Part shown: one piece after another, positions 1 to 64,000 of the stretch
How the letters are laid out: every line of letters starts with the position of its first letter
Position numbering within the stretch: the first letter of the stretch is position 1
DNA from: Ceraceosorus guamensis
Lineage: Eukaryota > Basidiomycota > Exobasidiomycetes > Ceraceosorales > Ceraceosoraceae
Assembly: GCF_003144195.1 (NCBI RefSeq)
Contig: NW_020290021.1
Coordinates: forward strand, 1-64,000
Length of the DNA: 64,000 nucleotides
Direction: 5' to 3'
The notes under the pieces: model-generated
The model's database searches: none
The model's input: only the letters and a program-made list of their open reading frames with translations
What the model was told of the DNA's origin: nothing
Program-made: the position numbers and the translations under genes

Positions 1-180
1 ATAAGGATAGCCATAGCTTATACACCGAGGCTGTTTCAGGTGGTGCGTTTGTCGTTGTACGCATGCTGCGAAAAGTTGATCTGTCTTACACTGAAGGTCA
101 ATGCGCGTGTCCGCAAGAGCGCCCGCAAAACCGTTGTTCTCCACATGAGTACCTCGAGGCTGTCACAGCAGGCCGAACGT

Positions 181-275
181 GGAGAACCATTCACGGAGCA
201 GAATGCGTAATTCATCGATTTCGTCTTGGAGAACCATTCACGGGAATAGAATGCGTAATTCATCGATTTCGTTTG
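181..275. repeat. Two-copy tandem repeat, ~47 bp unit
   Basis: Two adjacent near-identical units begin at 181 and 228. Each starts GGAGAACCATTCACGG and contains GAATGCGTAATTCATCGA. They differ only by a few bases and a small length change in the middle. The rest of 1-444 shows no gene I can support. Confidence 0.85.
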
Positions 276-444
276 ATTTACAGAGTCTTAAAACTGAGCA
301 ATTGAGCAAATGAGTTTCCGGCAATAGGACGGCATTGAAATATATAATGCAGGAGCACGAAAGTCAGGGTGTGAATAGCGCAAAGACGATCCGAGTTCCA
401 AGCCAGGAATTGAAGAAATTATTGGCGGTCTTCGAGCGTACGGC

Positions 445-1780
445 TTAGTACTGAGCAGCGCACTCAATACGCTCTCCAACGGTTCCGAAGATGCGGTCCC
501 AAATGCGCGTCTGCTTTCCGTAGTTCTTGCCGGACTTGCCGAATCGGTGGTGAAGATCGTGGTCTTCAACGGCAAGCTCCATGCCGAGGGGACGGAGCAT
601 CAGACCGAGAAGTGGGTGGGGCCAGTAAGCGCGGATACCCGAGTGTCCGAGAGCTTCAACGTAGAGCAAGTAGCAGATGGCGTAGTGAATCTCGACGAAG
701 GACATCTTGGGCGTGACGAGAGAGGCGAGGAAGGGAACAATGAAGATCTCGATGCACTCCTGGATGTCGTCGGCCAAGATGGAGAGAATGGGTGTCGGGT
801 GCTTGGTGGCGTGGTGCTGACGGTGGATGAACCACAGGCTGTCAAACTCGTGGCAGGATCTGTGGTAGAGGTAGAACCAGTAGTCGAGAGCAACCTCGAA
901 TGCCATAATCTTGGGGATGGAATAGATGCTCAAGCCCTCGAATGGGTTCGACATCTCTCCGCGCCATGACAAGATGAAGGGGCCGAGGGTGCGAAAGACG
1001 GTGTAGATGAAGATGGAGCGACCCAGGTGGTTGACGTGCCTGTCGTCGACCATGTCTCGTCCACGGTTGAGTTCGTCAAAGGTACCGTACGTGGCCATGT
1101 ACTTGTGCAATCTTCCGATCATCAGGAACGCGAACAGGATGAAAGACAAGTGGTACAAGACCCATCCCGGCGCAAAGTGCAACTTGTGCTCTGTGGTGTC
1201 ACGGGCAATATGAGGGGTGAGCGAGATGCTAATGCATGGTTGGCCATTCAGGCGTTACTCACCGGGCACAAGCTTGTTCCACGCCCAGTGAATCGCCAGA
1301 GGAATGGAAGCAGTGGGGATGATGAAGGCATTCTCACGCCACATGGGTTGGTAAGGAGGGGGGCCGCGCAGCTTTTCGGTTGCCGCTCTCCTTTGGTAAG
1401 AGACTTCGGGGCAAAGATCGAGCGAAGCGATGAACTCCCACAGAGTCCAGGTGGCGGGAGGCTTCAGCTGCCATGTACTGCGAGCGCAGGGACAAGCGAC
1501 GGCAAATAAATGTCAGCGGAGGCGTTGAGTGGTACCGGTGCCGAGTGAACACTCACGTCTTTGGCCTGACACCGTACACCTTGTCGAAGTTCTTGCCCTC
1601 TGAGTCCTTGGCAATGGCTGCGTGGCCTGCGCCGCCGGGAGCGGTGGGAGCAGGCTCATCGCAAGCGTTGTCTGGCGCCAAGGAGGGCACGTTGCTGTCG
1701 GTAAGCTTCTGTTCGCCCATGTTGGGTCGACGGCTGGGCGCTTCGCCCATCGCCTTGGGGAATTGCGAAGGATCCGCCAT
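445..1780 (-). CDS. Fatty acid hydroxylase superfamily (sterol desaturase-type) membrane di-iron oxidase
   Basis: Predicted 394-aa integral membrane oxidase. Exons on the minus strand are 1780-1557, 1477-1263 and 1190-445. Phases agree across both GT-AG introns, and the start is the ATG at 1780. Three histidine clusters typical of the superfamily lie in exon 3: HRSCH, then HRQHH about ten residues later, then HDLHH near the C-terminus. They are expected to bind a di-iron centre on the cytosolic face. Hydrophobic segments flank them (around WVLYHLSFILFAFLMIG and IEIFIVPFLASLV). The first ~75 residues are polar and Pro/Ala-rich. The family includes C-4 sterol methyl oxidase, C-5 sterol desaturase and sphingolipid or alkane hydroxylases. 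I cannot choose among these from the sequence, so no symbol is given. The enzyme normally works in the ER with cytochrome b5 or a reductase. Confidence 0.9.
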
Positions 1781-4307
1781 CGTAGAGTCTATTGTGTTCG
1801 TGAAAAGTGTATCGAATGCCTCACGTTGACCTTACTTGTGAGAGGGTGGATGGTGGGGGTGGATTCAAGGCAAGGGATGGGCGTCTGCAGCCGTTATGTA
1901 GTCGCCCGCCCTCTTTGCTGCTTACCTTGAAGAGTGAGACGCTAAGGTCGAAAGGGAAATCTGGAGTGTGCGAATCGATCAGACACCAAGACGGGAATAA
2001 TGCCCAAAGGCAGACGCTCAGACGTCATGCGCACCAGCTCGTGGCAAGAGCCAGCGCGCGGCGGCGCGGGGAAACAGAACTCAAGGGCGAACACCGCGCG
2101 ATGCTGCTGGACTCAAGCTGCATGCTGCATGCGCGACCACAGCTAGGACACCGTCATTCGTGATTTCACGGCCTGGGCACTGCAGACTGCTGAGCTGGCT
2201 GAGCAGAAGTCACAGCTAGGTTTCAGAGCCGTGGTCCACGCACTCAATGACTGCAACCCTAACCCACCTTGATCGCTCGACGGACGACGCTGCCCTGACT
2301 CAGCAACATTCGCACTTCACAAGTACACTAGAGCCAAGCGAAGTTTGACATGCTTACGAGAGCCGCAGCATCGATCGCAGGCCGTTGACATCGCGCTGTG
2401 GGGTGGGCTTGAGTTGAGGTCGATTCGAATTCCGAATCTCATTGCGGAGGCTGGCCATGCAGAGTTTCGTGCGTCATAAGAGGAGCGACCGCGGTGGCTT
2501 GAGCACAGAGCCACTGCCGTCGTAGGCCTCTGGATGGTCATTCTGCCCCGATCGTCTAGAGCAAAAGCTAGCCCGGCTTTGCATCCGTCTCGCCACCTGA
2601 GCTTGGGCTTGCAGTTCTCATGCAGGCCTCATGCCGGAAATGCGAGCGACAGCAAGCGAAGCTTCCAGATTCGACCATGCAGACTGCTCCAGAGGCAGAC
2701 CTTGCCACAAGCTTTGCTACCCCGCGACGCACGGCCGCATGAAGCGCTCGCCCGAAGGCCGAGGTGCAGGCTCCTAGCCTCGGCCGATTGTAGCTGTGGT
2801 GGTGCTGCAGCAGCAGCTTTGCTGTGGTGATTTTCCAGCACATAGAAAGGCGCAACAGACGCTTCGCCCGAACAATCGAGCAAGCGGCAGTTGGCCCGCC
2901 AACCAATCGAAGATCGAGCGCAGCTTTCAAATAATGTGCTCAGCAAGCGCACAGTCGATCCTCTGCTAGGATCGATCGATACGTGAAAGCGCTGCTCAAA
3001 ACCGGGTGGAGGATTGTCAGGTCACGTGTCTCCGCCACCGCTCGATCTGCAATCAGGTTATCTTTTGATTCTGATTGCCAGTCTTATATAGCAGCGCTCT
3101 TCCGAGCCAAGCAATCAAACGGGAATCGCGCAAGCATTCGTGATCGGAGCACGCACGTTGCATTGTGGAATGCTGCGACACTCTTGATTGCTTCCCATTC
3201 ATTCTACACAACGGTTAGAACACTGTAATCACCAGCCTTGGCCTCCATCGTCCGCGAATGCGCAGCAAGGCGTTGTCGGTTTCACACCGCTGCCAGCTGC
3301 GCTAACGTGATGTCCAGTTGTGTACGGGGAGCATGAGGCGTTACGATTGGCGGGCCCCCGCGCTGCAAGTTTATGCGTTTCGGGAAGTCGGCTTGTGAAC
3401 CTCGCTGGCTGGACTCGCACTGAAATTTACGCAGATTCATCAGCATGCTACCCCGGCATGCCATCTTCACTCGTCACGCCCAATCATGCCGATAAGGTTG
3501 GCGAGGAAGGAAGCAGGAATACCCGAAGCACGGCACATCAACTCGGGTGCAAGCGCGACCTTGCGTGGGTGGTCGAGCCAAGGAAAAATATTCAATTACC
3601 TGGATAAATCGCTGGGCCTCATCGCTCCATTGCGCACAGACAACAGAAGCCTAAGCTCTAGATCTGACGACAGGAACACGAAGGCTCGCTGCTCACAGTC
3701 TGGCGTGTGGCTGCCCGATGCGTGCGCACAGATTCATCGCTTGGTCGAAGCCTTGATCGCTGATTCGTGCGTAGCGATACGGTCTTGCGTGATCTTTAGC
3801 AAGCGTCAAAGGTCGAAAGCTTGCGCCGTCACCTCTGGATGGATGGTGACATCTCGGCGAGGATAGCGATCGCGAGGTGGAGGCGCACAGGCTTATCACA
3901 CTGCCAAGCTCCCGTGCGCTTCGCTCAGTCTAGCTCGCAACCATGATCTGCATCCATGGACCACAAGTTTCGAGTATTGCAGCCTCATTGCAGTATCGAT
4001 GCGCACCTTTCATTGCCAGCTCTGGTTCTACATTTGGCGCCACGCTTCTCTCGACACGATGGGCGACGAAATGTGGACAGGTGAGATCAGGGTATTGACG
4101 GTGGTCATTTGTCAGAAAGTAATTCCCTGTCGCGGGTGCTTCGAGTACATTTCAACGTCGGAGCAGCAGCCAACCGGGCGGATGACGCCAATGAGTCGAG
4201 GCAAAGCTCCCTCGCCTCCTTCAAGCGAATATCTTCTACGACCGACAATTTTTCGCCGATCCCCTCTGCTTCGGGTTCTGTCTTGCGTCCTGCCTCTCAC
4301 AAAATGC
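1781..4307. other. Intergenic region, no supported gene
   Basis: About 2.5 kb upstream of the hydroxylase. All open frames here are short, overlap on both strands and lack family resemblance or convincing splice structure. It contains one copy of the recurrent motif ATTCGTGATT at 2156-2165. I see no tRNA, transposon end or long repeat. Confidence 0.6.
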
Positions 4308-4860
4308 TCAAATGTCGAAGTTCAGCCAAGAGGAGTGGTGCAGTCCGTCCGGTGAATGGCTGAACTTGAGAGGACCGGAGTAGCTGGCCAAGTGGCTCTT
4401 GCCTTTGACGCCGCTGCCGTTGCCGCTGCCGCTGGTAGTAGACGACTCGAAGCGGGTGCTGGTTGTAGTGGACCAAGATTTCCCATGAGCAGTCTTTGTG
4501 GATGTCTCACAATGTCGAGATTCGGAGAAGCCGTTTTTGACCTTGTGCTTGTGGTGCTCGCAGAGGCTGGCTGGTTGTCTGTTGAAGAGCGCATCGACCT
4601 TGTCCATCGCTTGCTCTCGAAGATCTGCGTATGAGCAGGAAGGGAGCGAATGTCAGAAACGAGCTGGAGGGATACATCAAAGAAAAGCCCGCTCGCATCG
4701 TCCAGGTCTCTCCCCATACCCAATTGCACTCACAGCCGAAGCTTGGCACAGGTATCGCTGTGGTGCTCGATGTCATCGCGAGCAATGCAGCGAGACAGAG
4801 CAGCACGACGACCAGCGTCGGCTGTCTAAAGCTCGAGCGGATTCGACTTTGCCTGGTCAT
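4308..4860 (-). CDS. Small predicted secreted protein, Ser/Thr/Lys-rich
   Basis: Predicted 147-aa protein from two exons, 4860-4734 and 4624-4308. The phase-1 GT-AG intron keeps the frame. The N-terminus looks like a signal peptide: a basic n-region (MTRQSRIRSSFRQP), a hydrophobic core (TLVVVLLCLAALLA) and a small-residue cleavage region before IPVPSFG. The mature part is short, polar and rich in Ser, Thr, Lys and His, with only two cysteines visible. I recognise no domain. Size and signal peptide would fit a secreted protein or effector candidate, but that is inference. The agreement of signal peptide, canonical splice sites and phase is the main reason to believe the gene is real. Confidence 0.55.
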
Positions 4861-6369
4861 TTTGGTAGGTGCTGAAAAGTGGCTGTCTCGTGGCTATAGA
4901 TCGTCGTGTCGTGGAGAAGACGGGGCAAGGAAGGTAGCTTTTCACAAAGCCTCGCCTTATACAAGACATGAATGGCCCTCCTCCCCCCCCTTTTGTAGCC
5001 AGAAAGGCGCAGACTCGTCTCACGATCGAGCAGCCCTACCTTTGCTCGTGCCGCATTGATCCAGCAGCAGTCGCAAGTCCGACGGGCGTACAAATTGGCT
5101 ACAATACTCAGCAATGATGGTATCGCTACCACGTATACGCGGTGGCGCGCCCGCAACGCCAACGGTGCACGTTCGGCCAACACAGGACACTCTTCACTTG
5201 CCTGCTCGTGTCCCATTTGCAAATGGCGAATCCCCATCTCAATGAAGGGCAGCCTTGCTCGATATCGAGCCTCCGTTGGGGCCCACACATTTGATGTACG
5301 AAGCCAAGGGGCCTCAGATTGTGAGATGCACTTTCGCTCACACTCTTCTTCAGAATTTTGGCACGAAAAGAGCAGTTCACGAGCAGTGTTGCCATGTGTT
5401 GGAGACGTTGCGCGCCAGGGTAAGACGTCTGCGCCTACGACGCCGCCTCACCTCGCTCCAGCGTTTGTACGGCAAGACATGCCGTACACGCAGCGACATC
5501 CTCTTCGCGCCAAAAAAAAAAAAAGTAAACGATTTGTTCTCCTTAAAATAGCGAGCGAGGCACGCATCGAGCCGAATCTTGGGCGTCGACGGGACGCGTA
5601 GCTTTCGAGCCATACGATGAGTTGCTGGAGGGCGATCCAAATCCCAGCTCGAATCGATCGGACCTGCAAGGCGAAAAGGTCCTTCGACACTGCAGACTCG
5701 AAGGGTCTGTAACAATCACGAATGTGTCGTCGTTCTAATGACTCGTCCACGTCAGGATCAAAGTCGCAAGCTGCGTCGCCAAGCAGGCCCCCAACCGAGG
5801 GCGGATACAGGTTTCTCTGGTCTGCACCGACATGACAACCCACTCGCCTACAGCCGACTGCCATGTCCTTGGTCGCGACTTGCAACCAAGCCTGCGGCAA
5901 CAGTCAGCAGTGGCAGCTGCGACACATGTCTCATTTCCATGCGGCCCTCAGATACAACAGAAGCACACAGAAGCACACGGGACAACGACCACTTGCCCCA
6001 CCCCGCTCGCCTTACACAAAAGGACAATGTAGACCAATTCCAAGTTCAACTCGCAACTCAATCTCCATTGGTTGCTTGTATACTTTTGGCGAGCGCGTGG
6101 GCGAACAGCCGTGTCATTTGATGGTACAATCGGCCAGATGAGAGCATGATCTAATGGTGGCACGCCATCCCAAAAGCGAAGAAAGGACGACGCCCAGTGA
6201 GGTCTGGTAGGATCCTCAATTCAGATGCGAGGGAATAAGTAGGTACGGTCTCAAAGATAGCAGTAGACTGGCCGGTGGAATGCAGTCCACCGAGGCAAAA
6301 GCGATTGGAAAGAATGAACAGATGAAAGGCAAGACGACGAGCGGAGCTAGGCACTGCATGGCAAATGCC
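4861..6369. other. Intergenic region
   Basis: About 1.5 kb with no supported gene. It holds an uninterrupted run of about 13 A around 5512-5524 and one AATCACGAAT motif at 5714-5723. Open frames on both strands are short and compositionally unconvincing. Confidence 0.55.
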
Positions 6370-8177
6370 TCATGCTTTGGTGGCCTCTGCAGGTGCAGGA
6401 GAGGGCGCGGCAGTGCCGTTTCCCTCTTCGGAAGATGCGCTGGGAGCGCTCAAATCTGTCGCCTTCTCGTGAATGTTGAGAGGCTGGGCGTGGTGTCCCA
6501 AGTCAGCAGGAGAGCAGTTGCCCTCGAGATCTCTGTTGATGAAGAAGCTGTCCTGCGCCCATTCTCCACACTGATCCTCGTCCACACCGATAATCTCTGC
6601 GGTCTCAGATGCGCGGAAAGGTCCCACGTAGGGGATGTGGTCGATGACGAGCATGATGGCGAAGGTCACGCCACCGGTCCACGCGGTGGTGGCAGCGCAC
6701 CATGCCAATTGGATGGCAAGCTGTACGTAGTGTTGGTCGATCCATCCACCAGGGATCTCGAGGATACCATCATTGTTGGCGACAGAAGCTTGCGCGAACA
6801 GACCAGTGCAGAGAAGCCCGACCCATCCCGCGAGAGCGTGTACGGCGAATACATCCATAGCATCGTCGCATCGCATGGGAGCCTTCAATTGTGTTGCCAA
6901 GTTGGAGAAGAAAGCGGAGAGGAAACCGACAGCCAAGGAAGCTGGCACACCAATGAATCCTGCTGCCGGGGTGATGGCCACCAGTCCAGCAATGGCACCG
7001 GTGCAGAAGCCAACAACGGACCACTTGCGCTCCAATCTCCAGTCCATAAACATCCAGGTGAGTCCTGCCATGCTCGCAGCAGTGTTGGTGGTAGCGATGG
7101 ACATGCCGGCGCGGAGGTTTGCAGCGAACGTCGATCCTCCATTGAAGCCGAGCCATCCGAACCAGAGGAATGCGGTGCCGAGCACAACGTGGGACACGTT
7201 GTGGGGCTTGAAGAGCAGACGCTCAGTTCCGTAGCCGCGACGCTTGCCGAGGTAGTAGCTGATGACGAGGCCGGTAATACCGGAGCAAATCTCTACAGGT
7301 CCTCCACCGGCATAGTCCAGCACACCCCAGTTGTAGGCCCAACCGGCGCTGTTCCACACCCAAGAAGCGATGGGGTCGTACACCAGCGTAGTCCAGACAA
7401 AGACAAAGACGATGAAAGGCCAGACGCGCGCACGCTCGCATGCGGCTCCGATAGCAATGGCGGGAACCAGACTGGCGAACATGCACTGGTACATGGCGTA
7501 GACAATGTCGGGAATCTTGTTGTTGGCGTTGGCATTGGGAGCTTGCAGCACATCGATAAAACCGAAATGGTTGAGGTTACCCAGGAATTTGCCTCCCGTA
7601 GGTGAGAAGGCGAGAGAGTAGCCCCAGAAGACCCATTGAATGCTTACTACGGCAAGAGCCATGATGGTCATGAGGAGCATGTGAAGCGCATTCTTCCTTC
7701 TCGTCAAGCCAGAGTACAGGTAACCAAGACCTGGAATCATGAGCCACACGAGAGCTGTGCAGGTCAAGATCCAGGCCAGATCTCCTGGGTTGTACGCCAC
7801 AATGCTCTCGTTGTTGGAGCCGTAGGTGACGATCAAGTCAGTTCCCTGGCTGGTGAGAAGGGTAGAATTTTCGGTGGCGCCATCAGGAGCAAGCACTGCA
7901 AGAACGAGGGGGCAGGAGCAAGTCAGTAACTTTGCTCTGATTCAGATCTGTCATGACTCATGTTTGCCGCGCATACAAGCGAGCGCGCTGCCGCCTCTGC
8001 ACCATGGCATGCGTGTGCTTGTGCATTGAATCACGGCCAATGATGGTCACTCGAAAGACTCACATACTCCGTACTGATGGGCGGGAAAGCAGCAGCAGCA
8101 AGGTGCAGGCGTCAGTATATGTCCGGATGACAGGCAGAGCTTTTTCGAGACTGTCGACTCACAGTGATGTTGACCAT
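6370..8177 (-). CDS. Ammonium transporter (Amt/Mep family)
   Basis: Predicted 516-aa plasma-membrane ammonium permease. Exons are 8177-8163 (15 nt, MVNIT), 8073-8064 (10 nt) and 7895-6370. Phases sum exactly, giving the start MVNITYGVLLAPDGAT. About eleven hydrophobic spans are visible. Family marks include GYLYSGLTRRKNALHM, the first pore histidine in FKPHNVSHVVLGT followed by FLWFGWLGFNGGS, and the second pore histidine in FAVHALAGWVGLL. The cytosolic tail of ~80 residues after HIPYVGPFRASE is polar and Ser/Pro/Ala-rich. In fungi these permeases import ammonium when nitrogen is scarce, and some act as sensors for filamentous growth. I cannot tell whether this copy is the high- or low-affinity type. 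Two introns crowd the extreme N-terminus around the micro-exon. Confidence 0.95.
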
Positions 8178-10633
8178 CTTGTCAGGCTGTTGATCGGGGG
8201 ACTAGGAAAGTTGCGGGCGCGCGGGGGGGCGGGGGGTGGACAGGAATGAGGGGGCTGAAGGAGAGATACCTCTGCGGAGAAGAGAAAAGGGGAAGAGGGT
8301 ACGGACTGCAGCGGCGGGGCAGGTCTTCTTATGTGAAACGCAAGCTAAGCGTCGTCCGTAGAAGGAGAAGCCTGGCTGGGGTGTGAACGGGTGTGCATTG
8401 ATACGGTTCTTCGGCTCGGCCAGCCAATGAATGATTGCACTCACTCCCTCACTCACTCACTCACTCACTCACTCACGACTTGCGCCTCGCTTGCCCTGAA
8501 CGACCGAGAGCGAAATCCTTCCAAACGACCGCCGCGACCAAAAGAGCATACAGTGCATGCGTGCATGCTGCATGCACTCGTCGCAGCTATTCAGTTGAGC
8601 GGCATGCGGCCAGCTAGCTGATGAAGGCTAGATTGTCGATGCACGCGCACATCAGGAGTTGCTGCGACCGCGGCCTCCGGAACGATTCGCGTTTCATTGG
8701 ATGACTGCTGCATGGATGTATAATATGTATAGCGCGTGTGATGGGTGCAGTAGTGCCATCCCATCAGTGTCATCGTTCCAAAATCGCGCAGACTCAGCAA
8801 TGAACACATGCTGCAGCAGCAGTCTCAGTCCCCAGCGCTTGGAAGCCGCTCGCAGCTGAAGCACCTCCATAGCAGGTCGAGGAGCAAAGTGACAGGCATC
8901 ACAACAAGAGCTTCCATCTTCCCAAATCGATGGACGTGCTATCAGTCGCACAAGGCGGAGCAATGACATCAGGCACCATCGAAACAATCACTAGTGCCGT
9001 AGATTACGCTCTTGGAGTCTCGAGTGTGAATCGAGTCAAATTAAGTCGTGAGTGTGAACAGCGCAGAGCGTGGAACAAAGTCGTGTGCACCGCAGGCAGG
9101 GTTCCATCCGCACCGATGGTCTCTCCCCCCGGCCCCCGGCCCCGCCCCGCTCCGCCTTTCCCCGCCGGTGGCTTCCATGAAAACCCTGCACCAGCCCACG
9201 GGATCGGCTTGATATCTAAGACCCTCGTGCTCATGTCCGAGGTGACCTCATCGAGGACGCGCTAGCGGCGCTTTCTGATGATCATCAGTCTCGAGTCAGA
9301 GTCGAGTCGAAGTGGGGGAGGTGGAAATCTGCAGGCGATCAAGCATTCGCTCGGAGGCGGCTGCTGCCTGCTGACTGATCCTCGCGTCCTCATGCACGAT
9401 CGAGTCTTGGCAAGAAGTTTCGAATACGAGACTCTCGATCTGGTATGATACACGCGATGAAGAGGTTTATCTCTGCTCGAGACATATATGCTCTAGATAT
9501 GGATATTCCTAATTCTCCTTCCCCCCTCCCCTCTCTCTCGATCTTGAAGGATGTTGTTCGATCGGATCAAGCCTGCTGATCCATTTGCTTGGCAGGCACA
9601 CGACTCCCGCACCACACCACGCCATGCCGTCTTTAGGTATTCGTTCAACCTGCACAAACATTTGCGCTTGTAATTCACAATCCTCGCCCGACTCGAGAAT
9701 TGGTCGGCAGCGTCGGGGCTCTAGCCGCCACAGCTTGCGAGTGGCTGTCTTGCGGAACCCCACTTCGATCGATTTTGATTCTTTCCCTCACCTTCCTCGC
9801 GCTCCGCCTCGTGATCGGTCGCAGCGACAAGGGCACGCACGACCCACGAGAGAGGGTTCGAAGAGCTCGCACAACAGCGGTGATGCATGGTATCCTGCTC
9901 AAAAGCTTCAATGCAGGTTATATGCAGGTCGCAAGCCAAGCCAGGATTTGTGCATACGAATCTCAAAGATAAGAGATAAGAGCGTCTCAGCAGTGTCCGA
10001 CAAAAAAGCCTTCATATGCATGCTCATGCATCTCGATGCGAGGCTTTCAAGCTCGACTTTCTCTTCGCTGATCTATCTGGGCCATGCAGCTTCATCCTCT
10101 CTCCGCAGGGCCCGCCATTCACGATCGATTTCAGCGATTCCATGCAGTCAACGAACGAAACCTCTCGATATTTCCGTCTTGCTTCACCTAATTGCTCTCT
10201 TCTGTTGCATGCAAAGACAAAGGCCGGGCGACACGAGCGAAAGGGCTCAAGTACCCGTTGAATGATGGTCTAGAAATGTCACGCGAGCTCGGTTGCTGCG
10301 AATGATCGCGATAGCGAGCGCGAGCTTCCAGAGCTTCCCTGCACGTGATGCACCTGCGGAGCAGCTCCGATATCCCCGCTTGATCAATCGCCCTTGCGGG
10401 TCAGGCCTGATCAGAGTACTTCTACTATATACTGGTCTTTGCATCCAGGCAATGGGCTGACGTGCCGATAGCAGACGCTGCTGAAGCTGGAAAGCTGATG
10501 ACCTTCACGTGTACCTTGGAGGTCAAATGCCGCCGTGAATTTGCAGTCTGATGAGAGTGACGTGTAGGGTGACAGGAGGAGATTGCAAGCACACGCAAGC
10601 ACACACAATTCGCAGCAGAAGCTACGCAGGATA
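8178..10633. other. Intergenic region with microsatellite
   Basis: About 2.4 kb between the ammonium transporter start and the 3' end of the sorting nexin. It contains a (CTCA)n microsatellite around 8449-8475. A 226-codon open frame at 9585-10265 begins at a non-ATG codon and shows no recognisable features, so it is not called. No RNA gene was seen. Confidence 0.55.
8449..8475. repeat. (CTCA)n microsatellite
   Basis: Six to seven perfect tandem copies of the tetranucleotide CTCA, with an imperfect copy just upstream, in the region 5' of the ammonium transporter. Confidence 0.9.
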
Positions 10634-13600
10634 CTATCCAAGCAAATCGCCCAGCAAATTCTGCTTGTTCTTCTTCTCCTTCGCCTTCATCTCTCTCATC
10701 TTCTTCGCCCTTTCCTTGTCCTCCTTTGCTTTGCTCTCCCTCTCCACCTTTTCTCTCTTCTCTCTCTCTTCCCTCTTCAGCCTCGCTTCCTCCGCAGCTT
10801 GCCTGCCTTGCGCCTCTGCAATCTCTGAAGCGGCGGCTAAGTCTTCGGCTCGAGCTGGGCCAGGTACTGGACGCAGCATGGGCGGCGGCGGCGCGGAGCT
10901 CTGCTGCGAATACAGCCTTGGCGCTACAAAGGCTTCGGGCGTTGTCGAGGGTGGTGCCTGTGTTGGTGAGCCGAGAGTAGTGACAGGAGCGCGTGATGGT
11001 TGTGAAGAGGCATCAGCATTCGGCGCGGCCGAAGCTGTTGTGTTTTCTTCTGATGTACGAGTGGCTGCAGAAGCTTGCACTTCTGTCGCTTGATCTGGGC
11101 GGGCCTCTTTCTCGCTTGGCTCCCTGGTGCCGGCTGCGGTCCCAGCGACTGAGATGTTTTCAACGAGCGCATCCTGGCCAGCTTTAGGTGCGATCGTCAC
11201 TTCGCCCTGAACCGGCTCCGCTCCCGCCGTAGAGGGCGCTGGCACCGCAGCTGTCTGGCCTGCAGTGACAGGAGCTGGTCTACCTATGGATGGCTCGCTT
11301 TCCCGACCAGGCTCCATCTCGGTGTCGCCAGGAGCTTTGGCTTGCGTCGCTTCGTTTGACGAGGTGGCCTGCTGCATTGCTCCATCTGCATTACCACCAG
11401 CATCGCCACTCGACCCGCCAACTGGAGTAACAGAGACCGCGGAGGGCTGCGCCTGACCATTGTCATGTCCATCCAGTGGCTCGACGATATTTCCTTCCGC
11501 GCCGACCACAACAGTCGGCTGGCTGTGGCCGTTGACCAGAGTCGAAATTTGGGTAGCACTTCCTGTCTGCGCGTTGCCGTCGAGCGTTGGCTGTGGATCG
11601 GGTCTGCTTTGACCTTCCACAGGGGCCGGAGCGAAGGGGACATTGCCATTTGGCGAAGGCTGCTGGGCTTGTACCGGCGCAGGTGGAGGATTTGGCCGCG
11701 GTGTACCCGACTGTCGACTCAGCAACGCACAGTACTGTTCCCATTCGCCAATGAGCTGTAAAACGTTGAACAGCGCAAGTCAACGATGGAGGATGAGCAT
11801 GGCAACTTGGGCACACGGGTGTGCAGAGATGTACTCACCTCGATCTGTCTCTCAATTTGGCCCTGGATCCAACTTTCCACAGCAGCCCTAACCTCTTGAA
11901 CCTTCTCGCTATCGAAGCGATCCATTTCATCTTTGCACCTCAGGCCGACCAGATCGAAGTCTCTCTTCAGGCCTAAGCTCCTGCTCTCGGCGTCCGCAAC
12001 GTCCTGCAAGCTCATGTGCATCCTCTCTCCTCCCGACCTGCCTTCCCGAGTCAGCTTTTCATGCTTCGAGCGCACTTTGCGGTATTCCTCTTCCGACTTC
12101 TGCCAAGCTTGCCAGACGTCTATACGAGTAGCGAATGCTTTCTAGAGAAATGTTTATGCAGAAGGATCGCGTCTCAGCCCAGTACTTCCTCAGTTGGTCG
12201 GATGAGCTAGGACACGCCAGCTCTTGACTCACACGAACACTGCCGACGATGCGCTCATACTCATAGAGGACGGCGCCCATCTCACGCATGTCAGCTTCAG
12301 CTTGCGCGTCATTCAGCTCGCAAGATCTTCTTTGAACTTCTCCCAGGCCAGCAAAGCATGTGGACAAGCTCCTCGAGAGGGAGCTTCCGGACAGCATCAT
12401 CAGCGCGTGCGACAGCTCCGAGATGGCCGACGCTGCATCTGTGGAGATATGCGTAGTTATCAAGGATCAGCACCGGTGCGCCCGTGAGACTGCTTCTACC
12501 GACGCCCCCACACTGAAACGCACCTCGACGTTGCTGCGAGACCGAAGAGACGGCTCTGACGAGGTTCTTGAGTTGCGTCTCCAGATGATCCAAGTAATTC
12601 TTCTGGTTGCCAAACCACTGCCAGGCATATGCATTCATCGTCGGAGTGATGAGCAGCGCCATGACGAAACATTTCGCTCTGTATCGCTCATAGTCAGGCT
12701 CACCTCATCTGTCTCGTGAAATTTGGGGGCGCTCATTTGATTGCTCCATCCGAAGTACGTCTTCTGCTCCGGAGTAGGTACGGGCCCTTTCCTGATATCC
12801 CTCAGCCTGACATCTGCAGCAAAGTCCACGCTTTCCAAGAATAATCTCAGATCCTCATCTTCTTGCAAGAGTCTATGATTTGCAATCTTGTTGATGCAAT
12901 TCTCCAATCCAAAACGTCTGGCTTCCACCAATTCGGGATTGAAACGACCCAGCTTGTGCTTCTCCGGCACTGGAGGAATGAATACGCCCGGATTATTGTG
13001 GACTAAGGCGGCATGTAGCCATCTGAAGTCTGAATAACGTCGCAATGCACTGAATTCTGATCGGAAAGCTGGATGATTGGTCTGACCCAGATGGCAGACA
13101 AACGCGCAAGAGTATCAGCATGTGATCGAGTAGTTTGACCATCGACGGAGCGCCTCTCACCTTGGTTCTGACTGTGTAGACAATGTGAGCAGTGACGGGA
13201 TCACCTTTCCTTTGAGGATCTCCCACCTTGATGGAAAAGCTGGGTCTAGGAGCAACCGGTGTGCTTTCCGCTTCAGTGGATTTCCCATTTGTCACCTCCC
13301 ACGACTGCTTGTGCGCCGGAGTGACGCCAGACCCCGCGTCCTGAGCAGCTTGTCGATTTTGGTCAGCCTCCTCATCTTTCGCAGGTGGCACATGATGATC
13401 TTCCTGCGAAAATTGAACAGAGCTTTCCCGCGGACTTGGCTGCCCATATCCATCTGAATCTCCATCATTGGGAACCTTGGTATCCACATCAGCGCTCGGC
13501 GCATGTTGCCCTCTCACGTCCAGGCCTGGATCGTTCCTTGGCACAGCCAGTGAGGGAAAATAGCTTTCGTCCCTCGAGGCTTGCATGTGCGTCGCGCTGG

Positions 13601-14429
13601 AGGCCGAACCAGAGGCAGACGCGGAATTGGAGTCTTGGGTGTGAGCTTGCGATGAACCTTGCACTAGCGCGCCATGCTCAGCATTCGCGCTCAAATTCAG
13701 GGGATCTTCCTCCAGATCCTCGTTCCTCGCAGTGCTTTGGCTCCGAGTGACGCTCGCATTTGCGCTTGCTGGCGAGTTTCCGCCACTCTCAGAGATGTTA
13801 GTCGGGGGCGGAGTGGGTCTGGCCCTGAGAGAGCTGAAAGATGGAGCATTCGGTGAACCAAGTAGACGTAGGGAAGCGGGCTTGGAATCGCTCGCGTGCG
13901 CGTGGTTCTCCTCTGCCAGTCTGGAGATGGGTGACCTGGCTCTGACTGAAGAAGACGATGAAGCAACTCCTGCTGCTGATGAGTTGTTTGCGTGCATTTC
14001 TGCGCTGACAGGCTGCTGCGGCTGAGGCTGCATTGGCGGACTAGCGTGCACGCCTTCGCCCTCAACGAATTGTGGTGTCTCTGATGAGGCTGTTACAGCG
14101 TCGTGTTGAGCCGCTTCCTCAGCCTGCCTTCGTGCAAGCTCTTCTTCCCTACGCTTGGCAGTCTCCTCAGCTGCTTTTCGTGCCAGATCCTCAGCCTGTC
14201 GGCTGGCTTCCTCTGCAGCTTCTCGCTTTCGCCTTTCCGCTATTTCTTTGCGCTCCTCAGCCTCTAATTTGGCCTTTTGCCTCTCCTCAGCCTCCTGTCT
14301 GGCTCTCCTGCTCTCCTCTTCCTCTTTTCTCGCTCTCTCTTCCGCCTCCTCTTTCTCCCTCTGAAGCCTTTCTTCTTCCCTCTTTGCGCGTGCTACCACG
14401 GCCAACTCGGTCAAGTAAGGTGTCCACCA
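10634..14429 (-). CDS. VPS5: Vps5/SNX1-like PX-BAR sorting nexin with N-terminal coiled coil (spliced in frame to the upstream RmlD-like exons)
   Basis: Retromer-type sorting nexin; the family binds PI3P endosomes and tubulates membrane for retrieval to the Golgi. Exons are 14429-13161, 13081-12704, 12617-12524, 12438-12233, 12141-11839 and 11755-10634, all phase-consistent. The first exon has a long charged helix of EERKEIAERRKREAAEEA type, then a disordered Ser/Pro/Ala region. The PX domain spans the next junction: AHIVYTVRTK, then RRYSDFRWLHAAL, NNPGVFIPPVPEKHKLGRF and RRFGLENCINKIANH. The BAR region runs from WFGNQKNYLDHLETQLKNL to LIGEWEQYCALL. A ~360-aa low-complexity tail follows, ending in a Lys/Glu-rich helix and LLGDLLG. 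No in-frame ATG precedes this exon before a TGA, and its 5' edge is a clean acceptor joined to the RmlD-like gene, so it may not have its own start. An internal ATG start is the alternative. Confidence 0.85.
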
Positions 14430-14548
14430 CTGTCATGGTGAAAGTGCAAGGGAATGGGGCGAGGAGAGAGCGAATTGAATTGAATGCGGTTCAGCACCAT
14501 GTCCATCGACGATCTTTGACATTCTCGGTCGCGGATCGCGCCACTCAC

Positions 14549-15727
14549 TTCCTCAAATCCGATGCACTTCGTATCCACTCCGCACCTTTCCGTGAGGTCC
14601 AGATCTAGCTTGACATGTCTAGGTCTGCTTGTATCGTTCGGATCCACTTCGTAAACGGGCTCCAAATGATCCGTGCTGGTAGGCTCTTCCAGTGCGCGCT
14701 GAACGCGAGAGAGGACGAAACACATGTCTTGTTTCGTCATCGCTTCTCTCGCTGAGAAATGCAGGACGGGCGGGACCCTGCCTCGAACGATGCCATTTTC
14801 GCTCTGCGCATTTGAGTCCTCTTCAGACAGAGACTTGTACCAGATTTGAGAGAGGGAGAGAAGTCCGCGAGATACATCCTCAACGCTCGTTGGATACCTG
14901 ACGGCGACTGCGTCCATCTTGACCCTGCCTTTTGATTCCTCGCGAGGTGAGATCACGTCCAGCAAACAATTGACTGCTGACTCAGAGTGCGTCTCCGCTT
15001 TGCCGTACCTGCGGCTCAAACAAATCAAGCATTAGTGGCGACAGGCAGCGCAGACGAACGAGCGAAGGACTTACAGGACGGGAACTCTCCAAACGCAGAC
15101 CCTCCCGCTCTCTCCTTTGCTCAGCACAGCCTTTTCCCCATCCCGCTTGCTGCGACCATATGAGTTGAGCGGATTGGGCTCGTCAGAAGGGCTGTAGGGC
15201 GGTGAGATTCCATCAAAGACGTAGTCTGTCGAGATATAAATTAGTAGCGGTGATTCTTTTCCCCCTCCTTCCGTTGGTGTCTCCGCCTCTGTGCCCGCTG
15301 TGGCCGAATGCGCATCATCCGTCACAAGCTCGAGAGCAATATCCCTGGCTATTTCTGCCAACCTTCCTGGGACGTCCACATTGAGCTCCATAGATCCCTG
15401 GGGATCAGCTTCAACCACATCAGGTCTCCTTTCTGCGGCTGTGTGGATGATGACGTCCGGCTTGAAACGCTGCAGTACCTCTCTGAGCGAGGAGGTGTCG
15501 AGCAGGTCCAAGGAGATCAGAGGCGGAGCTGCCCGTGACTTGGCAAGACCGAGGACTATGAGCGCAAGCGAGGTGATGCGCGTGTGAGCTGATGGCGCTT
15601 CGGTTGCTCAGGTAACGCGGCACGTAATTGGACAGTAGCATAGCTCACCTTGATGCCCCTCGGTTGTACATCTCTCTACGACCGCCCGGCCCAACAAGCC
15701 GGAAGCTCCAGTGACTGCAATCCTCAT
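14549..15727 (-). CDS. RmlD/MAT2B-like NAD(P)-binding (dTDP-4-dehydrorhamnose reductase-type) domain
   Basis: Exons are 15727-15649, 15555-15075 and 15008-14549, exactly 340 codons, starting at the ATG at 15727. The N-terminus has a Rossmann motif (TGASGLLG, residues 6-13). STDYVFDG lies near residue 135 and a YGRSK pair (Tyr/Lys of extended SDRs) near 159-163. RVPVLYG and a late RPRHVKLDLDL segment match the C-terminal part of RmlD and of the regulatory beta subunit of methionine adenosyltransferase. Which of these two roles applies is not decided by the sequence. The third exon ends GFEE at a strong GTGAGT donor. The next acceptor (14430/14429) continues in phase with WWTPYLTEL and then the coiled coil of the PX-BAR protein. 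If the donor is not used, the frame runs on about 46 codons to a stop near 14411. Neighbouring divergent gene: the CDK8-like kinase. Confidence 0.85.
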
Positions 15728-16063
15728 CGCTCTAGCTTGGCTGACTGGCGTCGCAAGATACTTCGCTTGCGATGTCGGCGTTAGTGCTGGCCTGCACTGT
15801 GATGGCCCCGAGCCACCCTAGCTGAGCAACAGTGTGGACTTGAAAAGGGCGATGAATGCCAGGAAAGGAGAGATGTGATTGCAGAGCCGCGCGCTAGTCG
15901 AGAGCCGAGCAATGTCACGGTGAAGCTGAGCCGAGTGTTGCGCTCGAGAGATGCAGGGATGTCATTGCGTGTGTGAGTGCCTGCCCCCACGCGCGCGTCT
16001 TCATCATGGCGTCCGTGCGCGTGCGCGGCGTTGGCACAAATATATGCGCGCTCGCGAGAAGAG

Positions 16064-16099
<36 letters not shown>

Positions 16100-16599
16100 C
16101 TGATGACCCGCGGGGGATGATAGAATGGCTGTGCAGCTCATGCTGTTAACCATTCGTGATTCAGAATTTACGTTCAATTGCAGCTCAGCGACATCCGTTC
16201 GTCACCTCCCGACAGCTCCCGCAATATTGGGTGTGTGATACGCCATGCGCTTCAGATCCAAAAAGTCATGTGCAGCGCAATACCTGAACTTGGACATCAA
16301 TCCCTGAGCAACAGCCAAACTCCTCGCTTTGCTCTGCGGGAGAAGGCGGCCCCAAAGAGGTGCAGAGCTCGATCAAGCCTGGGCTGCAAGCGATCAAGGT
16401 GCACACGGAAGCAGTCGACGTCGCGTCAAGTGCAAAGTGCCAGCGAGAAAGTCTTCGGTAAGAGCTTTGGGGCTGCGAGCGAATCGGCGGGAGGGCAGAA
16501 GCACTCGCGTTGCCAAGCAGGAAGTCGACTCCAAGTAGCAATAGCAACGGCAACGGCAACGGCAACGGCAACCAAATCGACACCGACAACGACACTCAC
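15728..16599. promoter_or_regulatory. Shared divergent upstream region with 35-base poly-G tract
   Basis: About 870 bp between the divergently transcribed RmlD-like and CDK8-like genes, so it presumably holds both promoters. It contains an uninterrupted G run at 16065-16099, one ATTCGTGATT motif at 16152-16161, and a (GGCAAC)n repeat at about 16546-16570 just before the kinase ATG. No TATA box could be assigned with confidence. Confidence 0.5.
16065..16099. repeat. Poly-G homopolymer, 35 nt
   Basis: Thirty-five consecutive G bases in the divergent intergenic region. It is directly visible and has no interruption. It may be biological or an assembly artefact. Confidence 0.95.
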
Positions 16600-18937
16600 A
16601 TGGCTTCTGGATCGGGAACGGGGGTGACGAGCACAGGTAGAGGCGGAGGCGCGACGTCGAGCTATTCAACTCCAGCATCTCTCCTGCCCAGCGCCATCAA
16701 CGCAGCGCCTTCAGCCTCCTACATCGTCTCTTCCCATCCTCTTTCTTCTTCGGCCTCTTCAAGCATGGGCCCAACAGATTTGGCCCTCTCGCGCTCCTTC
16801 ATTCCTCGCACGTCTTCTTTGAAAGACAGCATGGAGAGCTACAGAGCTTATCGTGATGAGCGCAAAGAACCGCACGGCGTTCTTCGAACGTATGATATAC
16901 TCGGATTCCTCAGCAGTGGAACGTATGGACGGGTGTACAAGGCGAGGCTGAAAGAAGACAATGCGCTGGCCTTGAAGAGGAACAGGCGAGCGGCGGGTTC
17001 TGGAGCTTTCTCCCGCACGGCAGCTGCGGAGAGAGATGCGAAGATTCTGGCAGAAGAAGAATCGAACGTATTTGCTATCAAAAAGTTCAAACCTGACAAG
17101 GAGGAGCAGACCGGCTACACGGGCATCAGTCAGAGCGCAATGAGAGAGATTGCTGTGAGTCGGTCGCAAGAGGTGCGGTGTGGGACCGATGCCTGCGCTC
17201 TCGGATGTTCGAAGAGCCATCAGATGCCTCGCCCTTTGATGTTGTCCACACTTCTTCACTGACGCGCCACGTTTCGCTTCAATCCAGCTCAATCGCGAAC
17301 TGAGCCACATCAACCTCGTCACGCTGCGGGAGGTCATCTTGGAGGACAAGGCAATCTGTGGGTGTGCTGCGATCCTGCATTGCGCGTCATTGTTTCCAAA
17401 GCTCGTCTGATAGTCCGCCTCGCCTCATCTCGTTATCCACCGCAGACATGGTCTTTGCCTACGCCGAGCACGATCTGCTTCAATTGATTCATCATCACCA
17501 CGTCACTCTACGAAGCTCCATCTCCTCTGCCGTTCTGAAGTCCATCCTTCATCAGCTTCTCTACGGTCTGTCCTACCTGCACTCCCACGCCGTGCTACAT
17601 CGAGACCTCAAACCCGCCAACATTCTCCTGACCTCTTCAGGCATCCTCAAAATAGCTGATCTGGGTCTGGCTAGGCTCTCCTCGCAACCTTTGCAGAGCT
17701 TGTATACGGGGGACAAGGTGGTAGTCACCATCTGGTACAGGAGTCCTGAGCTGCTGCTGGGAGCCAGACACTATGGTACCGCCGTGGATGTTTGGGCAGT
17801 GGGCTGCATTTGGGGAGAGTTGCTGGCACTCAGACCCATGTTCAAGGGTGATGAGGCTAAGGGGGACGGCAAGAAGGGCACACCTTTTCAAGGGTCAGTA
17901 GCTGCGCGTTGCGTTCTTTGACCGCGTCGTGTTGAATCGACCCCTCTTCGAACGTGCTCCACGTCGCCTTCGTCCGCAGTGACCAGCTCAAGAGGATCGT
18001 CGAAGTGTTGGGCACACCTACGAAAGATAGGTGGAACGACATTGATTTGATGCCAGAGTACAAGACTTGGTGGCCACACCTCCGTCTTGAAGGGTGCGTG
18101 CGAGTCATTTCTTCTTAATCAGCAGGCTTTCAACTCTTGAGTGTCACTGACTTCCAAGATGACTTGTCCCCAACCGCTCTGGGCATTCTTCTCCCAAAAT
18201 CTGTATAAATCTGTATCGACAGATACCCGGGCGCCCTGTATCACTGGTACACCGTTCGCGCAAAGACATCGTCTGGCTTCGACCTGCTGGAGAACTTATT
18301 GCAATACGATCCTGCCAAGAGACTCTCGGCTGCTCAAGCTTTGGATCATCCCTGGTTCAAGGAGATGCCTTTGCCCACTGCCGAGTAAGTCGAGACGTTT
18401 CAAAGCACATGTGCTTCTTGCACAGAGCGCCTGGCTTCTCATGAAAAATGTCAAGGATGTTTTGTTGATGTCTGACTGGCTTCTCGGTCTCCAAGCGCAT
18501 TTGCCTCGCTGGACAGGAGCACAGATACATATCCTAAACGTAGGCTGATCAAGGACGAAACGGACACAAAGATGGTTCCGGTAGTCGCAGCTCCCAGCAC
18601 CAACACCACCATTGGTGGTATGGCCAATATCGTCGGAGCAGCTGGAGGAGGAGGAGGAAGCGGGCTTGGCGTAGCAGCAGCAGCAGCTCCTGGACCGACG
18701 GGGGCTCTTCCCATGAGCATCGGTGGTGTGGCCCCAGGCGGAGCTGCAGGAAGCGCAACGCAATCGCAGCATCCTGGCCAGATACAAACGCAGCATTCCA
18801 GCAGCACTTCTATCCTTAGCGATCCACCCTTGCCGACCGAGACGAGCGGCAGCGGGGCGAACAAGACTGGACTCGTCGCTACTGCTATTGGAAACTCTAG
18901 CGCTGGAAGGGAAAGGAAGAAGGCTAGAAGGGATTGA
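16600..18937 (+). CDS. SSN3: Cyclin-dependent kinase 8 (Mediator kinase-module subunit)
   Basis: Predicted 596-aa Ser/Thr kinase. Exons are 16600-17154, 17288-17357, 17446-17893, 17980-18093, 18223-18384 and 18496-18937, all phase-consistent. A Ser/Gly/Ala-rich leader precedes the kinase domain. Visible motifs are the glycine loop [14 protein letters not shown], a lysine in [12 protein letters not shown], the cyclin-facing helix [33 protein letters not shown] and [14 protein letters not shown]. The subdomain-XI arginine is in [12 protein letters not shown]. An insert between the glycine loop and VFAIKKF and the low-complexity Gly/Ala C-terminus fit fungal Cdk8/Srb10. The family phosphorylates the RNA polymerase II CTD and gene-specific factors as part of the Mediator kinase module with cyclin C. 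ATG 16600 is the first in-frame ATG. An open frame extends upstream to about 16510 without one, so an upstream exon is possible. Confidence 0.93.
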
Positions 18938-19814
18938 GCGACCGACTTTTTGAGCTTTGTTGAACGCGAACGACTTGAGAGCGCCTCGGCCTCGGTCTCG
19001 ATCTCTTGTTACTGGCGAAATTTCGACTGCATCGCCCTGCTTCAGCAGAGACGACGGCAGCAGCATCCAAAGGGAGGAAGAGGACAGAACTGCAAGCCTG
19101 GTGCAGACACTCCCACTACGTCCAGACCTTTCGGATGTCTCAAAGCGTCTTTCAAGCAAGTCACCCACTCTTGTATTCGCGATGCCTGCGCAGATAGAAT
19201 TGTACTCCACTCACATTGACCCTCGCAAAGAGACCTCTGAATACGGTACAAGAGCTGTACCCGTCTTTCAACGACCCATAACGTCTTGCCAGGCACAAAA
19301 TTCGTCCGACTTTTGTCGAGCGCACAATTGCCAAAATGCGAGTCATTGGTTTCAATAGGTAGCACGATCTTTTGCTCGATTGTGCGAATTGCGATGACAG
19401 TACAAGTACAGTATTGCGTGGCTTTCCGGAGCTTGCAAGGCCCAAAAGATGCGACGAGGTGCTGAATTGAGACCTCGGCTTGACTGCCATGACGCTCGCG
19501 AATTCGGCCCAATCTTGCGAGCATATGAAGCTGCGGCGAAGAACAGTTGTTCTCGCTTTTTCACAGTGCTCGACGAAGGATTCCAGTGCCGATGAGATGT
19601 CCGGAGGCCCTGTGCAGATGCGCTGGATGAGCGAAGCTCGGACTACTTGTGGCCATTTACAAGAGGCGCCATCATCGATCTTTGAAGACCGAAAGGATAC
19701 GGACGGCGAGACAAAGACCGCAGAGAGGCCCTGCTGGGCCATGCTGAAGCGTTTTGGAAGAGTCGCTACGCCGTCGGAGCTGCGGTAGGTTGCCCACGGG
19801 CAGCGCGAACAGTT
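18938..19814. other. Convergent intergenic region with a 193-codon open frame
   Basis: It lies between the 3' ends of the kinase (+) and the Tma23-like gene (-). Apart from the ATG-initiated minus-strand frame listed separately at 19161-19742, nothing is recognisable. Confidence 0.5.
19161..19742 (-). CDS. Unrecognised 193-aa open frame
   Basis: Single-exon frame with an ATG at 19742 and 193 codons. The sequence is not low-complexity (for example SFICSQDWAEFASVMAV) and matches no family I know. It has no signal peptide or clear membrane span. It sits in a convergent intergenic gap where long 3' UTRs are expected, so it could be chance. Length alone is weak support. Confidence 0.25.
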   Translation of the reverse strand: MAQQGLSAVFVSPSVSFRSSKIDDGASCKWPQVVRASLIQRICTGPPDISSALESFVEHCEKARTTVLRRSFICSQDWAEFASVMAVKPRSQFSTSSHLLGLASSGKPRNTVLVLSSQFAQSSKRSCYLLKPMTRILAIVRSTKVGRILCLARRYGSLKDGYSSCTVFRGLFARVNVSGVQFYLRRHREYKSG

Positions 19815-20815
19815 CTACGCTTGCCTCTTGCGCTTCCTCGTCTTTCCCTCGTCATTGCGAGTACGCGTTGATGCGTCCCCGCCCAAACTCTTCCGAGACC
19901 TCTCTGCTTTCCTCTCTTTCTTCTTCTTCTTCTTTTTCTTCTTATCCCCCTCCTCCGTCCTCGCATCTCCATCTCTCGGTTTGGTTGTATCACCTGACCC
20001 AAGCTCTAGTTTCGCATCGCGCAACTTCTCTTCTTCACCGCTATTAGCCGTCAAACTCCCCACTTTAGCATTCTGTTCCTCTTTCTTGCGCCTCTTGGCT
20101 TCTCTTCGAGCTCTTCTTTCCTCTTTCTCCCTCTTCTCAGCCTCTTTCACCCGTAGCCGCTCCATCCTCCTCTGCGCTTTATCCTCCTTCTGTGCGCTCT
20201 TCATCTGCATCGGCACCGGCACCACCGCTGCCTCCTTCTCTTTCCGCGCAGTCAGCCTGGGCGGTGCCTCGCTGCCACTCGAAGCGGCTTCCTTTCGAGA
20301 AGTTGAGGGCGCGGCGTTCAACATTGCGCTCTCCTTTTCTCTTTGCTTCTCGCTCCATTCCAGATGCACTTTGCCCCTAACGAAGCCGGCCATGAGGGCT
20401 TTCTTGGCCGATTCCCTCTTGGCTGAAGCGATCAGAGAGAGGCGTGCTGCGCTCGTAGTAGACGTGGGAGTGAAGGATGAGGATGGCGCAGTATTAGTTT
20501 GAGGCGATGAAGCAGCCGAGGGCAGCGCTAAAGCTTTTGCTGATGCCTTTGTCGCAAAGAGAGCAGGGCAAGACATCATCGTGTTGTCAGTCAAAGGAAG
20601 CCACGTCTCTTTCATTGGCGCACTGTCATAATGCGCACCTCGAACAGACAATCCCACCATTCGTTCGCCCTGTCTCTATCTTTGCCGATCCCTTTGAGAC
20701 CCCTCTTTTGAGGAATGGCGAGCGGCTTCTTCAAGCCTGATCCGTTCAATCCCAAAGGGTTGCCTTGGCCCGCCCAGCCTTGAGATTGCATATACGTGCT
20801 TGTATTGAGAGGCAT
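19815..20815 (-). CDS. TMA23: Tma23/GPATCH4-like nucleolar G-patch protein
   Basis: Predicted 302-aa protein from two exons, 20815-20639 and 20546-19815, with a phase-0 intron. The N-terminus carries the family signature: MQSQGWAGQGNPLG, then GSGLKKPLAIPQKRGLKGIG, then ANEWWDCLFE, which resembles yeast Tma23 and the G-patch of GPATCH4. The remainder is disordered and strongly charged. A long KRE-rich helix (EDKAQRRMERLRVKEAEKRE) and a KKKKKKKKK stretch near the C-terminus look like nucleolar-localisation signals. The family acts in 40S ribosome biogenesis, probably with a DEAH helicase; that role is taken from the family. The start is the first ATG before the G-patch-like block. Confidence 0.8.
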
Positions 20816-21676
20816 GGTGAACCTTCTAAGCACGAGTGTATGCTGAGCTGTTGTGAGTGTGAGTTCCGGCTACAACGCTCAGTCTCTTGCGTGGTCCTGC
20901 TGCAAGTGGTGTTCCGGAACGCGCCTCGATGGGATGACCTTGTCTTCAGTCTCGGATGGCTCGGTAGACAGAGCTGGCTAGCGCTCCTCACGACCAGATC
21001 GTCGTGAGGCTTGAAGGTTGGAGACCTGATGCTTTCTCCCTTCCTTTGGCGCAATCGCTCCCGCAGGATTGCTCCTACGAATTGGTGACTGGTGTGCGAT
21101 CTCCCATGGAGGTGCACCACAGCCTTGAATCGCGTTTCAGCTCCACTCGGAACAGACGACTTCGAAAATCAAAATCTTGAATCAAGAATAATTTTTGAAT
21201 GCATGGCAACTCACGCACATCGGAGTGTGTGGACGCAGACGAACACGTGACCGTCAACAGCCCACGTGATTTTGCGTCATTTACGCGGCAGCCAACGCGG
21301 CCTCCACATCCTCTTCTGTCAGCATCAGCGAGGGAGCGGACGATTGTCGGCGCGCAACGCACCGCGGCCCGTAAGCGGGGGCCGCGTTGATCATCATCAT
21401 GCCATTGTGCCGTGTGCTAAGCTTATGTCCGTGCGGGCCTTTTGTCAGAGCGAAAAGTCTCGCGCATCGGACGCAGCGTCATGCTCACTTCGAACGCATC
21501 GCATCCGCACATCATTGCGTTCTCCACCATCCAATCCAAATCGCAATACCTACCAAGCAATCTCAAGGTCGTCCATTCCAGACGTCCTTACCAACCCGAA
21601 CATTCTATTCAAGCTGGGTCAATTAATTTCCTACTTTAAAATCACCCCTTGGTCCTCCTTGGACGAAGAGGCCAAA
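20816..21676. promoter_or_regulatory. Divergent upstream region of Tma23-like and glutaredoxin genes
   Basis: About 860 bp separating two divergent starts. No distinct motif stands out beyond a CT-rich stretch close to the glutaredoxin ATG. An open frame in phase with the glutaredoxin extends upstream from its ATG to about 21266, so an N-terminally extended (possibly organelle-targeted) form cannot be excluded. Confidence 0.4.
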
Positions 21677-22176
21677 ATGTCGGCTCAGAAGATTGTAGAG
21701 GACCTGATCAAGAGCACTACGGTTGCCGTGTTCAGCAAGAGCTACTGCCCTTGTGAGTCGCCCTTCAGAGAATGTGTGATGGAAAGAGGGAAAACGGGAG
21801 ACGCATGTTTCTGAGGAGAAGGGCGCAAAGTTATGGACAGTCTCGCACGTCATACAGCCGTAGGAGAAGCAAGACCTCGGCACTGCTTCACCAGATCACC
21901 TTTCACGTGCAGCATACTGACCTCCCTGCATTGGCATCTCGCGCATTCACAGACTGCTCCCGCGTCAAGTCCGCTCTTCCCTCTCTGGGCGCTCAGTTCA
22001 AAGTGCTGGAGCTGGACCAAGAATCTTCGGGATCGGAGTACCAGTCCTACCTGGCCGAAAAGACGGGTCAGAGGACCGTTCCCAACGTGTTCGTCAACGG
22101 CAAACACGTGGGAGGTTGCGATGACTTTTTCAAGGCTCAGAGCTCGGGAGAGCTGAGCAAGTTGATTGGTGCTTGA
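21677..22176 (+). CDS. Dithiol glutaredoxin, CPYC type
   Basis: Predicted 99-aa thiol oxidoreductase from exons 21677-21752 and 21953-22176. The intron splits the active site: exon 1 ends ...KSYCP plus one base and exon 2 restores the Tyr and second Cys, giving CPYC. Other glutathione-binding marks are TVPNVFVNGKHVGG (with the cis-Pro TVP) and the GGCDDFF segment. The length matches classical cytosolic Grx1/Grx2. The protein reduces glutathione-mixed disulfides using GSH and glutathione reductase. The start was chosen at ATG 21677 because MSAQKIVEDLI aligns with the usual N-terminus. The intron is about 200 nt, long for this window. Confidence 0.95.
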
Positions 22177-23071
22177 TGCGGATACGATGCCTCGACCTGG
22201 AGCAGGAACAGGCAGGCGAAGGCCTGTTCTAGCAGCATCAGGTTGAAGAGCGGTGGTGTGCAAGAAGACTGGAGATCGTTCTCAAGACGTCAATGGATCA
22301 GCATCATCCGCAACGTCCTGGCCACTTTTCTGCTGTCCAACCACTCCTGTCGTGCTCCCTCTGCTCTACCACATCTGCGCCCTCTCGATCTGCATTGAAT
22401 CGAACATAACCGCTCCATGTTCTGTTGCTTCATCATAGGTGCCCGCTGGTTAGTCTTAGCCTTTTCGTCTCTGGCAACATTTGCACTTCTTGCATGTTCG
22501 CTTGTGTCACGCAAATGAACAGCTCAAAGATGGCGCAGGCGAGGCGTTTGCGCTAGGGAAATGGATGACATTCCTTGCCTTTCTTGCGCCCAATGGCGCG
22601 ATGCAAGGTGAGACTTCGCGTTTGCAAGGGAGAACAGGGAGCGGAATCGATTATGGGGGGGATGGATCGCTTTGGCCGCGTATAGCAGTCGGCTAGTCTT
22701 AGCAGGGTTGATGCTCGATGGCGGCCTTGAATGGCGGAGCAGTCTGCCACGCTTGCTGCTTGCACAGATGTGCCAGTCTAAGTTTGAGACGGACACTTCT
22801 ACGCGGTGCCTTCGCTATCTGCTTCGTGAGGCGCTTTGACTGCTTTGCTTGCAGCTAGGAGGCATGCACCGGAATCAAGCGCGATGTGGAGGCGCGATGC
22901 TCAAGCGCTCAAGAGAGCATTGAGAACTTGCTCATCCGTCACGTTGCGGACGCTACCCACAGGGACGTGGACGATAGAGCGTTACACGAATCATTTATAG
23001 TTAGCATGCTGTCAAGTGCAAGGACACGCCCTCATCCCGGGACCGCCCGTTGCCCCTTCTGCCCCTTGGAC
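22177..23071. other. Convergent intergenic region
   Basis: About 0.9 kb between the 3' ends of the glutaredoxin and UBC1-like genes. Only short overlapping frames are present; nothing recognisable. Confidence 0.5.
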
Positions 23072-24245
23072 TCACTTGTCGCCCTTGTAGTTGAGCTTCT
23101 TGAGCACTTCTATCACTTGTTTCCTTGTGAAGCCCTGTATGGAGGCAGAGACGGAAGCCAAATTTGTTAGGATGCCCGGTGCGGCTGACGCCTAGAAGCC
23201 CGTCCGAGCACTCACCATGTCCTCGAAATTCTTGACATGCTGAGGCTCCAGCCCCGCCGTTCTGACCTCGTCCACCTCCACTTCCTTGGTCTTGTTCTTG
23301 TTGGCATTCGCTTTCGACGACGAGCCGGAAGGTCCACCCGCGTACAGCTCGCACCAATACCTGGCCGTGTTTTCCGCGTCTTTCTTGTCCTTCATGAAGT
23401 GTTGTGCAACGGCAGCATCCTGAGGGTCTGTATACTCAGGAGAGACCAAAAGCGATCGGAGAGAGATCAAGGTTGATTTGAGAGTGAGGACGGGCGACCA
23501 AGCATTCTTCAGAATATCCAGACAAATGAATCCGGTTGCCGAGGAGACGTTGGGATGATATATCTGTGGAAATGCGAAGCTGGCCTGTCAGAAAACAGAG
23601 ATCGGGAAAACCCGCATAGCTAGCCCAAACAGCCCAATAGCACAACGACTGACCTTGGTGATGAAGCGCATCTGGATAGGCTGAAATGGGTACTGCTCGG
23701 GAATGACCACATCCTTGTAGGTGAAGCGGGACAAGCGATGGGGGGTGAGCACAGCTTGAGGGGTAGCTCTACAGGGCAGCAAGACATCCGACGCCGCGCT
23801 TTGTATTGTCGTGCCGAAATACTCGGAGGCAACGATCACCTCCTGGCTGCTGGTGGTAGTGGTCGCCCACACCGAGTGGTCATCGTGGAGCTTCGATCGT
23901 TTGCGCCCTCGAGTGTTGCGTCAAAGGAGCGAGGAGGGGGACAATGCAACTGCGCTAGCAGCTCGCAACTCACCACGTCGAAGGTGCCGCTCTCATAGAT
24001 ACTACCTTCTGGTCCTTTGAACGTCCCTTTCAAATGAAAAGGTGAGTCTGTTGTAATGGTCACGCAGTCCGAGTCGACATCAGTAAGGAGGAGCAGCCTG
24101 AGCCTGATCACCGGTCTCCTTCGACGCTTGTATGTGCGCCGAACTATGACTCACCGCCTACCAGCTGAATGGAGACTCCGCTAGCTGGATCTGACTGAAT
24201 GTCCACGATCTCCTTGTTGACACGTCGGGTACGAGGATCCGACAT
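23072..24245 (-). CDS. UBC1: Ubiquitin-conjugating enzyme E2 with UBA domain (UBC1/UBE2K type)
   Basis: Predicted 211-aa E2. Exons are 24245-24155, 24047-23974, 23713-23654, 23563-23216 and 23134-23072, all in phase. The UBC fold shows [12 protein letters not shown], the core [17 protein letters not shown], the HPNV block and the catalytic Cys in GFICLDIL, followed by [11 protein letters not shown] and DPQDAAVA. After a Lys/Asn-rich linker the protein ends with a UBA-type helix set ([19 protein letters not shown]) and a stop directly after KLNYKGDK. The family builds K48 chains for proteasomal and ER-associated degradation. Several junctions were fixed by family conservation, for example LVG/DSPF, where the earlier open frame would give extra residues. 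Its ATG lies only 28 bp from an opposing ATG at 24274. Confidence 0.95.
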
Positions 24246-24273
24246 CTTGAGCAGAGTCACGCGGCAGCGGACA

Positions 24274-24634
24274 ATGGAAGTGCTGTACTCCCTCCTGTCC
24301 CACGTTCCTTTTAATGACCTCCTCTCCTACCGATGCGAGGTGGCTGTGGCGCTGGTAGTGGGCGTGTCGACGTGGATGGTAGTCCAAAGAGCTTGTGATC
24401 TCGAGACTGTGGAGGCGCGCGATGCGACGAAAAGGATCGAGGCTGGACTCTAGCTCCTTGCGACGCACCGCGGCCTCCGGTTGGGACAAGTTCTGCTTTC
24501 GATGAGAGTCTGGGTGAAGTGATACTGAGCGAGGATCCTCTACGCAAGCACAAGGCAGATTGGAGGAGAGTCGGCTGGTTCCACCTTCACCTGTTCAAGC
24601 TCATCGCGTCGATCACGATCGGGCTCTTGACTGA
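24274..24634 (+). CDS. Possible membrane-protein gene fragment, structure unresolved
   Basis: An ATG at 24274 opens a 59-codon frame with a plausible membrane span (VAVALVVGVSTWMVV) that ends at a TAG near 24453. From about 24400 another frame stays open with gene-like composition (AFDESLGEVILSEDPLRKHK, then WFHLHLFKLIASITIGLLTD) up to a GTGAGT donor at about 24635. No clear intron joins the two. No continuing exon was recognised downstream. It may be the start of a real divergent gene with small introns, a decayed gene, or chance. I do not recognise a family. Confidence 0.25.
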
Positions 24635-25675
24635 CGGTGAGTGGTTCTAGAAGCAATCCGTGATTTGATCAGTCAAGAGTGTTTCTCATTCGTGATTGCG
24701 TTGCTCCTCGCGACTCTCTCTGACTCGCGTTGCTTATTCATAAGCCATCGGCAAGCACGCCTCACAAAAACGCCTTGGCTTAGCGCGTGCTACAAAAGCA
24801 GGGCGCAATCAGGTGGAGGACGACCGAGCGTCGAGCGCCACGCGTGGCACGGAAGCGTGTGTATCGTACGAGACAGCCCACAGAGATGCACCTCTCTTTA
24901 TCACGTGATCTTCACCACCGACGCGATTTTCTTTCGTGCGCAAAACAAATTCGAAATCCGGTTCGCGGTGGGCCGCCATTCATACAATCAGCAGTCTCGA
25001 CTCTCGCAATCATGTGACCCCTCTTCCCACTTCGCTCCAACCCTGGCTCAATCTCGAATGATGACACTTCTTGGTGACACCTCGCATGTGGTGATGATGG
25101 TGATCAGTCGGGACTTTGGACCGGCGGCGCAGGACGGCGCAGTCCCATGCATCATGCATATTGGCGCCGCGCTCTCTCGCCTTACCGCCGGTATAAGGGC
25201 GATCGCTCGAGCTACATAGCGCGTGCTGAGGCCTGCATTATGCGCGTGTGCCGGCGGAGCGCACGGACCTTGAACGCTCTTCTCCGCTTCGGCACGGTGG
25301 TGGACCTTGTGTGTGCAGTCACATCTACGAAATGCGGGTAATGTGAATCAAGAATGTGTAGACTGACTGGCGTTTAGAGCATGCAGCTAGCTCAGCTTGA
25401 AGCACCGCTCAAAGGGCAGGCTTTTGTGCCGCATCCGCGGTGCAGGCCGGGTCCCAGCGCACATGCTGGCAAAGGCGCGGTGATGGCGTCGAAAACAGAT
25501 TTACGATGTGCGCTTGCTGAAACTGCTGACTGCGCGCCGGTCGGCACCGCATGCACGAGGTTGCTCGTTCACCTGTCACCACGTCGCACGCAGTCTGGAG
25601 CACGAGAGCTCTTTCTCTCCATCATCGCATCTAGCCTCGTCGCTCTCATCCCATCATTCGACCGCAGCCTTTGCC
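24635..25675. other. Intergenic region upstream of the aminotransferase
   Basis: About 1 kb with no supported gene. One ATTCGTGATT motif lies at 24688-24697. Long but unconvincing plus-strand frames from 24641 contain no recognisable domain. Confidence 0.5.
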
Positions 25676-27963
25676 ATGTCCGAAGCTCCTAAGCATGGCG
25701 TGCAGCGCTTGCATTCTTTCAAGGATGTCGCGCAAGCAGTCCTAGAGAACATCAGGTGAGCTCGATCTACTGCTAAGCGGCTATTCAGCTTTGCAACATC
25801 ACTAATCTCGACTTTGCGCAGACATGAGTCGCAGTCGGAAGCACATCGCCTCTTCCGTGAGCAGCCAGGTCATCAAGACTTGACGAGCAAGCAACCAGCC
25901 AAGCACATCGTTCCAGGCATAGAGCAGCCAGGATCTGTCGGTGTGGTGTACGTGACAGAGCGCGCTGCTGCCAATGGCTTCAAAGCCGGGGCCAAAGACT
26001 GGGCCAACTTTGGACAAGGTGCTCCCGAGACGACAGACCTAGAGGGAGGCTGTCCAAGACCTACAGTCCTCGATCTCTCGGCTTTCGGTGACGACATTCA
26101 CGAGTACGGACCTACCACTGGTATCACGGAGCTACGACAAAAGGTGGCAGATTATTACAACCACACTTTCCGTCAGAACAAGCCGAAGAAGATCGAAGCT
26201 GCCAACATTGCCATCGTGCCGGGAGGCAGAGCTGGCTTGGCACGGATCATGAGCGTACTGGGACCGGTGCTGCTTGGCTATAGTCACCTAGACTATGCAG
26301 CGTATGAACCTCTGCTTGGCATGAGTCAGGTTCAGGGTGTTCCCATGCAGCTAGAAGAGTCGAAGCGCTTCAAGGTAACCGCTGCCGACCTCGAAGCAGA
26401 GGTCAAAGCACGAGGTCTGACTACCCTTCTGCTGTGAGTTTGGAGGTGCCCGTCTCTCTGTATGCGAGGTGACCAGCACACAACCAGCTCACCCTTCAGA
26501 GGCGGCCGTTGCTGTTGCTACTGCTGTCACTCTCAGCTCCAATCCTCGCAACCCCACCGGTCAAGTGAGTATGCTTCTGATTGTCAGCCAGAGCGAAAGC
26601 GAGTCTGACGCGTTCTTCCCCTTCAGATTATTGAAGGCCAAGAATTGAAAGACGTGGTTGACATGTCCAGCAGGCTCGATGTCACAACCATCATGGACGA
26701 ATTCTACAGCCACTATCTTCTTGAAGGGGAACTTGGGCGCTCTGTGAGCGCCATGGAGTACATTGATGACATAGAGGAGAGCAATGTTGTCCTCGGTGCG
26801 TGGTTGAGGCATGGACTTCTCCGTGGAGCGCCCCTCTGCGCCTCAAATTTGTTTTCTTGCGTTCCACGTGCTAATAAATGTCTACTCCTCGCTTTGCCCC
26901 CCTCCAGTCGATGGACTGACCAAGAACGCGCGCTTACCAGGTGTGTTTCTCGGCTCTCGACATTTGTCTCGTGATGAAGCTGCTTCTCTCATTCTCTCTC
27001 CCCAATGTCTACCGTACAATCTCAGGCTGGCGTGTATGCTGGGTCTCGGGTCCGCGCGACCTTATTTCTGCCATTGGCGCCGTGGGATCATATTTAGATG
27101 GTGGGGCCTCCCATCCCATGCAGGTGGGTCGTGTACTTTCCCGCCTTTTTCGTCTGAAGGCTCAAATTCCCTTCCTGACGTGTCTGGTGCAGGTCTTCGC
27201 CCTGCCGATGCTGGATCTCGATCGCATTGCGCAAGACCGACTCGCCTTGCAGAAGCACTTCCGCATGAAGAGGGACCATGTGCTCAAACGCCTCGCAAAG
27301 ATGGGACTGCCCGTCAATGTGCCGCCTGTCGCGACATTCTACATCTGGCTCGACCTCAAGCCGTTGCCGCCTCCGCTCAATAGCGGCCTCGTTTTTGCTG
27401 AAGAGCGTGAGTCGCGCGCGCCTCTCCAGCTTTGATGGTCGTGTCCGATGGTTCGCTGATTCTGGCTACGTGCCCCGCACGCTTTTGCAGTGCTCAAGGA
27501 GAAAGCGATTGTGACGCCCGTAAGTCCTGAGACCGCCGCAGAACTCGCTGGACCAAGCTGATGCTTTCAAGCTGTCGATTTTCTGTCTGCTTCAGGGCAT
27601 CTTCTTCGACATCAACCCGGGACACAGGCGCAATATTGTGGACTCACCTTGCGAAAGCTACATCAGAGTGCGTGGAGAGGAGGGAAGCAGCGAGAGGGCC
27701 TGTCTGCTGTGCTGATGTCAAAGTCTAACTGCACAGATCTCTTTCGGGCCCAAGCTCGAAGAGCTGGATAGAGGTCTCGATGCCTTGTGAGCCTGTTTCT
27801 GCAACTGCCTTCAATAGGACATGGTCTGATGCTTCCAATCATTTTCTTTCGTAGCGAGCGAGTGCTCGCCAAGGCCGCTAAAGGGGACGCGAGCCTCGGC
27901 ACCAACTACGCAAAGGCTGACCCGAGCAAGAAGCATGAGGTCACGCCGCAAGCGCACGCTTAG
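25676..27963 (+). CDS. PLP-dependent aminotransferase, class I/II
   Basis: Predicted 497-aa enzyme in 11 exons: 25676-25755, 25822-26433, 26537-26564 (28 nt), 26627-26795, 26908-26940 (33 nt), 27026-27123, 27193-27406, 27491-27519 (29 nt), 27596-27667, 27737-27786 and 27855-27963. All phases agree. Fold-type-I marks are YGPTTGITELRQKVADYYN, the PLP-ring region GGRAGLARI, SNPRNPTGQ, MDEFYSHY, and the Schiff-base lysine in VDGLTKNARLPGWRVCW, encoded by the 33-nt exon. The C-terminal carboxylate-binding arginine would be in or near SYIRISFGP. It transfers amino groups between an amino acid and a 2-oxo acid; the substrate is not evident. There is no targeting peptide or membrane span. A 45-base poly-C tract follows 39 nt after the stop. 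Confidence 0.93.
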
Positions 27964-28001
27964 AATGACCGGCACTATCGACTTTTTGCCCAAGTTCGAG
28001 C

Positions 28002-28002
<1 letters not shown>

Positions 28003-28047
<45 letters not shown>
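28003..28047. repeat. Poly-C homopolymer, 45 nt
   Basis: Forty-five consecutive C bases 39 nt downstream of the aminotransferase stop codon, probably within or beside its 3' UTR. Confidence 0.95.
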
Positions 28048-29119
28048 TTTCCCCCTACTCCCCCTAACCTTGTCAAGGTCACATCTGATATCTGATGCTC
28101 TATGTCGATTGTCGATCTATATGCGATGTGCCCAGAATGCTTTTATTATTGTGTTCTGACTCGTCTGCTCTTTCTCGAGCATTCTTGCTGTCGTGTGCTC
28201 CTCGTCGGCCGCTTTGAGTCATGAAGTGACCGCGAATTCAGCACTGGCAAAATGACGGCGAGTGATACTGTAGCCTCGGATGTAAGCGGGCTTCTAAGAT
28301 GCCGAAGGGTGCATCTCTCCTTGTGCCTCGCAACGTCACTTTGCAAGATCGTGGACGCGCCACGCGCGAAGGAATGCGGTCATCATGAGCAAGAAGAAGA
28401 CGTATGGCGAGCCCGAAATGCGGGAGCTCAGCAGGTAGGCAGCAATCAGGAACGCAGCACCGCTATAGCATGCATATGATGAATGCAATTAGCTGTAGGC
28501 GGCGAGCAAAGATGTGGAGAAGGAAGCAAAACAACGCGATGCGCGCTCGGCCGCATTTCGGTCTCCAATTCCGCGCTAAAATGGGATTTGTGATTCTAGC
28601 GCGCGCGTGCGTGTGAGGGAATCGCGCTCGCGAAGAAACAAGTCAGAAAAGTCACACATCAGTGTGGGGCAGCGCGGCTTCCCCGGCCGCGCTTCGAACA
28701 ACTCTTCTCTCACCAAGCCGCACCATCAGCGCGGTTGACCGATGCGTTGCAAGAAAGTCAATGCGTGCACTCACACAGCACGAACGTGCAACGTGGGGCT
28801 CCTCTGATCTCTCTGACGTTAGCGCCAAAGTTCCACCGAGCATCGGAGCTAAAGCTGCTTTAGACGATGCTTGGCTCAGCACTCCCGGGCCGCCCAGGCC
28901 GACGGATCTTGCCGTCGCTTTAGGAGCGGTGCCGCTTGGGCAGAGCATCGCTTTGCGGACCCCACGGGGTTCAAAGTTGCCAGAATGCTGGAGCCCTGTG
29001 TGGCCGTCGGTGCAGAGTAGCTGTGATGGATGTGCAACGTTCAGACGAGAAGCATAGCAAGCGCTGCTCACAGTGCCCGAGCGCCTTGAGCATCGCCTAT
29101 TGTCAAGCTCGTCGAAAGG
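28048..29119. other. Intergenic region upstream of the alpha-glucosidase
   Basis: About 1.1 kb with only short overlapping frames on both strands. No recognisable gene, RNA or repeat besides the adjoining poly-C tract. Confidence 0.5.
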
Positions 29120-29205
29120 TATTTAAGCAAGGCTAGTCTGCAAATTTCTCGACGCCTTTTCTCAGGCTTCTCACCATTAGCCCTTCCCCCTCAAAGCTCA
29201 GCAGC
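29120..29205 (+). promoter_or_regulatory. Probable core promoter of the alpha-glucosidase
   Basis: TATTTAAG at 29120-29127 resembles a TATA element about 80 bp before the ATG. A pyrimidine-rich stretch (29153-29199) follows, as is common just upstream of starts of highly expressed fungal genes. Assigned by position and pattern only. Confidence 0.35.
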
Positions 29206-32200
29206 ATGAAAGCCACCATCACATCGACGCTGGGCAGTGCTGCGGCGCTGCTGGCAGCTGTCAGCTCTAGTCAAGCAGCACCCGCGGGACTCTCTGTGAG
29301 GCAAGAGCAAGGTGTACGGGCCTCGTACGATGTCACCAAGTGTCCAGGCTACAAGCTCGACGGTCCCATCAACGAGTCCGAGCACGGCTTCACTGCTCCC
29401 CTCTCCCTCGCTGGTGATGAGTGTCACGCGTACGGCTACGACATCAACAACCTCACGCTCTCGGTGGTGTACGAGACGGTGGACCGGATGCACGTTCACA
29501 TCTACGACACAGATCTCAAACAATACCAGCAGCCCATAGACATGCTCTTCAATCGATCCGATTCCGATCCTGCCAAGGTTGACAACGCCTCCACCAAGGG
29601 CGTTTCCCACCTCGAGTTCCACATGTCCGACAACTCTTCGCAGCTGTTCGAGTGGTGGATCACCCGAAAGGGTTCTGATGGCGCACCCCTCTTCGACACA
29701 CGTCAATCGAACCTTCCTACATTCGATGAAGGCCTTTCTCAATTCAATGACAGCCAGCGCAACACGACGGCCATCCGCAGCAACGCCATGGTGTTCGAGA
29801 ATCAGTATCTGCAGCTTTCCTCTGCTCTGCCAAAGGACGCTTCCCTGTACGGACTGGGCGAGCGCTACAGCGGTGGCGGCATTGGCGATTCCAGCTGGCG
29901 ACTCCCCACCAACATGCTTCAACCGTTCTTCACGCTGGATGATGGCGATCCTTTGGAGTCCAACATGTACGGCTACCACCCCATCTACCTCGAGACTCGC
30001 GCGACTGCTGACAACAAGACCGAAAGCCACGTGGTGGCTTTCCAATCGACCGCCGGTCTCGACATCCTTCGCCGTGAGAATGACCAAGGCGCTTTGATCC
30101 AGTACCGCGCTATCGGTGGCACGCTAGACTTCCGCTTCTTTAGCGGCTCCGCTGAAGCCGCGACGCCACCTGCTGACGCCGAGGCCGAGCAAGTCGAGGC
30201 CACCGTCGAGTCCTCGCTTGCTTCCCGCGCTGACATTGGCAGCAGACAGGAGGCGAGCAATGCGACGACTTCCGACGTTTTCGACGCGTCTCGCCTCCTG
30301 AACAACCCCACGACGGCCTTTGAGCAGTACGCAACTTATCTTGGTGGTGGACCTCTTCTCGTGCCTCGATGGGCCCTTGGTCTGCACTTGCTGCGCTGGG
30401 GACTCAACACCGTCAATGACAGTCGGGAAATGGTTGAGAACATGCGCCAGGCCGACATTCCCCTCGAGACCGCCTGGGCCGACATTGACTGGCTGCAAGC
30501 ATACCGCAACTTCGCGCCAGATCCCAACCGCTGGCCCGCTGACGAGCTCAAAGCTTATGTGGAGGAGCTGGCTACGAAGAACCAACACTTTATGCAGATC
30601 ATTGATGGTGCTATGCCCGCCGCCCCAACAAACGACACCGATGTCTACTTGCCGGGCACTGCTGGCGACGAGATGGACCTCTGGTGGAAGAACGCGAATG
30701 GCACCGACTACGTGGGCCAGGTATGGCCAGGCTACACGAAATGGCCCGATTCTCATCACCCCAACTCGAGCGAGTGGTGGTACCAAAGCCTTGCCAATCT
30801 TTCCCAGACGCTGCCCAACCTGGCCGTGTGGCTCGACATGCAAGAGCAGTCCTCCTTCTGCATTGGTTCTTGCGGATCTAACCAAAACCTCAGCGACACA
30901 CCCGCTTACCAAGCAGCGACCAGTGTAGCTGGATGGCCCGAAGGTTATTCGAACACTACTTACGGCAACTCCGGCAACATTACCGTGAATGGCACGCTCA
31001 CCTTTGCGGGCGTCGGCTCTGGCAGCGATGAACCTCTGCAGCGCCGTGCCGAGCTCCCTAGCAGCGAGCTGTCCGTCCGCGCTGTCAACGCCAGCGACTT
31101 CCACTACTCGCCTGCCGATCACGTGTACCAGAATGCCACGCAACGTTTCCTTTGGGATCCGCCTTACGCCATCCACAATGGCTGGACATCGAGCCCTGGA
31201 CCATTGGTTGACAACCTCAACAAGAAGACCATCTCCATGGAGGCTGTCTCGAAGGGCGGTGTGTCCCACGACGTGCACAATTTGGAAGGCAGTTTGACCG
31301 GTGCACACATTCATGACTCTTTGCAGCGCATCAATCCCGAGTCGCGCCCCTTCATCATTGCTCGTTCGACCGCTCCGGGTGCAGGACGTCGTGTGCACCA
31401 CTGTGAGTAAGACGGTACTCGCTGTTTTCTTGGATGGTGTTGACGTTAGATCATCGTCGATTGCAGGGCTTGGTGACAACTACTCGACGTGGCAATACCT
31501 TGCCAAGTCGATCCAGGGTGTGCTTCAATTTCAGCTCTTTGGCTTCTTCTCTGGCTCAGACGCCTGTGGTTTCAACCGCAACTCGAACGAAGAGCTCTGT
31601 GAGTGCTTGTCAATTTGAAGAAGCGCCTGACAACGTGGCTCATCGAGGCGCTTTCATCCAGGCAACCGATGGATGTCTCTTGCAGCCTTCACACCATTTG
31701 CTCGTGGCCACAACACACAAGGCGCCATTTCGCAATTCCCTTACGACTGGGAGAGCGTGGCCAACGCAACGCGTACAGGCTTCTATAAGCGTTACGAGCT
31801 CCTTCCGACGCTCTACACCGCTATCGCCCGTCACTCGCAGCGGGGCACACCTGCTGTGAAGTCTCTCTGGGTCGACTTCCCTGAGCACTTCAACGAGCTG
31901 AAGGCGACCGACACGCAGTACATGTTTGGCCCCCTGCTCGTCACACCCGTGCTGCAACCCAACGTCACCACTGTCGACGGCTTCTTCCCTGCTGCGGGTG
32001 GTGCTTGGCGCAACGTATTCGACAAGTCTGCCGTTACTGATTTCAACAAGAACATTACCATTCCTGCGCCGCTTTCCAGCATCAATGTCCACCAGCGACC
32101 TGCGAGCGTTTTGCTCACGCACGCAAGACCCGCTTACACCACCACAGAATCCGCCGCTGGTCCTTTTGGCCTGTATGTTAACCTGGGCGACGACGGCAGC

Positions 32201-32497
32201 GCGACAGGCGATGCGTATGTCGACGATGGTCTGACACCACTGCCAAACCCCGCCAAGGAGCTCAAGTTCAGTGCCAAGAATGGAAGCTTGTCGGGCCAGG
32301 CGTCTGGCGACTACAGTCTGGAGCAAAAGCTCGACGAGATCTTGCTCTTTGGTCTCGATGCTGCGCCATCGAACGTCACTGTCGGTGACAGACAGTTGGA
32401 TCAGGGCGCCCTGATCTTCGACAACAACACCCAATCGCTCAACATCACTGGTCTGGGTATCGATCTGAATGGTGCTTGGTCCGTCACTTGGCAATGA
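29206..32497 (+). CDS. Secreted alpha-glucosidase, glycoside hydrolase family 31 (AgdA-like)
   Basis: Predicted 1054-aa extracellular enzyme that hydrolyses terminal alpha-1,4 glucosidic bonds of maltose, oligosaccharides or starch. Exons are 29206-31402, 31467-31598 and 31662-32497; phases agree. The N-terminal signal peptide has a hydrophobic core around SAAALLAAVSSSQA. GH31 marks in order: LYGLGERYSGGG, then LLRWGLNTVNDSREMVENM, then ETAWADIDW. The nucleophile region is WLDMQEQSSFCIGSCG; the Asp is the nucleophile, and the pattern resembles Aspergillus AgdA (DMSEVSSF) rather than the more common DMNEPSSF. The acid/base Asp lies in GDNYSTW, restored across intron 1. ELCNRWMSLAAFTPFARGHN spans intron 2. 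Many Asn-X-Ser/Thr sites fit a glycoprotein. It is slightly longer than typical AgdA. Its 3' neighbour, about 4 kb away, is a Zn2Cys6 regulator; no link is shown. Confidence 0.96.
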
Positions 32498-34825
32498 GTA
32501 CGCAGCGTCATTTCCCGCACTTTACCAATGAATAACATGATCTCCTCTCGATCGCGCGACTTGCCCATCCAATTTGAGCCCTAGCGCTTTAGACGCCGCA
32601 TGTCCAGCGGCTGACATTGAGTCTAGTCGCTTGTGTTCAGCGCGGGGAGATTATGCCGACCGAACATTCAGGTGTGATGCTGAGGACAGAGTCGAGAGCT
32701 TTGCATATCTGGTATAGCTGCTGCAGCTGCTGCCAAGTTTTTCTTCTGGATTTCCCGTCGCGCGCCAAGAGCTTGCGTTCGCGTGAACGCTGCATCCCAA
32801 ATCGCCGAGATGCAGTTGGAACGCTTGCATCCCTCCGGAATCAGGTTCTCCGCAGCACGCAACTCCCGACTCGCAAGTCAAAGGGCAAGTTCAGCCCCCT
32901 CCCCCCACACATGCAAGCAGCATGCGTGTTGGTCGTATCTGCTGATGCGTACCCACTCGTGACTGTGCATGCAAGCAGAGTCGAGGAGGTCGGACGCATC
33001 GGCCACTAAGTGCGGCGCTTCATCACGCATTCACAGTTCATCGTGAAGGAGGCCCATTCACGATTAGGACAAGTTTTAGACGCCGAGTGGCTTTTGCAGC
33101 AGGGACCCCAAAATGGACTTTCCGCGTACGCGAGGCGCACGCATATCATGCGCTTCCATCTTGCAGTCGAAGCAACTCAGCAGCGAGGCCGGCAATCTTG
33201 AATAATATGACCGGAATGACTTGGTGGAATTTCCGTCGCGCTTTGAAGCGAAGCAATCTCAAGGCGTGAATGTTTACGGGACCTGGGCGCGCGGGCTGCA
33301 CTCTTCCGCATGAGCGCCGGGCTTGACACTAGAACACGATTTGTAGTCAAGACTGCTGGCACGAATCCGAATGCATCGCTGCTCATGCACCTCCCTCTCT
33401 CTGTCACTCAAGCGATGCGGGGCTGGGCTGGGCTGGGCACTTTCCTCAGCTTTCTTTCACAAACAACCATGTAGAAAGTTTCCGTGTGAATGTAAGCCGC
33501 AGGCGCAATCTTTCGGGTAATCTCCTGATGGTCTCCACGCATCATCCGGCACAATCGGGACTGACTCAAAAGCAAGTGAGGCTCGCAATTTGTCGAGGCT
33601 CATGCAGGCGCCGATGCAACCGGTGTCACAGGCCGAAGAGCTGATCATTTCACACCGCGACGTCGATTCTGGGTTGTCACGCAGCTCACGACTGATGTAC
33701 CAACTACCATACTTCGTAGCTGTCACGTGTTCGTCCAGCAAGTCAAGTCGCCAATCACGAATGACTGCATGATCACGACAAAGTGAAATCCTGCACGGCT
33801 TGATTGGGAGGTTTCGGGGCATTTTGCAGCTGCAGGCACAGCCGCAAAACTACGCTAACGGCCGAGAGGCTTTTCTTTTCGGGCCCCGATCGGCTTGATG
33901 ATGAAATTCGGCGCTCGCACAGCCCGCGCAACGCTGCCGGGCCCTGGCAGGGCGCAGGTCAGGATTTTGTTTTTGGGTGACGACCAGTCACGAAGAACAA
34001 CTTCAATTTCAAGTGGACAGTCGAGGAGGAAGAAGTAGAAAACTTGCCGACGATACATTCAGGAGTTCTGCGAAATGACCATGGCCACGGCCACCCGAGT
34101 CCAACAGGGGCTCGGTGCGGGCCCGCGCAGCCACCACGAATCACGAATGCCGCCGGCTGTCCTGATAAAGTCAATCTGAGCGGAGCGTAAAGTGAGCTCG
34201 ACGCATATGATGCAGCTAGAGAAGAGCGTCGAGATGTCGCGAAGGCAGCGAGCGAGCTGGCAGCATGGACAGCGTGTTGCGAGCCTTGAAACCGCGTCGC
34301 GTGATTCCTCTTCGCGCGTGAATCGAGGGTTGTGATGGCGCCTGCGTGAGCTCTTGCAGCATGCTGATGATCATGCGCATGCATGCCTGATGCATGCATG
34401 CCTGTGCTCAGAAGCCGCGGCCCGGCCGCATCTGTGTCAGATGATGACGGGCGCGTGAGGTCTGCGCCAGCGCCCTCGCGCCCGCCGTCGCACTTTTGCA
34501 GTCCGCGGTCCTTCTCACTTCTACCGCATCAAGCTCCTGAAAGTCCTCTCGACGCCCTACCTGCTCAGCTGCCCCGCCATTGACTCGATCACACAAAAGC
34601 GATTTGGCTCGGCTCAGCACATCGATCGATCGGCCGCAATCAACATCGGATTTATTGCTCAAGCTCAGCTGATTCTTGCATTCAAAATTTGGTGACAGCC
34701 GGCCTGGCCCTGTCTCGCCGTTTGCCGCCCTTCCGCCCCACGACGCGGACCAGTCAGCAGGCCTGACCGTTTCGGTAGGCCTGTACGGTACCTTGGGTCT
34801 CAGACCCGTACTTGCACACACACAC
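32498..34825. other. Gene-poor region
   Basis: About 2.3 kb with no supported gene. It contains a short GGGCT tandem (about 33419-33438) and two AATCACGAAT motifs (33753-33762 and 34139-34148, the latter preceded by a further CACG). Confidence 0.5.
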
Positions 34826-35189
34826 ATGACTGCAACTCGACTCTCTGACGCATCGGATGCTGCGGATACTTCCCTGCCGCACAGCAGGGATCAGTCTTCT
34901 CACGCCCGCATCCTCACTCGGCAACAGGCCAGCCCAGCAGCGACACGCGGCCATCCACCACGACCCGTCTTGAGCGCATCGGACCACGAGGTGAGTCTTC
35001 TTCTGTCTTTCTGGCTTCCGTTGGCTCTTGCAGGTGTTCCGACGACAGATTGAAAGTTCGGTGACTTTGATGCTGCAAGGCTACATGCGAGGGGAAGCTT
35101 CCCTTCCTCTCTCATCGATCGCAGTCCCCCCCACGCTTGCTGTGAATGTGTTGTTCGCGTTCACATGCTGCTGCTCCTCGTGAAGTTCA
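34826..35189 (+). CDS. Possible small two-exon gene
   Basis: An ATG at 34826 opens 55 codons to DHE at a GTGAGT donor (34990/34991). A CAG acceptor at 35033 restores the same phase, adding a segment beginning VFRRQIESSVTLMLQGYMRG and ending at a TGA near 35187. The second segment looks like real amphipathic protein, but the intron would be only 43 nt. The protein would be about 106 aa with no domain I recognise. It may instead be the start of a longer gene or a coincidence. Confidence 0.25.
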
Positions 35190-36688
35190 AGATTCCACAC
35201 CTTACTCGCTTCACGCTAGGAAAAGAGGCTACGCAAGCCACACGAATGGGTAAATGCGCAACGGACCAAAGAGGCTGTGTTTCCAACTGTTCTCCTCCTT
35301 TGCTGCTGTGAGCCTTGCTCTCAAGCATATATGGGACTGGGGGCGCATATATCAGAGACTGTATACAGCTCTTTGGAATGCAGCGTCTATATCCGGAGAG
35401 CCAGGTACAGACAGATCTGGCGGCAGAATCGCTTTTCGGCCTTCTTCGGCTGTGGCCCCCTTGCCAGCTTCATTAAGCGGCGGCTCTTCTGTGCTCCTGC
35501 ATCGTCATAGAGCTCGATCGTTCTGCACAAGATGTTGTTGATTTGGTTGCGAGATGTCTAATGCGTAGAGCAAAGCACAGCCTTGCGTTCAAGCAGCTCA
35601 TCACAGACAGAAGCGACATGAGCGGGAAGCGCCGTCCGAGGGGCGGGCATGACGGTAATCGTGAATCTCTGCTGGAAATGGGGATCAGCAGTAGTAGCAG
35701 TAGCTGTATCGGCTTGTTACCATGCGCACCTCAGCAGAGATGTTCTTCGTGCAAGTAGTAGTAGTGGTATTGACATGTTCAGCTGGCTCTCTTGTAGCAG
35801 ACCATAGCGGTGGTCTGTGATGAGCGCTGTCCTAGTGCAGTACGAGTCACAGCGCGCCCGCCTACCTGGGTGCAGATTATGTCTGTTGCGCTGCAGTCTC
35901 ACAACTCACGACTCCCTCGCTTCTGGAAAGGCGAGCTTCGAACCAACGAGCCCGTTATCGTTGAGCCAAATAGAGGTACAAGAGTCACAGTCTACCTTGA
36001 AACAGCTCCGATGGAATCGGATCTCGCGCGATGCCAGGCCACGCTCGTGCTGTTACCTCTGCTGGGATCAGGAGTCCCGCTGCGTCGAAGTCTCACTTCC
36101 AGAATTTGCAATCCGCCCTGCAGCGCGCTGCTCCACCCACGCAGCACACGCGCGGCTCGCATGTATAGGCCCTACGCCCCAATTTCTCCGCCCCTCCGCA
36201 CATTCGGGATTTGCGGTTCAAGCTTCCCTGTATGCACGCGCGAATTGCTGACATGTTATTCACTCGTCCTCACATCGACCTTCTGGCAACTTCGCTCTCA
36301 ACCCTATCACCGCCATACGTGACCCATCAATTGGCCATCCTTTTGCCCTGCCCTCCCCACTCGTCCATTCGCTGCGGGTCATCTCACGTTTCAGCACGTT
36401 TGGTCTCCGCCTCCGGTGCACCAATCGGGCTCACAACACCATTGGGTGCCGAAACAGCAGTCACAAGCTTCCTTGCCATCGATCAGCGCAGCCAACCTTC
36501 CCCGACCAGATCCACGCTATCGCCCGCCATCAAGCGCATCGTCTCCATCGACGATAGGCTCTCCGGGCGACATTGGTCTCTCTGTTTCTCAGGCGCCGTT
36601 GCCCGTCAGGTTTGAGGAGAGTCCATCTCGACGCAGCTTCACCAGCGCAGCCGGCTTTCGCTCCCAGCGGGCAGTTTCAGGTTCCGAG
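35190..36688. other. Region upstream of the Zn2Cys6 regulator
   Basis: About 1.5 kb. No independent gene is supported. From about 36325 a plus-strand frame without ATG runs in phase into the regulator (Gln/Ser/Pro-rich), so its 5' exon(s) probably lie here but could not be placed. Confidence 0.45.
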
Positions 36689-39600
36689 ATGCAAAGCCCT
36701 TATAGCCAGCACCAAGGCGACGCTCGCACCGCCGGGGGCGCTCTGCTGGCAGGCGCCAGCGGCGTTACTGGAATGCCGTCTCGAACCTTCTCTGGAGACT
36801 CGGATCACAGCACGCCCACCGGTCCGCAAGGCCAACGCAATCCTTTCACATCCAGTATTCTCGGTCAGGACTCGTATCAGCCATACGTGCACAGCCAGAA
36901 CAACCAGAATGCTGCTGGCTTTCAACAAATGGTCGCGGGGTCTAGCGGGTCGAAACGCAAGGGCTCACCAGCAGATCATCCCAACGGCAGCAAAAGGTCG
37001 CCAAACTCTCACGATGCTTCGCCTGGTCGGGCAGGTAGCTCTAGTGACCTGAATGGAGGCTCGCAGTCCAACGGCTACCTTTCTGGTGGGGCAGCAGCTG
37101 GCACGAAGAGAATCAAGACTGCCAGAGCGTGTGATTCCTGTCGAAGGTGAGCGGCGTCACGAATGGCATCGTCTTGTGTGCTTCTCGCTCTGACGCAGCT
37201 GCTCGCTCTGATGCTTGTCTGCTCAGGAAAAAGATTCGGTGCGACGTTATCGAGGACGACGCCGCCCCCCTAGGAGATCCTAACAATGGCAACGGAGGCT
37301 TGATATGCGCGCACTGTCGACAATACGGCTTTGGTGAGTGGCCAAGGAAGCGGTGCGATGTGGTCGGACGGGTGGGAGCTGCTGCTGACAAACGGCCGCA
37401 CTCTGCAGAATGCACTTTTTTCCTGCCGATCACTGAGACGCGCTTCAAGAAGAAGCACGAGCGTGAAAGGGAGGAAGCAGCGCAAGCCCAGGCCCAAGCT
37501 GCTGCTGCCCACGCTGTTATGGCCCATCGAATGGCCGCATCTGCTGGCCTTCCGCAAGCGGGTCCAACGGCAGCATTCCCTCTGCACTCAGGACCATTGC
37601 CTTCTGCCCCACTGTCCGGCATCGCAGCGGGTCGATACGCTTCTTATGCGGCTGCGCAGCCAATGTCAGCACTAGATGCGACCGGGCCCAGACATATCAG
37701 TGCGACACAAGAATGGCCTCCTCGCAACCCTTCGAGTGCTTCTGTCGCAGAGGGTTCGAGCTCCAGATTAGCAGTCAGCCCCAAGTCGGCACCCACACAC
37801 GCGTGAGTCGCGGCTTGACACCGTGATTGCAGCTCGCCATACTGATGCATGCTTGCCTTTGGACCGATTTTAGTCGACCTTCGGGTAGTGCATCCGACAG
37901 CGGAAAGACGTCGCCACCACCACCGAATACAAGAGTGCTCGGTCCGACCAGCATTGCTTACATAGTGCACTCGACCGCTTTCGTGCCTGGTGCTGCGATC
38001 GAGGAACACGATTTGAAGCACCATCAAACTTTTGAAGTGGGTGCTTCTGGCGATGGCATCATCAAGTTCCACAAACCTCCCCGACGGCAGTCGCATCAAG
38101 GCTCGATCTCATCAGAAGCAGATGACTCTGATGACCTTCTCGCTGTGCCTGACGCCTTACGCTCCAGGCTTGCTGGCGATGTTGCCGAGAAGCTGGTCAA
38201 CACGTACTTCGAGAGGATAGGATACCTATTCCCCGTCATCACCAAGAGCGAGTTCCTGAGTCAGACTCCGCCACCACCTTTGCTGCTCTACGCCATCTGC
38301 GGCATGGCAGCGTTGAGCCGGGAGACGCCTAGAGAGGTCTTGGGCGCAGTCAAGATGACTCTTGCTGCCTTTTTCAAGGAGAACGACCTGCTCAGCAATT
38401 CTAGCATCCACACAGTGAAAGCGCTGCTTATCATGAGTCTACACAGCGACCTGCATGGCTTGAATAACGTTTCTAGTGGAACCCGGTGCTGGAATAGGAC
38501 CGGCATAGCGATTCGAATGGCCCAGGACCTCGGCATCCATCGCGATGCTTCTGGGCGCGACGATTTAGATGGCGATGCTTTCTTCCTAGAGCAAAAGCGA
38601 CGAATTTGGGGTTGTTGCGTCACTGCGGACAGGTGCACCTCGATCTCTCTCGGGCACCCGCTTGCGATCGACCTTACGGATTGTGACGTTCGTCTGCCGT
38701 CCCCGCTTGAAATTTTGCGCCACCCCTCGGACCTACGCGCCAATCCAGCTTTAGAGCGTCCGTTCGCATTCAACACAGAGATGCTCAAGCTTAGCATCCT
38801 TTTTGGACGAACGCTCAAGACGATCTACAGCCCAACGGGTCTGATGAAGACCACCGACGAGGAGATTGTCAGTTTGCTTGCTGACATTGACAGTTGGAAA
38901 GAGTCTCTGCCAGCTGAGCTGCGGTATGATGGACCCGACGCCCAAGCACCCGCTGGCATTTTGCACACCTGCTTCGCCTGCTTGCAGCATCTCTTCTTCC
39001 GCGTCTTCATGCGTATTTCGTACAGCTGCCCACAGCACCTCAGTTTCAGCTTGAACATTGAAAGAATGACGGCGATGATCAAGAACGCTCGGGAGGCCAT
39101 CGAATGGGTAGATAGGAACGAATTCTATTTAGACACCCTCCATTTCCTAAGCTACTCGCTGGTGTTCTGCGCCACAATTCAGTATCATGCATGGATGCGA
39201 CGAGGGGATCAACAGGCTTTCGAGACTCTACGCAAGTGCAAGGAGTGCGTGACCCGTCACAAGCCGGAAGGCGCTCGCCACGACCTATCGCTCCGTGCCA
39301 AGACTGGTGAAGTGGTCGCCTTGCTCTTCAAATCGGCAACCGGGGTGTACAATACCGTTGATGGCAAACCGAGCTCAGGGGCTCTGAACCCCACTGCCGG
39401 TGTCACTAATCGTCGAACGACGGACACGGTCAGGGGCATTGTCTTCAAAGCAGATCAGTCCAAGCCTGGGGGAGGGGTGTATGTAGTCGCCGACAGAAAG
39501 CTGCTTCTCAATGATCTGCCGACCGGCACCATCCTGCTCCACGAGACTGCTGCTGGGCGCGTCCCTGCACTGGTGCGGACCTCGGACGAAGCTAATGGCG

Positions 39601-40346
39601 GCTGGCAGGCATTCCCACGCCAGACTGCAGCTGCTCAAGATGGAAAGGCTAGTGCTTCACCACAAGGCCAGCCTTCAAGCGATCTGACTCACATTGCCGG
39701 AACTGTGTTCCAAGACGCTGAGGGTATCCCAGTCGATAGACGCGGCTCACGCATGATCACGATGATACCAGTAGGTCAGCCAGGCATGCCACAGCAGCAT
39801 CAGCTTCAACTTCTCCAAGCTGCACAGCAGGCAGCGCTTCAGCAGCAACAGTCTGACTCTAGTGCGCCGAACCCGCCTCCGGAAAACTCTGCGGCCGCTG
39901 GCTGGCAGTCCGACGCTGGTCTCAACGCAGACAATGGCAACTCGCTCTTGCAGCACCGTCCATCGCTCAGTGCTGGCAATCTCGGCAATGTCAATCCGCA
40001 TCTGAACGATGCGTCCTGGGCATCGACTCTGGCCAGCTTGGGCTTTCCCGCCGATGCATACACCTTCGATGGCCAGAACGTGTTTCCGCTTGGCAACGCG
40101 ACCAGCGCAGACGCCTCCGCCGGTTTTGAGCCGCTGGTCATCGACGGCTTCCCGGATGGCTTGGATGTTTGGGGTGCGTGGGCACAACAGCTCAGCCGCG
40201 CCAATGGCATGGGAGCGCTCGACGCGTCCACCACTGGCGGTGGCTTCTCAAACTCCAACGGTGCTCAGCACTCGGGTGACAGTGGATACAGCGCTGCAAT
40301 TACCGCTCCTCCCACACTTGGTAGCCTAGCAAATGGCGGTTTCTGA
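36689..40346 (+). CDS. Zn2Cys6 fungal transcription factor with Fungal_trans domain
   Basis: At least 1143 aa. Exons are 36689-37146, 37227-37333, 37409-37802 and 37874-40346, in phase. The Zn2Cys6 cluster is split over three exons: CDSCRRKKIRCD, then ICAHC, then EC before TFFLPITETRFKKKHERE, giving the six Zn-binding cysteines. The basic stretch after it is a likely nuclear signal or linker. The middle homology (Fungal_trans) region includes LLLYAICGMAALS, GIAIRMAQDLGIHRD, EQKRRIWGCCVTADR and SISLGHPLAIDLTDCDV. The C-terminus is Gln-rich (QLQLLQAAQQAALQQQQ) then Asn/Gly-rich, as in activation domains. Related regulators control carbon or polymer use, but the target is not evident. ATG 36689 is simply the first in-frame ATG; the open frame continues upstream, so the true N-terminus is probably longer. 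Confidence 0.88.
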
Positions 40347-40847
40347 AGGCGCATCGGCCGCTCAATCCCACCGTTACTTGTCTTGTCGCCGTCAACTCTC
40401 AACCTCGATTCCGCTTTCCGTGACCTCTGTCACCTCCGCGCGCCGGTTGCGTCTTCAGCTGACCTGCGCGTCATTCTGTCCGCACATTCTTGCTGGTCAA
40501 GAAGGATCGCTCTTTGTGCACAACATTTCAATCACCTGTAGCATGTACCTCGGCGCGACTGTGCTCGAAACCTTCCTTCCATCGAAAAGCGGCTTGGGAT
40601 CGTCACCTTTTCACGTCACCAACGATGATCAGGAATGAAAATATTGAGTCTTCGACCTGGCTCGTGTGTGCGTTGCAATGGTCGTTCACTTCGTGTATGC
40701 GTCTATGGATGGCGAGCAGTCAAGATTGTGGATCGTGGCTCGAAAGTGCGCGCATTGTCAGAACAGTGGAGTGCAGAAGAGGGCGCAATCTATGGCGAAG
40801 CGCAACGAGCGCCCGAAAATTTCCGCACAATTGGGATGCCCAAAGCG
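40347..40847. other. Convergent intergenic region
   Basis: About 500 bp between the 3' ends of the regulator (+) and the caleosin (-). Nothing recognisable. Confidence 0.5.
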
Positions 40848-41756
40848 CTAGATTTGCTTCCTTTCTCTGGCATGAAAGGCACCAAGACCTTCACGACGGC
40901 GCGCTGCGATAGAGGTGAAGAGGCTGCCATCGATGATGCCGTGGACGTCATCCTTCTTGACGATTCCGTCCGAAGGCCACAGCAGGAGGTAAGTGCTGCC
41001 CCACTCAAAGGCCATGGCGAACCAGCCAAACGGATCCATGAGGTTTCTTCGGGTGGTGATCATGACGACCAAGTCGTTGAAGGACAAGCCATCCTTGTTT
41101 GGGGCGGTCGAGTAGAGATCAAAAATGTCGTCGAATCTTTGCCTCTGCAGTTCGCCCTTGCGGTTGTAGGACTCGCTGTCCGAACCGTGCTTGTTGCGGT
41201 GGATGTTTGCGATCCAGATGCGAAAGAAGGGATCGGGAAGGTAGTCTCTCCACCTTGCCCCGGTGTAGGGAATTGTGGGGTACGAAAATGGCCCGTGAAT
41301 GATGCCGACCGCTAGGAGGGAGAGGATCAGTCCGAAACCGAGTGCGTAAAAGCCGCTGATTTGAAGAAGCGCGAGGGGATAGGCAAGTAGGGCTCAGCGA
41401 AGTGTGCTGAGGCCAGAATGGCTAGCGAAGCGCTGAAAAGGCCAGCTATGGCCATGACGGTAGGCCACTCACAAGAAGGTGTCGGTAGGCCAGATGATGC
41501 CATCCGCGTCCCCATCGAAGTACACGCAATGCTTTTGAAGAGCAGTCAAACCGTTTGTCTCTCTCAAGAAACGCTCCCTATCAGCAACTGCGCCCGAGTA
41601 TGTGCTCGCCTTTGTGTACGGCGGCTTGTCTGAGCCTCCCAGCCACTTTACATTGCTGTTGTTGAAGAATTGATCCTCGTCCAGCTTGCGTTTGGAACTT
41701 GCGAGTGGCACGCTCTCCACTTTCGTGGGGGCTGAGGATGTCTGGACGGGCGTCAT
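40848..41756 (-). CDS. Caleosin-family lipid-droplet protein / peroxygenase
   Basis: Predicted 264-aa protein from exons 41756-41473 and 41355-40848, joined in phase. It contains the caleosin EF-hand with its haem-proximal histidine, LQKHCVYFDGDADGIIWPTD, directly before the intron. A hydrophobic hairpin region (GFYALGFGLILSLLAVGII) is followed by a Pro-containing turn. The second conserved histidine block is NIHRNKHGSDSESYNRKGE, and the C-terminal portion has FGWFAMAFEWGSTYLLLW. Caleosins bind Ca2+ and haem on lipid droplets or ER and act as fatty-acid peroxygenases. Fungal members are linked to sporulation and lipid storage; these roles come from the family. The C-terminus after IAARRREG is short and basic. 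The start was chosen at ATG 41756; the frame is open further upstream without another ATG. Confidence 0.92.
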
Positions 41757-42628
41757 GGCGTTGGATACTTGAGCAGAGATTGGTCGACTGAAGCGGAAAG
41801 GAATTTGGATCTCAAGACGGGGTGAGGTGACTTGAATGGTGGTGTAGCGACACGATAGCAAGCACGGGACGTACGCGCAATCAACTTGTCAATGAGACGA
41901 CGGCATGGACATCGTGGATGCTGGTAGCCCGGCCATGGCATGCACCAACCATGACGCAATCCTTGGCTATCACGAGCAGTCTCTGCACCCAATCTCCTCA
42001 TGAACAGCCCCGTCACGAGTGCTCGAGGACTGTGTGCCGGTACATGGACTCCTCGGCCAGAGTTTAGGCTGACCAAAACGTTGCTTCCTAGTGGAGCGCT
42101 GCATAGGAGCCGAGGGGGGTTTGCTTTGAAATCAAGTTGCCCCATTCCGTCTCAGCGCGGCCTCTCTCCTTGCGTTGCGAACTCTGCACCTCTCGATCAT
42201 GCAGCAGGGTCGAATGACATAGCTCCGCATAGCTGCAAGCCCTTCAAGCCACACGCGCCACGACGATTGCACCGTGCAGCATCCTGGCGTCCCCCTGCGC
42301 AAGGTCGCGCACACATGCAGGGTCCTCCACGTTCGCCTAGCTTTGACTTGAATGTTTCCACGCCCAGATCTTTCAATCTATTATGAATGGGACACGATCA
42401 CGCATGCTTGCAATCACGTGCTCCGGCGTCGAGTAAATCCACTAAGACTGGCATGGCTCCCTCGATGCTCCGCAAATGTACCGATGGGAGAAGACTCCTT
42501 GTGACTGTGCAAGCGCATCACGATTGAAGACACTCGGAGGGTGCAAATACATATCGGGTGACAAGTCTGATCACTTCAAAGTCGATGGTCGTACACCAGG
42601 CAGGCGCATCGCTCGCGCATCGGAGCGC
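41757..42628. other. Intergenic region between caleosin and CLASP genes
   Basis: About 870 bp upstream of the caleosin and downstream of the CLASP gene. Short overlapping frames only; no recognised element. Confidence 0.5.
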
Positions 42629-45600
42629 TCAAGCGTTCTTGCTGATATAGTAGCTCAGCAGATCCTTGTGATGGGGTTCAAGAGGCGCGAGAATCGAAAA
42701 GAGAATGTCAAGATCCTTGAGCCTGCTATTCGCCGTTTTAATCACGTCCGTAGCAGCGATCCTGAGGTCCGTGTTGGGATCGGCAAAAGCGTCTTTGACA
42801 AAAGCTTTGAACCTCGGCAATTCCTCCTCCACCAGCTCGGCAGGCAGTCGAGCCAGCAGCTTGCGCAACGCATACAGACCCAGCTTGCGCACTCTTTCCC
42901 GTCCTGATCTCGACGCTTCGCTCTCGCGCAGCGCTGGCTCCAACGCGGACATCAGCGTGCCCAGCCCTAGAATCGGCTCAATTCCGCTGCTCCAAGCATC
43001 AATCAGGGACTCGCAAGCGTTCCTCGAGACATTTTCTTTCTCAAGTCTCCGACGAAAGACGAGGCTCAAAAATTGCGTCTCCTTGTCAGTCGAAGAAATG
43101 AGGGGCAGCTGGTTCTCCAGAATCCGTCTCAAGACGACCAGTGCGGCACCGGTGAGGTTGACATCCTGTGAGAGAAAGCGAGATGTCAGACAATGCTACG
43201 GATGGGCTGCTCGGATGACAGCGTCTATGCTGCATGCACTCACAGCACTGGGCAAATTCAGATACCGCATGATAGCTTCCCACAGACGCTCGAATATCTG
43301 CGCTTCCCTCCACGCCGCAACGACTCTCTCAGAGTCTTGCTCAGCATCAGGTTGAAGTCCAAGAGCACCGCCTCCGCTTTGCAAAGGGGCTTCGCCTCTT
43401 GTCGCAGCGTCAATGTCGAGTGGTGTCGCGCTGACCGGCAAAGGCAACTTGTATTCTCTCGAAAGCGCCCCAAGCCTTTTGAACGTGTCGAGGTCCGCAT
43501 TTCCAGCATGGAGATTCGTAACCCACTCTTGCACGCCGGGCCTGTTGCTCAGGATTGAAATGGAGGTGCCTGAGGAAGATGCCTTGGCTCGCGGCGAACC
43601 TAATGCCACTTCAGCAGCCGCGCTGTCGCCGCTCAAGCCGTTCAGTCGCTCTTTCTTGGTATCTTCATTCGACGTCGCGCTGCTTTTGGCAGGCGATTCC
43701 GGAGGCGCTTGCGCATGACTCCGCTGCGCGGGCAGCAAACTCCGTCTCGTGGGTCGCTGAGGAGTAGGCGAAGCACTTCCCATGAGGTCGACGGACGCGT
43801 CCGCAACACCCAGATCTGCCAATTGCACAGTCTCATCGTGGTCCGGCGTTGCCGCAGGCGCTCTTTGAGCTCGCACAGGTCTAGCAACAGGGCGAGCTGT
43901 GGTTGACTCTGGTGATTTGCTTGCCCTTGAAGGCGCTAAAGCTGATGTTTGATAGGCAGCAATCCTGTCCTTCACGGAGCGCGAAGCGCTACCCGAGCTC
44001 GCGGAGCTAGGAATGGAATGTCCGTTGCCGGGTGCAGCGGGCTTGGTCAAATTGCTTGCTTGCGCTCCCGCCCGCTCAGTTGGCGGGGTATGCGCGTCTA
44101 AATCTCCATCCGCCTCTTCCGCATCCTGCGCCTCGGCTTGCTCTTTCCTCTGCTGAGCCATTCGTTCGGATGCAGCTCTTTTGGCAGCCAGCAGAGCGCT
44201 CGAGGGCCCGCCTGGCCTGCGAGGCGGTGCAGCCGAGACTGTACGTGCCTTAGCGGTCGTCGCATTTGCAGCAACAGATTGCGAGGTTGCAGCAGCAGTA
44301 GCAATCTGCTTCCTAGTCGTTGGATCCAGCGATTCCAAAAGACGTTCAGCCTCAACCGGCCACACAGCTTGAAACCGCCCAAACCCCTCCCTCGCTTTCG
44401 AGCGCACATCCGGATTCGGATCGGGCAGAGCCTTCTTGAAAAAGTTCTGAAACGTCTCAAGTCCGCTGTGCGCTTCGAGCTGATGTTTGCGAGTTAACGC
44501 ATTCCTCTCGAGAACAATGCATAGATGCGCGCAAGCAAAACTTCTTATAGCCACGTTTTTCTCTTGCAGGCCGCCCCAAAGCGCTTCTAAGAATGTGGCT
44601 CGGTAAGAGACGTTCTGCAAGATGAGAGCGACTGCGCTCTGCGCAGCATTGGCAACCAGCTTCTTGGTGAAGCCTGCCATGCCAAAGAGACTGGTGAAGA
44701 AAAGATCGACTACGGACTCGTGCAACTCATCTCCGAGCGCAACAACAGCTTCTCCGACAAGACTGATGCTGTGCATAGCCAGAGTGGTGCGCAGGCTGGC
44801 CGTCTGTTCAGCAGGAAAAAATGGCTCGTCAGCATGCAAGAAATTGCCTCAAGCCAATCTCACCAATCGCTTACACCTTTGCAAATGCCCGCTCCTAGCC
44901 CTCGAATCTCCTTCGCCAAAGACTGCCCTAATTTCTCCGCGGTTCCCGTGCGCAAGATGCCTCTGATCTTCATCATCGACGCTTCCCTGGCCGCCCAATT
45001 GTGTTCCGTCTCCTTGCCCTCAAAGATGGCCTGCATAGGCGCAAACGTGCGCTCAATGTCTGCCCTCGACGCAACGTACACCATTGGCACATCGTCCTGA
45101 GCAGACGGGGTTGGCTCACCACGTGCCATTGCCTGTGGTCCTGTTGGTGCGGCACGCGAGGGGCCTGAACGTGCAGCGCTACCAGCCTGAAGCTCAGCGT
45201 CCCCATCAGCGCCGGCGAGATCAGCGGGAGGCTCAACGACTTCCGCAAAAACGGAAGCAAGGAGCGGATCTGCCGTCTGCTTCCTCACTTGCTTCCTCTC
45301 CAGCTCCTTTTTCAGATCAGTCTTGGCCGCTGCAGGTGCCGGCGCGAAGAGGGCGACGACGGATTGCCTAGCTGCTTCTCTAGTGGGGCCATCGGCGTCG
45401 GACAGAAGGTCGACGAGGTTAGGAAGGATCGGCTTGAGCTGCAGAGCATTCTTCACTTGGTGCCTGAGGATCGGCAAGTGAGCCGTTGTCTGCACAATGG
45501 CAGAGACGATACGTGAGCAGCGGACACCTCCGTCAAGCGAGCACAATGCTCGCCTGCCACTCACACCTTCTCTGACCCTCGGACTTTTGGCAGCCAGTCC

Positions 45601-46171
45601 ATTGTCTTTCAAAACTCTCATGAACGCCGCACCAGGTGTCTCTTTGCTGCTAGAGCCGCCGAGCTGCGTCGATGCAAGCGTAGCCTCTGCAATGGCATCT
45701 AGTGCATCCCTTGCGACAGATTTGACCCTCTCCTTGCCATCGCCTATCCTCTCCAGTACAGCAGTCAACCACTTGTCTGCGACTCGACACAACAACGAAG
45801 TCGCGTTCGAGGCTTCCTTAATGGACTGGATGAGACCTGATATTGAAGCGAGCGCGGGAACGAACAGGCCGGGATGACTGTGCCTGAGCGCCTTTTGCAA
45901 GGGCTCAATCAGGGCAAGAGGATCGGGAGCCTGCGGTCCATCGGCGTCGAGGTGACACATCACAAGGGCGACTGGACGATGAGCTGACGGACTCGTCGCT
46001 TGGGTGCAAGCAATGCTGCTGACTCACGGGGGCGGTCAAAAGGCGCGTGATGAGCAGAGATAGTGCCGTCGCTCGCTTGTCCACGTCGTTGGCTGAAGAG
46101 TCCAAGATGGCCAAATTCTCAGCGATGCGCTCCGCATGCTCCTCCTCATCGAACGCGCTGCTTGACGCCAT
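42629..46171 (-). CDS. STU1: CLASP/Stu1-type microtubule-associated protein
   Basis: Predicted ~1089-aa protein that stabilises microtubule plus ends and spindle microtubules. Exons are 46171 to about 46024, 45971-45565, 45489-44864, 44795-43244 and 43165-42629. Four of the five exon edges were fixed by phase agreement. The first junction needs a GTCAGC donor or another arrangement, so it is provisional. The N-terminal half is made of TOG/HEAT-like helical repeats (LPNLVDLLSDADGPTREAA and AAREASMMKIRGILRTG). The CLASP_N block follows: CLRTTLAMHSISLVGEAV, FTKKLVANAAQSAVALIL, then PNPDVRSKAREGFGRFQAVWP. A Ser/Pro/Arg-rich basic linker (residues about 570-760) is the usual microtubule-binding segment. 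A C-terminal HEAT region ends LLSYYISKNA. Confidence 0.88.
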
Positions 46172-47766
46172 CGCAGGCTCTAACGCTGATTGAAGGTCGC
46201 TCTTTGTAGGACGTCTGTTCGGCTCTCTTTGATTCTTCTAGTCTGGACGTAGAGCCGAGGCTTTCCGATGATCTCGAATGTTACTGTTACTGTCACGTCA
46301 CGTCTGATGCTGATGTAGGAGGACGACGTGGCACTTGTTCGCACACGACCGCTGGTGACGACACAATCGATTAGAATTTGTGGGGCGGTAGCTGAAAGAG
46401 ATGAGTCGAATGGTGTGATGCCAAAGAGAGAGAAGGCGATGACCAGGTCAATGGTGCGTCGTGTTGTTGTTGTTGTTGTTTGTCCGACATTCTCAATGCT
46501 CGCTTGCGCGACGCTCGATGCTTCGACGGTCGAGGGTCTGAGCGTGCTGCATGGCCGCAACAGCAGCCGCACGTTTGCGCCGACGCAAAGCAGCAGCGCA
46601 AGCGCGATCTGCATCAGCCAACTAACTTCCCGCTCACGCGCGCGCGTCGACGCGACGAACACACAGACGAGTCACACCTCCCCATACAGCATATATGCTG
46701 TGGGCATGTTGGCTGACAGCCATGCACGAGTTCTATATGAAAAAGTGTGAGATGGATATTGTCCTGCACTGTGTCCCTTTCAAAGCGTTGGCGATGGGTC
46801 TCTGGGCGCAATTAAAGTCAAATCAGAGGCAATGTGCAGCCAGAGTATGGTGGTGCCAGGTGGTGTTCTCTCAGCAGCTGTTATGATTCGCACGATTGTC
46901 GCCTGGCATATCAACCTTGAGGCGATCACGATGCATTCACGCTCGTGATTGGCACGTGAGGCCTCTGCGACCTCTGGTGAAACGACGAAATGGCGAATAA
47001 TGACGAATCGTGATCCAAGCATCTTGAATGCGAGCCCGACCACGAATCCGGTTCGCAATCTTCTTCGCACGCCGAGTAGAACCTGCAATCACGAATGAGG
47101 ACGATGTTGATGTGATGTTCGGCTCCAAAATGCTTGTGGCGAGCTGGTCGAGCTCGCTCAGGAGCCGAATAGAGCGAGTTCCATGTAAGTCTAGGAAGAA
47201 GCTCTCCCCAGCAATCTCGCAAGGCTTCGAAACCAAGCTTGTGATTCTGATTGCAAACGTGTGACTAATCAATTGAATGCAATTTAAGGCTTCAAACCCA
47301 AGCTCTGCTTGCGGAGGGCCGGGACGAAGCGAAGAGGAGCCGATTTGAGTCCCATCGCCTACGTCTGTTCTCTAGCCAGCGCACAAAAAGTCGGGCGGTG
47401 CGCTGCGCAACGAGCTGCTGCACGCACCACTTACTTGCATTCACGAACAAGCACGCCCACAGGGCCGCCCGACGAGCTGAGCAGCAGCGCCACACGCAGC
47501 AGCGATAGAGAGACGTGTGCGGCTGCTGCGTGTGCAGAACATTGAAGCGGATGCTTGTGCCGTGTCGGCGTGCATGCGGGGGAAAGGACATTCAGGATCA
47601 TTGTGATTGCTTGCTCGCCATGCAGTCGCTCGTATGTATGCAGCAACATCACTTAAAGTCAAACGCATTCCCTCACCTCCATCCTTGCAAGCGTACTGCC
47701 ACATCCTACAGCTCGCACACCATCACACAGCAAGTCTTGAACCACGCGTCGATCTTATCGCCCAGC
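46172..47766. other. Divergent intergenic region between CLASP and Mpo1-like genes
   Basis: About 1.6 kb. It contains a short (TTG)n repeat around 46459-46478, one AATCACGAAT motif at 47087-47096 with related ACGAATCGTGAT and CTCGTGATT variants nearby (about 46940-47015), and no supported gene. Confidence 0.5.
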
Positions 47767-48892
47767 ATGGCACTCAGCAGCAATCCCAAAGACCTCGTCA
47801 ACCTGCGCAAGCAGCTCGCGTTCTAGTAAGTCGTCCTCACGTTGGGCTGTCTACGCATGTGCACCAAACGTCTGGTCAAGCGGCACTCGAGCTGACATTC
47901 TACTCCTGTTCCTCAGCGGAGCATACCATACCAACCCAGTCAATGTTGCCATTCACATCGTTGGCGTGCCGACCATCATCTTGTGAGCAAGAGCACCCTG
48001 CGATGCTTTCAAGGGCTACAATGACGATGGAGCAAGGTGAATGCATCAAACACGTACTGATAGGATCTTTCCGAATGCTTCCGCGACAGCGGCACAGAAT
48101 GCTTGCTTGCTGCCATAGGTCCAGTGCAAGCACCCGAATGGGCCAAGCCGATGCTCGACTCTCTCTCCGACGCCGCACCAGACATTGTCTCGAAGTATGC
48201 TAGGCTCAATTGGCCCGCACTCTTTGCAGTCTCGTACTGGCTGTACTACACTCTACTGGATCACGTGGCAGCGGTAAGCATTCAGCCCATCTCGTGCCCG
48301 ACGCTCTTGGCTGATCACACCGCTTTTGCTCTGACCTCCAGATACTGCTGCTTCCTATCTGGGCTGGTCTGTACTTTGCTGTGCAGTACGTTGCTTTGGA
48401 TCATCCGGCCGATTTGGTCAAGGTTGGGTCCATCGCTTCAGCAATCGGTTGGATTAGTCAGTTCTATGGTCATGGCGTACATGAGGGAAGGGCCCCAGCA
48501 GTGAGTATCCTCCAACTTTGCTAGGGGGAAAGGTGGCGCGACGGGGGGCACCACCCTTCGGCTAGCCCATCCACTCGCATGGGCAAGGAGACGCAGTGGC
48601 AGGGGAGCAAGATCTTGATGTAGCGGACCAAGCATGCATGTATGCATTTCAGATGCATTTCAGGTGACATGCAGCGCTGACCTTTTCGCATCCACCATCG
48701 CAGCTGCTGGACAATCTGTTGGGAGCAGTCGTCCTTGCGCCATTCTTCGTTTGGCTGGAGGTCATCTTTCACCTGGGCTACAGACCCCAGTTGCAGAAGC
48801 AGCTCAACAATGACATTGGAAAGCTGGTGCTGGAGTTCCGAAAGGGCAACAAGAAGGCCAGCAAGGAGGTAGCCAAGGGCAAGGCTGCTTGA
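47767..48892 (+). CDS. MPO1: Mpo1-like (DUF962) ER membrane protein
   Basis: Predicted 218-aa protein. Exons are 47767-47825, 47917-47982, 48090-48273, 48342-48500 and 48704-48892, in phase. Family marks are the YGAYHTNPVNVAIHIVGVPTI block with its conserved His residues, LNWPALFAVSYWLYYTLLD, and ISQFYGHGVHEGRAPAL with a second His pair. About four hydrophobic spans are present (including ILLLPIWAGLYFAVQYVAL and VVLAPFFVWLEVIFHLGY), and a Lys-rich tail. Yeast Mpo1 is an Fe(II)-dependent dioxygenase that alpha-oxidises 2-hydroxy fatty acids in phytosphingosine breakdown; that activity is inferred from family membership. The second/third exon junction is the least certain; it was chosen because only the acceptor before 48090 restores the frame. 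Confidence 0.88.
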
Positions 48893-49361
48893 ACGCTGAA
48901 TGCATGCCATATATCGGCTGTTGTGTTCTCGTTCTGGTCCAACAGTCCCTTTCCACAAGCGGAATGGCCGCTCTACGCTCACCATCCTGCAGTGAATACT
49001 TGCTGCTGCTACTACTGTGTCGTCAGACACGCTTCTCGTCCTCATCGACCCAGTAGCCCCTCTTCTCCCAAGCAGGCTCATCTGTGTAGCGATTGCTTTG
49101 TATTCTTTCGGCTCGCCTTTGCGCTGCTTCTTGCTCATATCGCATGGCTTATTTTGCTATTTTGCTTGCGCCTTCTAGCCTAGCGCTCTTCGGCATGAGC
49201 GCCCTCTGCTCATTCGGAGCCTGGTGCGGCTCTCTTGCGTGCGCTGCCCTGTGCGACTGTCTGTGGAAGAGTTGTTTGCCACCTTTGTGCCGAGTGTGGG
49301 TGAGGGTGTGCATTCAGACGTTGCCTTCATGGTCTGGGATCGGGACAAAGAGACAGCTAAC
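48893..49361. other. Convergent intergenic region
   Basis: About 470 bp between the Mpo1-like stop and the end of the next minus-strand gene. Nothing recognisable. Confidence 0.45.
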
Positions 49362-49808
49362 TCACCAAGCGAGGCAGCCGATGGCCAAGAGCCCATGTAT
49401 GGCGGCCAGAGTGGTCTCTGGAGTGATCAAGAGCGTTTCTGCTAGCTTTCCGAAGGAGACGGGAACTACTCTAGGAGCTTGAGCAACGATGGGAGTGATC
49501 GCTCCATGGTAGACCAGTATGCCCAGCACGACTGCCCTCTTGCCTGGCAGGTGATCGGGCAGAGGTCTGACTAGAAGCAAGGGAACACCCAGCGAGAGGA
49601 GAGCGATGCCGTAGAGACGAACGAGCAGGAGCAGAGAGTTGCTCGGCTCTAGCAAAGGAATGGAAAGCGGCGAAAAGAGACTCAAAAGACCCAGAGGAAA
49701 GGTGAAGAGGAGATGTAGACCGAAGATGGAGCTGCCTAGTGGTGAGATCAGCGCTGCTTGGGATGCTGCTGGCGTCGCCGCGCCGCCTTGTGGCTTTTTG
49801 ATCGGCAT
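49362..49808 (-). CDS. Small multi-span membrane protein, unrecognised family
   Basis: Single-exon frame of 148 codons from the ATG at 49808. A short polar N-terminus (MPIKKPQGGAATPAASQ) is followed by about three to four hydrophobic segments: SIFGLHLLFTFPLGLLSLF, LLLLVRLYGIALLSLGVPLLLV, VLGILVYHGAITPIVA and LAAIHGLLAIGCLAW. I do not recognise the family. The stop after CLAW overlaps a GTGAGT-like sequence, so the gene could continue through an intron. It is divergent from the Abp1 gene with 543 bp between the starts. Confidence 0.65.
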   Translation of the reverse strand: MPIKKPQGGAATPAASQAALISPLGSSIFGLHLLFTFPLGLLSLFSPLSIPLLEPSNSLLLLVRLYGIALLSLGVPLLLVRPLPDHLPGKRAVVLGILVYHGAITPIVAQAPRVVPVSFGKLAETLLITPETTLAAIHGLLAIGCLAW

Positions 49809-50351
49809 GGTCGTGTGCGCAGTCGAGCCGCAGATGCTGCGCTATTCGCTGGGATATATTTGCAGAGCAATGATAAGATGGCCACGCCAAGCAAGTCTAC
49901 GAAAGCGTAGCTGAGCGTCAGCCGAAGATGATGAGAATGAATTTCAGTGAACACAAGTACAATTCTCGCAGTAGTCTGCCTGCACCGCCACCGAACGGCG
50001 TTCCTCCATGCAGCTGCAGCAGGCCAAGGCGGTGGTGACGAGGATTCGTTTGTGCTGTCAAATCGAAGCGCTGCTGGGCACGGCAGCAGCGTCTTCGTCC
50101 GGGCCGCCACGAAGATGGCGCGGGTGCATGGTCCGTGCTGCATGCTGCTCAGCAAGCCGCATGCTGGGCGCGCGGTCGATCCTGAACTTCCCTGCATGGT
50201 TCCCACTCGCTGCCATCCAGCGCGTCCGACCTGACGACCACCACCGAGTCGTAACCAGCACAGTCGCAACAACCGCTCAAGACAAATTTCAGCACTTTCG
50301 ATTGGAGTACGCTCAACGGTCAATAGCGCTATCGGTCCCGCCCAATCCGAA
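49809..50351. promoter_or_regulatory. Divergent promoter region of the small membrane protein and Abp1
   Basis: 543 bp between two opposing ATGs, so it presumably contains both promoters. No TATA box or other motif could be assigned. Confidence 0.4.
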
Positions 50352-52636
50352 ATGTCGTTGGGCGTCAACCTGTCCGCTCCGGGCATCAAGTCAGCCTACG
50401 ACGCCGTACTATCCGGCTCCAAGGACTACCTCATCCTCTCCTACGAGCGAGGATCCAACGACATCAAAGTGGATACGCTTGCCTCTGGCAGTCTAGACGA
50501 TGCCTTGTTTGATTTTAGCGACGGGTCCATCATGTACGGTTTCATACGAGTGGTGGATCCCAACAGCAATCTTCCAAAGTACGTCCTGATCAACTGGTGC
50601 GGAGAAGGCGTGCCCGTGAATCGCAAAGGTCTCTTTCCAAGCCATTCTGCGGACGTTGCCAAGTTCTTGAGAGGCTATCATGTCAGTGTCAATGCGAGGA
50701 CGGAAGCTGATCTGGACGCAAAGGCCATCATGAAGAAGGTGGCAGACAGCGGTGGTAGCAAGTACTCGGCTGCTGGCGATGCTGCAAACACTCAGCGCGG
50801 TGGGCGCATCGAGCCTGTGGTGAGTTTCGACTGGCTTCTTGGCATCGTCCGAAGCTTCTTGAGTTGAGACCCATCTTCTGCACCCTTCACATCACTCCTT
50901 CCTTCGCCTGGCCAGGGCACGGCATACACCTCGCGCAAGGACGATCTAGCCAACATCCGCGCAAATGCAGCTGCTACGGCATCAGCTCCGCCCCCTGCCC
51001 CCAGACCCGCAGTGACTCAGCCTTACACTCCTGCTGCTCCTGCAGCACCTCCAGCTCCTGCTGCTCCCGCGACATCCACTGGCGGCTTTGGTGCTCCCAA
51101 GGTTGGCGGAATTATCGGTTCTGTACCACCAGCTCCTTCCCAAGTGAGTGACGGATCTCCTGGCTCTCCATTTCGATTGCTCCGAGAAGCTAAAACAATC
51201 CATACGCGTGGCGGCTTTGACCGTAGCAGCCTGCCGCGACTGTTGTGCGCTCTGCTGCGCCAGAAGCGCCTGCGAAGCCTGCAGCAGAAGATCGCATAGG
51301 TCCCGTGGGAACGGCCTACGAGCCGGTCCGAATCGGAAAGCCCGGCAAGCTGGGAGCCAACAGATGGAACCCTAGCGCGAATGCTAGCAGCTCACCTTCG
51401 GCCCCCGCCGCAGCTGCTGGACCCGCACCTCGTGCGCCAAGCGGAGGACTCACCTGGAGTCAGAGACAAGAGGCTGCTAAGAAGGAGAGGGAGGAGGAAG
51501 AGGCTAGAGTCAAAAGCTTGGCTGGAGCAGCTGCGACTGTGGTGCCTCCCCCGGCTCCAGCTGCTCCTCCAGCACCTGCAGCTGTAAGTATGAAAGCCGT
51601 CCCAGCCACTATTTTAGATGCTTACCATACATTCTCAACGCCCACCATATGTAGCCTCCCGCCCCTCCTGCGCCACCGTCTGCCGAGCCCGACGTCGCTC
51701 AATTGGCGAAACAAGTAGACGACACCAAGTTGGCTCCGCAGACTGCCGAGGCACTTGCCGCACCTGCGAGCGGAGCAGCTGGTCTGCGTGCTGTCGCGGT
51801 CTACGAGTGAGTGTTAGCTTGCCTTGTTTTCTTCGCGTCCTTGTCGAGCTGTCTGACGCCCGGATCATCGCATTCACTCGTCAGCTACGACGCGACAGAA
51901 GAGAATGAGATCTCGTTCAGAGAAGGCGATACTATCACTTCGATTCAACAGCCGGACGAGGGTTGGTGGAGCGGTGTTGCTCCGGATGGAAGCGAGGGTC
52001 TGTTCCCGGCGACGTACGTCGAGGTGATCGAAGGGGAGTCTGCTATCGATGGCGCGGCAGGAGAAGAGGCTGCACCACCACCTCCTCCACCACCTCCTGC
52101 GCCTCCTGCTGTGAGTAAGGTATTTCGCAAGTGACGGCTTTGCACGTCTCGCTCACACCGTCTCTGGACTTGTCTGCTCCTCGCGAGAAGCCGCCTGCGG
52201 CTCCTGCAGCCCCTCCTGTGGCGGCGGAAGAGGTACCTGTGAGCGCAATCGACGTCTTGATTTCTATCAGCTCGTTGCATCTCTGACATGGAAACGCATC
52301 TCACTCCATCATACAAAGCCTCCACCGCCCCCTCCTCCTCCTCCTCCACCCCCACCAGCAGCTGAGCCAGTCGCTGCAATTCCTGCTGCGCCTCCCGCAC
52401 CGCCCGCACCGCCCGCGCCCCCAGCTCCACCAGCGGCGGCAGCTCAAGAGCCAGCTGGTCCGACAGCCACGGCGCTTTACGCCTACGAAGCGGACGAAGA
52501 GAACGAGCTTACGCTTCAGGAGGGAGAAACGATTGTTGGGATCGTGTTTGAGAGCGAAGAGTGGTGGAGCGGTACCAGCTCGGCTACGGGACAGGCAGGT
52601 CTCTTCCCAGCCAACTATGTCGAGCTGCACGAGTGA
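50352..52636 (+). CDS. ABP1: Abp1/drebrin-like actin-binding protein (ADF-H plus two SH3 domains)
   Basis: Predicted 597-aa cortical actin-patch protein that binds F-actin and recruits endocytic partners. Exons are 50352-50819, 50916-51143, 51230-51583, 51655-51806, 51885-52110, 52191-52238 (48 nt) and 52319-52636, all in phase. The ADF-H domain fills exon 1 ([40 protein letters not shown]). A Pro/Ala-rich middle follows, with a basic [17 protein letters not shown] helix. The first SH3 domain is [15 protein letters not shown]...DEGWWSG...LFPATYVEV. It is followed by polyproline blocks ([12 protein letters not shown] and similar) and a second, C-terminal SH3 domain: [15 protein letters not shown]...EEWWSG...LFPANYVEL. 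Yeast Abp1 has one SH3; two occur in some fungal homologues. The small Pro-rich exons have symmetric phase-0 borders. Confidence 0.96.
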
Positions 52637-53000
52637 GCTCGATCTTCTCGACGCTGGCCTAGTCCTTGATTTGCGAAAGGTCGAGGAGAACCGAAGATAC
52701 TTTTCGTCTAGGAGAACAGAAAGAATTCTGGGCATGATTTGTTCAGACCTTTTGTCAAGCAAATATCATCGCATTGCTCGATCGGTTGCGAGTCGTGACG
52801 TGATGGGCAGCGAGACTTTACAGAAGAGCGCGCCGCGTTGAAGAGACGCGAACATGTAAAGGGAAACGAGGAATGCGAGGTCTTGAGCTCGAGAATCTCT
52901 AGAAGAAGAGGCCACTCTCTACAAATGGTCTTGGGCGAGGGCGGAAAGGCAGGGTCAAAGAACACTCTCATGGTGTGTTTGCGGTCGGATTGTTCTGCAT
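52637..53000. other. Convergent intergenic region
   Basis: About 360 bp between Abp1 (+) and the seven-span protein gene (-). Nothing recognisable. Confidence 0.5.
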
Positions 53001-53778
53001 CTACTCGTCAGAGCTGCGCTCGACCGAATTGGATCTCGACGTTCCCGCGAGCGTCTTTGATGATTCGTAGGGCTCGACCTTGCGGAGCTGAGTGGGTGCG
53101 CCATTGGGCGTAGCGCTGTTCCTTCTAACGTTTCTAAGCTTCATGGTTGAGCTGGCGGCCTCTTCATTGACGGACGGGTTGGTCATGAGCATTTCCATGG
53201 GTTCCGTCTGCTGCGTCTCAATGTCGTGCATGGGATCGGAAAAGATTTGATCCAACAACGTTCTGGTCGTCTCGCTTCTGCTTGGCGATTCTGCTTGACG
53301 TCTGTAACCTGGCGAACGTAAAGGGTCTCCTCCGCTGCCCTTTTCCGAAGAAGCGTTGCTCGATCCGTTGAGAAAGAGCGTGCGACGACTCGTCTGATCG
53401 CGAATCGAGGACCAGACGGTGGCGAGCAGCGCACCGATGCACGAGAGGTAGACGTGACAATTGACGATCGGTCCGAAACTTTCTGGATGCGTGTAGTACA
53501 GACCAATCTGAAGAGCGCAGGTGAGGCATGGCAGCATGAAAGCGCAGCAGATCGACTCGATCAGGAATTGCAACTGAGACCTGACGCGAGAAGTGTTGCG
53601 AAGACCGGCTGTGTTTGTCGAATTTGGATGCTGACGGTGGAAGGCAGCTCGAAGGTTGGACAGCTTCCAGATTAGGAAAGCGCAGCAGTAGGTGATGTCT
53701 GCGAGCTGCAGACTCCACTCGACGACTAGTCTGCAGGGCGCAAAGCGATCTTCGACGGTCAAATCCTGGCGCGACGTT

Positions 53779-53824
<46 letters not shown>

Positions 53825-54591
53825 TTTGCCGACTACTCACAGATAAGACTTGAAGATGGAGGGTTTCGCGAAGTACGTGATGACGACGTACATCAAGCAG
53901 ATGAGACGTGGGATCTTGACAAGGACTGGAAAGGCCACCACGGCAAGTCGCTTGTTGTTGCTGGCGCTCGAACGTGGGTAGAAGGCAAGCAATTTGAACT
54001 GGAGCGATGAGATCGGATTGTTAGACTTGATCGCGTATAACGTGATCCAAGTCTGAAAGGCCAAAGACTCACGATGAGACTCGCGTCGATGAACAGCGGT
54101 AGCCAATCGGTGAGGATCATGGTCGAGCTGCAGACGATTCGAAGCCGACCATGTTTGGCTCTCAGAGCAAGCACAATGAGAAATCTCGGCGAGGCCCACA
54201 CTCACATTTGAAGGGACAAAGACTCCTGCGACTGAGTGGCAAGGAAAAGGACGTTTGCTTCCTATACAAGACGGTCGAAATGTCTTCCGTCAGCCACTGC
54301 AACACACTTTGGAGATCGTTGACGGCGGATCATGCTGTCAGCATTGCTCACAATAGCCATCAGGATGCCCTGGATAATGGTCGCAATGGCGCATCCTACG
54401 AGCCACCAAAAGAGAAAAGTCTTGCGGGTGATGGTGGTGCTGAAGAGGACAAAGACGATGAGCAGGGCAAAGAGGAAGCCGGTCAAGGTGCAGTTGAGCG
54501 CCATTTCTTGGCGAGAAGCTTCGATGTACTCGATTCGCTCCTCATCAAGCAGCGGCACCGGAACGGCTGCTGGATCCATGGCATCTGCCAT
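53001..54591 (-). CDS. Seven-span membrane protein (GPCR-like topology), family uncertain
   Basis: Predicted 412-aa protein. Exons are 54591-54352, 54261-54206, 54127-54073, 53998-53841 and 53730-53001, with every phase consistent. About seven hydrophobic segments are visible: FLFALLIVFVLFSTTI, FWWLVGCAIATIIQGILMAI, ILTDWLPLFIDASLIF, AFPVLVKIPRLICLMYVVIT, LQLADITYCCAFLIW, LIESICCAFMLPCLTCALQI and CHVYLSCIGALLATVW. A ~125-residue Ser/Thr/Arg-rich cytosolic tail follows. Topology is like fungal orphan receptor-type proteins, but I cannot name a family or ligand. Intron 4 contains a 45-base homopolymer (G on the coding strand). The acceptor chosen after it (CTGCAG before 53730) is the only one there that keeps the frame. 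Confidence 0.8.
53780..53824. repeat. Poly-C homopolymer, 45 nt, inside an intron
   Basis: Forty-five consecutive C on the plus strand, lying wholly within intron 4 (53731-53840) of the minus-strand seven-span protein gene, where it reads as poly-G about 16 nt after the donor. Confidence 0.95.
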
Positions 54592-57118
54592 GCTGTCGCG
54601 AGCGTGGGCGTGGACAGGAAGAGCAGTGTGGTCTTTGAAGTGTGCTGTAAAGGCGGAGCGGCCGGAGCTGCACGCTTTGCGGGCAAATTTGGTCGAGAAG
54701 GAAGAGGTGACGGTAAGGCTGGAAGGAGGTGAGGGGAACGGATGTGCTCGACTTAAGAGGAGGCGGGGGCGATGTGCAGCAGCCTGTCAATGTAAAGTCA
54801 AGCGTTCGAGGTGGACCAGGTCAGAGGGGGCGCTTTGACAGTCAAAAAGTCGTGACTAGCAAATGAATGCCCCAACACGCATCTGATGCCACACCGTCAC
54901 ATTCGTTAGTGTCATTCGAGTGAGACTTGATTGATACTCACCTATGCAGCTATCTTCTTCCGTGAGGCTCATCGTCAACGACCGACGTCTGCGTTCAACG
55001 TCGTGAGTCAAAATGGTTGAATGGCATGGGCCGCCTGAAATATACATACCATACCCGGAGTTTGTTGAGCGTCCATTTGATTTCAACGGGCGTAGCCATA
55101 CCACTTTGCAGGCTGTATTGAACTTTGTGTGTGGCGTCCAGAGCCACTTTGGCTGATGGAATCACGAATGGCCATGCATGCACAGATGCGTCGTCGTCTG
55201 TGCCGCCCAGCTGATGTGTAGCCTATTATAGCGCACACCTCGAATCTAAATATCGCCCTGAAATGTAATGGCGGACAAGCGCAATCAGCTAGATTATTCG
55301 CAGCAGCACTACGACTTTGACTGGATTGCCGTCGTGCTGCTCTGCTGTCCCGGATGCTGGTTGGATCGTGCTTGGAAGGCCGGGGTGAGGCTTTGAACGG
55401 TGAGTGAATCAGGTACCGCGACTCTTGAGTCGGAACGCAAACTCAATTCTTGATTGCGACTCTTTCGACACGTTGCTACGCTGAATCTTTTCCGCTCACT
55501 TGTTGGTCGATCGTGTGACACTTTCCAAGACTTGGTTGGGCCTGCAAGGCGACGTAGTCGATGTCAAAGTCGTGGGTCTTTGAGTCAAGACGCTTGACTG
55601 GATTAGTCACGAGTTGACTGTCGCAGCTGCCGCCTCACGGCAGCATGTATGCGTCTGTCCTAGTCTCTAGCCCACGGTTGAAGCCAACAAGCCGGCGCTT
55701 GGGACGAGTAACCAGAGTAACTTTGTTATATGAAACCGGCTTGAGCAGCTTGGATAAAGGCGCCCCTTGATCCGCGCCCCTCAAAGTGTCGAGGTAGCGC
55801 GTTCCACAATCATGGGATTCATCGAAGCGCTCTGGGTCCGAGGTGCAACGCTCCATATACCATATATGCAGCGCGCAGTCGCCTAGCGAATCCGCGCCCT
55901 CGAGTCGTGAGAGTATTTACGAGATCGATCCTGATGGGTGTACTTGCGCAACGCCCAGCATGCAAGCACGGCTCGTATGGCGGTGCATGGCTTGGATGCA
56001 TGCTGCGTGTGCGGAATCTCAGCCACACGCCGGCCGACTCGATTCAGAGATTCTCCAAATGGTCCACTTTTGGCTCCGGGTATGGCTTCTATAATTAGGC
56101 CAGAGCTGCCTTTGAGAGCCTGTATGAACCTTGACCGTGCGTCGCGAGCAGATCGAGTGGCAGAGGTTGCCCAGCTTCACCTCCCCCCACCGCGTGAATA
56201 GCGCTTTGCGTGATCCGGCCAGTCAAGCCCCGCCTGGTCCAAGACTTTGTTTTCGGTTTGATTTAATTTCAACCTCGAGTGGATCGGTGAACAATCAGGA
56301 ATTTGATTACCATTGAACTTGGATTGCACCTTGCTGATGCAATTTCGATCCGGTTCCCGACATGGCTCAATCAATTCGTGACTGTTACAGATTCCGGCAA
56401 ACTTGCGCACCCATACCGGATGCCTATAAGTACTACTGCGACGCGGAGTGGTAGTCTTCAGCGGAAGGTGAGACGCAGATGTGATCGATCATGAAGGCGC
56501 TGCTCGACACCCATGACTGCGCACATGCCTTTGCACCCTCGGCCCCCGCCAGTAGCCACGTACGATTGGCCGTTGGGGACTGTGCTGCTTGTCAGCTTGT
56601 CACTCTCCTTGACTTGCGCCTCTCGTGGCGCGACAAGGCTGACGTTGACTTTGACAGTCACATGCTGCCTCGATGAGCGGTGCAACGGTGCAGCCACTGA
56701 CTCGAAGACAATGGGGGATGCATAGCACGAAGCAGGCGCTGACTCAAGACTCTCTTGGACTCGTGACTGATGATGGTGGTAGGCTCAAAAGAAGAGCACG
56801 ATGAGCCTTCGTGCACAATCAAGAATCCGCCTCTTGACCATTTGGCAGGAGCACGTGACTGGGGAGATGGCGCGTTGTGATGCGCGTCTGCGCGTCTAGG
56901 ACAGCGTGGGTGAGTGTGAGCGTCAAAATAATCACAGGTGGGCGTCGAGCCACATGCCAGTCCATCGCGCAACGCACCCATGTCCACCATCCTGGGCCCC
57001 TGCTCTTCCATTCGACGCCGAAGTCGATGTGTCAACGCTGCGCAAAGCAGACCACGGTCGCACACCTGCTGTGCACGTCGCTCGCACAGCCGCTGTAGGG
57101 GCAGGTGGTTTTGCGAGG
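54592..57118. other. Gene-poor region
   Basis: About 2.5 kb with only short overlapping frames. One AATCACGAAT motif lies at 55160-55169. No RNA gene or mobile element was recognised. Confidence 0.5.
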
Positions 57119-59862
57119 ATGTCCCTCTCATTGCGCTTCGCCGATTTGGATGGGGAAACTCCGCAATATCATGACAGATCAAGCAGAGACAGCATGAGAG
57201 GGTGGACTCCGAAGGTTGAGAAACGAGCTTCGAGATGGCAAAATTGGCGAGCTTCTGCGGCCTTCCGCCCATCACCTGGCAAAGCGAAGTCATTATCCTC
57301 ACCTTCGGCCAAGGAAATTAGTCATCAGCTGCTTAAGGACTCGCGATGCCGGGTAGATCGGAGACAGCTTGTGCTGGAGTGGAGCGGACCAGAAGCGCAG
57401 GCGCGGTGTGCCTGGAGTCGTGGATGTATGCAGTCTCCTAGCATGCAGTGCGCGCTGCGAGCCTTGCGGCAAAGCGTAGACGGCAACAAGACTGAGGATG
57501 TGCTGGTTGGCAATATCATCGATGTTCTCAACGAATACACAAGGCAGTTGAAGCAACTCAGGCAGACCGGCATTCAACGTACCGCAGGACAGCAAATCGA
57601 GGCAGTGACACTGAGCCCAGAGGCGACATCGGATCTCCAGAAAGCAGCTCTTGAGCTGGGAAGCCTCGAGGTCACGGCTCATTCGCAGGGAAATGTCACG
57701 CTGGTGAGCTGAAGGGAAGGCAAAGCTCAGCCTGCAGCATTGCTTCGCTAACTTCAACAAAAATTCTGCACTCGATATGCACAGAGCAGTAACGGTTAGC
57801 GCAACAAACCCGACATTGGGCTGCAAGCCACCCGCTTCAATTCCATCTGCGATAATCTCCTGGACAAGGACACTGTAATAGGAGACAAGTCTTTCCCCGA
57901 CATGCCAGCACATATGCATCCTTGGTTACAGTACGTCGGTGTGATCGAAGTAAAGCGCCTGACCAAGAGCGACCTCGATAGCGAAATGGTCGGCCAGATG
58001 CTGAGGTACGCGGTAAGTCCATCTATCGACCTCGCCCACCCGTCTATCACTGATGGGGGGTCTTTCCACCCTTCCTTCACACCATTTTGAATCGCAGCGC
58101 CAGCTCCTGATCGCGCATCCATTTGCGCGTTGGGTTCACGTCGTATCATGGACCGGATTGAAAGTGAGGCTTTGGCAATTCAACGCAAATGGCGTGGTCT
58201 TATCCCGAGCTTTGGAGGTAGGCGACAAATCTGTGAGCTCTGAGCTGGAGCTCGATGAGCTTGGCAAACTGCTGCATCTCCTGCTTTCAGGAGAAGAGAC
58301 CATTCTGCCACGGTGGACGCCTGTCAAAAGCCAAAAAATTCTTCAAGATGCCGCGAGAAAGGCACGTCTCAGCCCAGACCACATCCTTCGATCTCGCATC
58401 GTGAACGTCCGACCAGCTTTGAACGGCTCTCGCACGGTTGTCTTTGGTGCTGAAATCAGCGACGATTGCTCCGGCAGCTCGCATGAGCACCGCGGCAAGT
58501 TCGTCTTCGTCAAATGTAGCTGGCTACCAGAGCGTCTTGCCGACCACGAGCACCAAATTCTGACCGAGCTCAGCGGCGCTAGCGGCGCGCCTCTGCCTCT
58601 CGTCTCGTTTGAGCTGGGCTGGACCACGTCCACTTCCTACACAATCAGCGACCAGAAGCCTCCGGCGGGCAAAAAGCCTGCCTCAAAAGGCCGGGTAGCC
58701 GCATACGCTGTGGTCTTTCTTCAGCATCGAGGCGACCAGATTCCTCGCAGTCTGAAAATTTCAGACATGTCTCGGATCTTCAGACAGCTTTCCGAGCAGC
58801 TCCTTGCCTATGCAAGGCTGGGTTTCACTACAGAGATCTCAACACAGGAAATATCCTCATGAGGTACAATGAGCAGCGCGAAGCTGTCCTCCTTCTTGTT
58901 GATCACGGCAATGTCCGCAAATATGGCAGCGTGCATCGTGGCAAGGCGTCATCCTCGGACGGCTTTCTGCCCAAGCTTGTCCAAGATGACGCTCGGTCGG
59001 TCAACTCCTTCTTTGTCCCATCCGGCATGGAAAGGGCGAAGACAGCAAGCTCCGAATTTGGGCATGCGCTTGCCCATGTGAGGGAAGCTCGGCGAAATCA
59101 GGCCGCGTGCGAAAGGCATTCAGGGCACTGGAACCATCATGAGTCCAAAGCTGTGAAGCAGGACTTGCTTTGGAGGCACAGCTACAAAGAATTGTTTTCG
59201 CTCACTCATCGATATTGTGACGACCTTGAATCATCATTCTACATTCTGGTATGGCTTGTGGCTAACGAAGCTAGACTGGAAGAGCTCAGCGAAGATCTAA
59301 GGAATCAGCACAGCAAAGAGTCATCTTGGTCCGCGGTTGGATTTCCTGTGGTTAGTCAACTATTCCGTACTCTCTCGATCTAGGGATCGCGCGCATGACT
59401 GATTTGCCAATTTCGTATTGCAGTTCTGCAAAAAGTACTTCAAGACCCTAAATCTCAAGGACAGCCCTCGAGGACCTGCACGAAGTCATCTCGCAAGCTC
59501 AGGACGAAACACGCCAAGCCTTGGCCGAATACTACGATGCGGAAATTCTGCAGGGGCGTAACGATCTACCTCTTAGTGAAATAGACAGTCGCCTGGCGAA
59601 AGTGCCCGAAATGCCTCTCACCGAGGCTGAGGAGAGATGCATGTCGGAAAGTGTGCCAATGATCTTCAGTTACATCGAGTCCGAAGGAGCGGTGAGTGAG
59701 AAGGACACCTTCTGCGCGCCTGCTCCCGATTCATGCGCGACGACTGAGGTGGGCCCTTTGTCGCGTACCTCGCTTAGAATTGGCGGTCACAAGATTTGGC
59801 TAAAGGCATGGCAGAGCTGGACATCTCCTCGTCTTGGTCTTACAACTCATCTGATTGACTAA
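57119..59862 (+). pseudogene. FunK1-type fungal protein kinase-like gene with two frame breaks
   Basis: Resembles the fungus-specific FunK1 kinase-like family. Segments are 57119-57703, 57800-58012, 58098 to about 58820, about 58820 to about 59349, and after an intron from about 59424 to 59862. N-terminal marks are VGVIEVKRL, then MLRYARQLLIAHPFARWVHVV and LRLWQF-like VRLWQFNANGVVLS. The catalytic segment HYRDLNTGNIL and a metal-site Asp in LLLVDHGNV are present, followed by DDLESSFYILVWLV. The frame carrying LLAYARLGF must shift by one base to reach HYRDLNTGNIL (about 58820). It shifts again between KKYFKTLNLK and ALEDLHEVISQAQDE (about 59460). Both look like single missing bases, from mutation or sequencing error. 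The start is uncertain: ATG 57119 and ATG 57193 are both possible. Family function is unknown, sometimes linked to multicellular development. Confidence 0.7.
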
Positions 59863-60506
59863 GCACGACGAGTGTCACCACGTAGAAAATGCGCAAAGCA
59901 ATCCCTCGCGCCACTGCAAGACCTATTCCGGCGCTTCTCGTTTCGCCTCCCCGCTTCAAACGCGTCACACCTTGTATCCGTACCCGCGCCCCTTCATCTC
60001 TACGTACATCATACATCGTCACACGTGCCAAACCAGCCTGCTGGCCACAACTCACTGAACGTCAACATTCCGTGGTGTCGTCCAGCATCGACATTTGCAG
60101 GGGCGCTTCTTCGCTCCCAAGTCAGCTGCGCTAGAGACTTGTGTGTGTACTAATTGTGTGGAACATGTGCGCTGGCTGCGCCGCTGCGGTCCCCTTAGGT
60201 CTCAGTGCTTTGGCAGGGTCATTCGCGCCACTTCTTCACAAAGGAAGCCGATGCGCTTCGCACACTACCGTCCGCTCTTCATCACATTTACGGGTATTGA
60301 TTGCTGCTCTGGTCTGACTCGCGCGTAGTCTATTGAGATCTTACATGGTAGCGTGGAAATCGTATTGGTAGGAAGAAACTAGCGGGAGCTGCTTGCGCCG
60401 ATCGGAAGCACTAAAGTGGCGTATCAATCTATGTGTGGAAGCAGTATGTACGCGGTCGATGGGTTGCACCCAACGAACCGACGATGAGGCAACGACGCAA
60501 TTTTGT
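59863..60506. other. Convergent intergenic region
   Basis: About 640 bp between the kinase-like gene and the ABC transporter 3' end. Nothing recognisable. Confidence 0.5.
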
Positions 60507-63500
60507 TCATCTGTTTGCGAATCGAGTATACTTGGCGGCAAGAACCGTGATGATCCAATTTGATGCCGCAAAGGCAATCATGATACCGATCGAGCGACCA
60601 CGATTTGCGAAGCTGACATTGATCGGTGCGAAGAATTCCTGGCCGAACTCGTATTGACAGTATCGGCAAGCTTCAGAGTCTCCTGGATTGTCCAAGTAGC
60701 CGGTGGCAGTGCGCAAGAAGTCTGCTGCATACGCTTGACAAGTTTGGTCGCTTGGTGGGTCGAAGATGGCGAATTCGTTGAGGTCGCATCGAATCCTGAG
60801 ATCTTGCAGCTCGTTTGCAATGAATCCTCCAACAGTGTGTGTAAGCGGGTTCAGCCAGTACAGCCAGGCGCGCCAGAATGGCGTCATGGTGGCGTAGACG
60901 ATGGTGACGCCGCAGAACAGACTGAAGGTTAGGACGATGAACGGAATGAAAAGCGTGCAGACGTAGATTGAAGGAGTAAGCGCAGCCATCGCTTGACCAA
61001 GGCCGATGGAGAAGAATTCCAAGACCAAAAGAAGGGCAAAGAAATAGCCGGCGCGGTTGGAGTCCGATTGGAAACCTGTGACGAAGTAGAAGAGCAAGAA
61101 GTAGACGACAGCGCACAAGATTCCGTATGGAATCTCGGCCATCATTTGCGTGAGAGCGAAAACGACTGGCGTGTACATCTTGGAAGAATTCTCTCGCAAG
61201 AAGGTGGAACGTGCGATGATGTACATAGGACCAATGGATGCCAAGATGATAGCCGGCAAGACCGCGGTCATGAAGATACCGAAGATGCGGAATTGGATGC
61301 TTGCGACGTTGTTGCCGAGCTGGAGGAAGACGAGACCAGTGAAAAGAGCAAAAGCGCCGTGCTGGAACAGTCGAGTAAATTGGTAGTCGGGAGTGCGCCA
61401 GCTGACCAAGAATGTGCGGTTGGCGACAGTCTTGATCTGGTACATGAACGGGGTGGCATATTCGGAAATATGACCTCGCTGCGAGGGCTTTTCGAGGCAG
61501 TCTCGCTTGATCTCCTGGATCTTCTCCAAATTAACGCGGTTGAGCTCTGATTCGTTGTAAATATCTGCCCAGTCACGAGGGCCAACACGCTTTTGAGATC
61601 CAGCTCCAATGATATCGAGCATTGCTTCCGCAGGGTTGACGTCGGCAGGCATCTTGGCGCCATTGGCTTCAAAGTAGTCGATGAGGTGCTGGGAGCCAGT
61701 TCCGATGTCGCCAAAGTAGACCGTGCGCCCGCCAGTGCTGGTACCATCGCTGTTGATGATACCACGCTCCAGCAGCAGAAGGCGATCGAAGTGCTCGAAC
61801 AGAAGACTGCTAGGCTGGTGGATTGTGCAGAGGATAGTCATACCTGCGTGGGTCAACTTGCGCAAAAGACGGACGATGGTCATGGAAGATGCACCATCGA
61901 GACCACTGGTGGGTTCGTCGAGGAAGAGCAGCTGGTTGGGCTTGGCTGCCAGCTCGACACCGATGGTGACACGTTTGCGATCCGCGACGCTAAGACCAGC
62001 GACGGTCCATCCAATCATAGCATCGGCAATGTCTTGCATCTCCATGAGCTCGATAATGTCTTCGACGTACTGATTCTTCTCCTCCTCGCTCGTGTGGTAG
62101 TCTTGACGCAGGTATGCACTGAATCGAAGGGCTTCTCGGACCGTGGCAGTAGGCTCGTGCAGATCTTGCTGCTCAGCATATCCGCAAGCGCGTTGGAATT
62201 CCGTGTCGACTGGACGTCCTTCGACCAGACGGTCGCCTTCGATTTTGCCGACGCTCTTGCGATCAGCAAGGACGTCAAGAAGAGTAGTCTTTCCTGCACC
62301 ACTGGCGCCCATGAGAGCGGTCAGAGATCCGGGTACGCAGTAGCCGTTGATGTTGTCAAGCAATTGTCTTTGCCCGCCCTTGACAGGTACGGTGTACGAA
62401 AGATTCTCCCAGGTGAACGCACGTCCTTCTGCCTTGAGTTCGACTTCGTCCGTCTTGCCTTCGAGGACCAGCTCACGACGCTCAGAGAGACGGGCGTTGA
62501 GCTTCTGCTCTTCTGCATTGGGCTTCTTCTTGAAAACGATGGCCGAAGAGTACGATCCTTGCTCCATTGTCTCAACAAAGAATGCGGTGAGAGCAGTGAA
62601 GCCAAAGAAGAAGATGAATTCGATGCCGAGGTTGAGCCATTGATGCCAGAGCTCGAAGCCAAACGACTCGCGCAGGTAGTCGATACCTCGAACTGAGGTC
62701 TGCCCAAGCTCCGCTCCTTGCAGAGTACATGTTTGGTACTGGATGTTGTTGTACTGGGGAAATCCCGAAGGCACAAGATAACCGGATGCGGCATCACATG
62801 CGAGGTCGAGACCACGGAACTCGTTCAGCATCAACGCTTCGAAGAAGTAGTAGATTGGGTTCAAGTAAGAAATCCTGAGAGGGGCGTAGCGTCAAGCGAT
62901 GGTTCAGCTATGGGGTAATGAGACGTGAGCGAGCGAGCAGGAGTGACCACTCACCAGAAGAGCCATCGAGGCATGGCATCGCGTGGAAGCACGTAGCCCG
63001 CAAACAGCACAAGACCAGACATGACTGATGCGGCGAGACGCGCCGCAACGTCGTAAGACCTGCAGACAGTTCCGAACAGCGAGAAAAGCGCTCGGAAAGT
63101 GTAGTTCGCTAGGATGACGTGGATCCAGAAGGTGAAGAAGGCACCTGCGGTGTACCTCAAACCAGCCATGAAGTAGATGATGATGACGAACATTGTGATC
63201 TTGGGAATACCAGTCGGGAAATCTGCGGCAAGATGGGCGATAGTGAGAGCCGAGGGACGATAGAACGCGAATCCGTGGCTTTGTCTGAAAAGGATCGGGC
63301 GGCCTCCCATCTGAGTTGGCAATTCCGCAAAGGCGCTGAGAGATCCGAAGAGCAGCGTGATGAAGATGACACCACCGCGAGTGAAGGCGCCAGCTGCGTT
63401 GACCTCGATCTGGTAGAATAGAGAACCGATGACCAATGCGAGAATGAGTGAGGTGATGTAGGCAATGACAAGATCCCTCCTATCATTGAGGATCATTAGG

Positions 63501-64000
63501 ACTTGTCTGATCCAGAGGGCCTTGACCTGTTGCAAATAGTTGACAGTGTATCGACTCTTCTTGCCGACACCATGGTTCTTGTCTTCCATCACGGCTTGGC
63601 GGAACTCCTCCGCTGCGCTAGAGTCCTTCTCGAGCTCAGACTTGTACGTATCCTTGTCCGCGATGACCTTCCGGTAGATGTCGCTTGCTTGGTAAGCCGC
63701 CTCAAGGGCCTCGGGCGTGGAGGGGACATTGGACGCGTCGCGGCCGTCGGCAAAGACACGAACGTACTTGTCAGTGCAGCCAGCGACGTAATCAGCACTG
63801 GTTTGGCGGGGGAGGTCCTTGTAGCCCAGGCTCCAGAAGTACGGTCTGCATTGCTCCCTGGGTCCGTAGTAGACGCAGCGACCTTCAGTGATGACCATCA
63901 CGTTGTTGAACTGCTCATAGATACCCTCGCCCGCTTGGTAGAGAGAGACGAAAGTGGAAAGGCCAAGAACGTCCGTGAGGATGCGAAGACTCTTGGCGAG
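60507..64000 (-). CDS. PDR-type full-size ABC transporter (ABCG), 5' part beyond the window
   Basis: Plasma-membrane drug or lipid efflux pump, partial: exon 62874-60507 and an upstream exon from 62955 past 64000. The visible part begins late in nucleotide-binding domain 1 (LRILTDVLGLSTFVSLYQAG, then YEQFNNVMVI). It continues through transmembrane domain 1 with about six spans and the PDR extracellular loop. Domain 2 has Walker A GASGAGKTTLLDV, a signature region VAGLSVADRKRVTIGVEL, Walker B LLFLDEPTSGLD and the switch His in TIHQPS. The final transmembrane domain includes the conserved Cys-rich loop (YCQYEFGQEFF). In PDR pumps domain 2 carries the canonical Walker and switch residues, while site 1 is often degenerate. 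Domain 1 cannot be judged here. About 1,100 residues are visible; full proteins are usually 1,400-1,550. Confidence 0.96.

Follow-up and report, generated by a model that had tools for sequence, protein, structure and literature searches.

The first 64,000 nucleotides of Ceraceosorus guamensis contig NW_020290021.1 (the window) carry a minus-strand gene that encodes, in a single reading frame, an NAD(P)-binding enzyme domain and a PX-BAR sorting nexin (Table 1). The original prediction of nine exons with GT-AG introns and 1464 codons without frame conflict was borne out by re-splicing: the exons total 4392 nt, or 1464 codons counting the terminal stop, the frame is otherwise free of stops, GT-AG borders are found at all eight introns, and the product has 1463 residues. 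For intron 7, an acceptor at 12120 was rejected because it breaks the frame; the acceptor at 12142 keeps the frame and fits the alignment to the Vps5 profile. A deposited C. guamensis model, P0001 (1122 aa), is 100% identical to the re-spliced protein in the enzyme region, uses the same 14549/14429 junction and differs in leaving out VYTVRTK and in retaining intron 8, and at both of these places relatives back the nine-exon model. In six pairwise BLASTP alignments with relatives, which displayed one stretch for five of the six and served for the support of exon 9 only, no support was seen for the exon 9 tail beyond residue 1107.

Table 1. Features of the fusion gene, in positions of the window.
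Feature	Position	Strand	Content
Exon 1	15649..15727	-	Start ATG and Rossmann GxxGxxG motif TGASGLLG (residues 6-13)
Exon 2	15075..15555	-	MAT2B-like SDR domain; STDYVFDG; YxxxK at residues 159-163
Exon 3	14549..15008	-	Remaining enzyme domain, to GFEE; Pfam match of the exon alone below cut-off
Intron 3 (seam intron)	14430..14548	-	GTGAGT...ACAG, 119 nt
Exon 4	13161..14429	-	Enzyme end WWTPYL, then helical arm, disordered linker and PX start
Helix, exon 4 part	14196..14429	-	Residues 338-418 (predicted), the first three in exon 3
EDPLNL, candidate Vps29-binding PL motif in linker	13692..13709	-	
DSDGYGQPSPR, acidic YGxxSP linker motif	13428..13460	-	
Exon 5	12704..13081	-	PX domain, LRRYSDFRW
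Exon 6	12524..12617	-	Start of BAR (Vps5 C-terminal) domain
Exon 7	12233..12438	-	BAR domain
Exon 8	11839..12141	-	BAR domain
Exon 9	10634..11755	-	BAR end (EWEQYCALLSRQSG) and long C-terminal tail to stop

The enzyme domain, spanning residues 1 to about 346, is a MAT2B-like NAD(P)-binding short-chain dehydrogenase. It had been labelled RmlD/MAT2B-like, and the second part of this label is the one that stands, as the enzyme half scores 169 bits against human MAT2B and 57 bits, about one third, against the best RmlD. The YxxxK motif is retained in all 43 aligned fusions and GxxGxxG in 39, the remaining four being gapped at that site. When the enzyme protein was used as a query, one MAT2B-like locus was found in the C. 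guamensis genome, which is the fusion gene, and the genome also holds one MAT catalytic locus. Two other loci matched the RmlD profile and were missed by the enzyme query, C77 (L013) resembling, by eye, a 3-beta-HSD-type dehydrogenase and C10 (L015) another extended SDR. The chain of human MAT2B extends 11 residues beyond the aligned end, and in the complex described in PMC4107924 its C-terminal tail is lodged in the MAT2A dimer, with no complex forming once the last 15 residues are removed. The fusion has no such free MAT2A-binding tail because its chain goes on as a helix past the enzyme end; the earlier reading of the enzyme as a MAT regulatory subunit is thus weakened, and a SAM-synthetase role is at most putative.

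In the other half, the PX domain matches its profile with 79.5 bits, and its RRY and F residues, which we take to be the PI3P-binding site, are invariant in the 43 aligned fusions. The PX domain is followed by a Vps5-type BAR domain (PF09325), and this half as a whole scores 281 bits against the Vps5 chain of 6h7w versus 140 against SNX1. One Vps5-domain locus was detected in the C. guamensis genome, again the fusion gene, and the retromer trimer genes are present as Vps35, Vps26 and a Vps29-like ORF, the last identified by eye. Judged by its sequence, the fusion protein is the C. guamensis Vps5, a retromer sorting nexin of the kind that gives endosomal recycling tubules their form.

The seam lies within the conserved last helix of the enzyme, FEE|WWTPYL, which is split by intron 3 such that WWTPYL is coded by exon 4. 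The alignment of the enzyme to human MAT2B extends to ESLWPFL and so covers the exon 4-coded WW motif, and the separate enzyme of the other fungi seen ends almost at the seam position. The signals on which the original prediction relied are all present: the GTGAGT donor at 14548, the acceptor at 14430, and an in-frame TGA (14435-14433) one codon ahead of exon 4. As had also been claimed, exon 4 begins without an ATG of its own, its first in-frame Met being residue 473 (14033-14031), after 132 codons. The exon is stop-free, being open from 14432 through the linker to the PX domain, and reading through intron 3 from FEE yields 45 codons before a stop at 14413-14411.

Across the seam, one long helix is predicted at residues 338-418 in the structure model of the C. 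guamensis protein; it begins with the last helix of the enzyme, followed by an E/K/R-rich arm. AlphaFold tends to over-predict helices in such E/K/R-rich stretches. The coiled coil proposed earlier for this region is not borne out, as hydrophobic residues are scarce at the heptad a/d positions (at most 12% L/I/V/M/F in any register, up to 44% with Ala included), and the arm has 63 opposite-charge i,i+3/i+4 pairs versus 34 +/- 4.5 in shuffled sequences, so that it looks like a single alpha-helix. The end of the enzyme continues into the arm in all 18 non-Malassezia members scored, while the Malassezia clade lacks the arm and has linkers of only about 60-170 residues; linker length and helix vary greatly among the fusions. 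PLNL occurs in 17 of 72 parsed fusion rows, and a class of Vps29-binding PL motifs is described in PMC12000511. In several Malassezia fusions the linker showed no PL dipeptide, which weakens the role assumed for the motif. A model of a Malassezia-clade fusion (mean pLDDT 85.3) consists of two confident domains that match MAT2B 4ktt and Vps5 6h7w, and no contact of enzyme and PX-BAR was apparent from the summary scores of two models (pTM 0.53 and 0.47).

The search proposed for smut-fungus proteins with both RmlD-type and PX/BAR domains was successful, in that RmlD/MAT2B-like, PX and Vps5 domains occur together in 64 of the 84 enzyme homologues of at least 805 aa, which makes chance an inadequate account of the architecture. 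The fusion is also found in 72 of the 120 PX-BAR homologues listed (of 418). Its named carriers belong to Ustilaginomycotina and range from Tilletia and Exobasidium to Malassezia, with the exception of one filed under a plant. The fusion group is split off at 100/100 both in the tree of the enzyme half (33 of 60 rows) and in that of the PX-BAR half, built on profile-based domain cuts (40 of 53 rows). In the other fungi seen, outside this group, enzyme and Vps5 are separate proteins, as the original prediction had assumed to be normal; orthologues are not always encoded at two separate loci, the case that would have spoken against it. Inside the group there are enzyme-only models in Violaceomyces (P0147) and Tilletia horrida (P0150), as well as three NCBI entries that begin after the enzyme (P0089, P0091 and P0099), and secondary splitting or isoforms may account for some of these. 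By these comparisons, the fusion is an old, conserved trait of the group and not an oddity of one sequence. Malassezia fusion DNA was sought in viral contigs and none was found; nor was a description of the fusion found in the open-licence papers searched, judged by titles and abstract openings.

We propose, with a probability of roughly 0.88 for the explanation as a whole, that the gene encodes one MAT2B-like/Vps5 fusion protein whose enzyme half would sit at retromer tubules and which has a single origin. With the anatomy and its conservation across the group read from sequence, the cofactor, catalytic and membrane functions may be predicted as follows. The chain runs from the last enzyme helix through the E/K/R-rich arm and the disordered linker to the Vps5-type PX-BAR half, which would bind PI3P membranes and tubulate them, and a long tail. 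The linker could recruit the Vps26-Vps29-Vps35 trimer via its PL motif, and the enzyme half, in which the cofactor and Tyr-Lys residues are kept, would be displayed outside every endosomal coat, which would bring an NADP(H)-binding activity or sensor to retromer tubules. A single origin is most likely for the fusion, earlier than the split of the sampled Ustilaginomycotina lineages, via stop loss in a MAT2B-like gene just upstream of VPS5. A further step, for which the odds are rather low, would make the enzyme a redox-cofactor sensor in the retromer coat, with binding of NADP(H) or a metabolite altering Vps5 assembly or retromer recruitment; if so, a rigid arm would transmit the state, and the endosomal recycling of a whole subphylum would follow metabolism.

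The alternative of two close-packed genes merged by wrong splicing, the second starting from an internal ATG in exon 4, could draw on the in-frame Met codons at 14033 and 13997 and on relatives annotated or ORF-called in two pieces. It is very improbable because exon 4 codes for the enzyme's own WW-containing end and runs stop-free into PX, and because the fusion is conserved, with Malassezia joining both domains over its short linker. Seemingly unspliced ORF calls span both halves (e.g., P0003, P0006, P0021 and P0039; we infer that splicing is ignored by their callers and that the contigs are DNA), and split ORFs pair up with equal longest-contig sizes (P0149/P0085, P0152/P0098 and P0153/P0100), as expected if the seam intron is left unspliced. 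The in-frame join put forward at the outset is real, and a single fused product is the supported reading of it. A different question is whether the seam intron yields two products, the fusion when spliced and a free enzyme when retained, which is unlikely. Seven smut-like ORFs (P0151-P0153 and P0155-P0158) stop 8 residues after WWRPYLAE and so keep the whole enzyme, Violaceomyces P0147 is by its annotation an enzyme-only protein of similar kind, and PMC3798809 offers a precedent in Ustilago maydis, where alternative splicing gives a C-terminally extended, peroxisomal GAPDH. However, the start of the intron at that point in the smut ORFs is presumed, and the shared stop may reflect close kinship of the seven rather than selection. 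In C. guamensis and in the Exobasidium-like ORFs P0148, P0149 and P0160, moreover, the intron-like read-through precedes WW, so that retention would remove the last enzyme helix.

Within a genuine fusion, the enzyme may be a passenger, with both halves keeping their ancestral jobs and the fusion fixed by co-expression or chance. This has a sizeable chance of being correct, though short of even: the halves show no sign of contact in the models, and the linker is highly variable in length and helix, the latter missing in the Malassezia clade. Against it, the fusion has been kept across the group despite an otherwise remodelled linker, the genome showed neither half a second time, and the enzyme runs into the arm in all non-Malassezia members scored. 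The enzyme might instead recruit or regulate SAM synthetase (MAT) at endosomes as MAT2B does. MAT2B is its closest solved relative and the genome has a single MAT catalytic locus, but this role appears improbable, as the animal complex needs, according to passages of PMC4107924, the tail that the fusion does not have free. Free fungal homologues are also short here, with no more than 10 residues past WWxxYL (median 4) for 94 of the 95 scored among 106 examined; a different fungal mode of MAT binding is conceivable.

Retromer is conserved throughout the eukaryotes, and descriptions of Vps5/SNX1 usually give PX-BAR as its whole architecture. In the lineages sampled here from an entire subphylum, with the smuts of crops and the skin-dwelling Malassezia yeasts among them, Vps5 is chained to a MAT2B-like, cofactor-binding domain, and nature has thereby set up a test of whether endosomal sorting is coupled to metabolism. 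The fusion is also a handle on the role of fungal MAT2B-like proteins, since the animal role relies on a tail that the fungal ones lack. In practical terms, loss of the fusion gene would take out both proteins together in these fungi.

Among known systems, RmlD dTDP-4-dehydrorhamnose reductase shares the Pfam profile PF04321 and the fold with the enzyme half, but is a far weaker match than MAT2B (57 vs 169 bits). MAT2B shares the fold, GxxGxxG and YxxxK and gives the top sequence and structure matches, whereas the enzyme half of the fusion is joined to a membrane coat protein in place of ending in a free MAT2A-binding tail. MAT2B-HMMR and other large MAT2B models (20 of the 84 matches) likewise hold a MAT2B-like domain within a bigger annotated protein, but PX or Vps5 occurs in 0 of the 20, and the animal MAT2B-HMMR proteins may be read-through models of neighbouring genes. 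The SNX-BAR proteins Vps5/SNX1 of retromer have in common with the fusion a PX and a Vps5-type BAR domain, a long disordered pre-PX region, and a DPL motif in that region, also found in 16 of 25 separate basidiomycete-type Vps5 proteins. Unlike these, the fusion begins with an enzyme domain, followed by a helical arm except in Malassezia; the enzyme takes the place of the DDLL-type start that 15 of the 25 have, and an acidic YGxxSP motif is present in 73 of 78 fusions versus 0 of 25 separate proteins.

Spliced on the minus strand from 15727 to 10634, the nine exons of the fusion gene give 1464 codons with the stop counted, and all eight introns have GT-AG borders, in agreement with the original prediction. 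Pfam matches RmlD_sub_bind (PF04321) to exon 2 and, below cut-off, to exon 3, PX to exon 5 and the Vps5 C-terminal domain to exons 7 and 8, and a genome-wide profile search (23.8 Mb in 199 contigs, the window included) also covered exon 1 with PF04321 and added a Vps5 match in exon 6. The fusion junction is already present in the deposited C. guamensis protein P0001 (1122 aa), whose enzyme stretch is 100% identical to the query and which equals the spliced translation at residues 1-756 and 764-1090 in pairwise alignment. P0001 omits VYTVRTK, the end of exon 4, and keeps intron 8, terminating within its read-through; relatives go on at this point with WEQYxALLxRQTG-like sequence, which the predicted exon 9 supplies, and that choice of exon is thereby upheld.

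The original prediction had proposed a single fused product, with two closely packed or overlapping genes as the alternative. The alignment with human MAT2B extends to query residue 346 and includes WWTPYL, which is coded by exon 4, past the seam intron (intron 3); as predicted, an in-frame TGA lies just upstream, one codon 5' of the first base of exon 4, and a start is lacking there, the first 132 codons containing no Met, while the exon has no stop ahead of its donor. The enzyme is thus completed only via the exon leading to PX-BAR, which argues against two genes and for one protein. Both W of the WW motif and the preceding F are invariant in 43 aligned fusions, and among 84 matches to residues 1-362 in proteins of at least 805 aa, 64 (P0001-P0064) are annotated with PF04321, PX and Vps5, the other 20 having neither PX nor Vps5 annotated. 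An additional idea is that splicing or retention of the seam intron chooses between fusion and free enzyme. In seven related smut-like ORFs (P0151-P0153, P0155-P0158) the frame stops 8 residues past WWRPYLAE (VRTQRSTL and similar), and retention would yield a complete free enzyme if this read-through is the seam intron, whereas in C. guamensis it would not leave a full enzyme.

The 64 fusions are non-independent, P0026-P0052 being mostly near-identical 810-residue clusters of the Malassezia clade. Named sources include Ceraceosorus, Exobasidium, Pseudozyma, Testicularia, Tilletia, Sporisorium, Sympodiomycopsis, Kalmanozyma, Tilletiaria, Ustilago, Melanopsichium, Parajaminaea and Malassezia; all eight genera checked in the taxonomy are Ustilaginomycotina, as we take the remaining ones to be. 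The expected co-occurrence of both domain types in one protein of related smut fungi was found, across Exobasidiomycetes, Malasseziomycetes and Ustilaginomycetes. P0064, a fungal-type fusion deposited as Cichorium endivia, a plant, is probably contamination.

Among the best 120 of 418 matches to the PX-BAR query, 72 have PF04321 and 48 do not. Of the latter, 25 are separate Vps5 proteins (one filed under Acaulospora, two without name), presumably from Agaricomycotina where named, and the other 23 look like pieces of the group's fusion genes: all 10 placed in the PX-BAR tree fell within the group, and at least five (P0095, P0096, P0097, P0114, P0117) start within the enzyme C-terminal part. Several PX-BAR ORFs match an enzyme-only ORF in the length of their longest contig (P0085/P0149, P0098/P0152 and P0100/P0153), and each such pair we infer to be one gene cut by a non-splicing ORF caller. 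Among the best 120 of 3796 enzyme-only matches, the first 14 (P0147-P0160) belong to the group and the named ones past them are free enzymes, whose hosts we take to be Agaricomycotina, Pucciniomycotina and earlier-branching fungi. Tilletia horrida has a 323-residue enzyme-only protein named vps5 (P0150) and a 937-residue Vps5 without enzyme (P0089), and each shares ~70-73% identity with those fused Tilletia proteins to which it was compared; a split gene model, a paralogue and a genuine fission are all possible readings. In Rhodotorula mucilaginosa, P0068 (986 aa) has a MAT2B-like domain annotated with PF20400 and PF20399, presumably BAR-like and PH, which makes it a further model combining enzyme and BAR, perhaps through a neighbour merge.

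In the enzyme tree (60 rows, leaving out P0077, whose start motif is missing), a 100/100 branch sets all 33 group rows, 31 of them fusions and the other 2 with separate annotation, on one side, and in the PX-BAR tree (53 rows) a 100/100 branch divides 40 group rows from 13 others, with unfused group models interspersed among fused ones. Both trees (LG+G4) used hand-chosen representatives and gave warnings on long or meeting branches; a single fusion predating the split of the sampled lineages is the simplest reading. Of 106 free enzymes looked at, 11 were without the exact WWxxYL pattern; the 95 scored stop 1-17 residues (median 4) past it, 94 of them within 10, and the seam thus sits at the old C terminus.

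The predicted coiled coil is not a typical one but a single-alpha-helix-like arm. Over the 100 residues that follow WWxxYL, 18/18 selected non-Malassezia fusions contain 42-73 charged residues, and opposite-charge i,i+3/i+4 pairs number 28-79 (z 3.3 to 7.5 against shuffled sequence), while hydrophobic residues at heptad positions are few; all nine Malassezia-clade fusions have 1-9 such pairs (z -0.9 to 2.5). AlphaFold models residues 338-418 of the C. guamensis protein as one helix, beginning as the last helix of the enzyme and dropping in confidence along its length; at an alpha-helix rise of 0.15 nm per residue, these 81 residues would span ~12 nm. The linker past the arm is modelled with low confidence, as for a disordered stretch. 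An acidic motif, YGxx[ST]P, which may serve as a phosphosite or in docking, occurs in 73/78 fusions, Malassezia included, and in 0/25 separate Vps5, some of these being fragments before PX; a looser form occurs in 70/72 parsed fusion linkers and 2/25 separate Vps5. PLNL is found in 17/72 parsed linkers, many of them near-copies, and no PL was found in several Malassezia ones. Since a PL motif in the pre-PX disordered part of fungal Vps5 binds Vps29 (PMC12000511, in excerpt) and DPL occurs in 16/25 separate Vps5, EDPLNL can reasonably be proposed as a retromer-docking candidate.

Motifs of the fusion gene and surrounding features in the window
Feature	Position	Strand	Basis or remark
Fatty acid hydroxylase	448-1254	-	Pfam
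Ammonium transporter	6373-7941	-	Pfam
Intron 8	11838-11756	-	kept in P0001
VYTVRTK	13181-13161	-	omitted from P0001
Acidic YGxxSP motif	13460-13428	-	pattern shared with relatives' linkers
EDPLNL	13709-13692	-	candidate retromer docking motif
~35-C run	16099-16065	-	upstream of fusion gene
Glycoside hydrolase 31	29137-32494	+	Pfam
Fungal transcription factor	37827-40343	+	Pfam
CLASP	43199-46023	-	Pfam
PDR-type ABC transporter	60510-64000	-	Pfam

Six-frame searches, in which only top candidates are scored, detected one MAT2B-like locus with the enzyme as query, one Vps5-domain locus and one MAT catalytic locus in the genome, together with Vps35, Vps26 and a Vps29-like gene. The sequence shows the anatomy, its conservation and the single detected loci; in the proposed mechanism the PX-BAR half with a partner would bind PI3P membranes, the PL motif would recruit retromer and the enzyme half would ride on the outer face of the coat. 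The fused enzyme may couple cofactor state to endosomal sorting or may be a passenger; no sign of contact between the halves was seen in the Malassezia-clade (pTM 0.53) or C. guamensis (pTM 0.47) model. Public annotation already displays the architecture, in many cases with a name such as 'related to VPS5'. A search of open-licence papers, judged by titles and opening lines of abstracts, found no description of it; the parts are known, and their combination as a group-wide conserved trait appears undescribed in those papers.

YxxxK and STDY are retained in all 43 aligned fusions, with a single D-to-E change, and GxxGxxG is intact in each of the 39 covering that stretch, which argues that the enzyme half is not decaying. 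Predicted as RmlD/MAT2B-like, it proved MAT2B-like, and not RmlD proper, when compared with both. Human MAT2B grips MAT2A by its C-terminal tail, and removing the last 15 residues abolishes the complex (PMC4107924, in excerpt). Free fungal homologues, unlike human MAT2B, are short at this tail, and the fusion has a helix in place of it, so we label the domain MAT2B-like and do not assert MAT regulation.
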